Origin: a virus
Length of the DNA: 39,631 nucleotides
Strand: one strand, 5' to 3'
IMG/VR virus record: IMGVR_UViG_3300047548_000098
Span: 1 to 39,631 of that record
Part shown: positions 1 to 39,631 of the stretch, in pieces
How the letters are laid out: every line of letters begins with the position of its first letter
How positions within the stretch are numbered: position 1 is the first letter of the stretch
The notes under the pieces: model-generated
The model's database searches: none
Seen by the model: the letters and a program-made list of their open reading frames with translations, nothing else
What the model was told of the DNA's origin: nothing
Translations under genes and position numbers: made by a program

Positions 1-13
1 CTTCGGATTCTAA
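1..13 (+). CDS. 3' end of an upstream gene (partial)
   Basis: The frame starting at base 2 reads Phe-Gly-Phe and then TAA at 11-13. An AAGGA-type ribosome binding site for the next gene overlaps or directly follows this stop. The tight spacing matches the other late genes, so this is probably the last few codons of a virion gene lying left of the window. Nothing can be said about its function. Confidence 0.3.
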
Positions 14-22
14 GGAAATACT

Positions 23-397
23 ATGGCAGCCCCAAACTTACTCGCGCTTACTACCGGCTTAGGTAAAACAGCATACGCCACGCCGTCAACCACGGGAGCG
101 ACAACGCTGCTGTCTAATCCTGCTGGGTCTAACAAGGTGTTTAAGGTAAACCAGATTGTGGCTGCCAACGTAAACGGAACTTCCGCAGTGGACTGCACGG
201 TAACAATTAACTCTGCAGAGGCCGGTGGTGGCACAGCGTTTCCGATTGCTTCCACCATTGCTGTCCCGGCAGACGCCTCGCTGATCGTAACCGACAAGAC
301 GACCGCTATCTATCTGGAAGAAGACCGCAGCATCGTAGTGACATCTGGCACGGCAAACGGAATTACGTACTCTGCCTCGTATGAGGAGCTGTCATAA
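23..397 (+). CDS. Small virion structural protein, putative
   Basis: This 124-residue protein has no signal peptide or membrane segment. It is rich in Thr, Ala, Val and Ser with alternating hydrophobic positions, which suggests an all-beta fold. The ATG at 23 follows an AAGGA ribosome binding site at 12-16. It opens the late-gene run and sits directly upstream of the tail-appendage block. Size, composition and position fit a decoration or tail-associated protein of the kind common in aquatic phages, but I recognise no diagnostic motif. A structural role is inferred from context; the exact role is unknown. Confidence 0.6.
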   Translation: MAAPNLLALTTGLGKTAYATPSTTGATTLLSNPAGSNKVFKVNQIVAANVNGTSAVDCTVTINSAEAGGGTAFPIASTIAVPADASLIVTDKTTAIYLEEDRSIVVTSGTANGITYSASYEELS

Positions 398-399
398 AA

Positions 400-951
400 A
401 TGACAGTTGCATACCTATACAAGATAACAAATCTTGTGAACGGAATGCTGTATATAGGCGTGTCCAAAAACCCAAGGGCGCGCATGAATGCGCATGCCTG
501 CCAGACAATAAAAACAAAAGCAGCAATAAAAAATGCAATATTTAAATATGGTCGAGATAACTTCAAGTTAGAAGTAATCTGTAAGGCTGAACAAGACTAT
601 TGTTATGAATTGGAACGCAAGGCAATCGTTTCTTACAAAACCATTCTTCCTCATGGATATAACATATGTGAAGGCGGAAGAGGCGCAAAAGGTCTGTACG
701 GCGATGCTAATGGTATGTATGGAAAAAGAGGAGAGCTTCATCCAAATTTTGGAAAGCCGGGTCACAATACCGGTAGAAAGCACACTGAAGAGGCCAGAAA
801 AAAAATGTCTGAAGCTCGCAAAAATAGACAGTTCTCTGAAGAGACAAAACAAAAACTTCGTGAAAGCGCTATAAAACGTTGGGCCGATTTAGAAAAAAGA
901 CAAAAGTTAATTGATTCCGGTTTTGGTTCCGGAAAGCGTCGTAAGGAGTAA
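400..951 (+). CDS. Free-standing GIY-YIG homing endonuclease with NUMOD3 motifs
   Basis: The N-terminus (residues ~4-25) carries the GIY-YIG signature in the form LYKITN...LYIGVSK, followed by an Arg in PRARMNAH, all typical of the nuclease core (~1-95). Residues ~97-160 hold NUMOD3 DNA-binding modules (GMYGKRGELHPNFGKPG, then GRKHTEEARKKMSEARK and a second S/A-R-K helix). Family members cut DNA to spread their own gene. There is no intron or split gene around it, so it is free-standing, inserted between a structural gene and the first RCC1 gene. It is visibly AT-richer than the flanking structural genes, which suggests recent acquisition. The stop at 949-951 is 4 bases before the next ATG, and the downstream ribosome binding site lies inside its 3' end. 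Confidence 0.9.
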   Translation: MTVAYLYKITNLVNGMLYIGVSKNPRARMNAHACQTIKTKAAIKNAIFKYGRDNFKLEVICKAEQDYCYELERKAIVSYKTILPHGYNICEGGRGAKGLYGDANGMYGKRGELHPNFGKPGHNTGRKHTEEARKKMSEARKNRQFSEETKQKLRESAIKRWADLEKRQKLIDSGFGSGKRRKE

Positions 952-955
952 CGCC

Positions 956-2083
956 ATGAGCATGCGCTACAAAGGCGGCTTCATACAGGCATTTTTTGAC
1001 CCGTTGCAACCGGGCACGCCGGAACCTGCGTTATTTACGTGGGGTATAAACCAAGCCGGACAACTTGGTCAGAACGATAGGGTGTATAAATCATCCCCAA
1101 CACAAGTTGGATCAGCGACTTGGGCAACTATTTTTCTTAGTGGTAATTATAGTTCGCTTGCCATAAGTTCAAACGGCTCTTTGTGGTCGTGGGGGGAAAA
1201 TAATACTGGGCAGTTAGGCACTAATAATACTGTTTATAGGTCATCACCGGTTCAAATTGGTGCGCTCACTAATTGGGTTAGTGTAGTCGGAGGGTTGTCT
1301 GCATCGTCGGCAGCCATAAAATCAGACAATACATTGTGGACATGGGGTGGAAATAGCGGCGGTGAACTTGGTTTAAACGATAGAGCGTTCAGGTCTTCGC
1401 CCACTCAAGTCGGGAGCCAAACAAACTGGTCTTCTGTAAGATCGGGCCAAAACGGCACGGTCTCCATAAAAACCGATGGAACAATGTGGTCTTGGGGGGG
1501 CGGAAGTTACGGTCAGTTGGGTCAAGGCAACGTTATTCATCGGTCTTCACCGGTTCAGATTGGCGCTTTAGCTACATGGAAAAACGTATCCGGCGGTGTG
1601 TTTAACTTTACAGCGACTCGAACCGATGGAACAATGTGGTCTTGGGGGCTTAATAGTTTTGGTGAATTGGGTATAAATATTTCAGGCGGATCACGATCTT
1701 CACCGGTTCAGATTGGTGCTTTAACAACTTGGCTAGAAGTTAGTTCTAACGGATATACTTCGATTGCCAGAAGAAATGACGGGACTATTTGGTCTTGGGG
1801 TCAAAATCAGTTTGGTCAATTAGGGCAAAATGACACTGTAAGAAGATCTTCACCGGTTCAAATTGGTACGCAAACAGATTGGTCAAAAATTTCGTGTGGC
1901 TATTGGAATGGAGCTGCTATTAAATCTAACGGCACACTTTGGGTGTGGGGTCAGAATAGTTTTGGCCAACTTGGACAAAAAAATACTATTTATAGATCAT
2001 CTCCAGTTCAGGTCGGCGCGTTATCAACTTGGCTGACAGTATCTGCTGGAAAGTATTCAACTGCAGCAATCCTAAACACATAA
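956..2083 (+). CDS. RCC1-repeat beta-propeller protein A, putative tail appendage or adhesin
   Basis: The 375 residues hold seven tandem RCC1-type repeats of about 50 residues from ~residue 30 to the end. Each has a W(S/T)WG...GQLG core followed by RSSPVQIGAL and a conserved Trp. Seven repeats are what a closed RCC1 propeller needs. The N-terminus reads MSMRYKGGFI, which matches the start of the third paralogue at 5505 (MSTRFPGGFI) position for position and probably anchors it to the virion. I chose the ATG at 956, with AAGGAG just upstream at 943-948, over the TTG at 911 that lies inside the endonuclease gene. RCC1 proteins are best known as eukaryotic nucleotide-exchange factors, but propellers are general binding scaffolds; here a surface or receptor-binding role is inferred from the anchor and the neighbouring genes. 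The DNA is AT-richer than the structural genes. Confidence 0.8.
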   Translation: MSMRYKGGFIQAFFDPLQPGTPEPALFTWGINQAGQLGQNDRVYKSSPTQVGSATWATIFLSGNYSSLAISSNGSLWSWGENNTGQLGTNNTVYRSSPVQIGALTNWVSVVGGLSASSAAIKSDNTLWTWGGNSGGELGLNDRAFRSSPTQVGSQTNWSSVRSGQNGTVSIKTDGTMWSWGGGSYGQLGQGNVIHRSSPVQIGALATWKNVSGGVFNFTATRTDGTMWSWGLNSFGELGINISGGSRSSPVQIGALTTWLEVSSNGYTSIARRNDGTIWSWGQNQFGQLGQNDTVRRSSPVQIGTQTDWSKISCGYWNGAAIKSNGTLWVWGQNSFGQLGQKNTIYRSSPVQVGALSTWLTVSAGKYSTAAILNT

Positions 2084-2093
2084 GGAACACGTC

Positions 2094-3257
2094 ATGGCAC
2101 AGTGGAAACAATACTCTGGCGTGTGGACCAGACAGTCTCAGATGCAAGCAGCCGGTGCAGCTAATTGGCCGGGTGTGGTTATTGGCAATACGTTGTTTAG
2201 CTGGGGGTTTAACACCGATGGACAATTAGGGCAAAACAACCTTGTTTATTTATCATCCCCTGTTCAAGTCGGCGCGTTGACAAACTGGAACAATATTGCG
2301 TCTGGAAATTATAGCACTGTTGCAACAAAAACAGACGGGACAATTTGGTCGTGGGGGTCAAACGGTAGCGGGATATTAGGTCAAAATGATAATGTCAAAA
2401 GATCGTCCCCAGTACAAATTGGCGCATTAGCAACATGGCTTGGTGTTTCTTGCGGTGCATATTTTACAATGGCCACGAAAACTAACGGTGCATTATGGTC
2501 TTGGGGCAACAATGCTAATGGTCAATTAGGAAATAATAGTATTGCAAACGCATCATCCCCAGTTCAAGTCGGTGCATTAACGACATGGATTAATGCTGAA
2601 TGTTTACAGACAGCGACTCTAGCCATTAAAACTGACGGTACATTATGGGCTTGGGGCAATAATGGTAATGGTCAATTAGGTGACAACACTACTATAAATA
2701 GATCGTCCCCAGTACAAATTGGAGCATTAACAACATGGTCTAACATTGCAGGCGGCCAAAATCATGCAATAATGTTAAAGGCAGATGGTACTTTATGGGG
2801 TAGCGGAAACAATATATATGGCCAACTTGGTCAAAATAGCGTCGTATATAAATCATCGCCAACTCAAGTTGGATCATTAACAACATGGTCAAAAGCCGCC
2901 TGCGGTCTAAGTCATACAGTATCCATAAAAACAGATGGAACTTTATGGGCATGGGGGCGAAATAACAGCGGTCAATTAGGGGATAACACTATTGCATATA
3001 GATCATCCCCAGTACAAATTGGAGCATTAACAACGTGGTCTAAAGTGGGGTGTTCTCAAAATACAACTTTAGCTATAAAAACTGATGGTGCGTTATGGGC
3101 ATGGGGTGCTAACACCGGAGGTCAGTTGGGTCAAAGCAATACTACAAACAAATCATCACCTGTTCAGGTTGGTTTGCTTACTAGCTGGTCCAATATCGCA
3201 AGAGGCCCAATTGCAGGGCATACTATAGTTACTCAAACTGCGTACGTGCCCGGTTAA
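2094..3257 (+). CDS. RCC1-repeat beta-propeller protein B, putative tail appendage or adhesin
   Basis: This 387-residue paralogue of the preceding gene also has seven RCC1-type repeats (W-S/A-WG...GQLG...SSPVQxGALTTW), running from ~residue 32 to ~375. Its N-terminal anchor differs: GVWTRQSQMQAA...WPG, which resembles the second half of the anchor of paralogue C (GVWTLEQAGYY...WP). The ATG at 2094 is preceded by AAGGA overlapping the end of protein A. Many repeats are near-identical in DNA as well as protein, so the three genes could recombine with one another. The N-terminal anchor and clustering suggest a virion-attached binding protein; no enzymatic motif is visible. Confidence 0.8.
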   Translation: MAQWKQYSGVWTRQSQMQAAGAANWPGVVIGNTLFSWGFNTDGQLGQNNLVYLSSPVQVGALTNWNNIASGNYSTVATKTDGTIWSWGSNGSGILGQNDNVKRSSPVQIGALATWLGVSCGAYFTMATKTNGALWSWGNNANGQLGNNSIANASSPVQVGALTTWINAECLQTATLAIKTDGTLWAWGNNGNGQLGDNTTINRSSPVQIGALTTWSNIAGGQNHAIMLKADGTLWGSGNNIYGQLGQNSVVYKSSPTQVGSLTTWSKAACGLSHTVSIKTDGTLWAWGRNNSGQLGDNTIAYRSSPVQIGALTTWSKVGCSQNTTLAIKTDGALWAWGANTGGQLGQSNTTNKSSPVQVGLLTSWSNIARGPIAGHTIVTQTAYVPG

Positions 3258-3291
3258 TGAAAAACAGCCAACCCTGTGCTAATCTAGTCAG

Positions 3292-5061
3292 ATGAAAAAC
3301 ATCTACTTCCTATCCGGATTGCCGCGTTCCGGCAGCACAGTTCTCGCGGCCATTCTTAACCAGCATCCAAGTCTGCATGCGTCGGCTACGTCCGGCCTGT
3401 TAGACATTCTGGTTGGCACCCTACGCGCTTGGGCGGACGCTATGTCTGTTCAGGCGCAGCCAGATAAAGAGGCCGCAGAGAAGGAGATCCAAAAGATTCT
3501 CCGCAATATCTGCGAGACTAAGTACGAGCACATTGATAAGCCAGTCATCCTTGATAAAGCGCGTGGTTGGGCGTCAGACGTAAACATTCGCACGATGGCC
3601 ATGGTGCTGGGTCACAAGCCTAAGATTGTGGCGACCGTTCGTAACATCCCTGACTGCGCGGCGTCATTTGTACGGGTAGCAAAACCTGAAGATGAGAACG
3701 AATTCTGTCGTGATTCTGAGCTTATTAACCATCTCAAAGAGTCATATCAAACCCTAGAGACTGGCTATTCATTTGCCCCTGAGTGCATCCTGTGCGTGGA
3801 CTACGACGAACTAATTGCCGATCCGATTGCACAATTGCGCCGGGTAGAAGAGTTTCTGGAGCTTGAACCGTTTGACGGGTACGACGTTACTAAGATCGAC
3901 GGCACCAGTTTGAAAGAGCTTGACGAGGAAGTCTGGCAGGTTAAAGGCTTGCATGACATTAAGCCTGAGCTAAAGCGTTACTCCAACTCTGCGGACACCA
4001 AACAACTGCTCGGTCGGTCATACGATCAGTTCCTGCAGCCACGCTTCTGGCTTGGCGAAAAGGTATCAAGTCGTCCGATCCACAAGCTGGACATGCAGCT
4101 CGCTGCTGGTCTGATGGGTAACTTTGAAGAAGGCTGGAAGCTCGCACAAGAGATCGAGCGCGAAGAGCCTTGGAATAACCGAGCTGCGTTTAATCGTGGT
4201 TGGTATCGGATGTGGAATGGCAACCTTCTGGCCGGATCTCAGGATATGTTCCGTGGCCGCATCGAAAAGGTTTACGGCAATGAGCCGCCTAAAGTGCCGA
4301 CTCCAATGTGGGACGGCGAGTCTAAAGGCGTGATCTTGCTTAACCTTGAAGGTGGGTTTGGCGATCAGATCCACGGCGCTGGGTTTATCCGCTACATTGT
4401 AGACAAGGGCTGTCAGGTTATTGTTGCCTGCTCTGGTCAGCTTGCCACACTGTTCCGCGATATCCCGGGCGTTCTGGCTGTGGTGCAGCACGAGGCTATG
4501 TTTGGTGTCGTGCATGACTTCTGGGTGCCAAGTATGTCCGCCGTGCTGCCGTTAAAGCTCGAATACAAAGACGTACGCGGTGGCGCTTACATCAGCAAGC
4601 CTGACGTACCGAAAGGCAAAAAGAAACGCATTGGGTTACGTTGGCAGGGCAACCCCCAGTTTGAGCACGAGCAACACCGACTGTTCCCGCCGCAGCGTTT
4701 CTTTGATGCAGTGGGTGGGAGCGACGCCGAATACGTTTCCCTGCAACGGGATGAGGGCGCAGAGAGCCGCCCGTACTGGGTCAAAGAAGTTCCTCTCAAC
4801 TACTGGGAAGAGACTCGTGCGGCAATTGCGTCATGCGATCTAGTGATTACATCATGCACCTCTGTAGCCCACCTATCGGCGGCCATGGGTGTGCCAACAT
4901 GGATTATCGTGCCTGTTCTACCGTACTACCTGTGGGCAAAACCCGGATGCTCGACCGAATGGTACGATAGCGTTAAACTGTTCCGACAGCAGGTTCACGG
5001 CGATTGGGACCATCCTATGAAACAAGTAGCTGAACAACTTAAGGAGTTTATAAATGGCTGA
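3292..5061 (+). CDS. Sulfotransferase-glycosyltransferase fusion protein
   Basis: This 589-residue protein has two enzyme-like halves. Residues ~1-250 are a PAPS-dependent sulfotransferase: the 5'-phosphosulfate loop reads SGLPRSGSTVLAAIL at ~6-20, and VATVRNIPDCAASFVRV at ~115-131 matches the 3'-phosphate-binding R..P....S motif. After a short helical TPR-like linker (~265-330), residues ~350-585 resemble GT-B enzymes of the TPR-linked/GT9 type: GGFGDQIHGAGFIRYI, then GLRWQGNP with a basic HRLFPPQRFF segment, then CDLVITSCTSVAHLSAAMGV. The predicted activity is transfer of sulfate and of a sugar to a glycan or protein. It lies between RCC1 genes B and C, so its substrate could be host surface glycans or virion adhesins; that is inference. 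The next gene overlaps its end by 8 bases. Confidence 0.85.
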   Translation: MKNIYFLSGLPRSGSTVLAAILNQHPSLHASATSGLLDILVGTLRAWADAMSVQAQPDKEAAEKEIQKILRNICETKYEHIDKPVILDKARGWASDVNIRTMAMVLGHKPKIVATVRNIPDCAASFVRVAKPEDENEFCRDSELINHLKESYQTLETGYSFAPECILCVDYDELIADPIAQLRRVEEFLELEPFDGYDVTKIDGTSLKELDEEVWQVKGLHDIKPELKRYSNSADTKQLLGRSYDQFLQPRFWLGEKVSSRPIHKLDMQLAAGLMGNFEEGWKLAQEIEREEPWNNRAAFNRGWYRMWNGNLLAGSQDMFRGRIEKVYGNEPPKVPTPMWDGESKGVILLNLEGGFGDQIHGAGFIRYIVDKGCQVIVACSGQLATLFRDIPGVLAVVQHEAMFGVVHDFWVPSMSAVLPLKLEYKDVRGGAYISKPDVPKGKKKRIGLRWQGNPQFEHEQHRLFPPQRFFDAVGGSDAEYVSLQRDEGAESRPYWVKEVPLNYWEETRAAIASCDLVITSCTSVAHLSAAMGVPTWIIVPVLPYYLWAKPGCSTEWYDSVKLFRQQVHGDWDHPMKQVAEQLKEFING

Positions 5062-5494
5062 CGTTATTGCAACAGGTTTTTGGATCCGCGCCAAGGGCGA
5101 TCAAGTTCTGGACGTATGGGATTACAAACCGTCACAAGGCATTCTTGACACACAAGGTGGCTGGCGCGAAGCCATCCAGATCACGCCGGAAGTTAATCCG
5201 ATGCGTGAATATATCAATGGGCACGTCATTGATCTGGCACCGACCCCGGCTGAGATTCGCTGGCAGATTGGCTACCTGACCGTGGACGATCGCAAGGGTA
5301 TGCTGATTTCAGAGGCTAACAACACATATCAGCAAGTCATCACGACCGAGATGAACAAAGAAACTGACCCGGATCCTGATTCGCATATGGATATGGCAGT
5401 TGTGCAGGCGGCTAATACGGTTTACACAGAGCGCGTTGCACAGATCAACGCCTGTACCACCCAAGAAGAACTCGACGCAATCTGGAACCTGTAA
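5054..5494 (+). CDS. Uncharacterised protein between the sulfotransferase and RCC1 gene C
   Basis: I do not recognise this 146-residue protein. The first ~70 residues are rich in Trp, Asp and Pro (for example FWIRAKGDQVLDVWDYKP), and the last ~70 look helical. It has no signal peptide, membrane segment or cysteine motif. The start overlaps the end of the sulfotransferase gene by 8 bases, with AAGGAG upstream at 5041-5046, so the two are probably translationally coupled. The stop is 10 bases before RCC1 gene C. Position next to a tail-appendage gene would suit a fibre-assembly chaperone, but no sequence motif supports this. Confidence 0.7.
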   Translation: MADVIATGFWIRAKGDQVLDVWDYKPSQGILDTQGGWREAIQITPEVNPMREYINGHVIDLAPTPAEIRWQIGYLTVDDRKGMLISEANNTYQQVITTEMNKETDPDPDSHMDMAVVQAANTVYTERVAQINACTTQEELDAIWNL

Positions 5495-5504
5495 GGGGTA
5501 GGCT

Positions 5505-6734
5505 ATGTCTACAAGATTTCCCGGAGGTTTTATCAATCGCTCCGCCCCTGTAGTTGTTGGTCCAAGCGCAACCTCCGGCGGCTCTGCCCCGGGGGTGTGG
5601 ACGCTCGAACAGGCCGGGTACTATCGAAGTAAAAGTCAATGGCCGATACCGCCGTCATATGAAATATACGCGTGGGGATATAACTCGGCCTATCAAGTTG
5701 GTGATGGCACGACAGTAGCAAGATCGTCACCGGTAATGATTGGAACGGTACCTTTTACACATATTGCGGCTGGTTTCGGTAGCGCTGGTTTAACTCAAGA
5801 CGGCAAGGTATATAACTGGGGTAGAAATTCGGATGGAGCTTTTGGCACAAATAATAGAACAACTAGATCAACACCGACATTAAATAATGTTTTCATGGGT
5901 GTAAAATCAGCAGCATCACAAGCAAATACAATGGCTTTTGTGAAATATGATGGCACGTTATGGACTTGCGGTGAAAATACGCTTGGTCAACTTGGCGTGA
6001 GCGACACAGTAAATAGATCTTCTCCTGTTCAAATTGGTGTTTTAACGACATGGTCAACGGTATCCGGAAATTATTTTTCTTTTCTGGCAACCAAATCCGA
6101 TGGAACGCTCTGGGGTTGGGGATATAATAATAAAGGAGAATTAGGAGTTGGAGACGAAATCGCAAGATCATCCCCTGTTCAAATTGGCGCCGATACAAAC
6201 TGGTCAAAAGTAGCATGTGGGAGTTCTTCATTAGCAATAAAAACAGATGGCACGCTATGGTCTTGGGGCAATAACGGCGATGGTCAACTTGGTAACAATA
6301 CAACTGCTAATAGTTCGTCCCCAGCTCAAGTTGGAGCGTTGACAAATTGGAGTGAAGTTTCCACATGTGGGAACGTATCAAGTGGAAGTTGTGTTGCTAT
6401 TAAAACAAACAATACAGCTTGGGCTTGGGGCGTTAATGGTTCTGGTCAATTGGGATTAAACTCAATTGTCAGTAAGTCGTCGCCAACCCAAATTGGCGCA
6501 TTAACGATATGGGAAAAAGCCGAAAATAACGATACTACATCAAGTTGTTTTTTAAGAACCGATGGGACTATTTGGTCTTGCGGTGCGAATAATTTCGGGC
6601 AACTTGGTCAAAACGTTGAAAGTACGGTGAATAGATCTTCTCCTGTCCAAATCGGAACTGCTACAAATTGGGTAGATATTTTTACTTCAGGTTCAACTGC
6701 TAATATGTTTGCGGTATATGAAAAGTTTATTTAA
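5505..6734 (+). CDS. RCC1-repeat beta-propeller protein C, putative tail appendage or adhesin
   Basis: This 409-residue protein has the longest N-terminal anchor of the three (~residues 1-52): MSTRFPGGFI, a Gly/Ser/Pro linker, then APGVWTLEQAGYYRSKSQWP. That last motif is a hallmark of tail-appendage proteins in many aquatic phages, as I recall the family. Seven RCC1 repeats follow (~53-405); the first two are divergent (RSSPVMIG, RSTPTLNN), the other five canonical (RSSPVQIG). The ATG at 5505 follows AAGGGG at 5493-5498. The anchor combines elements found separately in paralogues A (GGFI) and B (GVWT...WP), which points to domain shuffling. A virion-attached binding role is inferred. Confidence 0.8.
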   Translation: MSTRFPGGFINRSAPVVVGPSATSGGSAPGVWTLEQAGYYRSKSQWPIPPSYEIYAWGYNSAYQVGDGTTVARSSPVMIGTVPFTHIAAGFGSAGLTQDGKVYNWGRNSDGAFGTNNRTTRSTPTLNNVFMGVKSAASQANTMAFVKYDGTLWTCGENTLGQLGVSDTVNRSSPVQIGVLTTWSTVSGNYFSFLATKSDGTLWGWGYNNKGELGVGDEIARSSPVQIGADTNWSKVACGSSSLAIKTDGTLWSWGNNGDGQLGNNTTANSSSPAQVGALTNWSEVSTCGNVSSGSCVAIKTNNTAWAWGVNGSGQLGLNSIVSKSSPTQIGALTIWEKAENNDTTSSCFLRTDGTIWSCGANNFGQLGQNVESTVNRSSPVQIGTATNWVDIFTSGSTANMFAVYEKFI

Positions 6735-6744
6735 CTCCTACGAC

Positions 6745-7410
6745 ATGGTGCCGTCTAAGGCATATATCATTCGTGTTGTAGGAAACGAAAACTCTGAAGC
6801 CTTAGCCAAGCGCTGCGCAGACTCTTGTGAAAAAGTCGAGCAGCCTTGGGAATACTGGGATGCGTATAATGGTCACGTTAACCCAGTGCAACCGCCAGAA
6901 CACCATCATCCGGCGCTGAACCTCATCAAGATCACGGACCACTACCTGACTCGTGGTGAGGTTGCTTGTGCGTTGTCACACATCAGTCTCTGGGTTAAGT
7001 GCGTAGAAGAAGACAAGCCGTTGGTGATTCTTGAGCATGACAGCGTTATGTTGCAGCCCTATACGCAGCATGCTGTGTTCAATTCGATCTGTTACCTTGG
7101 GTCTTACGAACAAGTCAAGCAGGGCTGGCAGGTGCTACCAACGCCTCCGCACGCATCCGAAGGCCCGAACTACCACTTCATTTGCCGCGCACATGCCTAC
7201 GCCATTGATCCTGCCGTAGCAAAGAACATGATCGCTCATGTAATTAAATATGGTATCAATGCGCCGCTGGACATTCTTTTGCGTGCAGACATTTTCCCGA
7301 TCCATCAGATGGGCGTTTTCGCGTATGATGAGAAGGGTTCTGAGACAACTATTCTTGGACGACCAAAACACGGGCGCAGAGCATTGCCCAACATAGATTT
7401 ATCTGACTAA
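6745..7410 (+). CDS. Glycosyltransferase, family 25 type
   Basis: About 221 residues from the ATG at 6745. The pattern is that of the GT25/LPS glycosyltransferase family: an N-terminal strand AYIIRVVGNENSEALAKRC, a WEYWDAYNG segment, then RGEVACALSHISLWVKCVEE and PLVILEHD, which corresponds to the G(E)..C..SH...w and (I/L)LE(D/H)D signature. A C-terminal HFICRAHAYAIDP stretch matches the family's conserved end region. Family members add hexoses to lipopolysaccharide or protein-linked glycans. A longer version could begin at ATG 6718 or TTG 6709, overlapping the RCC1 gene; none of these starts has a good ribosome binding site, so the start is uncertain. Confidence 0.75.
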   Translation: MVPSKAYIIRVVGNENSEALAKRCADSCEKVEQPWEYWDAYNGHVNPVQPPEHHHPALNLIKITDHYLTRGEVACALSHISLWVKCVEEDKPLVILEHDSVMLQPYTQHAVFNSICYLGSYEQVKQGWQVLPTPPHASEGPNYHFICRAHAYAIDPAVAKNMIAHVIKYGINAPLDILLRADIFPIHQMGVFAYDEKGSETTILGRPKHGRRALPNIDLSD

Positions 7411-7419
7411 GGGGAAGTC

Positions 7420-8004
7420 ATGCAATTTAATACGGTGTTCCACGATTACACCGCAATGAGCGTTAACTGGCTCGTTCAACAATACGGTATTCCAAAAACG
7501 GTCATTGAGATCGGCGTGTTTGAGGGTCACACAACCTTTAACATGACCGCAATGCTGGCCCAGCAGTACAAAGACTACAAGCACTATGCAATTGACCCGC
7601 ACGCCGAATCGGACGATATCGAAGAAGATGTGGTGGCGAAGGCAGGCGATACATTCCGCGCTAATCTTGCTGAGTTTGAACTCAAAGACCACATCGAATA
7701 CATCAACGATTATTCTTGGAATGGCTTGATTGATCTGTATAAACGCGGCGTCAAGGCTGATCTAATCTATATCGACGGAGACCATCGCGCCGCTACCGTC
7801 ATGGAAGACCTGATCCTGTCGTTCAAACTGATCGACAAGGGCGGCATTATCCTGTGTGATGACTGCGTGGCTTGGTATAACGAGAAGCTGCAGAACACGC
7901 CCAAGCTGGCCGTAGATGCGTTTATCCATTGCTACTGGGACAAGATTGACATGTTGCGCCTACCGCACGGCGCTCAGCTTGCTTTCGTTAAGAAATGCGA
8001 CTAA
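7420..8004 (+). CDS. Class I SAM-dependent methyltransferase
   Basis: This 194-residue protein has a Rossmann methyltransferase pattern. Motif I is VIEIGVFEGHTTFN (~26-39), the acidic end of strand 2 is in AIDPHAE (~58-64), and ADLIYIDGDHRAATVMEDL (~113-131) followed by GGIILCDDC resembles the Methyltransf_24 and cephalosporin-hydroxylase-like group. These enzymes often O-methylate sugars. The ATG at 7420 follows AAGGGGAAG. It sits between two glycosyltransferase genes and its end overlaps the next gene by 10 bases, so it is probably part of one glycan-tailoring operon. The substrate is unknown. Confidence 0.8.
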   Translation: MQFNTVFHDYTAMSVNWLVQQYGIPKTVIEIGVFEGHTTFNMTAMLAQQYKDYKHYAIDPHAESDDIEEDVVAKAGDTFRANLAEFELKDHIEYINDYSWNGLIDLYKRGVKADLIYIDGDHRAATVMEDLILSFKLIDKGGIILCDDCVAWYNEKLQNTPKLAVDAFIHCYWDKIDMLRLPHGAQLAFVKKCD

Positions 8005-8789
8005 CTGTAATTCTACGGACTTGCCTTAAGTCCAAGCTGGACGAAAATATAGCTGGTGAGTTTGTACGAATATGCGGCAAAGACCGCAGGGCAATGGTGC
8101 TAAAGTGCTTAAAATCCCTGTGCATCTCTATTAACAAGTCTTCCGCAGAAGTAAGCCTGCATATTCTGGACGACAACAGCGATGCCGGCTTCGTTGCTGA
8201 TATGCACGAAGTGGTAAAGCATTGCAAGGCTGATGTACAGATAACTACGCTACAGGCTCCGGAAGGCGTGCGGTCATTTAACCACTCGGCCTATGAGCAG
8301 TTCAGGTTAGCGTCAGAAGTGGACGGGTTGGTCTATTCCGTAGAGGATGACTACCTGCACGACGAGGATGCCATAGAGTCCATGCTAACGGCATACGCAA
8401 ATTTAAGTCACAGGTTTAAATTAGACAAGGTTGTGATTTTCCCATTTGACTGCCCATTCCGATACGAGGCTGGGCGCGAAGAACCGACTGTGTTATTGCA
8501 CGACGGGAAACGGTACTGGAGGCAGGTCGGCCACACGACCAATACATTCCTAACCCATGGAAAGTATATAAAAGAGCATTTCGATGTGTATTCCAAGCTG
8601 GCTTTAGAGTACCCAAATGTCAACGAAGCTCACACAATTAACCGTTTATACCGTGGTTTTAACAACATGAACGGGGTTCTGACCGTATTTAATCCAGTCC
8701 CATCAGTCGCTTACCACTTGTCATATGTCGAGCCAGTTGCTATAAAGACGGAAGCGCTTTGCTGGAATAACATCTGGAATAGCTTATGA
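7995..8789 (+). CDS. Glycosyltransferase, family 2-like (GT-A fold)
   Basis: This 264-residue protein begins MRLTVILRTCL, the first strand of a GT-A nucleotide-sugar fold. It continues with LHILDDNSDAGF at ~52-63 (the family's DD/DN position) and GLVYSVEDDYLHDEDA at ~111-126, where EDD takes the place of the DXD metal motif. Later residues fit an acceptor domain. Family members transfer sugars from UDP- or GDP-sugars to glycans. Its start overlaps the methyltransferase stop by 10 bases and its stop overlaps the holin start (ATGA), so it links the glycan block to the lysis cassette in one transcript. Confidence 0.75.
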   Translation: MRLTVILRTCLKSKLDENIAGEFVRICGKDRRAMVLKCLKSLCISINKSSAEVSLHILDDNSDAGFVADMHEVVKHCKADVQITTLQAPEGVRSFNHSAYEQFRLASEVDGLVYSVEDDYLHDEDAIESMLTAYANLSHRFKLDKVVIFPFDCPFRYEAGREEPTVLLHDGKRYWRQVGHTTNTFLTHGKYIKEHFDVYSKLALEYPNVNEAHTINRLYRGFNNMNGVLTVFNPVPSVAYHLSYVEPVAIKTEALCWNNIWNSL

Positions 8790-8992
8790 TGTACTTATAC
8801 CCAAACTGGAAAGAGATTGCCCGCCGTAGCTGGAGCCTGCGCTTCATTATTTTGGCGGGTATACTGTCTGGTCTTGAGGTAATTCTGCCATTCTTCTCAG
8901 ATGAAATCCCTCGTAATCTCTTTGCTGTTCTTAGCTTTGTGGCTGTATCTGCTGCTTTCGTGGCACGCCTAGTGGCTCAGAAAGGCATATAA
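8786..8992 (+). CDS. Putative holin, two membrane segments
   Basis: This 68-residue protein has a short charged N-terminus (YPNWKEIARRSWSLR), a first hydrophobic segment at ~18-37 and a second at ~45-62. This is a small class-II-like holin layout and resembles the phage holin family that starts with a Trp/Arg-rich N-terminus. It overlaps the preceding gene by ATGA and the endolysin gene by one base (TAATG). Immediate neighbourship with a GH24 endolysin and spanins supports the holin call; the sequence alone only shows a small double-spanning membrane protein. Confidence 0.75.
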   Translation: MMYLYPNWKEIARRSWSLRFIILAGILSGLEVILPFFSDEIPRNLFAVLSFVAVSAAFVARLVAQKGI

Positions 8993-9462
8993 TGGTAACT
9001 CCAAACGTCAAACGGTACGGTGCCATCCTAGGCGCTGCCGCGGCTTTGGCCGCTGGTTTTGAAGGATTAAGACAATATGCCTACTACGACCCGAGACCGG
9101 GAGACGCAATCCTTACTGTTTGCTACGGTTCGACGACACAGGTGCAAAAAGGCAAGAAGTATAGCTTGGAAGAATGCAAGCAGCGGCTGGAAGACGATAT
9201 GGTCGATGCCATCCGTGCTGTTGAGCGTTGCCATCCAAACCTGCCTGATAACGTACTCATTGCTTTTGCTGATGCCGTATACAATATCGGCCCAAGAGTA
9301 GCTTGCAGTAGTACAGCGTCTAAGTATCTAAAACAGGGTAACTACGAGGCAGCCTGTAAAGAGCTGCCAAAATGGAACAAGTCCAATGGCGTCGTATTGC
9401 CCGGTTTGACCCGACGCCGCAACGCGGAGATGGCAATATGTTTGGAATCCTCAGCCCCCTGA
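8992..9462 (+). CDS. Endolysin, GH24 lysozyme with possible signal-anchor N-terminus
   Basis: This 156-residue lysozyme hydrolyses peptidoglycan. The catalytic Glu is in GFEGLRQYAYYD (E24), the Asp is D33 and the Thr is in LTVCYGST (T42). The spacing from D33 to T42 is three residues longer than in lambdoid-type enzymes (inserted RPG region). C-terminal LPGLTRRRNAE is the conserved GH24 end. The Ala/Gly-rich hydrophobic stretch at ~10-22 looks like a signal-arrest-release anchor, so export may not depend on the holin pore. Cysteines occur at C44 and several later positions. It starts one base into the holin stop and overlaps the Rz gene by 25 bases. Confidence 0.9.
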   Translation: MVTPNVKRYGAILGAAAALAAGFEGLRQYAYYDPRPGDAILTVCYGSTTQVQKGKKYSLEECKQRLEDDMVDAIRAVERCHPNLPDNVLIAFADAVYNIGPRVACSSTASKYLKQGNYEAACKELPKWNKSNGVVLPGLTRRRNAEMAICLESSAP

Positions 9463-9875
9463 TTCGCTGGGCAGCGGTAGTTTTATTGGTGCTAGCCACC
9501 ATTTTTGGTATTTATTACAAGGGCCGTCTGGACGAGCGTAAACTGTTCAACGCCTATAAAGCCGAGGTAAAAGCCGCGGCGATGGCTCAGGAAGAAAAAA
9601 CCCGGCAGATCGAGGCCAAGAATCAGCGCATCCTAGAGGAGACCCGAAATGCGTACAATACTAAGCTTAATGCTCTGCGTGCTTATTACGGCATGCGCGT
9701 CACCGGTAAAGGTAGCAGCGGACTGTCCCAAATACCCATCACCCCCAGCGGAACTGCTGGATACTCCGCAGACAATTTACCTCCTGTCGCCACTCTTGCA
9801 GCCCAGTGTGCCGAAACCACTTTAACGCTTTACACACTGCAAAATTGGGTGAAAGACGTATACAATAACCAGTAA
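9438..9875 (+). CDS. Rz: Inner-membrane spanin (Rz-like)
   Basis: From the ATG at 9438 the protein has 145 residues: one N-terminal membrane anchor (~8-27, WAAVVLLVLATIFGIYY), then a charged helical periplasmic domain (KAEVKAAAMAQEEKTRQIEAK...) and a C-terminal region. That is the i-spanin layout. GGAG at 9426-9429 supports this start over the ATG at 9372, which lies well inside the endolysin gene. Its partner Rz1 is encoded wholly inside it in another frame. Together the two fuse inner and outer membranes in the final lysis step of Gram-negative hosts. Confidence 0.85.
   Translation: MFGILSPLIRWAAVVLLVLATIFGIYYKGRLDERKLFNAYKAEVKAAAMAQEEKTRQIEAKNQRILEETRNAYNTKLNALRAYYGMRVTGKGSSGLSQIPITPSGTAGYSADNLPPVATLAAQCAETTLTLYTLQNWVKDVYNNQ
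9649..9825 (+). CDS. Rz1: Outer-membrane spanin lipoprotein (Rz1-like), embedded in Rz
   Basis: This 58-residue protein was read by hand in the +1 frame relative to Rz. It begins MRTILSLMLCVLITAC, a signal peptide ending in a lipobox (L-I-T-A-C, lipidated Cys at 16). The mature part is short and proline-rich (ASPVKVAADCPKYPSPP), typical of Rz1. GAGGA at 9636-9640 is correctly spaced before the ATG. Complete nesting inside Rz is a well-known arrangement in lambdoid-type phages. Confidence 0.85.
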   Translation: MRTILSLMLCVLITACASPVKVAADCPKYPSPPAELLDTPQTIYLLSPLLQPSVPKPL

Positions 9876-9918
9876 TAACCCCACGCGGCAGCGTACATAG
9901 TAACCAACGAGGTGAATC

Positions 9919-11790
9919 GTGCCACTCAAGAAGATCCAGTTCCGGCCCGGCGTAAACCGGGAAAACACGCGGTACACCAACGAGATGGGGTGGTATGAGT
10001 CTCAGTTAGTTAGGTTCCGCCAAGGTACGCCAGAAGTTATTGGCGGTTGGCAACGAGTGTCGCAGTATACGTTTTTAGGGGTATGCCGTGCGCTTTGGTC
10101 ATGGATAACCCTAGGCGGAGTTAACTTAGTCGCTGTAGGTACTAACCTTAAATATTATGTAGAACGCGGCGGTCAGTACTATGACATAACTCCGCTGGCC
10201 GCGACCACAACCGGCGATGCTACATTTGCCGCAACTGATGGATCCTCAATTCTTACTGTTACAGATGTTGGATATAACGACTACATCATTGGGGATTTTG
10301 TAACCTTTAGCGGTGCGGTCACGCTAGGGGGTAACATAACCGACACGGTTCTTAACCAAGAATACCAAATCATAAGTATTCCTGCGGCTAATCAATATAC
10401 GATTGATGTGGGAGTTGTTGCCAACGCAAGTGATATCGGTGATGGCGGTGCGTCAGTTGATGCGGCTTATCAGATAAACGTCGGCCCAGAGTATGAAGTT
10501 CCATCTGTAGGTTGGGGCGCAGGTTCTTGGGGTGCTGGAGTTTGGGGGTTTGGTGGCACGTCGTTTGATGAACTTCGTCTTTGGACACAATCAAACTTCG
10601 GCGAAGACCTCATATTTGGCCCGCGGTATGGAGCCATTTATTATTGGGATGCGAGTGCAGGTACAACTAACAACCGCGCCGTCCAACTTACAGGGACGGA
10701 AGTACCTACCAAACAGCACGCAATTTTAGTATCGGACGTATCACGGTTTGTGTTTGCGTTTGGATGTAACGATATTGGCTCCAGTGATATCAACCCAATG
10801 CTCGTCCGGTGGTCTGACCAAGAAGACCCATACAACTGGCTCCCTGCACCAACAAACCAAGCAGGGTCGGTACTCTTATCTCATGGGTCAGAAATTTCAA
10901 CAGCTATCCAAACCCGTCAAGAAATTGTTGTTCTAACCGATATGGCTGTATATAGTTTGCAGTACGTCGGTGCTCCAGTTGTTTGGCAGACCACGTTGCT
11001 TGCAGATGGCACTTCGTCCTTCAGCCCTAACGGTGCAGTATTTGCTGCTAATACTTTGTATTGGATGGGTAACGACAAGTTCTACATGTATGACGGTACA
11101 GTACAGACATTAAACTGTGATCTTCGTAAGTACATTTTCCAAGATATTGCTAGAGATCAGCCATACCAAGTATTTGCGGGTGCAGTTGAAGCGTTTAATG
11201 AAGTCTGGTGGTTCTACTGTTCTGAGGGAAGTAAAACGGTAGATAAGTACGTGGTGTATAACTATATGGAAAAAATTTGGTACTACGGAAACCTTGCCCG
11301 TACCGCTTGGTTAGATAGCGACACTAGGGATTACCCAATCGCTGCCACGTACCACAATAACCTCGTGTACCATGAGAACGGTGTAAACGACAACGCTACA
11401 GGCACTCCGGCACCGCTTAACGCTTGGATTAGTTCTGCCGAATGGGATGCGGATGACGGACACAACTTCTCGTTTATGTATCGTATGCTGCCAGACTTGA
11501 CGTTCTCTGGGTCTAGTAATGCCCCTAATGGTTCCGCGCCGACGGCCACTTTGTCGGTTATCCCCCTTAAAAATTCGGGGTCTGGGTACACAAACCCCAC
11601 GTCGGTTGGTGGTAGCAATGCCGCAAACGTTAGCCGTATAGCCACTGTTCCAGTTGAGGAATTTACTGGGCAGGTATTTATCCGAGTGCGTGGACGTCAG
11701 TTCGTGTTCAAGATCGAGTCTAATCAGCTTAACACTACATGGCAGCTTGGCTCCCCACGAGTTGATATTCGCAACGACGGGCGTCGATAA
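9919..11790 (+). CDS. Large virion structural protein, putative tail hub or stabilisation protein
   Basis: This 623-residue protein uses GTG at 9919 after an AGGTGA ribosome binding site. It begins with FRPGVNRENTRY...WYESQLVRFRQG and IGGW, a pattern shared by P22 gp10-like and related tail stabilisation proteins of short-tailed phages. A WGAGSWGAGVWGFGG glycine/tryptophan segment lies at ~195-213. The rest is beta-rich with many Tyr and Trp residues, consistent with propeller-like or tail-tube folds. It is the first gene after lysis and forms a TAATG coupling with the next gene. The structural role is well supported by context; the precise position in the virion is inferred. Confidence 0.65.
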   Translation: MPLKKIQFRPGVNRENTRYTNEMGWYESQLVRFRQGTPEVIGGWQRVSQYTFLGVCRALWSWITLGGVNLVAVGTNLKYYVERGGQYYDITPLAATTTGDATFAATDGSSILTVTDVGYNDYIIGDFVTFSGAVTLGGNITDTVLNQEYQIISIPAANQYTIDVGVVANASDIGDGGASVDAAYQINVGPEYEVPSVGWGAGSWGAGVWGFGGTSFDELRLWTQSNFGEDLIFGPRYGAIYYWDASAGTTNNRAVQLTGTEVPTKQHAILVSDVSRFVFAFGCNDIGSSDINPMLVRWSDQEDPYNWLPAPTNQAGSVLLSHGSEISTAIQTRQEIVVLTDMAVYSLQYVGAPVVWQTTLLADGTSSFSPNGAVFAANTLYWMGNDKFYMYDGTVQTLNCDLRKYIFQDIARDQPYQVFAGAVEAFNEVWWFYCSEGSKTVDKYVVYNYMEKIWYYGNLARTAWLDSDTRDYPIAATYHNNLVYHENGVNDNATGTPAPLNAWISSAEWDADDGHNFSFMYRMLPDLTFSGSSNAPNGSAPTATLSVIPLKNSGSGYTNPTSVGGSNAANVSRIATVPVEEFTGQVFIRVRGRQFVFKIESNQLNTTWQLGSPRVDIRNDGRR

Positions 11791-12869
11791 TGGCTAAAAG
11801 ACTCAATAACCCAGCGGTACCGGCTCTGCCAGTAGCCCCTTATGAGTATAAACAGCTGTGGGGTGCCAGCACTCTGAACGTGCTTCGCCTGTATTTTACG
11901 CAGTTATTTTCGCTTATTGCAGCGCTTATTGGTCGGTACGGCGCGTCGTATTTGGATTCACCATATGGAGCGTTCCACGATACTAGCAATCAGTATGATG
12001 GGTCTACAACAATCCCCTACGCAGTCCGACTCAACACAACCGATTTTTCTAACGGGGTAGCAATCACCAGCCGGGACTTTGTAGGTATTGGGTCTATTGC
12101 CCTAACAGTACTAACGATTACTGGTGTAACTAGTGGGCGTATGTATCCCGCAAACCTGTTATCAGGCACTGGGGTTACGGCTGGCACTTATTCGTATCTG
12201 CAGCTTAGCTCGACAGCTACTCCGTTGACTGGGCCATATAATTTTGTATCCGGCGGTGCACCCGGTGCATTTACGGTAGTGCTGGATGATGTTACTGATC
12301 TCGAAGCTCGACAGTTTATTTCTGGTACGGGCTTGCCTGCTAACACTCGGATTACCTATGTAGATTCACTTACCAACACGGTTACGGTCTCAGCCGCATT
12401 TACTTTGCAGGCTGCTGGTATTTATACGGTACGTCCGTGGGGGTATGAAGGTACATATTCTGTTAGTCCGTCACAGACAGTCTCATCTACTACAATTACT
12501 GGCACGTTACCATCTCTTATTACGTTCGACGTAGAGGGCCGGTACAACATTCAGATCAGTCTGTTGTTTACCAACATCGACAACAATACTATTCACGACG
12601 TTGATGTGTGGTTCAAACAAAATGACATTGATATCCCGGATAGTAACAGTGTGTTTTCGGTACCGGGAAGACATAGTGGAGCAAACGGCCAGCTTGTTGC
12701 GGCCCTTAACCTATTTGTGGACGTTCAGGCGGGGGATGTCGTAGAGATTGTCTGGCATACCAGCAGCTCAAACGTGTTTATTGAAACAATTCCGGCCCAA
12801 ATAACTCCTATCCGCCCCGCAGCGCCTAGCGCCATCGTAACTGTTCAGTTCGTATCCAGACTACCATAA
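11790..12869 (+). CDS. Virion structural protein with C-terminal jelly-roll-like domain, putative tail fibre or spike
   Basis: This 359-residue protein starts one base into the previous stop. The N-terminus (~1-75) is helical with a Tyr/Trp-rich attachment-like segment (PYEYKQLWGASTLNVLRLYF). The middle (~95-215) is beta-rich, with two related copies of a short loop (SGTGVTAGT and SGTGLPANT). The C-terminal ~125 residues (from FDVEGRYNIQISL to TVQFVSRLP) resemble a C1q/TNF-like or phage-fibre jelly roll. The layout suggests a trimeric fibre or spike. No enzymatic motif is visible. Confidence 0.6.
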   Translation: MAKRLNNPAVPALPVAPYEYKQLWGASTLNVLRLYFTQLFSLIAALIGRYGASYLDSPYGAFHDTSNQYDGSTTIPYAVRLNTTDFSNGVAITSRDFVGIGSIALTVLTITGVTSGRMYPANLLSGTGVTAGTYSYLQLSSTATPLTGPYNFVSGGAPGAFTVVLDDVTDLEARQFISGTGLPANTRITYVDSLTNTVTVSAAFTLQAAGIYTVRPWGYEGTYSVSPSQTVSSTTITGTLPSLITFDVEGRYNIQISLLFTNIDNNTIHDVDVWFKQNDIDIPDSNSVFSVPGRHSGANGQLVAALNLFVDVQAGDVVEIVWHTSSSNVFIETIPAQITPIRPAAPSAIVTVQFVSRLP

Positions 12870-12878
12870 GGGAACACC

Positions 12879-13319
12879 ATGTATTCAATAGATAGTAAGC
12901 GTAACAAGCTGTCCATGCAGGAAATCATGATCCATGGGTTCAGTGAAGGTAAGCCCGGTGGTGTCGAATTGGCTAAGCAAATTGGTATGCTTATCGTAGA
13001 ACTACAGCAACCCAACTCTGAGGCAGTCCAGTTTGGTAACACGGTGTTTATCGGGCACTACGACAAGGATCGTACAACGGTGTTTTATTGGGTGCTTAAC
13101 ATCGACACTATCAAAAACTATAAGGGTAACTCAGAACTATATGCGCGTTACCTCATTAAAAGTGGCGTACAAAACGCCTTGACACGGTATACTTCAGAGG
13201 CACTTGGTAGTAACATCTTCAAGTATCTGGAGAAGTTAAAGCTTGGTAAGGCCAAGACGGTCAAAGCCAAGGATGGCTTCTATGAAACCTACTTTAAGTT
13301 GGCGACGAAGAAAAAATGA
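12879..13319 (+). CDS. Uncharacterised late protein
   Basis: I do not recognise this 146-residue basic alpha/beta protein. It has a central hydrophobic pattern (NTVFIGHYDKDRTTVFYWVL) and a Lys-rich C-terminus (KLKLGKAKTVKAKDGFYE...). There is no signal peptide or membrane segment. The ATG at 12879 follows AAGGGA, and the stop overlaps the start of the giant virion gene (ATGA), so it is likely translated together with it. A role in virion assembly or as a chaperone for the giant protein is possible from position only. Confidence 0.7.
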   Translation: MYSIDSKRNKLSMQEIMIHGFSEGKPGGVELAKQIGMLIVELQQPNSEAVQFGNTVFIGHYDKDRTTVFYWVLNIDTIKNYKGNSELYARYLIKSGVQNALTRYTSEALGSNIFKYLEKLKLGKAKTVKAKDGFYETYFKLATKKK

Positions 13320-16300
13320 TCCATCCGCTGCTATCCCCTCCGCGCATTACCGTCGTCCAGATGTCCATGGCGCAGGCGCGTCTGTGGTCGCTAGATCATC
13401 CGGTAGGAAGCCCTACCCGCGGTGCGCCGTATGGCGAATACCTTAAAGGTAACTTTTTTGATTCTGTAGGGCAGTTTTTTAGCGAAGTAGGTAAAGGGTT
13501 CGAAAAGCTCGGCCAAGAGGTTCTAAAACCTGTAGGTAAGGCCGTTGAGAAGATCGGCCAAGGCATTGCTAATGACCCACTGACGTTTGTAGCTACGGTA
13601 GCGGCTATGGCTACCGGTAATCCTTGGGCTATCCCGCTTATTACTGCAGCATCTACAGCGGCCAAGGGTGGTAATTTTGAAGATGTATTGAAAGCCACAG
13701 CTATTTCGGCTGCTACTACCTACATTGCGGTAGAAGGTACACAATGGATTCAAAACGGCGTGCAGCAAGCTGGCACTGCGCTGGGTTTTGAAGTAGGTGC
13801 TACAACGGCTAAGGTAATTGCCAACGTAACAGCATTCTCTGCTTCTGGCGCACTTAGCGCAGCCGCATCTGGTAAGGATATAGCCCAAGGTGCCCTTATG
13901 GGTGGGGCACAGGCAGCTTTATCCCTAGGTATTAATGCCGCACTGAACGAGATTCCGGGGTTTAGCGACCTAGGTGGGACTAAAGAAGCCCCAAATTATG
14001 TAGGCCGTGCTATTCAAGGCACGTTACAAACTACCCTAGCTGGCGTTGCCGGTGCAGCGGTTGCGGGTAAAGACCTCACTACGGCGGCAGCAAACAGCAT
14101 AATTCGTGGGGTAATGGATGGTGTTACCGACGGTGTTAACTATGTAATTAAGACAGTTTCAAACTACTTTGAACCCACTAATATTGATATGCCGGATGTC
14201 ATTAAAGACATGCCTCCGGAAGTTAAGGCTATTGCAGCCGATGCTCTTACACAGGTCGTAGCTAGCGCCGTGTTTACTGGAGGTAAGGCACCGATTAACC
14301 TGACCGGTTCCTTCATGAAAGGCGCGTCATCGGCTATTAACAAGTATGTTACTAGCGATTTTGTTAACGATGTTAAAACGCTGACCGCAAACCTCACGTC
14401 GTTTAACGCCGATCCCGCAGTGCAGGAGTTTACTAAAGCCTCGCAAGTACGTGATGCCGTATCAGAAGAATACGCATTATTGGCAGACGAAATTGCCCCA
14501 TTGTTCGAGGAACGGGACGAGGCTTACGCCAAGGCCAAAGAAGCCGCGGATGCTTACAACGCCAACCGCACGGAAGAAAATAAACAGGCAGCGATTGCCG
14601 CCGGTAATGCGTATGCAGAAAAAGAGGCAGAAGTTAACCGTGTTTATAGCGGGGAAACTGTCCAATATGGTGCTAACGAATGGAATGGCGGGGAAACTCT
14701 AAGCTTAAAGGATGCCGCTGCACGGGCGCAAGACGAGCTAGACCAGATTAAACAAGGCGTAGTATCTTCTGACGAATACGGCAATACGTATACTCGCGAA
14801 GCTACTGCTGAAGAATTAGCAGCGGCTCAAGCTAAAGTAGACCAATATACTACTGCGTACCACAATACATACGCTTACCGCCTAACCCAGATAGCAGATC
14901 GTTACGCTATTGAAGCAGACAAAGTTAAGCTTTTAGAACCTAAATATGCTGAGCTATACAAAGAACAAGTCGGCAATGCCGCTGACCCAATTAACGCTAA
15001 AACTAACGAGCTTATTCAGGGCATAGCCGATGAAGTTGTTGCAGACCTAGATCCGGGCTGGAAAGAAGAAGAATACAAACGTCTTTATGGGTACGGTGAC
15101 GGGGTAAGTGGATCTATTAACTACCTTCAAGAAGGTTTGGAAGAAGGTCGATACACCAATCTGGACGATGCAGAGATTGCACTTGAAGTAGCCAAAGTGC
15201 GTCGTATGGATGAAGTTGCACGTACTCAAGGGTATAGCAGTGCTAACCAGTTGGCCCGAGTCGATAAGGGTGCGTATAACAAGCTGTCAAACTTGGTCGA
15301 AACCGAATACGGTACTAATTTAACACGGCTTGAAGAAGCGTCAATCCAAGAAATCTTCCGTGGGGAAACTACCAAGAACCTAAGCGACTTCGTACCTAAA
15401 TACGATGGTAAGGGTGTGCTACAGGTAACGGTCGAAAGTGCTCCGTATTCCGAAGAAAACCACCCCCCAGCAAGCATATATTCGCTACCTAAAGTTGGGG
15501 CTAAATTTGCTAATGAAGAAGAAATTGCCGCGGGCAGCGCATGGCTAATTAGCACTAGCGACGGTAAGGGCGTATGGATTACTGGCAACAATGACGCTCG
15601 TAGCGTTTATGACCCGACTACCGGGGGTATGGTAGAGGTACAAGTCGGCGAAGCAGTCGAATACCAAGATGTTACTGAGCTAGATGCTTGGAATATGGTC
15701 AACACGTTCAACGCTATGAACGAAGAAGCACTGGTTAAAGTACTACCAACCGCTGCCGAATCAGTCGAATTTGTTCATAACATTTTAGATGCTGCCAAAG
15801 AAACGGGTAGTCCTGCAGTTATTAATGGTACGGCGATGGTTCTTAAGGGGAGTACTGAACTCGTCCGTGCCTACAACGACTTGGCAATTATGGCGGGTAA
15901 AGACCCACGTAATGATGCCGTACGTACGACATTAGATAGCATGACTGGCATGATTACCGCCAGCACTACGCAAGAATACAAGGACGACCTTAAGAACATT
16001 AAGAAGTTAATTGATAAGTCTGAGGGTACAGGGGTTGTCGGTGCAATTCTTGAGGGTGCTACTAAGTATCCCGGCACGTTTGCCATGGAGTACATTGGCA
16101 CTGAGCTTGTTCAAGAAGGTATCCAGTGGGCACTGGGCGGCGGTGTAGGTAAAGCCGTATCTTGGGGCGCTAAGGGATTAGGGTACGTCCAAGACGCAGT
16201 TAAAGCCTATACGCGTACAGCGGCACAGGGCACGTTTGTAGCTTCAAATGTAGCCGAAGCTGCTGGTGGTGAAGCTGGCAACGCATACGACCAAACCTAT

Positions 16301-19117
16301 AAGCTAGCCCTACAGCAAGGCAAATCGGAGTCGCAAGCCCATGAGCTTGCCATGACCAACGCGTTTAGCACCGGTTTAGTTGCAGCAACAGTGAATTTGG
16401 CTACCTTGGGTATCGGTCTTGATAAGATGCCTGATATTTTGTATGGTGGCAAAGAAGGTAAAGAAGGCGCTTCTAAACTATTTACTAGCTTACTCGACGG
16501 TATTAAAGATGGGTCTATCAAAGTAGGCAAAGAAACTGTTGGTGAAGCACTGGAAGAAGGGCTTACCGCTGCATGGCTTGAAGGGCAGCTATATAAGATT
16601 GACCCGAACCGGGATATACCCAAAGAGATTGCCGAAGCCGCTACCATGGGGGCTATCGCTGGAGGTGGTGTTGCCGGAGCGCTTACCGGTGCTGACGTAT
16701 CGGGCGATTTTATATATAACCTGACAAAAGATACGGCACCGATTCTGAAAGATCTTATTACTGGTGGGCCTAGCACTGTTGGGTATGCGTTTTCTACCCC
16801 CGGCACTGTTGGAGGCCCGTCGTTAGATGTTGCCACCGCTAAGGTTGAATCTGGTACTGACTTTATTATGGACTCCGTAAAAGCCGCTAAAGCCGTTACG
16901 GATACTAAAGAAGAAACAGTACGTCAGTTGTATATCGACATGACGGGGCATGAGCCGACTGCAGCAGAAATGGCTAAAGCTAAGGCTGACTTAGCTGGTG
17001 GAAAAATAATCCGTGAAATTGCCGCGGAAATCTACAGCGATCCGTATGTACAGATCAAAAACTTGTACCAAACAGTACTGGATCGCGCTCCTACTAATGA
17101 AGAGTTGGTGCGAAGTATTGGGGATATTAAATCCGGTGTAACCGATATAGGCATCTTAACTAATCAGGTTTACAACTCGACCGAAGCACGTACCGGACGT
17201 GTCGAATCGTTATTTAAAGACGTTCTTGGCCGTGAAGCTACACAAGAAGAACTTAACTACCGTTTAGCGGAACTAGAACGCGGGCGTAGTTTCGAAGAAA
17301 TGAAATCAGAGTTTTTTAACTCGGAAGAACGCCTTAGCAAAATAAGTAACGAAGCTTTAGTTGATACTCTGTATAGGAATATCTTAAACCGAGATGCCGA
17401 AGCTGCTGAGCGCCAACAACAGTTGGACGAGCTTAATAGCGGGCGTAAAACTGCTGGACAGTTAGAAAGCGAACTAAAAGCATCTAGCGAAAACATTATC
17501 CAAGATACCCTTGCTACGTTACAAGAGTTAGGTATTACTGACAAAACACAGCAATTAGAAATTCTTAGTGGGTATTTTGGTGACGCTGGCAAAGATAACG
17601 CTACGCTGAACAAACTACGGGAAGAAGCTAACGCAGCTGCAGACGCTGCACGTGCTCAAGACGAGGCTACTACTGATCTTGGCGAAGTATATGAAGCTGC
17701 ACAAAAATTAGGCTTGGGGGACATAACCCTAGCAGATTTGCAACCGTATACCGGCGATGTAAAAGAATCTGAATCCCTGCAGAAGTTCCGTACAGATAAT
17801 GCAGCACGAGCTGCAGAAGCTGCTATCGACGCAGTTTATGGTAAGGACTACGTAGCTCCTGAAGATCGCACTGCCGATTTGGTTAACCGTATAGTTACTG
17901 ACCAAAATACTACGTTTGATAGTCTGGTTAACGACGTACTGCAACCACAAAAACAAGTAGGGGATTTGTACAGACAGGTAATTGGGCTGGAAATGCCCAT
18001 GGAAAACCTGCTTACCCGTACCGCACAAATTACTAGCGGTGAGCTAAATTACCAACAGCTTAAGTCATTATTTGAAGGCACTACTAAGAACCAAGTTGCT
18101 GATACCTACCAGCGGTATCTTGGACGACTTCCTACCCAACAAGAGTTGGACTCCTATGTTAATGCGATTAACTCTGGGTATACCACGGTGCAAGGTTTGG
18201 CTACGGAGCTGCAAAGATCTCCAGAAGCCAAGACATACGCGACAAATAGCCAGCAACTACAGTCCCAAGTAGCCCAAGCATATAAAAATGCTACCGGGTT
18301 GGATATGCCCGCAGATAGACTTGCTTTGCGTACCGGTGAAATCGCTAGCGGCCAAAATACTTTGGCTGGGTACAGCTCCGCCGTAGCTAATAGCACTCAA
18401 GCACAAGTAGCGCAAGCGTACAAAGCGGCTACTGGCGTAGACATCTCTGCTGACAAACTAGCGCAACGTGTGTCTGAAATTAATAGCGGTCAAATGTCTT
18501 TAGCGGACTATCAAACTGCAGTAGCTAATAGTACTCGTGCGCAAGTGTCACAGGCATACCAGCAAGCAACAGGTACTGTACCCGATGCCGGCACGTTAGA
18601 ACAACTAACCAGCAGCGTTAAAGAAGGTACCTCGACCATTACGGATATCGCTACTCAGTACGCCCCAGCCACAGATACAGGTGTACCGGGCGGGCAAAGT
18701 GGTGGTGGCGGTGGTGGTGGCGGTGGTGATGGCGGTGGGTACAGCGGCCCTACCCCAGAAGAACTTGAACAAGCTAAAAAAGCTAAAAATTACAATAACT
18801 TAGTAAACTTTGTAACGCAGGTAGCACCTGCTGCGGTACAACAAGTGGAGGTTAAAACTCCGCCTCCGGAACCCATTGAGTACTTTTACAACTTCGAAGA
18901 CATTTTTGCTAACCCGAAACAGTCAGCGTTCTATAAGTCACCCTATGAATCTACAGCGGGTGCGTCTGGCGATTTTGGCGACCGATACAGTGCTAAACAT
19001 CAAGCTGAGCTTGCATCTGGTAAAGTAAAAGGGTCTAATGAGTATGTTTACAACGTCGGCGGTGCTGTAGAATACACCGATATGGACGAGATAATCCGCA
19101 TTTTGCGAGGTAAATAA
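13316..19117 (+). CDS. Giant internal virion protein with DUF4214 repeats
   Basis: This 1,933-residue protein begins with an amphipathic, Gly/Ala-rich region (~45-300) that could interact with membranes (for example PLTFVATVAAMATGNPWAIP). Long helical and coiled-coil stretches follow (~370-560). Two groups of DUF4214-like repeats lie at ~1200-1395 and ~1540-1770 (pattern LY.D..GREPT..EL...I..L..G). A run of glycines at ~1795-1807 precedes the C-terminal tail. DUF4214 modules occur in surface and secreted proteins. Size and location suit an ejection protein that enters the cell envelope with the DNA. The start codon overlaps the preceding stop. The function is inferred from layout, not from a catalytic motif. 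Confidence 0.7.
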   Translation: MIHPLLSPPRITVVQMSMAQARLWSLDHPVGSPTRGAPYGEYLKGNFFDSVGQFFSEVGKGFEKLGQEVLKPVGKAVEKIGQGIANDPLTFVATVAAMATGNPWAIPLITAASTAAKGGNFEDVLKATAISAATTYIAVEGTQWIQNGVQQAGTALGFEVGATTAKVIANVTAFSASGALSAAASGKDIAQGALMGGAQAALSLGINAALNEIPGFSDLGGTKEAPNYVGRAIQGTLQTTLAGVAGAAVAGKDLTTAAANSIIRGVMDGVTDGVNYVIKTVSNYFEPTNIDMPDVIKDMPPEVKAIAADALTQVVASAVFTGGKAPINLTGSFMKGASSAINKYVTSDFVNDVKTLTANLTSFNADPAVQEFTKASQVRDAVSEEYALLADEIAPLFEERDEAYAKAKEAADAYNANRTEENKQAAIAAGNAYAEKEAEVNRVYSGETVQYGANEWNGGETLSLKDAAARAQDELDQIKQGVVSSDEYGNTYTREATAEELAAAQAKVDQYTTAYHNTYAYRLTQIADRYAIEADKVKLLEPKYAELYKEQVGNAADPINAKTNELIQGIADEVVADLDPGWKEEEYKRLYGYGDGVSGSINYLQEGLEEGRYTNLDDAEIALEVAKVRRMDEVARTQGYSSANQLARVDKGAYNKLSNLVETEYGTNLTRLEEASIQEIFRGETTKNLSDFVPKYDGKGVLQVTVESAPYSEENHPPASIYSLPKVGAKFANEEEIAAGSAWLISTSDGKGVWITGNNDARSVYDPTTGGMVEVQVGEAVEYQDVTELDAWNMVNTFNAMNEEALVKVLPTAAESVEFVHNILDAAKETGSPAVINGTAMVLKGSTELVRAYNDLAIMAGKDPRNDAVRTTLDSMTGMITASTTQEYKDDLKNIKKLIDKSEGTGVVGAILEGATKYPGTFAMEYIGTELVQEGIQWALGGGVGKAVSWGAKGLGYVQDAVKAYTRTAAQGTFVASNVAEAAGGEAGNAYDQTYKLALQQGKSESQAHELAMTNAFSTGLVAATVNLATLGIGLDKMPDILYGGKEGKEGASKLFTSLLDGIKDGSIKVGKETVGEALEEGLTAAWLEGQLYKIDPNRDIPKEIAEAATMGAIAGGGVAGALTGADVSGDFIYNLTKDTAPILKDLITGGPSTVGYAFSTPGTVGGPSLDVATAKVESGTDFIMDSVKAAKAVTDTKEETVRQLYIDMTGHEPTAAEMAKAKADLAGGKIIREIAAEIYSDPYVQIKNLYQTVLDRAPTNEELVRSIGDIKSGVTDIGILTNQVYNSTEARTGRVESLFKDVLGREATQEELNYRLAELERGRSFEEMKSEFFNSEERLSKISNEALVDTLYRNILNRDAEAAERQQQLDELNSGRKTAGQLESELKASSENIIQDTLATLQELGITDKTQQLEILSGYFGDAGKDNATLNKLREEANAAADAARAQDEATTDLGEVYEAAQKLGLGDITLADLQPYTGDVKESESLQKFRTDNAARAAEAAIDAVYGKDYVAPEDRTADLVNRIVTDQNTTFDSLVNDVLQPQKQVGDLYRQVIGLEMPMENLLTRTAQITSGELNYQQLKSLFEGTTKNQVADTYQRYLGRLPTQQELDSYVNAINSGYTTVQGLATELQRSPEAKTYATNSQQLQSQVAQAYKNATGLDMPADRLALRTGEIASGQNTLAGYSSAVANSTQAQVAQAYKAATGVDISADKLAQRVSEINSGQMSLADYQTAVANSTRAQVSQAYQQATGTVPDAGTLEQLTSSVKEGTSTITDIATQYAPATDTGVPGGQSGGGGGGGGGDGGGYSGPTPEELEQAKKAKNYNNLVNFVTQVAPAAVQQVEVKTPPPEPIEYFYNFEDIFANPKQSAFYKSPYESTAGASGDFGDRYSAKHQAELASGKVKGSNEYVYNVGGAVEYTDMDEIIRILRGK

Positions 19118-19118
19118 C

Positions 19119-20108
19119 ATGGCTGATGATACTTCTACAGATTCGAGTTGGTGGGATACGTTCACCGGTTGGTTTGGTGGTGGGGATGATTCTTCTGGTG
19201 GTTCTACCTCTGGACTAGCTTGGAACCCTGATAAGGGGTGGGTAGATTCGGCTGGTAATGTTATCTACAGCGGTGCCGATGCTACAAGTGGTAATCTGGA
19301 TTCTGGCGTTATTAATGAAAAAGCAATGACGCTTGGCATTGACCCAAGTGCCCCTAACGTAGGTGGTCTAGTTGGGTTGGCAGAATCTCTTGGTGGTTCC
19401 TTGTGGGGTGGACTTAAAAAAGCGTTTACCGATAAAGAAGGTAACGTTAATTGGGGCAATATCGCGGCGCTTGGCGGTGGTTTATACGGTGCGTTAAAAG
19501 CCGGTGCTAATAATAAACCAGTTGGATACCAAGGTAATATCCCTTCGTATACGATGGTTCGTAGCCAAGTCCCTACGTATGACCCCAATCGTCAACCCGG
19601 TAGCAGTGGGCAAACTTACTTTACCCCTGCACAATATGTATCGGGCGACACAGCCGCAGCTAAAGAAACAGCGGCTAAACAAGCTGAAGACTTAGCAGCA
19701 GCCAATCGTGCAAATCCTGCGGCTGTTACCAAAAACCCGGCATGGGGTTATGCCAATGGTGGGATTATTAATCCTAATACGATTGATGTAGGTGATGATA
19801 CGTTACCATATACTTACCAAAACTTTGCACAGGGTGGCATTGCTAATTTAGCTGGTGGCAAATACTTAGCAGGTAATACAGATGGTATGGCCGACAAGAT
19901 TCCTGCTACAATCGCTGATAAGCAGCCAGCAAAGCTCAGTCACGGCGAGTTCGTGATCCCAGCAGATGTAGTAAGCCACCTCGGCAATGGCAACTCGGAA
20001 GCAGGTGCAGACCGCCTGTACTCGATGATGGACAAAATTAGACAAGCTCGGACTGGTACCAAGAAACAGGGTAAACAGATTAATCCGAACAAGTTTCTGC
20101 CCGGTTGA
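19119..20108 (+). CDS. Internal virion or tail protein with a C-terminal GEFVIPADVV motif
   Basis: This 329-residue protein has an acidic, Gly/Ser/Trp-rich N-terminus (SWWDTFTGWFGGGDDSSGG), a Gly/Ala-rich middle, and a C-terminal region with repeated GGI elements (YANGGIINP, FAQGGIANLAGG). It then has LSHGEFVIPADVVSHLGNGN at ~268-287. The GEFVIPA block recurs near the C-termini of phage tape-measure and internal virion proteins. The gene begins 1 base after the giant gene's stop, and a weak GAGG precedes it. It is likely a component of the DNA-ejection apparatus. Confidence 0.6.
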   Translation: MADDTSTDSSWWDTFTGWFGGGDDSSGGSTSGLAWNPDKGWVDSAGNVIYSGADATSGNLDSGVINEKAMTLGIDPSAPNVGGLVGLAESLGGSLWGGLKKAFTDKEGNVNWGNIAALGGGLYGALKAGANNKPVGYQGNIPSYTMVRSQVPTYDPNRQPGSSGQTYFTPAQYVSGDTAAAKETAAKQAEDLAAANRANPAAVTKNPAWGYANGGIINPNTIDVGDDTLPYTYQNFAQGGIANLAGGKYLAGNTDGMADKIPATIADKQPAKLSHGEFVIPADVVSHLGNGNSEAGADRLYSMMDKIRQARTGTKKQGKQINPNKFLPG

Positions 20109-20116
20109 GGTGAAGC

Positions 20117-20983
20117 ATGGCTGAAGATCTTAACGTAACAAATACCAATACTGGCGCTACAGGCGCTACGACTACAAATATTGATCCTCTTGTTGGTCAA
20201 AAGATTGGGACGGAATCGGCCCTGTCTAACTGGGCTGGCCCTTATGTTACTGAGATGCTTGGCCGCGGTATGGCCGCAGCGTCTACACCCTACCAAGCTT
20301 ATACTGGGCCGCTAACGGCTACCCCATCGGGGCTTCAGACTCAGGCTTGGACTGGACTGGCGGGACTAACACTGCCTACCGGACAGCAAACCCAGTTTAC
20401 TCCGGGTTCGTTCACTACAGAGGGTGTGGCTCAACAGTACATGAACCCCTTTGTACAGACAGCCCTGAACCCACAGATTGAAGAAGCGCGTCGCCAATCG
20501 ACAATCGAAAATCTCAAAAATAAAGCCGCTGCTACTCGTGCCGGTGCTTATGGTGGATCCCGTCAAGCGCTGATGGAATCGGAGAACCAGCGTAATCTCC
20601 TGCAAAATTTGGCGTTGATTACTGGTAAAGGTTATGAAACGGCTTACACCAAAGGTGCAGAACAGTTTAATACCGAGCAGGCTCGCCAACAGGCCGCGGC
20701 TAAACAGGCACAAGATTATGGTCTGGCAGGGCTGGGTGCGCAAGCTGCTGCCGGCGCAACGCAACGCGACATTCAACAGCAAGGCATTACCGCCGATTAC
20801 GGACAATTCCAAGAACAACGCGATTACCCGTACAAGCAAGTTCAGTACCTGCAATCGCTCCTGCAAAATCTACCACTGGCTACGCAGTCTTATACGTACC
20901 AGCAACCGAGTGCACTGTCTGAAGCCTTGGGTTCTGCTGGTGGTATCAAGCAGCTCTATAACACGTTATTCGGTGGCAAATAA
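20117..20983 (+). CDS. Internal virion protein, Gln/Ala-rich
   Basis: This 288-residue protein has a Thr-rich N-terminus and a Gln/Ala-rich helical centre (~115-245, for example ARQQAAAKQAQDYG and GATQRDIQQQG). A segment with NKAAATRAGAYGGSRQALME at ~138-157 recurs in small internal virion proteins of aquatic short-tailed phages. It lacks a signal peptide. GAGGTGA precedes the ATG at 20117. It is flanked by other virion genes with short gaps (8 and 9 bases). A role in DNA transfer similar to T7 gp14/gp15-class proteins is inferred from size and position. Confidence 0.6.
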   Translation: MAEDLNVTNTNTGATGATTTNIDPLVGQKIGTESALSNWAGPYVTEMLGRGMAAASTPYQAYTGPLTATPSGLQTQAWTGLAGLTLPTGQQTQFTPGSFTTEGVAQQYMNPFVQTALNPQIEEARRQSTIENLKNKAAATRAGAYGGSRQALMESENQRNLLQNLALITGKGYETAYTKGAEQFNTEQARQQAAAKQAQDYGLAGLGAQAAAGATQRDIQQQGITADYGQFQEQRDYPYKQVQYLQSLLQNLPLATQSYTYQQPSALSEALGSAGGIKQLYNTLFGGK

Positions 20984-20992
20984 GGATCTATT

Positions 20993-22663
20993 ATGTACGG
21001 CATTGATAGCGTTCAAGCACGTGTAGACGCCTACCGGGGTAATCCGCAGGCATTGGAAAAGAAGTATCAGATGAGCAAAGAACTCATCGACTTGTTGGCG
21101 CTCCAGAAACTTAAGACCGAGCGCGAAGCTGCAGCGCGTGAAATGCAGTTGGAGATGGCCGGGCAACAAGGCCAACCGGCTACCGTGGCTCAACAACGTG
21201 AGCAAGAAGCGCTAGAGACTAATAAGCAAGAACTTATGCAGCAGCAAGGTGCGTTAATGCAGCAACAAACTGCCCAACGTAACCAAAACCTGCAGAACGT
21301 TATGTCCGGTAATGCCCCACGTATGGCCCCTGCCCAACAACCGGCTCAAGGCGGCCTACCGAATCTTCCTGCACCGAATGTGGCTACCCCCAAGGCTATG
21401 GCTGCCGGTGGCATCGTGGCTTTTGCCGATGGTGATTATGTCGATCCTAAGCAGTACGGCAACTACGATCCTGCTAACCCAGCTCAAGCTGCGGATCGCC
21501 TAAATAGCTTCCGCGAGTACTTCAAAGATAAGTACGGTTTTGACCCTGAAGCCGGTGGCTTGCAAGGGCTTGGCACTCGCATTGCCGGTGCAATGGGCGG
21601 TACGTCGGAAGCCGCGGTTGATCTGGATAAATACCGTGCCATGAAAGAAGGCACCCAGAATCTACAACGCGCAACAGCGCCGCGTGCGCCTACCCCAGTA
21701 GCTGCTGCAGCACGTCAAGCTGCTCCACAGGAAGAAGAACCTGCTCCGGCTCGTGCCCCACAAGCTCGTCCGGCTCCGGCTGCTGCGCCCGGCGGTGCTC
21801 CCGCTGCTCCTACAGGTGGTTTGGGTAATCTAGGCGGCATCCTCAGTGGTCTGATGCAGAAATCGCTTGATCCTGAAGCCCGTGCTAAAGCTGCCGAACA
21901 AGAACGTGGTGTGGCTGAAAAGTACATGATGCCAACGGAAGAAGAAACGGCTCGCCGTAAGCAGATGCTCGCTGATGTACAGGCTCGCAACAAAGAACTG
22001 TATGACCCTGAGCGTCTACGTGACGAGTCTCTAACTCGTGGTTTGCTTGCCGCTGCTGGTCGTAGCACTATTGGTCAGACGTTGGCCGGTGCTGGTTTGG
22101 GTTCCCTAAACTATGACATCAAGATGCGTGAACTGGCTCGTCAGCGCATGGGCGAAGAACAGAAGCAAGAAGAAGAAATGATGGGTAAGACCCAGAAGGG
22201 TCGTGAGGATGTATACAAGGCAGGCCAAACGGCTGCTAAGGAAGAAGGCGACATCCAGAAACAAGGCATGGCATCCGCTGCCGGTATTGTTAGCACCCAG
22301 ATTTCTGCTGCTGCTTCGATGGCTAATGCCGCCGCTGCACGTGAAGCCAACCAGATCCAACGTGAGGCCATGACTCAGAATCAAGCTATGGGTCGTTACG
22401 AAGCCGCGTTGAAGGGCGAGCAAGAAGGTATCAAGGCCGTTGAAACCGCATACCAGAAGGCAAAATCGGAAATCCAGTACCTGCCAGAGAAGGAACGTAA
22501 AGCAGCTATGGCTCAGCTGGAATCTGATCGTCAACTTGGTATCGATGCTGTCCAACAGCGGTGGAAATCGGTTCAGCAAGCTGCTGCAGTTAAAGCTGGT
22601 ATTCCTACACAACAAAGCTCGTCAAGTAACGCTGGTTGGGGTAAAGTAGAGCAAGTTAAGTAA
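20993..22663 (+). CDS. Internal virion protein, coiled-coil and Pro/Ala-rich
   Basis: This 556-residue protein has an N-terminal helical region with Gln-rich coiled coil (~20-100), a GGIVAFADGDYVDP motif at ~139-152 like the GGI elements of the gene two places upstream, and a Pro/Ala-rich flexible linker (~225-280). A long charged coiled coil runs from ~295 to 520. It has no catalytic signature. AAGGA precedes the ATG at 20993. The size, coiled coils and clustering with the two giant proteins suggest an ejection-complex component, probably interacting with them. Confidence 0.6.
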   Translation: MYGIDSVQARVDAYRGNPQALEKKYQMSKELIDLLALQKLKTEREAAAREMQLEMAGQQGQPATVAQQREQEALETNKQELMQQQGALMQQQTAQRNQNLQNVMSGNAPRMAPAQQPAQGGLPNLPAPNVATPKAMAAGGIVAFADGDYVDPKQYGNYDPANPAQAADRLNSFREYFKDKYGFDPEAGGLQGLGTRIAGAMGGTSEAAVDLDKYRAMKEGTQNLQRATAPRAPTPVAAAARQAAPQEEEPAPARAPQARPAPAAAPGGAPAAPTGGLGNLGGILSGLMQKSLDPEARAKAAEQERGVAEKYMMPTEEETARRKQMLADVQARNKELYDPERLRDESLTRGLLAAAGRSTIGQTLAGAGLGSLNYDIKMRELARQRMGEEQKQEEEMMGKTQKGREDVYKAGQTAAKEEGDIQKQGMASAAGIVSTQISAAASMANAAAAREANQIQREAMTQNQAMGRYEAALKGEQEGIKAVETAYQKAKSEIQYLPEKERKAAMAQLESDRQLGIDAVQQRWKSVQQAAAVKAGIPTQQSSSSNAGWGKVEQVK

Positions 22664-22678
22664 TCGCACGAGGGTACT

Positions 22679-25600
22679 ATGGCGCTCTATCAAGTAACCG
22701 GGCCGGACGGTAATTTATATCAGATCGAAGGCCCGGAAGGCGCTACACGGGACGACGTAATCGCGCAAGTTAAAGCGCAGTTGCGCGTTCCTGCTCAACC
22801 CCAACCCGAACCTGAAACAACCGTTGGCGGTCACGCAAAAGAATTTTTGAAAGGTGTACCAGCCGGTGCTGTTGGCCTTTTAGAATCTGTAGGAACTGGT
22901 ATCAGCGCCCTTCTTCCAGAAAGCGTAGAGAAGGGTACACGCGAAACACTGGCTAAAGTTAGTAAAGATTTCCAAGAACCATTTACTCCGGAGAAGGGGT
23001 ATGAAGAAGCTACTAGCCGTAAGTTTGGTGAAGCGCTTGGGTCTACTCTACCGTTCTTTGCTCTTGGCCCTCTCGGCACTGCTGGTCGTGTTGCTGCTGG
23101 CGGGGTTGGTATGGCTGCTGGTGCAGGGGAGGCACGCACCCGTGCAGAACAAGGCGGTGCTACTGAAGGTGAGCGCGCTGCCGCAACAGGACTCGGTGCC
23201 CTCATTGGCACTACCGAAGTACTCCCGGTATTCAAATTCGTAGAAAACCTTGGCAAGCCGCTGGCTCAAGGGATCATTAGTAAGCTGCAACGTGCCGCTG
23301 CTACCGGTGGCGCAGAAGGTCTCCAAGAAGCTGCGTCTAATGCCGCACAAAACCTTGTCGAGAAGGGTCTCTATAACCCAGAGCAAGGTGTATTTACTGG
23401 CACAGGTGAATCGTTTGGTTACGGTGCGGGCGTTGGTGGTCTAGTCCAAGGACTTACCGATCTGGCACTGGGTCGCCGTGCCCGGTCTATGGCTACTAAA
23501 CAAGCTACAGCCGAACAGAAAGCCGCACAAGAACGTTACACTCCCGGCGTTACCCCGGAAGGCCCGCTGGCTCAGGGTGAATTGTTTACCCCAGAAGCCG
23601 CACCGGTTACAGAAGGTGCTGTGCCGGGAGCTGTGCCCGGTGTTGCTCCGACAGGCGAAGGTATCACACCTAGTGTTACCCCTGAAGCCGCCCCTACCCC
23701 AACCGAACCCGGCGTTGTAGAGCCCGAAAAAGCTATCACCCCCGAAGCGGTGCCTGAAGCACAAGGTCAATTAGACCTATCCACAGGCCAAACGCTTGAG
23801 CAGCAGATTGAAGAATTGTACCGCCAAGAGGAAGAAGTTAAGGCACGTCAGGATCTGACACAGGCCGAGAAGGATCTCGAAGTCGCCAAGCTAAAAATGG
23901 CGTCTGATATTGCCGAAACCGATGCTAGGGTAGAAACAGGTGAGATCAAGGCTAAAGAAGCTGAGCGTATCGAAGCACTCCGTCAGGTTATCGAAGAACC
24001 CAAGATTAAGAACATCCCCAAGCTGTTCTCGCAATATCTGATTTCTCTAGGTTACAACAAGGACACACCGTTTACCGAGCGAGAGCAGAACCTGATTAAC
24101 CGTGCCATTGACGTCAAACTGGCCGAGCCTGTCGCTAAAGAAGTCGAAGCTACCCCGGTAGATGTCAGCGCCGAGAACGCTCCGATGGAAGCCCTCATTC
24201 CTGAGAAGGGTGCCAAGCCTACCCCGCCGGGGCAGTTGCCGTTGGAGGGTATCCCGAAAGCTAAGCCTAGCGAAATCCGTGCGGCTGAAGAAGCTAAGAT
24301 GGCTGAGGCACAAGCTGCAGCTGCCCAGATGCCCGTTGGTGAAACTGTTACTGGTGAGATGCTAGACGGGTTTGGCCTCGGCCCACGCATGCCGATTCGG
24401 AAGCGCATCGAAGGTAAGTCGCTAGTCGACCCTGCTGAGCGCACGATGGTTCGTGGTGAATTGGCTGAGCTAGCCCTCAATCCGAATATCAAAGCACCGG
24501 TACGCCAAGCTGTACGTAACTTCATTCAGTCTGACATCTTCCGTACTCAGCCGGATATGTTTACCAAGAAGGGTGAGCCCCGCAAGACTAGCTTGCCCCC
24601 GACCGCAGAAGAAGTTGAACGTCGTAAGGCAGAGACCGTTGCAAAGCAAGAAGCTGAAAAGCAAGCCCGAGCCGACCGTGCTAAGAAGGCTGCCGAAACC
24701 CGTAAGGCTAAAAAGGAGGCAGAAAGTGCAGTCACAAGAACTGAGCCCGCAAGAGTTGGAATTAGCCCTGAAAGTACTGTGGGAGAGCGCGGAGAGCGAC
24801 GAGCCCCTGCTCCTAGTGCCACCCGAGCTGAAGCACCTAAAGCCGCTGGACTGGGAGATACTAAGCGGGTTCCTGTACAACCTACAGGACGAGAAAGACC
24901 GGCACAGCCTGCAGTAAAAGAGACTCGTGAAGAACGTGAGGCCAAAGAACAGAAGATCGCGCTTAACGAGTGGCAGGAAGCGTTTGATAAGGCTACTAAG
25001 GCATCAACTGGCCCGACTCTGGCAGAAATTCTGGCTGCTAAGAAGTCCAAGAAGCTGGAAGGTGTTAGTGCCCTAGCCCCGGACGTGTCGCCACAAATCC
25101 AAGCACAGCTTAAGTCTGGCGACCTAAAGGGCGCATTACTCAACCTAGCCGGATCCCTTGACGGTATAGCTGGCCGCATTACGCGTCAGTTGTCTAACGC
25201 TATCGAAGACACCAAGGTTGAGGTTGTAACTAACCTTAAGGATGAGGCAGGTAAGCCCGTTGCTGGCCTGTTTGATCCGACCACTAACACGATCAAGCTG
25301 GACTCCAAGGCTGGCGTAAGTAGTCACACGGTTATCCATGAAGCAGTCCACGCAGCGACATCGCACGTGCTGGCTAATAAGTCGCACCCGGTTACACGCC
25401 AGCTTCAAGCCCTGTACGACTCAGTTAAGGGCTCGCTGGATACCGCTTATGGCGCTACTTCGCTGGACGAGTTTGTATCGGAAGCCTTCAGTAACCCAGA
25501 GTTCCAAGCCAAGCTACAAGCTATCAACCCGAAGGGTGAGCCGATCACGGCATGGCAGCGGTTTAGCAACACGATCCAGAACTTTGTGCGCCGCATGATT

Positions 25601-28477
25601 GGTATGGAGCCGACGGGTCTGACATCGTTCGATAAGGCAGATGAGTTAATCTCAGCTATCCTGTCCCCATCCCCAGAAACCCGTGATGCTGGCGCATTGT
25701 ATTCCAAGTCGCTGCTGGGTAAAGGCGGTGAGTGGGTCGATAGCATGGTGGCTAACGCCAAGAAGATCCTGCCAAATAACCCAGATGTTAATGCCTACCA
25801 CGAGTTCTTCACTGGCACTGCACCGAACAAGATCAAAGAAGCTATCCGTGCCGCACTGCCATTAAACGCACTTGTCGATGTGGCGAAGAAGTACATCCCG
25901 AAAGCCCCGGAAGTTGATAAGTTGGTCAACGAGAAGTCCGCTGCTGAAAGCCGTCGCAACGATGCGCTGCACAATAGCATCATGGACGTATCTCGCTGGG
26001 AAGCCAAACAGACCGATGCGGTTAAGCGGGCGTTCAACAACTCGGTGTACAACAGCACCCTCGACCAAGTTGACCCTAGCAAACCGCGCACGGACTACAA
26101 GACTAAAGAGCAACAAGCTCAATGGGATGCCCTGCAAGCTGACTGGAAGGCCATCGGTTCTGAAGGTCAGGCTATGTACAAGATGATGCGGGATACCTAC
26201 CGCAAGATGTACGACGAGATTCTTGGCATTATCCAGAGCCGCATTGACGCGTCGCTGTCGGATAAGACCATCGCCGAGACTGTTAAGGGTGAGATAATGC
26301 GTAAGCTAGCCGAGCGTGGCGGGCTGGAGCCGTACTTCCCCCTTACCCGTACTGGCAAATACTGGCTGACTTATAACGCGTTTAATGAGCGCACCCGTAC
26401 GACCGAGCCCTATGTCGAGGCGTTCCAATCTGCACGTGAGCGCGATCTGGCTATCGAGCAGCTAAAAGAAACTAAAGGCGTGCAGGTAGATAGCATCGAG
26501 AAACTCGCCCGCCTGAACATGCGTTCGTTTAAGAACGCCCCGCCGACATCGTTTGCTAACTCAATTATTAAGACCATGGAGTCTAACGGGGTTGATACGG
26601 AAACGATTGAGCAGGTCATGCGTATCTATCTGGATACCCTGCCGGAGTCGTCGTTTGCCCAAGCCTTCCGAACTCGTAAGGGTACGCTGGGTTTTGATAT
26701 GGATGCCGCCCAAGCATTTAAGTCCAAGGCACACAGCATCTCTCGCCAGCTATCAAATCTGGAATACGGTGCTAAGCTTGCTGCGCTGCGAGATGAGCTG
26801 AAAGAGTATGTGCGTGAGCACCGTGACCAAGCTACGGTCGATATGTGGGACGAACTAGAGAAACGTATTGATTTCGCTATGTCTCCGCAGGTGCCGTACT
26901 GGTCTAAGGTCGCTACGTCGATTGGCTTTAATATGACGCTGGGGTTCAACATCTCGTCGGCTATCGTAAACTTGTCGCAGATTCCGCTGGTTGTTATGCC
27001 GTATCTGGGTGGTAAGTACGGTTACTCCGAGACTACCCGTGCCCTTGGCCGGGCGGCTAAAATATTTACTAATAGTGGCACCGAGCGCACGTTGGAAACC
27101 TATATCCCAACCGAATCCGGCGAAACGAAGCGTAAGGTCAAGGCATTCTGGTCTATCGACAACTATGACTTCAGTAAGAATCCTGAGCTAAAGCATATTC
27201 AGACGCTAGTCGATGTAGCCGGTAAGCAGGGCCAACTTAACCGATCTCAGATTTACGACGTGCTGGACGTGGATGAGTCCGACAGTATCCTGTCTAAGGT
27301 CAATGCGGCTTCTGGTTTGATCTTCCACCACGGCGAACGTATGAACCGTCAGGTAGCTTTGGTTGCAGCCTACGAACTAGAGCTACAAAAGCTGGTCGGT
27401 AAGGGTAAGGACGTTAAGTCGGCTACCAAAGAACAGATGGAACAGGCTGCCCACGACGCTATCTACGTGACAGAACTTACTAACGGCGGTGTAGCTGCTG
27501 CCGCTGCACCTCGTCTGGCTCAAAACCCACTTGGCAAGGTCATGTTTATGTTTAAGCGCTACGGCGTTTCGATGTACTACATGATGTTCAAGACCGCCAA
27601 GGAGGCGTTGAAGTCGGCTGATCCGGAAGTGCGTAAACAAGCAATGCGCCAGATCGGTGGTATCTACGGGTCTGCTGCACTTATCGCCGGGGTCAAGGGC
27701 GTGCCGTTGTTTGGTGTCGCTGCCATGATCTTCAATATGTTCCGTGATGACGACGAGGACGACTTTGAGACTTCCACCCGTAAGTGGATGGGTGACACCA
27801 TCTATAAGGGGCCGGTCAACGCTGTAACGGGGCTTGAGATTTCGGGGCGTGTCGGTCTGTCCGATCTGATCTTCCGCGATCAGTCTTACAATAAGGATCA
27901 GACTGCTATTCAATCGCTAATGGAAACCATGGGCGGCCCAGTATTCGGCGTCGCTAGCCGTGTCGAGCGTGGCCTGAACCTAATCGGCGAAGGCGAAGTA
28001 CAGCGTGGGGTGGAACAAATCCTGCCGTCAGCTATCGGTAATGGCCTGAAGGCTATGCGCTACGCAACCGAAGGCACTCAGACGCTACGTGGTGATCCGG
28101 TTACTGGGGAAGTCGGCCCGTGGAATGTATTTGCGCAAGCACTGGGCTTTGCTCCTGCCGATTACATTCAGCAGCTAGAACGCAACGCCGCAGTTAAGAA
28201 GATCGACCGCAAGGTAAACGAAGAACGCACCAAGATGCTACGGCAGTACTACATTGCCCTGCGCGAAGGTGATTCGGCGTCGATGGAAAAGCTGTTCGGT
28301 AAGATGCGAGAGTTCAGCCAGAAGCACCCCGGTGCCGCTATTACTGGTGAAACAATCAAGAACTCTATGGCGCAACACATGAAAACTTCTGCCACCATGT
28401 ACCACGGCATTACTATCAGTAAGAATATGCGTGGCGAACTCATGTCTAATATTGCGGAATACGACGCCGAGGACTAA
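22679..28477 (+). CDS. Giant virion-associated polyvalent protein with HEAVH metalloprotease-like motif
   Basis: This is a 1,932-residue protein. The N-terminus reads PDGNLYQIEGPEGATRDDV (~9-27), a small motif common at the start of phage virion proteins. Gly-rich hydrophobic segments follow (~60-150), then Pro/Glu-rich linkers and charged coiled coils (~250-780). H887-E-A-V-H891 within VIHEAVHAATSHVL is a zinc-peptidase HExxH motif; it is followed by a Glu-containing DEFVSEAF segment about 40 residues later, which could supply the third ligand. The C-terminal third (~1600-1730, with ERMNRQVAL and NPLGKVMFMFKRYG) resembles large polyvalent protein-associated domains. Such proteins are packaged and injected. 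The ATG at 22679 follows GAGGG. It is the last plus-strand gene. Confidence 0.75.
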   Translation: MALYQVTGPDGNLYQIEGPEGATRDDVIAQVKAQLRVPAQPQPEPETTVGGHAKEFLKGVPAGAVGLLESVGTGISALLPESVEKGTRETLAKVSKDFQEPFTPEKGYEEATSRKFGEALGSTLPFFALGPLGTAGRVAAGGVGMAAGAGEARTRAEQGGATEGERAAATGLGALIGTTEVLPVFKFVENLGKPLAQGIISKLQRAAATGGAEGLQEAASNAAQNLVEKGLYNPEQGVFTGTGESFGYGAGVGGLVQGLTDLALGRRARSMATKQATAEQKAAQERYTPGVTPEGPLAQGELFTPEAAPVTEGAVPGAVPGVAPTGEGITPSVTPEAAPTPTEPGVVEPEKAITPEAVPEAQGQLDLSTGQTLEQQIEELYRQEEEVKARQDLTQAEKDLEVAKLKMASDIAETDARVETGEIKAKEAERIEALRQVIEEPKIKNIPKLFSQYLISLGYNKDTPFTEREQNLINRAIDVKLAEPVAKEVEATPVDVSAENAPMEALIPEKGAKPTPPGQLPLEGIPKAKPSEIRAAEEAKMAEAQAAAAQMPVGETVTGEMLDGFGLGPRMPIRKRIEGKSLVDPAERTMVRGELAELALNPNIKAPVRQAVRNFIQSDIFRTQPDMFTKKGEPRKTSLPPTAEEVERRKAETVAKQEAEKQARADRAKKAAETRKAKKEAESAVTRTEPARVGISPESTVGERGERRAPAPSATRAEAPKAAGLGDTKRVPVQPTGRERPAQPAVKETREEREAKEQKIALNEWQEAFDKATKASTGPTLAEILAAKKSKKLEGVSALAPDVSPQIQAQLKSGDLKGALLNLAGSLDGIAGRITRQLSNAIEDTKVEVVTNLKDEAGKPVAGLFDPTTNTIKLDSKAGVSSHTVIHEAVHAATSHVLANKSHPVTRQLQALYDSVKGSLDTAYGATSLDEFVSEAFSNPEFQAKLQAINPKGEPITAWQRFSNTIQNFVRRMIGMEPTGLTSFDKADELISAILSPSPETRDAGALYSKSLLGKGGEWVDSMVANAKKILPNNPDVNAYHEFFTGTAPNKIKEAIRAALPLNALVDVAKKYIPKAPEVDKLVNEKSAAESRRNDALHNSIMDVSRWEAKQTDAVKRAFNNSVYNSTLDQVDPSKPRTDYKTKEQQAQWDALQADWKAIGSEGQAMYKMMRDTYRKMYDEILGIIQSRIDASLSDKTIAETVKGEIMRKLAERGGLEPYFPLTRTGKYWLTYNAFNERTRTTEPYVEAFQSARERDLAIEQLKETKGVQVDSIEKLARLNMRSFKNAPPTSFANSIIKTMESNGVDTETIEQVMRIYLDTLPESSFAQAFRTRKGTLGFDMDAAQAFKSKAHSISRQLSNLEYGAKLAALRDELKEYVREHRDQATVDMWDELEKRIDFAMSPQVPYWSKVATSIGFNMTLGFNISSAIVNLSQIPLVVMPYLGGKYGYSETTRALGRAAKIFTNSGTERTLETYIPTESGETKRKVKAFWSIDNYDFSKNPELKHIQTLVDVAGKQGQLNRSQIYDVLDVDESDSILSKVNAASGLIFHHGERMNRQVALVAAYELELQKLVGKGKDVKSATKEQMEQAAHDAIYVTELTNGGVAAAAAPRLAQNPLGKVMFMFKRYGVSMYYMMFKTAKEALKSADPEVRKQAMRQIGGIYGSAALIAGVKGVPLFGVAAMIFNMFRDDDEDDFETSTRKWMGDTIYKGPVNAVTGLEISGRVGLSDLIFRDQSYNKDQTAIQSLMETMGGPVFGVASRVERGLNLIGEGEVQRGVEQILPSAIGNGLKAMRYATEGTQTLRGDPVTGEVGPWNVFAQALGFAPADYIQQLERNAAVKKIDRKVNEERTKMLRQYYIALREGDSASMEKLFGKMREFSQKHPGAAITGETIKNSMAQHMKTSATMYHGITISKNMRGELMSNIAEYDAED

Positions 28478-28483
28478 AAAGAA

Positions 28484-28502
28484 CCCCCGCACTTGGCGGG
28501 GG
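28484..28502 (-). terminator. Intrinsic terminator between the convergent transcription units
   Basis: A seven-pair stem CCCCCGC/GCGGGGG with a five-base loop is followed on the minus strand by TTCTTTTT. It therefore looks like a Rho-independent terminator for the leftward (early) transcript. On the plus strand the same hairpin lacks a T-run, so it would stop the late transcript poorly unless Rho or another factor helps. A second small hairpin (TAGTCC/GGACTA, 28506-28520) lies next to it. Confidence 0.8.
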
Positions 28503-28560
28503 AAATAGTCCGGGGGACTAGGAGAACGTACAGCAGGAGGGCCGTACAGGGGAAACTGTA

Positions 28561-28773
28561 TCACACCGTACGCCAGAAGCGTACCCCCCATTTGCCAGCC
28601 TCTATGCGTATATCGTATGTCATCTCCCAGTTAAACTTCTGGACTCGATGTCGCATACGCGCAATAACGGCGCTTGTATCCACGCAGGGTATAAAGAAAG
28701 AGTCGCCTACGTCGACTTCTTCCCAAGGAATTTCATACGTTACCCCGTTAATCGTCAGTGCCAGCTTCTGCAT
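28561..28773 (-). CDS. Small uncharacterised early protein with VGDSFFIP motif
   Basis: This 70-residue protein reads YEIPWEEVDVGDSFFIPC in its first half and ends with WGVRFWRTV. Small phage proteins with a P-(F/W)-E-E-(V/I)-x-VGDSFF-(V/I)-P pattern and a terminal (G)xRVWR are common in replication regions, but I know of no proven function. Its start overlaps the end of the primase-helicase gene by 26 bases, so it is the last gene of the leftward operon, 58 bases before the terminator hairpin. Confidence 0.7.
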   Translation of the reverse strand: MQKLALTINGVTYEIPWEEVDVGDSFFIPCVDTSAVIARMRHRVQKFNWEMTYDIRIEAGKWGVRFWRTV

Positions 28774-31618
28774 CAGCGTCCCCCACGGCAGCGTCCAGAT
28801 CGACAGGGATAATCACGCAGGCTACCGGCAATATGTTCATATGGGTGCCCCTAGCTAACCGTACCTTCTTACTAGCAATAGCGCCATGGGACTTCACTAG
28901 GGCGTCAACGGTTGCGGCATAGTTGATCTGGTGCTTAACACACCATGAACGGAACGGCTTAACCGCCAAGTACACCTTCTTAATATCGTACTCGTACCGG
29001 CCTATTAGATTACCGCGTACGCCCTGCCCGTCTGGTTGGATGATCTGTTCCAAAACCCCGCCATTACCGATATCGTCCCGGCGCAGGTCGATACTGCTCT
29101 TGATGCGCAGGATGTTGTTGATGTTCTCATCCACGTATTCACCGACGGTAGCGATAGGATCATCAGCCAGTTCTAGGACGCGCTCAGAGGCTTTACGTAG
29201 GTCAGAAATAATCCAGTGGTACAGGTTCTTAGTGTCGTAGTTAATCAGGCCAAGCTTAGCGGCAATAATCAAACCGGTCAGGGTGCAGGCCATCAGAGCA
29301 GACCAGTAGCGGTGTTCAGCACCGAGGCCAGCTTCTACGTCAATCCGACGCTGCACTTCTTCCAGCATCTTTGTGACTTTGTCGATGTTCTTCATGACGA
29401 ACTGCACAAAGATCGGCCCGGCATGGCCGTAATTTTCCTTCAATGCCCGACTAAACTCATCGGTCTCTGCCTTGGTCTTGAAGATAATCTTGGTAGCTCG
29501 ATGCTCATAAATACGCATAGCTTCGGCACGGGGCATCATCTTGTACAGGCTGATACGTTCAATAAGTCCAGCGTTGCCCGTACTTGGCACAATCAGCTTC
29601 CATGGGAACCCACGGTAGCGCTCGTTGTTACCCCGCGAACTCAGTCGGTTACGTTGCTGGCCACTGCTAATCTCGTAGGAAGTGTCGCTACATTCTTGTG
29701 GTGTTCCGTTAGTCAGCTCGTCCAGCGCCAGCGGCAGGTTCTTAAGCACCTCGGCACGGTTCATCTTGGAGTTGTGGGTATCTCGCTGCTTGGACAGCAA
29801 CTTCTCTCCGTCGCCCCAAATACTCATCATTGCAACCATGGCGGTTGTTTTACCGAGGCCGCTGTCCTTACTATGGAAGTGATACTGGACGCCGTTGATC
29901 GGGGTCAACTCCATAAGGGTAGAGCCGAAACCGATTCCCACCATAAACTGATAGGCTTCGAAACCCTTGCGGTTGTAGAAGTCCATGGTTGCTTTCCAAC
30001 CGTCTAGCGTACCCTTGCGGGTCAGGTGTGGGTATAAGTCACGCGTCGCTGCCGATATCGGGTTGTGCACCTCACGGTCAGGGAATATCTCACGGTCGCC
30101 CAGCACGAACGACTCCATATCTTTAGTCCAGCCAAACTGGCGACGAGCTTCTTCCGCTACGGTTTTCATTTGCAATTCGTTTACCCAGCTAGTTACGTAT
30201 CCCATCATTTCATCCGGTTTCATCAGAACAATACCGTTGGTAGCCAGAATCCGCTTGAACTCATCCTTTGATGTAGCAGCGGCTAAAGGCAATGTAAATT
30301 CCCTAACGCCGTCATGTGGTAGGTGTAGCCTACAGACTACGCTTTCCCCGTATTCAGGGTCGCGTACCCGCTTAACAATGTAGAAGTCATGGTGATACAA
30401 AATCTGATCGGTGTATTCGCCATCCTCGTTCTTGGTGCGCTTATAGATACCGCCGTTAGCCCCACGGAAATAGGGTTTCGGGTAGGTTGGAATCTGGTAA
30501 GGCATGAGGGTAATTGTGCCGTCCTCGGCGACTTCTTCATCGGCAAACTCTGCCGGAACCTCAACCACATTGTCGGCTTCGGTAGCTTCCTTAACCTCAC
30601 GCCCTAGTGATATCGGAGACTGCTTCGGATTAGCTTTAACACCAGCCCAATGGGGGCACTTAGGGCAGACACCTTCATTAATCTCGTCAAACCGCATGCA
30701 GCGATACGGCCCCTTAATCAGATTAACTTTCTTGATAGTTTCACTGAATGAGTATCCGGGGTGCTTGCACGACAGCTTGTGGATTGATTCCTCCGAGTCT
30801 TCGCAGTACGCAGCGATAGACAGGGCGGCTCTCCAGACTGGCTCGGCGATAGTCTCTTGCTGCATGTACGCTATCTTTAGCTGCTCACAGCCTTCACCCT
30901 TAGCGGTCTTCTGCATAATGGTCTTGAAGTTGCTGACGTAGTTACCCATCAGGGCGTCAGCTACCGCGCTCCGATCAGCCCCGCCTAGACGTGGTGCTTC
31001 TTTGAACGGGTCTTCGCCAAGTATGTCTTTGAACGATTGGAAAGTGATAGCCGCAGCCTCGTTGCCCAGTATCTGAACCGGTTTTGGATCTGCGTCCTTG
31101 TGGTTGCGTGTACCCGGCACTCGCAGGATACGTGCGGAGTCAGCCGTAACTACAGGGTCAGCCAGAAGGTTGTTGTCCTTGCACAGCGACTTCAGACGCT
31201 CAGCTACGGGTAGCCATGTTTCACGTGAAACAGGTTCGGTCAAAGCCCAATAGACGTGGATACCACGACCAGAATTAACCAGCGTGGGGCGGGGCAAGTG
31301 CAGTTCTTTACAGAACCGACGCAGATCGTTAAGCGCGGTTTGTTGGTCGGGGTAGTCTTTGTTCGGCCCACAATCGAGGTCAAGGTAGAACGACCGCATC
31401 TGCTCCACGTTACTGTTAGTACGCGATGCGTCGGTCTTGAATGTTGCTAAGCCATAGTAGGCATCAAACCCATCGGCGTCTGCTTTGGTCGCGGCTTCAA
31501 CAGCACTATCAATCGTACTGTAAAAAGTCTGAATGCGTTTTGTCCCCTTGATGGCGACAATGCAGTAATGCCCGATATCTCCTAGTACAGCTCTCAGAAA
31601 AGTTATAGTTGTATTCAT
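28748..31618 (-). CDS. Primase-helicase: N-terminal PrimPol-like primase, C-terminal DUF927-like ATPase
   Basis: This 956-residue protein joins two replication activities. Residues ~1-180 are an archaeo-eukaryotic primase-like domain: FYLDLDCG (metal-binding D80/D82), SGRGIHVYWAL (~120, the s-x-H motif) and ARILRVPGTRNHK. A zinc-binding-like CMRFDEIN...CPKCPHW segment lies at ~305-322. The C-terminal half resembles DUF927/SF3-type helicases: a Walker A variant SKDSGLGKTTAM at ~582-593 and a Walker B-like LPLALDEL at ~628-635. It would prime and unwind DNA for the phage polymerase. Start at ATG 31618; no strong ribosome binding site is visible, but the N-terminal sequence aligns with the family. 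It lies downstream of a structured 223-base leader. Confidence 0.85.
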   Translation of the reverse strand: MNTTITFLRAVLGDIGHYCIVAIKGTKRIQTFYSTIDSAVEAATKADADGFDAYYGLATFKTDASRTNSNVEQMRSFYLDLDCGPNKDYPDQQTALNDLRRFCKELHLPRPTLVNSGRGIHVYWALTEPVSRETWLPVAERLKSLCKDNNLLADPVVTADSARILRVPGTRNHKDADPKPVQILGNEAAAITFQSFKDILGEDPFKEAPRLGGADRSAVADALMGNYVSNFKTIMQKTAKGEGCEQLKIAYMQQETIAEPVWRAALSIAAYCEDSEESIHKLSCKHPGYSFSETIKKVNLIKGPYRCMRFDEINEGVCPKCPHWAGVKANPKQSPISLGREVKEATEADNVVEVPAEFADEEVAEDGTITLMPYQIPTYPKPYFRGANGGIYKRTKNEDGEYTDQILYHHDFYIVKRVRDPEYGESVVCRLHLPHDGVREFTLPLAAATSKDEFKRILATNGIVLMKPDEMMGYVTSWVNELQMKTVAEEARRQFGWTKDMESFVLGDREIFPDREVHNPISAATRDLYPHLTRKGTLDGWKATMDFYNRKGFEAYQFMVGIGFGSTLMELTPINGVQYHFHSKDSGLGKTTAMVAMMSIWGDGEKLLSKQRDTHNSKMNRAEVLKNLPLALDELTNGTPQECSDTSYEISSGQQRNRLSSRGNNERYRGFPWKLIVPSTGNAGLIERISLYKMMPRAEAMRIYEHRATKIIFKTKAETDEFSRALKENYGHAGPIFVQFVMKNIDKVTKMLEEVQRRIDVEAGLGAEHRYWSALMACTLTGLIIAAKLGLINYDTKNLYHWIISDLRKASERVLELADDPIATVGEYVDENINNILRIKSSIDLRRDDIGNGGVLEQIIQPDGQGVRGNLIGRYEYDIKKVYLAVKPFRSWCVKHQINYAATVDALVKSHGAIASKKVRLARGTHMNILPVACVIIPVDLDAAVGDADAEAGTDD

Positions 31619-31841
31619 CTGCCGCTTTCGCTACGCACATTTTAGGAGGTGACAGAGGCAGGGGAGTTGTGCGGCGAACTCCCTTTTCGGTTGCGCTACC
31701 TAGCCTTGTCTTTGCTGCTCTGGTGGGGCAGGTTGTTCGAATCCACAAAAAATATAAAAATTAATCGTAGATACCTGCCCCGTAAGGGGTGGGGGCACTT
31801 CCTTCTTTGACGGCACGGATGCCGGAAAGCCCCCGTAAAAC
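31619..31841 (-). ncRNA. Structured leader or untranslated RNA upstream of the primase gene
   Basis: These 223 bases hold no convincing gene on either strand. Read on the minus strand they contain several strong stems: 31791-31796 with 31829-31834 (six G-C pairs) enclosing 31811-31815/31820-31824; 31778-31781/31786-31789; a nine-pair inverted repeat 31725-31733/31773-31781; and 31662-31668/31677-31683 (seven pairs). The nine-pair stem is followed by ACCA, recalling a tRNA acceptor end, and competes with the small CCCC/GGGG stem. This could be a regulated 5' leader for the primase-helicase or an independent small RNA. Which strand is transcribed is inferred from the flanking genes. Confidence 0.35.
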
Positions 31842-32741
31842 TTAGTCGTCCCAGTCGGCCATTACATCAGCCAGATCCTTCGGAGCCTCTGCTGGCGGCG
31901 CAGTCTTCTTGCTCACCTTTAGCTTCGGTTCTTCGACTTCCGGTTCCGGTGCAGCTTCAGCTTTAGCCTCTGGCGCAGGTGCAAACAAGGCAGCTTGGGC
32001 TTGCGGAGCAGGAATCACACCGTCCATCTGCGACACGTTGAGCGTAATCGCCTTCAGGGTTTCCGGTGCTTTAATCATTTCCACGACAACCTTGGCTTCG
32101 TCATCTGTCAGCGCACGGACAGGCTTGAACACCAGCTTCGGAGTCGGGCTAGACGTATCGAAACGCATCTCTGTAACGATGGCTTCAACACGGGTATTGT
32201 GTGCAGCGACATAACGGACGTAGCCTTGCAGCGGTAGCTTGCCCTTTTCACCGTCACCAAAGATCGACGTTGCCGGAAGCGTCAGTTGGTATACTTCCTT
32301 CTTGTCGATGTTGCCGTCGAGCAGGAGTGCCAGACGTTGTTGGAAGCGGCACGAGCGACCACCGTTAGCACCAGAACCCTTGATGTTCTGCTTACAATCA
32401 GCGCATGAACGGGCTTGGCGTTGCGCTTCTGGTACAGACTGGTCAGGTGTTTGCGAGTCCGACGACCAGCAGGTTGGCTTGAGTGCCACGCCTTCGGTGT
32501 AAGTACCCTCGAAATACATGCGGCTCAGCTTGGAAGCGTTGATGATAACGACGTTCATCGCACGTTCTTCACTGACGTTCACTTCTTTACCGTTCAGGAT
32601 TTCGCGGAACACGCCACCTTTGATAGAGATGCGGCGATTGGTGCTACCACTACCGCCTACGTTTGCGGCTACGTTGCTTTCTACGTCAGCGAAAAGGGTA
32701 GAGACGGAAGTACCGCCTTGAAACAAGGTCATGTCTGACAT
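31842..32741 (-). CDS. Putative single-stranded DNA-binding protein, SSB-like
   Basis: This 299-residue protein has a beta-rich core (~30-225), possibly OB-fold-like, a cysteine cluster (C92, then CADC, then SC within ~92-132) that could bind zinc, a Pro/Ala/Lys-rich linker (~245-285), and an acidic C-terminus ending ADWDD. Acidic tips are typical of phage and bacterial SSBs, which use them to recruit replication partners. It lies between a helix-turn-helix gene and the primase-helicase gene, as expected for a replication SSB. The start is ATG 32741 behind the repeated leader CTAGGAGAACATC. The call rests on architecture and context rather than on a clear family match. Confidence 0.55.
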   Translation of the reverse strand: MSDMTLFQGGTSVSTLFADVESNVAANVGGSGSTNRRISIKGGVFREILNGKEVNVSEERAMNVVIINASKLSRMYFEGTYTEGVALKPTCWSSDSQTPDQSVPEAQRQARSCADCKQNIKGSGANGGRSCRFQQRLALLLDGNIDKKEVYQLTLPATSIFGDGEKGKLPLQGYVRYVAAHNTRVEAIVTEMRFDTSSPTPKLVFKPVRALTDDEAKVVVEMIKAPETLKAITLNVSQMDGVIPAPQAQAALFAPAPEAKAEAAPEPEVEEPKLKVSKKTAPPAEAPKDLADVMADWDD

Positions 32742-32754
32742 GATGTTCTCCTAG
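32742..32754 (-). promoter_or_regulatory. Repeated ribosome-binding leader, copy 1
   Basis: CTAGGAGAACATC lies directly before the ATG of the SSB-like gene and contains the ribosome binding site AGGAG. The identical 13 bases, followed by the identical ATGTCAGA, occur before the coiled-coil gene at 33481, and a close variant before the DUF3310 gene at 38448. The repeat suggests a duplicated translation-initiation module. Confidence 0.8.
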
Positions 32755-32759
32755 TATTT

Positions 32760-33068
32760 TTAGATGTCTAAGTCAGCGTCGAAATCAAATTCTAACTGAG
32801 GTGAGGGGGTAGTTTGCAAGGGGGTGCTAGAAACTTTTTGCACTGTTTCTGTAACCTCTTGTTTAACTTCGTTTTGCTGCGGTGCAATTTTTCCATCGCG
32901 TAGCAGCGCAATGATGGTGTCCAGATCAAAACGGTAGTTCTTACCGACTTTGAAGTACGTGTAGTCTGGGATTCGACCATCCTTCATGCAGTTACGCACG
33001 GTAGATGGCGAGACCGATAAGCACTCGGCCACACGTTCTAATGGAACAAAAACAGTTTTTTCACTCAT
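32760..33068 (-). CDS. Helix-turn-helix DNA-binding protein, excisionase/MerR-like
   Basis: The first ~60 of 102 residues are a compact HTH_17-type domain: FVPLERVAECLSVSPSTVRN is the helix-turn-helix, followed by a wing (GRIPDYTYFKVGKNYRFDLD). The C-terminal ~40 residues are Gln/Pro-rich and end in an acidic LEFDFDADLDI. Related proteins are excisionases or small transcription regulators. With no integrase in the window, a regulator of early genes or an origin-binding factor is as likely as an excisionase. It overlaps the upstream gene by 4 bases (AGGAGAA ribosome binding site) and precedes the SSB-like gene by 18 bases. Confidence 0.75.
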   Translation of the reverse strand: MSEKTVFVPLERVAECLSVSPSTVRNCMKDGRIPDYTYFKVGKNYRFDLDTIIALLRDGKIAPQQNEVKQEVTETVQKVSSTPLQTTPSPQLEFDFDADLDI

Positions 33069-33481
33069 TTGCTTCTCCTTACATAAAGGGTGTACGCTGC
33101 ATCCACGTTCATCCCCTTGGGCAGCAGATCGGGGTTTTCTTCAAGAAACTGTTTCATATTGCCTTGGGCAATACGCTTCTCCAGCAACTCGGGAACCTTG
33201 TGCTCGTTCACGAACTCGTAGAACGATTCCCAGTCACTTGTCCAATACTTCTTGGTGACGGTACGGTAGAACGTACCCGAGGTAGTTTTAACGGACTCGA
33301 CGTTGTTTTGTTTGCAGTGTTCTAACAGCGCACCCTTGACCTTATCCATCTGTTCTTTGATGGTGGCCTCTTTCTCTTGGAACTCGTGCAGCATGGCCGC
33401 ATGAGCGTCCTTCATCTTGAGATACACGCGAACGAGTTTCTCAACGGGTACTTCTACAGCAAGTGTTGTCGTATCTGACAT
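33065..33481 (-). CDS. Coiled-coil early protein, Gam/Gp157-like layout
   Basis: This 138-residue protein has an N-terminal helical coiled coil (~15-62, KMKDAHAAMLHEFQEKEATI...) followed by a short beta/alpha domain (VKTTSGTFYRTVTKKYWTSDW, ~64-84) and a C-terminal helical part. The same order, a coiled coil then a GTF-beta hairpin, is seen in Gam-like nuclease inhibitors and in Gp157-type proteins, but identity cannot be fixed by eye. It is the first gene downstream of the sigma70-type promoter at 33544-33572 and begins with the repeated leader. Confidence 0.6.
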   Translation of the reverse strand: MSDTTTLAVEVPVEKLVRVYLKMKDAHAAMLHEFQEKEATIKEQMDKVKGALLEHCKQNNVESVKTTSGTFYRTVTKKYWTSDWESFYEFVNEHKVPELLEKRIAQGNMKQFLEENPDLLPKGMNVDAAYTLYVRRSK

Positions 33482-33494
33482 GATGTTCTCCTAG
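33482..33494 (-). promoter_or_regulatory. Repeated ribosome-binding leader, copy 2
   Basis: CTAGGAGAACATC directly precedes the ATG at 33481 and is identical to the leader of the SSB-like gene; both continue ATGTCAGA. It lies about 45 bases downstream of the predicted transcription start of the promoter at 33544-33572. Confidence 0.8.
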
Positions 33495-33543
33495 TTGTTT
33501 GATTTGCTACGTTTGATTTGTTTGTTTCGTTTACAGCAACTAC

Positions 33544-33572
33544 ATTGTACTGCCATGTATTATCTTAGTCAA
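33544..33572 (-). promoter_or_regulatory. Sigma70-type promoter
   Basis: The minus strand reads TTGACT, a 17-base spacer, then TACAAT. Both boxes are one mismatch from consensus and the spacing is ideal. The -35 box overlaps the stop codon of the helicase gene. Transcription would begin near 33537 and drive the coiled-coil, HTH, SSB-like, primase-helicase and 28561 genes. A host-type promoter here suggests that the replication block uses host RNA polymerase. This is the clearest promoter I see in the window. Confidence 0.7.
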
Positions 33573-35103
33573 GGATTTGTTTATAAAGTTCTACAACTCG
33601 TGAGTGTACGTCTTGTTTGTTATCAAGCATAGCATACACATGCTTCTCTACAGCCGACCCCGCAAGCTGCACGACAGTCGATGGGTGGCGCTGGCCTGAG
33701 CGATGTACCCGTGCGTTAGCCTGAGCGTATGTTTCAAGGCTCGATGTCGGCCCCCACCAGACCACGGTGTTAGCTGCGGTCAGGGTCACACCATGCGCTG
33801 CCGACTGTGGCTGGATAACCAATACTCGGGGGGTATCAGTTTCTTGAAACCGTTTGAAAATGTCGGTGCGATTCTTGGCCGACACGTCGCCGCTGATAAC
33901 TTCGGTCGGGATACCCTCGGCGTTTAGCTTGTCGTGCAGGATTGAGATGACGTGCTTGAATGGCACGAACACCAGCACCTTCTGACTTGATTCGTCGATG
34001 ACCTCGCGCAGCACCTTGTAGCGGTTCTTAATGTCGAACTCCACCACCTCGCCAGTATCGGAATAGACCGCGCCACACGACAACTGCAGCAGCTTGTTCA
34101 TGTTGACCGCAGCGTTGACCGATGTAACTTCTTCCCCCGCCGCCTGCATAATCATGCGGTTCTTGAGAAGCGTGTAGTACTTCTTCTGTTGCGGCGTTAG
34201 TTCGACTTCGCGCTTAACGTATGTCATTTCCGGCAGGTCTAAGCACTCGTCTTTGGTAAACCGGATGGCCGGTTGCAGCGCATTAAATACCGTGTTGACG
34301 GCGTTCTCTTTGGGTATCCACTTAAACTGGTTGATCTTGACCATTACCATGTCGCGGAACGACGAGAAGAAGCGCGGCACACCTTCGGGGTTGACCAGCT
34401 TAGCCAAGCCGAAAGCGTCCAGAGGGGACTGCGCAGCGGGTGTACCCGTCAGCATCCACAGCCAAGTATCCGGCTTAACCAGACTGTTCAGCGTCTTCCA
34501 GCGTTTAGTCTGGGCGTTCTTGTAGGCGTTGGCCTCGTCAACCACAATCAGGTCAAAGCCACCGGCTTCAATATCGTCACGGATAATCTCTACCCCGTCA
34601 AAGTTGATGATGACGAACTCGGCGTCGCCTTCGATAACCCGCTTGCGCTTGTCTTTAGCACCGTGGGCGATGTCCACCGTGCGGTGCATGGCAAACTTAA
34701 ACAGGTCAGCTTTCCATGCAGCGTCCATAATAGACAGGGGGCAGATAACCAGTACGCGCTTGATCTTACCGGCCTTCATTAGATAGTCAGCCGCCCATAT
34801 AACGGAGCCGGTTTTGCCTGTGCCTTGCTCGTTCAGGCAGAACGCACGACGATTAAGCGTAAGGAACGCCGCCGTAGTTTTCTGGTGGTCAAACGGTTTG
34901 TACTGCCCCGGCCAGTTGTAGTGCGCCGTGATTGGCGATGGCACGTTGCTGATCTTCAAGTTCTTCAGAACCTGTGCTTCATCCAGACCCCACTTAACCA
35001 GCACCTGATTAGCACCTAACTCACGACTGTTTGGGATGACTGTAGTTACCCGTTGTGGGTTTTTAAGTGTTAAAAGAAGTGCTTTGTTGTCAATGATTTG
35101 CAT
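33565..35103 (-). CDS. SNF2/SF2-family DNA helicase
   Basis: The protein has about 512 residues from the ATG at 35103. Superfamily 2 motifs in order are: NEQGTGKTG (Walker A), VLVICPLSI (Ia), LIVVDEAN (a DEAH-box variant, DEAN), WLWMLTGTPA (III), then the second domain with VLVFVPFKHV (IV), VLVIQPQSAAHGVTLTAAN (V) and QANARVHRSGQ (VI). The last two are typical of SNF2-type translocases. Phage members probably remodel replication or recombination intermediates. A TTG at 35121 would add six residues; the ATG is more likely. It begins 33 bases after a terminator hairpin that closes the structured RNA region upstream. Confidence 0.85.
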   Translation of the reverse strand: MQIIDNKALLLTLKNPQRVTTVIPNSRELGANQVLVKWGLDEAQVLKNLKISNVPSPITAHYNWPGQYKPFDHQKTTAAFLTLNRRAFCLNEQGTGKTGSVIWAADYLMKAGKIKRVLVICPLSIMDAAWKADLFKFAMHRTVDIAHGAKDKRKRVIEGDAEFVIINFDGVEIIRDDIEAGGFDLIVVDEANAYKNAQTKRWKTLNSLVKPDTWLWMLTGTPAAQSPLDAFGLAKLVNPEGVPRFFSSFRDMVMVKINQFKWIPKENAVNTVFNALQPAIRFTKDECLDLPEMTYVKREVELTPQQKKYYTLLKNRMIMQAAGEEVTSVNAAVNMNKLLQLSCGAVYSDTGEVVEFDIKNRYKVLREVIDESSQKVLVFVPFKHVISILHDKLNAEGIPTEVISGDVSAKNRTDIFKRFQETDTPRVLVIQPQSAAHGVTLTAANTVVWWGPTSSLETYAQANARVHRSGQRHPSTVVQLAGSAVEKHVYAMLDNKQDVHSRVVELYKQILD

Positions 35104-35135
35104 GATGTGTACGTTTTCCAATGTAATAAAAATCC

Positions 35136-35153
35136 CGCGAATGTATCTTCGCG
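35136..35153 (-). terminator. Intrinsic terminator closing a structured RNA
   Basis: On the minus strand CGCGAA, a six-base loop and TTCGCG form a perfect six-pair stem followed by GGATTTTTATT. It lies between the HNH-like gene and the helicase gene, at the 3' end of three larger stems. It could terminate a small RNA or act as an attenuator ahead of the helicase gene. Confidence 0.65.
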
Positions 35154-35297
35154 TAGGTGCGGAGTCACTAGCCGGGAACTTACCGTGAGCAAGGAGCTAG
35201 CCTCCGCTGCGGGTGTTAGGTGGGAGACCTAGGGGCAAAGTCACTCCAAAACCCCCTAGAACCTAATGCGTCAGGCACTACCCGCTTATCTGACGCA
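35136..35297 (-). ncRNA. Compact structured RNA, predicted three stems plus pseudoknot and terminator
   Basis: Read 5' to 3' on the minus strand: stem C pairs 35297-35290 with 35274-35267 (eight pairs). Stem B pairs 35266-35261 with 35221-35216, with an inner seven-pair stem 35259-35253/35235-35229. Stem A pairs 35207-35202 with 35164-35159, with an inner 35200-35196/35172-35168. The loop of stem C (35285-35280, GCGGGT) is complementary over six bases to the linker between B and A (35214-35209, ACCCGC), giving a pseudoknot. The intrinsic terminator at 35136-35153 ends the element. No open reading frame fits. It is either a small RNA or a riboswitch-like attenuator for the helicase; I recognise no known family. 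Confidence 0.5.
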
Positions 35298-35308
35298 TAG
35301 GGCTTGGA

Positions 35309-35620
35309 TTACTTTTTACGTTCTCGTTTCGATGTTTCCGATACGAGGCCGTGGTTTGATGCACGTTTGAACGACCTGTTGGCGCTGGCCGACTGCACCT
35401 TTACGCCGTCCTTGTTGCTACCACCTTTAGACAGAGCCTTAACGTGGGCAATGTCCTTACCCTCACGCTTGTCGGCTTTGCCGTTACCGTTAGCATCCTT
35501 ACCTGTCTTATCCATGGCGCGACGAGCACGTTGTCGCTCCATCCGATCCTCGTGTTCGCCACGAGCTTTTTGTTTCTGGTACTCCGCCTTGTAAGGGCGA
35601 GGCTTGTTTACGTATGGCAT
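35309..35620 (-). CDS. Small basic protein with degenerate HNH-like motif
   Basis: This 103-residue, strongly basic protein is Arg/Lys-rich in its first half (PRPYKAEYQKQKARGEHEDR). It then reads KDIAHVKALSKGGSNKDGV and VQSASANRSF, which resembles the (D)H...L..GG.N....N beta-beta-alpha core of HNH nucleases but lacks the usual Cys pairs. It may be a small DNA-binding or nicking protein, or a degenerate relative. AAGGAG precedes the ATG at 35620. It lies directly upstream of the structured RNA. Confidence 0.6.
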   Translation of the reverse strand: MPYVNKPRPYKAEYQKQKARGEHEDRMERQRARRAMDKTGKDANGNGKADKREGKDIAHVKALSKGGSNKDGVKVQSASANRSFKRASNHGLVSETSKRERKK

Positions 35621-35621
35621 C

Positions 35622-36299
35622 TTAACTCCTTCCGTTGTGTGGGCACTCTAATACGACACAGTGCTTTCTGCAGAGTCCGGAGGGGTTGGGATTCCAGACG
35701 TTGTTGGCGTGGGCCAGCTTCAGCTTGCCATGCTTGTCGATCCACTTCTTCCAGAGCTTCGGTTCATCGTCGATAGTATAGCTTTCTTTGATGAACTCTT
35801 TACAGACTACAAACAGCAGACCGCCCTTGACCTTCTTGACCTCGGGAAAGTGCTTGAAAATACATAGCGCCATCAGTTCTAGCTGCGACTTATCTGCGTA
35901 CTTGGCCGACTTGCCGGTCTTATAGTCCAGCACTCGTGCCTCACCCTTCTCGCGGTCAACGATAATCAGATCGGCAATCCCTCGATACCAGACGTTCGGA
36001 TCGTTAAACCCGCACGGCTCAAGGTTCTCGGTGACGCCCATCTCGTACTCGCAGTACTTCTCACCGGGCAGGTTCTTGAGATTGTCCAGCGCGGACTTGG
36101 CGTAGTTAAAGTAAGGCTGCAACGGCTTGCCGTCACGGATGTACAACTCCGCAGCCTCATGAAACTCTGTACCATAGTTAGTCGCATCAGTCGGCGCTTC
36201 CTTATAGTCCTTAGCCACCTTCAGGTGGTAGAACTTCTTGGCGCATTGTTCAAATGCTTTAATACCGCTGAATGACCACGCTGGAATTTTCACTAGCAA
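35622..36299 (-). CDS. PD-(D/E)XK exonuclease, RecB/Cas4-like with probable Fe-S cluster
   Basis: The 225 residues carry the RecB-family nuclease pattern: WSFSGIKAFEQCAKKFYH (~8-25), GTEFHEAAE with H47, YRGIADLIIVD with D110, and VLDYKTGK with D125 and K127. Cysteines C19, C210, C214 and C219 match the four-cysteine arrangement (one N-terminal, three C-terminal) that binds a 4Fe-4S cluster in Cas4 and AddB-type nucleases. The likely function is processing of DNA ends during replication or recombination. No cas genes are present, so this is a phage recombination nuclease. It overlaps the polymerase gene by 7 bases. Confidence 0.85.
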   Translation of the reverse strand: MLVKIPAWSFSGIKAFEQCAKKFYHLKVAKDYKEAPTDATNYGTEFHEAAELYIRDGKPLQPYFNYAKSALDNLKNLPGEKYCEYEMGVTENLEPCGFNDPNVWYRGIADLIIVDREKGEARVLDYKTGKSAKYADKSQLELMALCIFKHFPEVKKVKGGLLFVVCKEFIKESYTIDDEPKLWKKWIDKHGKLKLAHANNVWNPNPSGLCRKHCVVLECPHNGRS

Positions 36300-38122
36300 T
36301 CTCCGTATGATTTACCTACACCCGATTCACAGTTCACGGGTAGTCCAGTGGCCCAGTCGGGAACCCAACGCATGCAGTCTTCTACATACATCTGGGCCTC
36401 GTAAGCCTCGTCTTCCGGCACGACAACCGCGATGGCATCATGCACAGTCAGGACTACCTTGTACTTCTTACCAATTCGTAACATCTGTTCACCGATAATA
36501 CACCGAGCAATGCCTTGGCAGACGTTCTCAACGACCTTCCCACCGTAGATACGGGTTCGGCCTTTGCGGGTCTTGTAGCTATACTCGACGCCCTTTTCGG
36601 TTTCTTCAAATTGTAGCCCATCGTAGTGAATCATCAAGCCTGACGGCAAAATAATTCCGGGGGCGTTGTGGTCAACCCGTAGTACACCCTCACGACCTAG
36701 CGGTGCGGGGTCACGGCGAGTCATGCAAGTCACAGCGTTTTGTGCCTCGCGCCACAGAAAGGCGATCTTGTCGTTAGTGTTCCGGTAGATATTGATAATG
36801 CGTCGGGCTTCGTCCAAGTCCATCTCGACGTTGGCCTGCTTCATGAACAACTGAAACTTAGCTGCACCCAAACCGTATCCGGCTCCGAGAACCACCGTCT
36901 TACCGATGAACCGTTGATCTTTAGTAATCTGGTCTTCCGGTACACCGTAGATAGCCGACGCCATCTTCTTGTACACATCCTCGCCCTTGCGGAACGCTTC
37001 GACGACATCATCCTGTCCAGCCAACCATGCCAGCACACGGGCTTCGATCTGCGCCGAGTCAGCATCAATAACCACATGCCCCTTCGGTGCGATGATCGCC
37101 TTCTTCAGTTTGCCCCCATTAGCACCACGGCTAGGTAAGTTTTGCAGATTGATCTTGTCGTCACCGCCGAAGCGCGTTGTGTGCGCCGCACAATAACGGA
37201 TAGGCACAGGTAGTTTGCCCCGCTTGGCGATGTCGATGAATCGTTGGGTGCGGGTTTCTTCCAAGGTCGATTTAGTTCCCAGACGTGCGGCTACTAGGGC
37301 TTGCACTCGGTCATCGGCGTGTTCCAGCAGGGCTTTGAAGTCCTCGTCATTCTTGGCAAACGCATAAGTTTCTTTACCTGTGGTCGGGCTTACCTTCATC
37401 GGCGGCTCTACCCCGAGGGTGCGTAGCACTTCGGCGAACTTCTGATTGCTCATCAGTTCTTCCTTCTCCATGCCGCACTCGGTCAGCAGGTTAGCCTTAC
37501 GCTCACGCACGTCATCCAAGTGTTGTTCCAGCAGGGTCAGGTCAAGTTCCAGCACCGGCTCAATAAACATCCGTAGAGTCAGGTCGATAAGCTTTAGTTC
37601 GCCTTTCGGAAAGTCCTTAGCCATCGCATGAAACAGCTTGTAAGTGAGTTCCACATCGTTGATACAGTAGTCACCGTATCGACTGAGTTCCATGTCGTCG
37701 AAATCCTTGCGGCGTTTTCCAAGGGCGTTAAGGACTTCGGTTCCTTTTTCCCCCAACCCATATCGCTCAGCCATAGCTTTAAGCGAACCGCCAACTTCAA
37801 TACCATGCAGAGCGCGACCCATACACAGAGTATCAAAGAACAGCTTAGGAACAATACCGAAGCGCCAATTAAGGATAGCCCCATCAAACATGGTGTTGTG
37901 GCAGCATAGAGCCGAGTTTTCCCAATCATAGTTTGCCTCTAAGTATTCTTTTATCTGTACATTAGTGCCGCTTAGCCACACAGTTTCTTCGTCGTTACGC
38001 TTAACCGCTAGCCCGATAACTTCAAACTCGTCCGAGCGCACGTATTCTTCGGTCGTAAGTTTGGATAAACTAAACTCGCGGGAATAAAAAGTTTCTAGGT
38101 CAACTACGATTAAGTCCATCAC
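36293..38122 (-). CDS. polA: DNA polymerase family A with 3'-5' exonuclease (Leu762 type)
   Basis: The 609 residues contain an N-terminal proofreading exonuclease: VDLET with D8 and E10, CHNTMFDGAIL (Exo II) and YCINDVELT (Exo III). Polymerase motif A is VIDADSAQIEARVLAWLAG (~348-366). Motif B is DQRFIGKTVVLGAGYG (~400-415); aligning K and Y to E. coli Pol I K758 and Y766 puts Leu at the 762 position. Motif C is LTVHDAIAV (~555), where the usual Glu after the catalytic Asp is Ala. It replicates the phage genome. In aquatic phages Leu762 has been linked to slower or temperate lifestyles. The start overlaps the upstream gene by 4 bases. Confidence 0.95.
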   Translation of the reverse strand: MMDLIVVDLETFYSREFSLSKLTTEEYVRSDEFEVIGLAVKRNDEETVWLSGTNVQIKEYLEANYDWENSALCCHNTMFDGAILNWRFGIVPKLFFDTLCMGRALHGIEVGGSLKAMAERYGLGEKGTEVLNALGKRRKDFDDMELSRYGDYCINDVELTYKLFHAMAKDFPKGELKLIDLTLRMFIEPVLELDLTLLEQHLDDVRERKANLLTECGMEKEELMSNQKFAEVLRTLGVEPPMKVSPTTGKETYAFAKNDEDFKALLEHADDRVQALVAARLGTKSTLEETRTQRFIDIAKRGKLPVPIRYCAAHTTRFGGDDKINLQNLPSRGANGGKLKKAIIAPKGHVVIDADSAQIEARVLAWLAGQDDVVEAFRKGEDVYKKMASAIYGVPEDQITKDQRFIGKTVVLGAGYGLGAAKFQLFMKQANVEMDLDEARRIINIYRNTNDKIAFLWREAQNAVTCMTRRDPAPLGREGVLRVDHNAPGIILPSGLMIHYDGLQFEETEKGVEYSYKTRKGRTRIYGGKVVENVCQGIARCIIGEQMLRIGKKYKVVLTVHDAIAVVVPEDEAYEAQMYVEDCMRWVPDWATGLPVNCESGVGKSYGDC

Positions 38123-38448
38123 TTACCCTCCAGCACTTCAATAAGCTTCTCAATGTAGTGCCCACATTTTTTAATCTCTTGTAACTGTTCATCCTTCGAC
38201 CCCATCCGCATCAGATACTTCAACGCACCATGGCGGTACGCCCCGATACGCTGCTCGATAGGCCACGTATCCACCACATCCCAAGGCTCTACACCCATGT
38301 CCTTGTAGTGAGTGCCAGCAACTTGCTTGTCTTTGGCTTTGAAATAGCCCTTGGCTTGCAGCACGCGCAGTTGTTCTTTAGAGTTTTTAGTCTCCGTCAA
38401 ATGTTGCCAGTATTCTTCTTCCTGCGGTGTCCAGTCTTCGGCGTTCAT
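38119..38448 (-). CDS. DUF3310 protein, T7 gp1.7-like nucleotide kinase-related
   Basis: The C-terminal ~65 of 109 residues match DUF3310: KQVAGTHYKDMGVEPWDVV, then an (E)..RIGAYRHGALKYLMR core and KCGHYIEKLIEVLE. The family includes the T7 gp1.7 nucleotide kinase and is common near phage replication genes. The N-terminal ~38 residues (DWTPQEEEYWQHL...) are an acidic helical extension. The start is behind the variant leader CTAGGAGAACACA, and its end overlaps the polymerase start. Confidence 0.8.
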   Translation of the reverse strand: MNAEDWTPQEEEYWQHLTETKNSKEQLRVLQAKGYFKAKDKQVAGTHYKDMGVEPWDVVDTWPIEQRIGAYRHGALKYLMRMGSKDEQLQEIKKCGHYIEKLIEVLEGK

Positions 38449-38520
38449 TGTGTTCTCCTAGTTCTTGTTAGTGGCAGGGTCAGTTTTTCCCGCTGACTCC
38501 TCTAGTCAACCTGCCCTGCC
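38449..38520 (-). promoter_or_regulatory. Structured leader of the DUF3310 gene, with repeated RBS element copy 3
   Basis: Bases 38449-38461 read CTAGGAGAACACA on the minus strand, the third copy of the repeated ribosome-binding leader (11 of 13 bases shared). Just upstream, 38514-38520 pairs with 38473-38479 (GGCAGGG/CCCTGCC) and 38493-38497 with 38479-38483, giving a hairpin that could influence access to the ribosome binding site. No matching -10 box follows the TTGACT at 38504-38509. Confidence 0.5.
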
Positions 38521-38530
38521 GTTGAGGAAC

Positions 38531-38686
38531 TTAAATACAAATCACGTTGCAGTTGTTGTTTGCGTCGCAACATGTTGTACAAATCTTAGGCATACCATCA
38601 CCCATAATGAGCGTGGTCGTAGTGCATCCCGCATAAACTGTAGCCGCACTAATACTTAGAATCAAAGCCAGCATTGTCTTAATCAT
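38531..38686 (-). CDS. Small exported cysteine-rich peptide
   Basis: This 51-residue protein was read by hand. Residues 1-19 (MIKTMLALILSISAATVYA) form a signal peptide with an A-type cleavage site, possibly a weak lipobox (YAGC). The mature part has six cysteines (C21, C36, C39, C40, C46, C50) in about 30 residues, which suggests disulfide bonding in the periplasm or lipid attachment. The ATG overlaps the preceding stop by 8 bases (ATGATTAA), with GGAG upstream at 38693-38697. I recognise no family. An envelope or superinfection-exclusion role is possible but unproven. Confidence 0.65.
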   Translation of the reverse strand: MIKTMLALILSISAATVYAGCTTTTLIMGDGMPKICTTCCDANNNCNVICI

Positions 38687-38960
38687 TTCCGTTCTCCCGT
38701 TGTTGCATCATGGCGCATGCGATTTCATACGCGACTTCGGCTACTTCGCCGTAGCGAAACTCGTCCTCATCCCCATTGCAGAACCGACCATATAGCACTT
38801 GTGTTACGGCGATCATGGCTTGCCCTGCAAAGTAGTCCTCTACTGTAATCCCATCCTTGGCGGTTCCACCAGTCATGTTCAACCAATCAAACCGCTTCTT
38901 CGCCTCGGCATCATAGTCGATGCACTTGCGTTCTAAATACTCGTCACGTCCGCTTGTCAT
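38679..38960 (-). CDS. Uncharacterised early protein with EDYFAGQAM motif
   Basis: This 93-residue acidic helical protein has VEDYFAGQAMIAVTQVLYG in the middle and ends with a run VAEVAYEIACAMMQQRE. Small phage proteins with an (R/E)-D-Y-F-A-G-Q-A segment followed by a Y.IA.AM...R helix are frequent near early genes; no function is established to my knowledge. It overlaps the upstream gene by 4 bases and the small exported-peptide gene by 8 bases. Confidence 0.7.
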   Translation of the reverse strand: MTSGRDEYLERKCIDYDAEAKKRFDWLNMTGGTAKDGITVEDYFAGQAMIAVTQVLYGRFCNGDEDEFRYGEVAEVAYEIACAMMQQRENGND

Positions 38961-39244
38961 TTTAATCCCCTCATAAGTTGCTCGTACTCATAGTCCTTGG
39001 CTACCTTGCAACCCTTGCAAGCCGCGTCAGACCGCCACAAATAAAAGCTTCTGCACTCGGTACTCATAGCGTGGTCAACCCACTTCCATTGCTGTACCCC
39101 ATACATCTGCCCCTCATGCTCCTCCATACGGAAGCCGTCCTTCGCCCAATAACCTTGCTCGTAGGGCTTGTGGTTGTGGCATCCGTACTTGAACCCTGCT
39201 TTCTGCTTAACCTTCTCGTGTACTTCGTGTTCTTCAACTGGCAT
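38957..39244 (-). CDS. Uncharacterised early protein, Cys/Trp-rich
   Basis: The protein has 95 residues from the ATG at 39244 (MPVEEHEVHEKVKQKAGFKYG). I prefer this start over 39319 because a separate small gene in another frame occupies that upstream stretch. It contains several Cys and His residues (GCHNHKPY, STECRSFYLW, ACKGC), so zinc binding is plausible. I recognise no family. It overlaps its neighbours on both sides by 4 to 11 bases. Confidence 0.65.
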   Translation of the reverse strand: MPVEEHEVHEKVKQKAGFKYGCHNHKPYEQGYWAKDGFRMEEHEGQMYGVQQWKWVDHAMSTECRSFYLWRSDAACKGCKVAKDYEYEQLMRGLK

Positions 39245-39350
39245 TTTGTTCCAACCATTCTCGCAGCATCTTGGCAAACTTATACAGGTGGTGGTCAGAC
39301 TTGTGCCACAACTCCGCAATTATCTCGTCCGTTACTTTTGGTAGGCTCAC
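39234..39350 (-). CDS. Translationally coupled mini-gene, 38 residues
   Basis: A GTG at 39350 overlaps the stop of the upstream gene (GTGA) and follows GGGGGA. It encodes 38 residues: SLPKVTDEIIAELWHKSDHH, then LYKFAKMLREWLEQ and a short end. The whole product is an amphipathic helix with heptad-like spacing. The stop overlaps the next ATG by 11 bases. The coupling on both sides argues that it is real; the function is unknown. Confidence 0.5.
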   Translation of the reverse strand: MSLPKVTDEIIAELWHKSDHHLYKFAKMLREWLEQNAS

Positions 39351-39631
39351 TTCATCCCCCTTATGGCTGCGGCGCAGCTTTGTGCGGCGGTTAAATACCC
39401 CATATCCCATTCGCTACCAGCACCACCAGCAGCGTATTTATCGCACACCTTCGCTGCCTTCTCTTTCGTTGCCTCTATTGCGGCTTCAACGGATGGCGGG
39501 GTGATGTTGTAAACCTGACCACAGTTATGGCATTGAACTACGCCGTTAAACTGATTCCACTTAATTGCCTCTGGGTTTGTATAACCGCAGCATGGTAAGG
39601 AGACCGACTCACCTTGCGGCTGCGCCAATGC
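39347..39631 (-). CDS. Zinc-ribbon early protein, Lar-like (5' end beyond the window)
   Basis: About 94 residues are visible. LPCCGYTNPEAIKWN followed by VVQCHNCGQVYN resembles the zinc ribbon of Lar-type restriction-alleviation and related phage proteins (CC...CxxC). The C-terminal half is a helix ending SCAAAIRGMK, a common ending in small phage proteins. The frame is open to the right edge; TTG at 39628 is a possible start but the true start may lie outside. Its stop overlaps the mini-gene start. Confidence 0.6.
   Translation of the reverse strand, partial: ALAQPQGESVSLPCCGYTNPEAIKWNQFNGVVQCHNCGQVYNITPPSVEAAIEATKEKAAKVCDKYAAGGAGSEWDMGYLTAAQSCAAAIRGMK

Follow-up and report, generated by a model that had tools for sequence, protein, structure and literature searches.

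A phage-encoded fusion of sulfotransferase and TPR-glycosyltransferase is linked to RCC1 genes and may modify putative tail appendages

The stretch of DNA analyzed here (the window; IMG/VR virus record IMGVR_UViG_3300047548_000098, 39,631 bases) encodes a single protein in which a sulfotransferase, TPR-like helices and a GT-B glycosyltransferase follow one another, surrounded by genes for RCC1 beta-propeller proteins (Table 1). That this protein represents a bifunctional class of enzyme, sulfotransferase plus GT-B, we regard as very probable. From comparisons of sequence, structure and gene order we lean toward a soluble enzyme acting on RCC1 appendages before the virion is assembled, glycosylating and probably also sulfating them; for RCC1 as the acceptor, the odds appear roughly even. 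The openly licensed literature yielded no paper on a phage sulfotransferase-glycosyltransferase fusion and none on a phage APS kinase occurring with a sulfotransferase.

Table 1. Features of the RCC1 block and of the fused protein in the window
Feature	Position	Strand	Basis or remark
Short conserved protein, cluster c5	23..397	+	No Pfam hit; c5 in 51/112 sources
GIY-YIG homing endonuclease-like, NUMOD3 motif	400-951		Follows the c5 gene, precedes the first RCC1 gene
RCC1 beta-propeller protein	911..2083	+	Pfam RCC1, E=3.4e-62
RCC1 beta-propeller protein, immediately 5' of the fused gene	2094..3257	+	Pfam RCC1, E=5.2e-73
Fused sulfotransferase - TPR - GT-B glycosyltransferase, 589 aa	3292..5061	+	Uninterrupted ORF, Pfam, AlphaFold2 model
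Sulfotransferase domain, residues 1-262	3292..4077	+	VIA-align to TPST1, Pfam Sulfotransfer_3
5'-phosphosulfate loop SGLPRSGST, residues 8-16	3313..3339	+	
3'-phosphate loop VRNIPDCAAS, residues 116-125	3637..3666	+	
TPR-like helices, residues 265-325	4084..4266	+	Four helices in the AlphaFold2 model
GT-B glycosyltransferase domain, residues 346-589	4327..5058	+	VIA-align to WaaC
SCTS motif, residues 521-524	4852..4863	+	Cys versus Asp of bacterial TPR-glycosyltransferases
Conserved 146-aa protein, cluster c2	5054..5494	+	8-base overlap with the fused gene
RCC1 beta-propeller protein	5505..6734	+	Pfam RCC1, E=6.4e-58
GT25-type glycosyltransferase	6709..7410	+	Pfam Glyco_transf_25, E=6.2e-16; in 59/100 set A loci
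Methyltransferase	7420..8004	+	Pfam Methyltransf_24, E=3.1e-17; in 27/100 set A loci
Probable GT2-type glycosyltransferase	7995..8789	+	Groups with cluster c16

An earlier note on this DNA had described the fusion and placed the gene between two RCC1 genes. The domain search and structure prediction it called for were run, and together they place both halves in one ORF. RCC1 genes do flank it on either side, with a third farther upstream, but the gene for a conserved 146-aa protein intervenes downstream. The window copy of this small protein has no Pfam and no PHROG family; a role as tail-fiber chaperone was considered and dropped as unproven, the best PDB match of its profile being weak (E=0.044). 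The GIY-YIG-like gene upstream forms cluster c34, common to eight sources. As for the probable GT2-type glycosyltransferase, the window protein itself has no Pfam hit, and a c16 member in locus L011 matches Glycos_transf_2 (E=3e-5). Endolysin and spanin-like genes come after it. A terminator-like hairpin (8831-8846) follows the block and counts as no evidence, since the scan gave fewer such sites than shuffles did.

For comparison, we used 100 distinct viral loci from two IMG/VR scans (set A), the first giving 52 relatives and a profile scan contributing the best 80 of 510; these are the nearest relatives of few queries. Set B consists of 47 loci, likewise nearest relatives, with relatives of the TPR-glycosyltransferase of the distant cyanophage S-SRM01. 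A third set of 80 loci, obtained with one tail-adaptor protein as query (adaptor set), served as comparison group; its contigs are often short, and zero counts there partly reflect missing DNA. The loci are mutually related, so that locus counts are not independent.

By its Pfam scores and PAPS loops, the first half of the protein is a predicted member of the PAPS-dependent sulfotransferase superfamily. It exceeds the cut-offs of Sulfotransfer_3 (64.6 bits, cut-off 27, E=2e-17, residues 6-194) and Sulfotransfer_1 (42.8 bits, cut-off 22, E=5.6e-11). Both loops stand as the earlier note had quoted them, with the residues that we take to bind PAPS (PRSG[ST]T in the 5' loop, Arg and Ser in the 3' loop) retained. 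P11, R12, S13, G14, S15 and T16 are invariant in the 77 distinct fused sequences that have residues there (78 examined), R117 and S125 in 78/78, while D88 and K89 are kept in 77/78 each. The best structural match of residues 1-262 was TPST1/TPST2 (TPST1 5wrj: Z 18.6, rmsd 3.8, 239 aligned by VIA-align), with a lead of about 2.5 over the next groups of sulfotransferases, the bacterial polyketide-type pathway domains (Z 16); Z was about 14 for heparan sulfotransferases and about 11-13 for cytosolic SULTs. The TPSTs, which are Golgi membrane enzymes, also share a profile alignment with this half. T33 there falls on the TPST catalytic Glu, presumably E99 of TPST2, and is Thr in 77/77 fused sequences; the window protein has the predicted fold of the TPSTs but not their catalytic Glu.

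The second half was modeled together with the first by AlphaFold2 (31 sequences; pLDDT 89.2, pTM 0.69). The profile of residues 265-325 matches TPR proteins, including the TPR domain of OGT (1w3b, E=3.7e-7). In the model, residues 346-589 adopt the two-domain GT-B fold of WaaC (2h1f: Z 16.1, rmsd 3.2, 230 aligned by VIA-align), with a Veillonella GT9 enzyme, WaaF and TibC (4rap, Z 14.9) as further matches, and homology to phage and bacterial TPR-glycosyltransferases is evident. A link to WaaC by sequence was sought and rejected: the profile hits were TPR proteins, with no GT9 enzyme among them, and structure is what ties this half to GT9. The Pfam Glyco_transf_9 score stayed below threshold (12.1 bits, cut-off 22). 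C522 in the SCTS motif, invariant in the 77 fused sequences with a residue there, replaces the Asp of a D-T motif near the donor site, which we take to be a conserved GT9 residue; the aligned phage TPR-glycosyltransferases have S-C-[ST] and the bacterial relatives D, except for the phage-like L055 from a proteobacterial MAG. The GT9/TPR-type domain recognized earlier is upheld in its GT-B fold, its TPR-like helices and its homologues, but not as a GT9 enzyme by Pfam. For either half, a fold shared in the model is no proof of function.

Ninety-two of the 100 set A loci encode the fusion; contig ends truncate five of the remainder, and the last three (L048-L050) have stand-alone glycosyltransferases. 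Glycosyltransferase motifs are essentially invariant among the 78 distinct fused sequences (window included). Eight pairs chosen from the 93 fused loci gave dN/dS values of 0.02-0.18 in each half, except that one half was saturated in one pair; both halves are under purifying selection. The loss of key PAPS or glycosyltransferase residues, which the earlier note had named as a point against its reading, occurred in part: PAPS residues are kept, and one typical residue per half is changed, invariantly rather than by degeneration. Because Thr (at the TPST Glu position) and Cys (at the GT9 Asp position) are fixed and not decayed, the alignments point to a change in chemistry or specificity and do not suggest loss. 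In L036 (6561-7343), L103, L109 and L066, a second member of the enzyme family is encoded close to the first.

The fused gene belongs to a mobile phage module. T4-type neck/tail-sheath-stabilizer genes lie beside the module in 12/101 sources and SU10-type adaptor genes in 46/101, never both, which indicates transfer between tail types. We considered and rejected a cellular origin for the fusion, since L054 alone was fused among the 11 genome_contigs loci. This locus, a 10-kb MAG contig, has phage-like gene order together with the fusion and RCC1; the other ten have neither.

RCC1 genes were found in the fetched DNA of 96/100 set A loci, at most 500 bases away in 89; three loci without them are cut by contig ends beside the gene (L031, L033, L092) and one is not (L068). 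Set B has RCC1 genes in 47/47 loci and additionally a separate sulfotransferase in 38. Only 3/80 loci of the adaptor set have RCC1, exactly the three with the fused gene, which are close relatives of one another. In a search of 50,697 phage records, the glycosyltransferase half matched five records representing four distinct phages, three of which (S-SRM01, AG-345-E08 and BUCT-ZZ01) also have the RCC1 proteins closest to those of the window. In the fourth, MW202512, the fetched stretch lacks an RCC1 gene, and this phage is absent from the RCC1 match list. Five distinct phages with the sulfotransferase only are missing from the list of RCC1 matches of the window; the RCC1 link is therefore with the TPR-glycosyltransferase and not with sulfotransferases generally. 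Several cyanophages and single-cell marine viruses have separate sulfotransferases, and the earlier statement that sulfation enzymes are rare in phages was too strong.

RCC1 proteins are putative tail appendages by their position in other phages. Their genes lie beside tail-fiber genes in BUCT-ZZ01 and S-SRM01, between such genes in LIBA6276 and after a baseplate gene in LIS04. The RCC1 match of Aphanizomenon phage Yong-DA lies among sugar-metabolism genes instead, and its counterparts in Jenst and PS6 have mostly unnamed neighbors. The window and L002 share 95% identity in the enzyme and 100% in the 146-aa protein, whereas their best RCC1 matches reach about 51-56%. In 248 pairs of loci whose enzymes are 80-97% identical, pairs that are not independent, median identity was 59% for RCC1 and 84% for the enzyme; in 239 of them RCC1 fell behind the enzyme by more than 10 points. 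As judged from these identities, this is the pattern of a putative diversifying binding protein with a constant enzyme serving it. Given a strong RCC1 link that is seen again in other phage lineages, we favor the adhesins among the two targets suggested earlier, adhesins or host surface. A Tyr at a fixed position of the RCC1 repeat was considered as acceptor site and dropped, as the residue count said nothing about an acceptor; it makes up 16% of 1533 set A repeats, below Asn with 33%, the comparison groups having 1 to 20 repeats each. A short N-terminal motif of the type GVWSL...WP is common to 52/378 RCC1 ORFs and nine non-RCC1 ORFs (L194:13499-15568 and others in further adaptor-set loci), and is perhaps a shared virion-anchoring piece.

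For catalysis, RCC1 as acceptor, the identity of the sugar, the order of the steps and the benefit to the phage, we infer the following scheme. The TPR region would hold the RCC1 propeller encoded next door, in the cytoplasm of the infected cell and before virion assembly, and the glycosyltransferase half would attach a sugar to it. The sulfotransferase half would then sulfate that sugar or a side chain, and the downstream GT25, GT2-like and methyltransferase products might extend and cap the glycan. The window itself has no APS kinase, ADP-heptose or UDP-galactopyranose mutase (UGM) gene, so PAPS and the sugar donor would have to come from the host. Relatives may supply donors themselves, PAPS by an APS kinase-like enzyme and sugars by ADP-heptose genes or UGM. 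Changed adhesion or virion shielding, for example, could be the benefit. S-SRM01 resembles the window in having TPR-glycosyltransferase, sulfotransferase and RCC1 genes in one block, but the two enzymes are separate genes there and the glycosyltransferase half is 27.6% identical.

The closest layout with a tested function is that of FlmG, the flagellin O-glycosyltransferase of Caulobacter crescentus, which combines TPR and GT-B parts and reaches its substrate via the TPR part (PMC7591256). As in the predicted phage enzyme, a soluble protein has its TPR part ahead of a GT-B domain. The likeness is one of layout: FlmG uses flagellin as substrate and pseudaminic acid as donor, and the cited part of that paper describes no sulfotransferase domain (PMC7591256). 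Virion glycosylation has already been reported for mycobacteriophages (Che8; Freeman et al. 2023, cited in PMC11256854), which leaves sulfation as the new element here. Phage glycosyltransferases place glycans on virion proteins in that system too, but the target is a capsid protein, and the passage concerned does not mention a sulfotransferase (PMC11256854).

Genes for sugar donors, which would serve the scheme above, also bear on a different target. Downstream of its fused gene, L003 encodes HldE domain II, a cupin, HldE domain I and HldD one after the other (L003:16170-18341). This is an apparent phage ADP-heptose pathway (HldE domain II, E=1e-48; HldE domain I, E=8e-32; HldD, E=1.6e-60), each match lying below the NCBIfam full-length cut-off. 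At least one ADP-heptose gene occurs in 14/100 set A loci, all three in 11/100, and UGM in 13/100, none of which has ADP-heptose genes too; both kinds number 0/80 in the adaptor loci. ADP-heptose genes thus stand beside some relatives of a gene whose product shares its fold with WaaC/WaaF and TibC. Known GT9 enzymes, WaaC among them, have LPS cores as their substrates, and GT25 and ADP-heptose genes are LPS-type functions, as would suit an enzyme that, with the adjoining glycosyltransferases, alters host LPS or capsule, for instance against superinfecting phages. Viral waaF and rfaE/hldE have indeed been read as lipopolysaccharide genes, in the part of the survey cited (PMC10653327). We nevertheless consider modification of the host surface unlikely: RCC1 and lysis genes surround the block, in which family searches named no membrane enzyme, the enzyme follows RCC1 genes across phage types, and FlmG, the TPR-glycosyltransferase with tested function, modifies a protein (PMC7591256, as far as cited).

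Somewhat less likely still is another virion protein as acceptor, such as the 146-aa protein or a capsid protein, with RCC1 a mere neighbor. In favor are the overlap of the 146-aa gene with the fused gene and the matches of its family HMM in 85/100 set A loci, and also MW202512, whose fetched stretch is free of RCC1 and has the TPR-glycosyltransferase gene near that for the major capsid protein. The 146-aa family was, however, found in 0/47 set B loci, where the RCC1 linkage persists.

An APS kinase-like gene (cluster c7) occurs in 42/100 set A loci, in 34/56 of those with at least 5 kb downstream and in 0/80 adaptor loci. It scores above the Pfam APS_kinase cut-off (30.8 bits, cut-off 21.1) and below that of the NCBIfam adenylyl-sulfate kinase model (29.8 bits, cut-off 127). 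For the kinase half, the 19 best matches of a PDB profile search were APS kinases or enzymes with that domain, as were the 30 best by VIA-align (best Z 17.7) if ATP sulfurylases that contain an APS kinase-type domain are included; Foldseek also ranked APS kinases best. The model is moderate (pLDDT 78.6) and weak in the C-terminal half, which resembles NMN adenylyltransferase and not ATP sulfurylase, so that a complete PAPS synthetase was rejected; some copies of the module have the kinase alone. L007:15279-16106 is an example with both halves, and its relatives in Stenotrophomonas, Clavibacter and Xanthomonas phages carry the annotations hypothetical, kinase or riboflavin biosynthesis. The NMN adenylyltransferase-like half, the occurrence of APS kinase-like genes in Stenotrophomonas phages whose fetched neighborhoods contain no sulfotransferase, TPR-glycosyltransferase or RCC1, and the listing of cysC as a viral sulfur-metabolism gene in the part cited (PMC10653327) would fit sulfotransferase, APS kinase-like and nucleotidyltransferase genes that serve sulfur or nucleotide (e.g., NAD) metabolism, a role that is improbable given the agreement of sequence and structure on APS kinases, the copies with the kinase alone, and the fused TPR-glycosyltransferase and RCC1 linkage that it leaves unaccounted for.

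Tentatively, and with more doubt than for the modification of RCC1 itself, we suggest that many environmental phages carry a transferable cassette for sulfated glycoprotein adhesins, in which the bifunctional enzyme would modify hypervariable virion RCC1 proteins and some phages would also make PAPS and ADP-heptose or UDP-galactofuranose. Part of the viral cysC-, waaF- and hldE-like "host-metabolism" genes may belong to such a virion-decoration cassette. If this is true, phages attach both sulfate and sugar to the proteins with which they bind their hosts. Adhesion specificity and the charge of the virion surface would be seen differently, viral sulfotransferase, cysC and hldE genes now read as auxiliary metabolic genes would gain a testable function, and assays would have a named enzyme as their object. 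BUCT-ZZ01, isolated on the laboratory cyanobacterium Synechococcus elongatus PCC 7942, has the glycosyltransferase-RCC1 pair, which makes the acceptor claim checkable in an isolated phage.

Elsewhere in the window lie two giant ORFs. That at 13316-19117 (1933 aa) has no PHROG match, and the C-terminal part of the 1932-aa protein encoded at 22679-28477 resembles the PHROG "DarB-like antirestriction" (E=2.3e-78).

Follow-up and report, generated by a model that had tools for sequence, protein, structure and literature searches.

A putative cassette for the glycosylation of RCC1 beta-propeller appendages in uncultured phages

Analysis of a 39,631 nt virus fragment (IMG/VR record IMGVR_UViG_3300047548_000098, positions 1 to 39,631, hereafter the window), and in particular of its interval 3292-8789, revealed that genes for RCC1 beta-propeller proteins are coupled to genes for a sulfotransferase (ST) and several glycosyltransferases (GT). 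The core of this cassette is RCC1 plus a GT9-type glycosyltransferase, usually fused to an ST, together with a chaperone-like gene and often a GT25 glycosyltransferase. We consider it probable, at roughly two chances in three, that this represents a phage self-modification cassette, whose enzymes glycosylate, and probably sulfate, the RCC1 propellers.

The cassette forms a single plus-strand run with intergenic gaps of -17 to +34 nt and zero internal stops. A small protein, sm23 (23..397, plus strand; HMM match), is encoded upstream; in relatives, HMM matches place it usually directly 5' of the first anchored appendage gene, at RCC1 and non-RCC1 loci alike. Two RCC1 genes follow, RCC1a (956..2083, 375 aa; the ATG at 956 agrees with relatives better than the TTG at 911) and RCC1b (2094..3257, 387 aa), succeeded by the 589 aa ST-GT9 fusion (3292..5061), a conserved 146 aa protein (5054..5494), RCC1c (5505..6734, 409 aa), a 230 aa GT25 glycosyltransferase (6718..7410; the ATG at 6718 was preferred to the TTG at 6709, in line with relatives), a class I SAM methyltransferase (Methyltransf_24; 7420..8004) and a GT2-like glycosyltransferase (7995..8789). 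The downstream boundary of the cassette is a 68 aa DUF7940 protein (8786..8992, plus strand; PF25612, E 4e-16), presumably holin-like to judge by its position, and a lysozyme gene comes after it. An earlier note on this DNA had reported four enzymes (sulfotransferase/GT, GT25, methyltransferase and GT2) packed tightly just before lysis; all four are indeed found, with Pfam scores well above chance (for the GT2 via its relatives), and both the packing and the placement hold. Its inventory, however, named neither the 146 aa gene nor the third RCC1 gene (5505-6734), and since both lie inside the interval, the RCC1 and enzyme genes are interleaved.

RCC1a, RCC1b and RCC1c each contain seven PF00415 stretches above the cut-off (E 3e-62, 5e-73 and 6e-58, respectively) and match PHROG 4219 (phrog_4219). 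Such proteins open with short conserved segments, e.g. MPNYSGxWTxxxQMQAxxxxxWP, and in related phages the same anchor segments start proteins with Fn3, glycine-rich, SPRY or other domains. The N-terminal anchor of RCC1a is MSMRYKGGFI, that of RCC1b, which is common to non-RCC1 proteins, is YSGVWTRQSQMQAAGAANWP, and that of RCC1c is GGSAPGVWTLEQAGYYRSKSQWP; an HMM of the RCC1c anchor matched 145 RCC1 ORFs and 10 non-RCC1 ORFs. RCC1 repeats have been identified in phage particles by mass spectrometry, namely in phrog_4219 proteins of Septuagintavirus W70 (PMC11370258) and in one protein of Cronobacter phage GAP32 (PMC5259590). The window proteins match the same PHROG 4219, whereas the W70 and GAP32 proteins belong to a different subfamily; no GT9-type cassette adjoins the RCC1 genes of PBECO4 and Hallingskeid. 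We infer that the RCC1 proteins of the window sit on the virion.

A blade signature, [ST][ST]PxQ..(6)W, was present in 1601 of 1791 blades from RCC1 proteins of GT9-linked loci and in 0 of 7 complete blades from unlinked phages, a tiny and more distant set that was compared by means of a repeat model made from the window. Aphanizomenon phage Yong-DA, the locus of which resembles host polysaccharide genes, was left out of this comparison. The signature is a candidate acceptor or recognition motif; no residue-level acceptor was identified on the RCC1 proteins.

The ST-GT9 protein matches Sulfotransfer_3 (PF13469; 64.6 bits against a cut-off of 27, E 2e-17) and is conserved over its full length in an alignment of 39 sequences. 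Its AlphaFold2 model (pLDDT 90) comprises three parts: a sulfotransferase domain (residues ~1-262), TPR-like helices (~263-332) and a domain of the GT9 heptosyltransferase fold (~333-589). Structure searches matched the sulfotransferase domain (1-262) to human TPST1 (Z 19.2, 244 residues aligned, 3.9 Å), and the glycosyltransferase domain, of GT-B fold, to WaaC (Z 16.4), WaaF (Z 15.9), 3tov (Z 15.3) and TibC (Z 15.1). The PAPS motifs (5'-PSB and 3'-PSB; PRSGST, R117 and S125) are invariant in all 39 sequences, as are G357 and D358 of the GxGD loop near the start of the GT domain and the C-terminal H527, which we take to be equivalent to the catalytic residues of WaaC. The fold and the PAPS motifs are shared with TPST1/2; the phage-encoded enzyme, in contrast, has only ~13% identity to them and is fused to a GT, and in a profile alignment the position of the TPST catalytic glutamate (presumably Glu99 of TPST2) is occupied by T33, a threonine invariant in 39/39 sequences. 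Assignment as a TPST, which the fold would have allowed, was therefore rejected: with this replacement, tyrosine sulfation by the TPST mechanism is unsupported. It may be a sugar that receives the sulfate.

The GT25 protein matches PF01755 (59.3 bits against a cut-off of 24, E 6e-16) and the solved GT25 structure 8xc8 (E 7e-6), and its EHD motif is invariant in 20/20 sequences. The methyltransferase matches PF13578 (E 3e-17); a pattern scan returned no relatives of it, while an HMM found 42 on the fetched loci. The GT2-like protein has no Pfam match itself, its assignment being made through its family, of which 7 of the 11 aligned members match PF00535 (best E 1e-7) and in which an EDD motif is almost invariant; a viral scan yielded one close relative, adjoining no detected RCC1 gene. 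Finally, the 146 aa protein is probably a tail or tail-fibre assembly chaperone. Its model (pLDDT 96.8) has as neighbours among the predicted structures of BFVD both DUF4376 and 'phage tail assembly chaperone' entries, one of them from cyanophage S-SRM01; solved structures gave weak coiled-coil matches only.

In order to follow the coupling across viruses, viral contigs were fetched separately by ST-GT9, RCC1b, GT25 and, as a query from outside the cassette, a virion stabilisation gene, and their ORFs were called and scored with iterated HMMs seeded from the window. Loci with identical shared proteins of at least 200 aa were merged, and the counts carry no phylogenetic correction. Among deduplicated loci with adequate flanks, RCC1 lay within 3 kb of ST-GT9 in 27/27 cases and GT9 within 3 kb of RCC1 in 38/38, with an ST in 32 of these 38; GT25 was accompanied by RCC1 in 21/22 and by GT9 in 22/22. 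Conversely, of the 24 loci that were fetched by the stabilisation gene and extend 8 kb or more upstream, none carried RCC1 or any of the five enzyme types. The earlier note had proposed that RCC1 and enzyme genes belong together and had named their independent occurrence in related phages as the outcome that would speak against this; the test was run and its counts (27/27, 38/38 and 0/24) leave the proposal standing, co-occurrence being complete or nearly so in independent samplings.

Of the 99 loci possessing both RCC1 and GT9, 76 encode the ST as a fusion with GT9 (and in two cases a further, separate ST), 5 encode it as a separate neighbour, and in 18 no ST was detected. Accessory genes are more variable: at the 62 such loci extending 5 kb or more downstream, the 146 aa family occurs in 44, GT25 in 32, the methyltransferase in 14 and GT2 in 12, all four together being found in six. 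At 16 of the 62 the chaperone-like gene occurs with none of GT25, methyltransferase and GT2, and 10 more lack all four. RCC1 copy number (~1-8 per locus), gene order, ST fusion state and accessories all vary, while RCC1 and GT9 stay together, even where the GT domains are at 27-34% identity. The suggestion that the four enzymes could build one sulfated, methylated glycan thus receives partial support only: ST-GT9 and GT25 are part of what is conserved, whereas the methyltransferase and GT2 are optional modules, given their presence in only 14/62 and 12/62 loci. Homing endonuclease genes were observed inside or adjoining the block in many loci.

The exchange of domains on a shared anchor provides a control. 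A single 51 aa anchor sequence taken from an RCC1-less phage was used as the query, giving 67 loci after collapse. GT9 was present in 0/62 of those without RCC1 and in 4/5 of those with it, the remaining locus breaking off directly after RCC1 (Fisher p ~7e-6, uncorrected for relatedness); a short stretch matching ST was seen in one of the 62. Loci with and without RCC1 often share one layout: small protein, anchored, anchored, small gene, anchored, lysis, stabilisation gene. Hence, the enzymes follow the RCC1 domain and not the phage backbone, and are missing when the anchor bears other domains. Of all the evidence, this control argues most strongly for RCC1, rather than host LPS, as the partner that the enzymes serve.

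The pairing recurs in three very different phages. In two isolated cyanophages, S-SRM01 and BUCT-ZZ01, GT9 adjoins RCC1, and in marine virus AG-345-E08 it lies near it; in S-SRM01, genes for a sulfotransferase, glycosyltransferases and a nucleotide-sugar epimerase come after the RCC1-GT9 pair. Four contigs from bacterial assemblies (Methylobacter, Methylocucumis, Patescibacteria and Bdellovibrionales) likewise have RCC1 beside GT9 and could be of prophage or phage origin. An archaeal MAG contig carries an ST-GT9 relative without RCC1. Within 5-8 kb of distant phage RCC1 genes from Clostridioides, Erwinia, Escherichia (jumbo), Brevibacillus, Listeria, Bacillus, Marinobacter, Pseudomonas and Helicobacter phages, no GT9, ST or GT25 was found. 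RCC1 as such, therefore, needs no such enzymes, and the coupling belongs to the RCC1 subfamily of the window.

The earlier note had left the target of the enzymes between the propellers and host LPS. Modification of host LPS or capsule during infection, for superinfection exclusion or receptor masking and with the proximity to RCC1 a mere regulatory convenience, would suit GT9, GT25 and GT2 as classic LPS-type families, the LPS enzyme WaaC as the nearest solved GT fold, the position of the enzyme genes directly before lysis and the closest relative of the GT2 enzyme, which resides in a phage region without detected RCC1. Against this, none of the 24 RCC1-less tail-gene relatives and none of the 62 other-domain anchor loci carries GT9, the RCC1-GT9 pair recurs in unrelated cyanophages, and exclusion enzymes in a late adhesin operon would presumably gain a lytic phage little; as the enzymes follow the RCC1 domain, the propellers are the better supported target, and we regard the LPS explanation as distinctly unlikely. 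A narrower division of labour, in which ST-GT9 acts on protein only (e.g. tyrosine sulfation plus a single sugar) while GT25, GT2 and the methyltransferase serve an unrelated target, is unlikely, albeit less so. Protein-tyrosine sulfotransferases are the top-scoring ST structures, and the 16 of 62 loci devoid of GT25, methyltransferase and GT2, along with the 10 lacking all four accessories, are in keeping with it, but the TPST catalytic glutamate is absent and GT25 loci are linked to RCC1 in 21 of 22 cases.

It may also be asked whether RCC1 and the enzymes simply constitute a selfish or passively inherited block, descended from one ancestral cassette and devoid of any enzyme-substrate relation. 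The homing endonuclease genes in or beside many of the blocks, the modularity of phage late regions and co-occurrence counts uncorrected for shared ancestry all lean that way; however, the RCC1-GT9 pair is kept while order, RCC1 copy number, ST fusion and accessories vary, and it persists in very divergent copies (27-34% GT-domain identity), so that we hold passive inheritance to be the least probable of these explanations.

Under the favoured reading, namely modification of the phage's own propellers, we infer the RCC1 proteins to be the acceptor and envisage the following order and chemistry of steps. Three virion appendage proteins with short N-terminal anchors would display RCC1 beta-propellers in the lineage of the window. 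During late expression, ST-GT9 would place a sugar, from a nucleotide sugar, on the propellers in the host cytoplasm, and its ST domain would probably transfer sulfate from host PAPS to protein or sugar. GT25 would probably lengthen the glycan, GT2 and the methyltransferase would tailor it in some phages, and the 146 aa protein would probably aid appendage assembly. The benefit could lie in tuning or shielding adhesion.

We know of very few cases of protein glycosylation of phage particles. No relevant paper emerged from literature searches on phage RCC1 together with glycosyltransferases and sulfotransferases, in agreement with the earlier note, whose author was aware of no such phage system. 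Glycosylation by an enzyme devoted to one adhesin has precedents, and so has the glycosylation of phage virions; the two joined with a sulfotransferase and tied to RCC1 propellers were not found in the papers searched. The heptosyltransferase TibC glycosylates the adhesins TibA and AIDA-I (PMC4358343), and the cassette may, by analogy, work like TibC-TibA, in which one enzyme is assigned to the modification of a repeat adhesin. TibC and Aah, bacterial autotransporter heptosyltransferases (BAHT), are likewise dedicated enzymes of heptosyltransferase fold with a partner adhesin (fold match to TibC, Z 15.1), but ST-GT9 differs in its phage propeller partner and its sulfotransferase fusion, and identity is ~10%. 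BAHT enzymes are marked by an iron-binding cysteine finger, a dodecameric assembly and ADP-heptose as donor; the comparison with ST-GT9 covered the fold. Virion glycosylation has been reported for mycobacteriophages Che8 and Rita, with the capsid as the reported target (Freeman et al. 2023, described in PMC11256854). Glycosyltransferases are phage-encoded there as in the window, and the glycans are on virion proteins in Che8 and Rita, whereas the window presents RCC1 appendages as the putative target, other enzyme families and a sulfotransferase.

More tentatively, and at somewhat less than even odds, the cassette could represent a widespread modular protein-glycosylation/sulfation island for RCC1 appendages with a bifunctional ST-GT core, which would make these the first sulfated glycoprotein adhesins to be described from phage particles. 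A cassette tied to one display domain would offer a concrete enzyme-substrate pair for testing. It would account for the sulfotransferases and LPS-type glycosyltransferases in many aquatic phages, and would assign a virion-surface role to phage RCC1 proteins, which are classed under DNA metabolism in PHROGs. The RCC1-linked enzyme set suggests that many uncultured phages modify the proteins of their own surface while still within the host cell.

PHROGs places phage RCC1 proteins (in the window, 956-3257 and 5505-6734) in its DNA metabolism category and annotates them as chromosome condensation regulators, whereas RCC1 proteins occur in the virions of other phages. Among the loci fetched for comparison (L numbers), L060, L032 and L360-L439 reveal wholesale domain swapping: the anchored appendage proteins encoded near lysis form a conserved set in which RCC1, Fn3, glycine-rich and SPRY/DUF7483 domains are exchanged behind shared N-terminal anchors.

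In cyanophage S-SRM01, the RCC1 genes are followed by a long glycan cluster (L193:9699-23758) encoding a sulfotransferase, glycosyltransferases and a nucleotide-sugar epimerase. Several relatives carry a further conserved gene downstream of GT25 (L113:2792-3502; L138:4054-4761), the product of which, of about 236 aa and with the N-terminus MIPKKVHLSWK, is presumably similar to GT32-type glycosyltransferases. A relative of the sulfotransferase-GT9 fusion enzyme is located on a Woesearchaeota MAG contig (L280:4664-7051) in which no RCC1 gene was detected.

A GIY-YIG/NUMOD3 homing endonuclease gene (400-951 of the window) lies beside the cassette, and such genes occur within or next to it in many relatives (L196, L197, L208, L209, L235 and L250), at varying places. 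These endonuclease genes may have aided the spread of the cassette.

Follow-up and report, generated by a model that had tools for sequence, protein, structure and literature searches.

A pseudoknotted RNA upstream of a phage SNF2 helicase gene very probably belongs, as a divergent member, to an RNA family that Rfam 15 lacks

The viral DNA analysed here (39,631 nucleotides, positions 1 to 39,631 of IMG/VR record IMGVR_UViG_3300047548_000098, hereafter the window) contains a spacer of about 200 bases between a mini-HNH-like gene and an SNF2 helicase gene. An earlier note had proposed that this spacer encodes an unannotated pseudoknotted RNA with its own terminator, possibly a small RNA or an attenuator of the SNF2 gene. 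In this study, we asked whether such an RNA exists, whether it has relatives, and what it may do. As shown in Table 1, the three stems, the inner helices, the pseudoknot and the last hairpin that had been described are all present in the sequence. They lie on the minus strand (RNA 35297 to 35136), as do both flanking genes. The pseudoknot coordinates proposed earlier, 35209-35214 with 35280-35285, are exact, and the helix really comprises 8 pairs (35285-35277 with 35216-35209), in which 35278-35277 pair with 35215-35216 past the bulged A35279. The extension to 8 pairs was shown by relatives. RNAalifold on 33 of them gives the same helix with the same bulge, and the alignment of the window to the covariance model R1 described below agrees. 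In line with the proposed lack of an open reading frame, none of at least 60 aa in the ORF list of the window overlaps 35136-35297.

The 103-aa mini-HNH-like protein matched PHROG 4590 (unknown function, E 6.9e-5), and a Pfam search of it gave no match. We take its HNH likeness from its H-N-N spacing. The protein is conserved next to the RNA slot. The helicase matched Pfam SNF2-rel_dom (1.3e-23), and its homologues mostly align from residue 7 of the listed ORF. A second structured RNA of the same gene cluster, int-alpA RNA (RF02996), lies at 31638-31710 of the window on the minus strand, directly upstream of a DUF927 gene (37.6 bits against a gathering threshold of 35.8). Another viral contig, L240 (IMGVR_UViG_3300043399_000121), has the SNF2, mini-HNH, PDDEXK, polA and Gam proteins of the window at 100% identity and carries the same RNA.

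Table 1. Parts of the RNA of the window and the genes on either side (positions in the window)
Feature	Position	Strand	Details
Mini-HNH-like gene	35309..35620	-	103 aa; stop codon 11 nt ahead of the RNA
P1 hairpin	35267..35297	-	35297-35290 with 35274-35267, 8 bp; TGCGTCAG / CTGACGCA
P1 loop	inside 35267..35297	-	15 nt; ATAAGCGGGTAGTGC
Pseudoknot 5' strand	35277..35285	-	GCGGGT-(A)-GT; A35279 bulged
P2 hairpin	35217..35265	-	between P1 and the pseudoknot 3' strand
P2a	35265-35261 with 35221-35217	-	TAGGT/ACCTA
P2b	35259-35253 with 35235-35229	-	CTAGGGG/CCCCTAG
Pseudoknot 3' strand	35209..35216	-	ACACCCGC; 8 pairs
P3 hairpin	35159..35207	-	GCGGAG/CTCCGC, 35207-35202 with 35164-35159
P3 upper stem	35200-35196 with 35172-35168	-	CTAGC/GCTAG, then apical loop
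P3 apex	35191..35196	-	CUCCUU, C/U-rich motif of the family
P3 3' bulge	35166-35165	-	GA
P4 hairpin	35136..35153	-	CGCGAA-GATACA-TTCGCG, 35153-35148 with 35141-35136
Terminator-like tail	35128..35135	-	GGATTTTT after P4; GGA then five T
SNF2-type helicase gene	33565..35103	-	downstream of the RNA; ATG at 35103

The pairing density had been called unusual for phage intergenic DNA. This description fits the pseudoknot layout and not the folding energy, because the nested energy is only modest. A perfect 8-bp stem with a loop of 9-18 nt and a perfect 6-nt downstream partner was found in 0/1000 dinucleotide shuffles of the element, and the same perfect layout of P1 plus pseudoknot occurred in just one of the 162-nt tiles (step 81) laid over both strands of the window. 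When G-U pairs were allowed, 193/1000 dinucleotide shuffles had such a layout. The nested folding energy gave a z of -2.15 for the minus strand (7/200 shuffles as good) and -0.69 for the plus strand (49/200). A plus-strand reading was rejected, with its weaker fold and an R1 score of merely 6.1 bits. The proposed intrinsic terminator held in part. A consensus scan of the window picks up a terminator-like site, but the U run begins 3 nt past the stem and is a minority feature among phage relatives. The scan found no promoter for the RNA in the window.

Relatives were collected starting from the best 80 SNF2 relatives in viral contigs, read upstream of SNF2. Part of these loci contained an RNA of the same layout, with the loop GUAAGGURYGAGUG or one close to it. 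IMG/VR was scanned with a pattern of this loop and its partner, which fixes several pseudoknot letters, and 115 stretches in viral contigs were found. The collected loci hold 121 pattern places (92 distinct sequences). The RNA of the window shares slot, strand and gene order with 105 of these, which lie between a mini-HNH-like gene and SNF2 (both neighbours are in reach at 99, one at 6). Seven places are directly behind SNF2 (L086, L096, L100, L101, L127, L162 and L183; two distinct sequences), and nine are elsewhere. Six of the nine were judged real. They lie upstream of a terminase-like gene (L092, L165), upstream of a polymerase-like gene (L105, L110; both gene names come from reading the sequences), or after the last gene of a run (L097, where the next genes are convergent, and L180, where the contig ends soon after). 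The other three were rejected as chance pattern matches, L094 and L166 because they fall within a long open frame and L130 because it has no P3. Of 15 virus records searched in full, 13 had one copy per record and two had none.

The family structure was examined in two alignments. A3 comprised 57 of 62 non-redundant members, with the window left out; the omitted members L087, L131, L138, L141 and L195 have long P3 inserts. A2 comprised 33 of the 40 members with P4, cut at P4. The 3' ends of A3 were set by a script seeking the P3 partner, and those of A2 were trimmed without reference to P3. P1 and P3 letters are absent from the search pattern. Unguided RNAalifold on 33 relatives predicted P3, some of P4, and the helix of the pseudoknot with its single bulged A. 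The share of paired cells in A3 was 99.8% for the pseudoknot, 99.6% for lower P3, 91.2% for upper P3 and 79.1% for P1; the corresponding values in A2 were 99.6%, 99.4%, 87.1% and 77.3%. The covariation score was 0.728 in A3, against 0.234 for shuffled partners and at most 0.146 for slid controls, and 0.684 in A2 against 0.231 for shuffled partners. Compensatory changes in homologues, which the earlier note had set beforehand as its refutation test, were thus looked for and are present.

The helices differ in how they vary. In A3, P1 shows changes on both sides at all 6 pairs, with about a fifth of its cells unpaired. Five of the 8 pseudoknot pairs are invariant across the 57 relatives, at least in part because the search pattern fixed their letters. 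The three free pairs stay paired through exchange of U-A/C-G, G-C/A-U and U-G/U-A/C-G, with one exception. Pairs with a change on both sides numbered 17 in A3, compared with 16.2 in shuffles (reached by 196/500), and further pair types numbered 64 compared with 60.2 (16/500), barely above chance. G-U cells against A-C cells numbered 22 to 1 in the pseudoknot, 39 to 2 in P3 and 11 to 11 in P1, and 25 of the 39 in P3 are in upper P3, which is unaffected by trimming. The excess of G-U over A-C in the pseudoknot and P3 therefore speaks for an RNA of minus-strand sense.

The apex of P3 contains CCT in 45/57 relatives, against 24.7 expected by shuffling, and CCTTTC in 16/57, against 0.98. P4 stems differ among relatives with pairing retained, and their loops are GAAAGA, CGUAA or similar; some phage relatives have no P4. 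In the predicted family fold shown by this comparison, the UAAG...AGUG loop of the P1 hairpin forms a pseudoknot of 8 pairs with the strand immediately 5' of P3. The fold also has a variable P2, a P3 that bulges at GA on its 3' side and exposes its C/U-rich apex, and P4 in many members. Two further contacts were tried and rejected. Pairing between the P3 and P1 loops (AAGG with CCTT), apparent in A3, was not counted as a helix because cellular variants with UUAGG, UCAGG and UUUGG keep CUCCUU-type loops. Kissing between P3 (CUUUC) and P4 (GAAAG) fails in members with CGUAA P4 loops, as read by eye.

We then compared the RNA of the window with this family using two models built from separate sequences. 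R1 was built from phage relatives without the window. R2 was built from 12 cellular sequences only, namely 11 Polynucleobacter regions and one uncultured bacterium, with the near-copies L226 and L228 left out of 14. With default filters, R1 missed the RNA of the window. With filters off, it was the best R1 match (35302-35157, minus, full length, 15.5 bits, no non-standard pair), with a weak E of 5.9e-4 over 2.5 kb and 0.0093 over the whole window (first of 14; next 0.42). It also came first with R2 (35297-35130, minus, 15.6 bits), with a likewise weak E of 2.9e-4 over 2.5 kb (next 0.42), and this alignment extends into P4. P3 of the window aligns to both models without non-standard pairs. Aligned by hand, the pseudoknot register and the position of the bulged A are those of the family. 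Columns 19-80 and 23-76, which are G-C in all 57 relatives (letters fixed by the pattern), are C-G and U-A in the window, changed on both sides. The loop letters of the window deviate, with UAAGC and UAGUG against the UAAGG and GAGUG of the family, and the relatives' counterpart of the P2 region is variable. The window has the P3 and P4 traits of the family, which are UGA before CTCCGC, the CUCCUU apex and a P4 with a six-base loop.

Taken singly, both scores are weak. Membership is very likely because two models built from separate sequences agree and because register and slot are those of the family. As an outlier, the window shares its subclass only with L240. A pattern for this subclass found 9 stretches, of which L240 was the only one identified as this RNA; R1 with default filters gave no convincing match on the nine. 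Rfam 15 at gathering gave no match to the RNA in the window or in 32 loci, 23 of them RNA-bearing, nor at E up to 1 in 12 cellular loci, and below threshold near the RNA of the window there were chance-level matches only. The claim of an unannotated pseudoknotted RNA thus agrees with the covariation, the model matches and the Rfam searches. These results indicate, at the level of sequence comparison, that the RNA of the window is very likely a divergent member of an RNA family uncatalogued in Rfam 15.

Members of the family were also found in cells. The loop-plus-partner pattern gave six stretches in bacterial genomes, of which two were members by R1, in Polynucleobacter sp. 73C-SIWE (L198, 51.3 bits) and in an uncultured bacterium (L199, 38.8 bits). 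The other four (L196, L197, L200, L201) were rejected, as the full structure is missing. In Polynucleobacter, R1 matched 13/151 genomes, and R2 matched 16/186, with 14 matches of full length and two (G100 and G832) of about half length. A family-level draw searched with R1 gave 2/299 genomes, both already known from the genus, and an order-level draw searched with R2 gave 4/399, three of them from the genus. Phage and cellular copies belong together, because R2, built from cellular sequences, recovers 13/20 phage loci tested. Among 13 chromosomal regions, the next gene is convergent in 11 and co-directional in L221 and L230, the RNA is placed after one of two unrelated gene types in 12, and in 12 the match is preceded at 15-124 nt by the end of a co-directional gene with 80 codons or more. 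A T-rich tail follows P4 in 13/14 cellular copies by a loose rule (at least 4 T in 8; one row unmeasured). Under the more stringent requirement of 5 or more T in 8, a T run follows the last hairpin in 7/38 measured phage copies, with two of 40 unmeasured. A blastn search of a Polynucleobacter copy against plasmids gave one 27-base P4-like match (E 0.5). In the Polynucleobacter chromosomes of L220-L232, the same surroundings recur around many of the RNA copies, with flanking genes of about 635 aa and 95 aa in common. Variable cargo such as restriction, HigBA-like and WYL-type genes (named by reading) gives this neighbourhood the look of an integration hotspot.

Among phages, the RNA seems optional in SNF2 loci, because R1 with default filters finds it in 23 of the best 80 and gives no match in the other 57. 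With filters off, R1 gave one match (E 0.76) in 15 SNF2 loci with other or no structures. In regions of the SNF2-bearing annotated phages Rollin, RHph_TM3_14A, Xp15 and Effie, R1 found no match up to E 10. Neither the RNA of the window nor that of relative L089 matched annotated phages by blastn, and of the RNA of relative L114 the P4 end alone matched.

Other structured sequences were seen in the same surroundings. Upstream of SNF2, L051, L053, L056, L065 and L070 have a tRNA-like RNA in which an acceptor-like stem encloses a T-arm-like stretch such as GGTTTGAATCC. The slot of L065 holds both a tRNA-like RNA and a pseudoknotted RNA. ARAGORN (L051, L053, L065, L070) and Rfam (L051, L065) find nothing in these. 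By eye, L002, L052, L057, L058, L060, L063 and L035 upstream of SNF2, and L288 behind a mini-HNH-like end, hold other structured-looking sequences unlike the window family, and those of L035, L058, L060, L063 and L288 end in a P4-type hairpin. R1 with filters off gave no match at E up to 1 in L002, L035, L052, L057 and L058. A hairpin of at least 6 bp around ACACC/AGACC lies within 100 nt before the SNF2 start in 31/80 relatives (L002-L081), with or without the RNA.

A module of its own, widespread in phages, is the P4-type hairpin TGACACCYCGGAAAGACGRGG (L261-L337 and others; L256, L257, L259). It occurs in at least 120 stretches in viral contigs, behind many unrelated-looking sequences. Among the matches listed, a tRNA lies within 400 nt at 13/109 distinct sites, compared with 2/109 random places, and at 56/109 sites some open frame of 100 codons runs across the hairpin. 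In the single locus searched, this hairpin had no convincing Rfam match. L105, L165, L049, L054, L317 and L323 have in common a recurring stretch around ACACGCATGG and, further on, its partner CGTGT(T)GG. This stretch lies near window-family RNAs and behind the P4 module (8/109 listed sites within 300 nt, control 1) and is possibly another RNA.

We next weighed what the RNA may do. A chance fold, or a hairpin acting at the DNA level as in a replication origin, agrees with the location in a replication module and with the unremarkable nested folding energy. However, covariation in both A3 and A2, with G-U frequent and A-C rare on one strand in the pseudoknot and P3, and the copies in bacterial chromosomes rule against it, and we regard it as extremely improbable. 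That the RNA is a self-cleaving ribozyme, or acts as a decoy for an RNA-binding defence or toxin of the host, is very unlikely in our estimate. Its compact pseudoknotted core and accessory distribution would suit such a role, as would the different structured-looking sequences in the same slot of other phages, but no Rfam family matches. An attenuator or riboswitch of SNF2, in which an aptamer-like core would decide termination at P4 ahead of the gene, was one of the two functions proposed in the earlier note. The 105/121 places in the slot before SNF2 and the five T after P4 of the window speak for it. However, copies are also found after SNF2, before polymerase-like or terminase-like genes, or at the operon end, the chromosomal copies mostly face a convergent gene, and few phage copies have a T run after P4. 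In addition, the pairing of the P3 loop with the ribosome-binding region of SNF2 was not above control (44 loci; 5.25 pairs with its own region, 5.31 with swapped and 5.19 with shuffled ones). Therefore, if the loop is an anti-Shine-Dalgarno-type seed, its target would be elsewhere. A switch of SNF2 is thus quite unlikely, and a dedicated SNF2 attenuator is unlikely as the family function because of the terminator-ended cellular copies, the convergent next genes, and the phage copies after SNF2 or before other genes. Such a switch needs SNF2 behind it and a conserved terminator; neither is family-wide, and therefore two readings are left, an autonomous RNA and a 3'-UTR element.

As a 3'-UTR or intercistronic mRNA element, the knot would protect the upstream message from exonucleases or mark an RNase cut before SNF2. 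In 57/62 members the core begins 5-118 nt (median 24) after the stop codon of an upstream ORF, and the chromosomal regions have the co-directional upstream genes described above. The HRC-28-1 motif of Polynucleobacter was read in this way by its authors, in the part of the paper available to us (PMC8632094). A sigma-70-like promoter above shuffles lies just upstream in 16/62 members, where it may overlap the end of the upstream gene, and this speaks against the 3'-UTR reading. A processed or 3'-UTR element fits too because of the upstream stop codons and because 46/62 members and the window have no such promoter. On the other side, the conserved core and C/U-rich loop exceed the needs of a generic roadblock, and most SNF2 loci gave no R1 match. 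We consider the 3'-UTR element somewhat unlikely. An autonomous small noncoding RNA, to which we give about an even chance, is the likeliest reading and is preferred over the 3'-UTR element. Of the two functions in the earlier note, the small RNA is the one favoured by the cellular copies, with their terminator-like tails and convergent next genes, while the attenuator is disfavoured by the places, T runs and loop pairing described above.

As an autonomous small RNA, it would be transcribed from its own promoter in some phages, and elsewhere it may be excised or read from the replication-gene transcript, immediately after a stop codon. Together, pseudoknot and P3 would make a rigid core that displays the CUCCUU-type loop to a partner in trans, candidates being the ribosome, a protein, or an mRNA at its ribosome-binding site. 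In phages the RNA may be an accessory carried in the replication module, and in Polynucleobacter chromosomes it looks like a stand-alone unit with a terminator end. A bolder version is doubtful at present. It holds that the RNA is a new class of pseudoknotted trans-acting RNA, accessory in phages and Polynucleobacter, whose anti-Shine-Dalgarno-like loop takes over or tunes translation during infection, with the phage slot elsewhere filled by unrelated structured RNAs.

These results describe an RNA family that is supported by covariation, is missing from Rfam 15, and comprises many phage members as well as a chromosomal branch. They suggest that these phages have, in their replication module, an RNA slot whose structured RNAs are interchangeable. 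They also provide specific sequences for testing the RNA, and a bacterial genus in which to do so. If trans-acting, the RNA would be a regulatory RNA common to phages and bacteria; if cis-acting, it would be an unusually conserved intercistronic mRNA element.

Among described RNAs, HRC-28-1 is the nearest in style. In the portion available to us, the paper (RNA Biol. 2021, PMC8632094) covers 26 bacterial genomes and describes motifs of Polynucleobacter. There HRC-28-1 is mostly from Polynucleobacter, has several stems and a final terminator hairpin, is followed by a gene in the opposite direction, and is suggested to be a 3'-UTR element. The Polynucleobacter host, the multiple stems, the terminator hairpin and the oppositely directed next gene are shared with the window family. 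However, HRC-28-1 lies most often between a PRK05408 (yggX-like) gene and rpiA, and window-family copies lie elsewhere. At the rpiA loci of three carrier genomes, R1 with filters off gave at most 2.5 bits and the loop motif was absent from the spacer; R1 matches once per genome in these carriers, at another place. Another candidate motif of the same paper may be the window-family RNA, the comparison having been made without its supplements. At the level of titles and the starts of abstracts, no description of the window-family RNA was recognised in the literature.

The int-alpA RNA is catalogued and lies in the same window, but it differs in place and family and does not match 35136-35297. In H-type pseudoknot RNAs, and in ribozymes such as pistol, a hairpin loop pairs with a downstream strand. 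The RNA of the window differs from these in its conserved letters and helix order, and it has no Rfam match. Small RNAs with C/U-rich loops, such as the staphylococcal UCCC-loop RNAs, pair with ribosome-binding sites. Like them, the RNA of the window would expose a C/U-rich hairpin loop complementary to a Shine-Dalgarno-type sequence. Unlike the staphylococcal RNAs, it carries this loop on a conserved, predicted pseudoknotted core.
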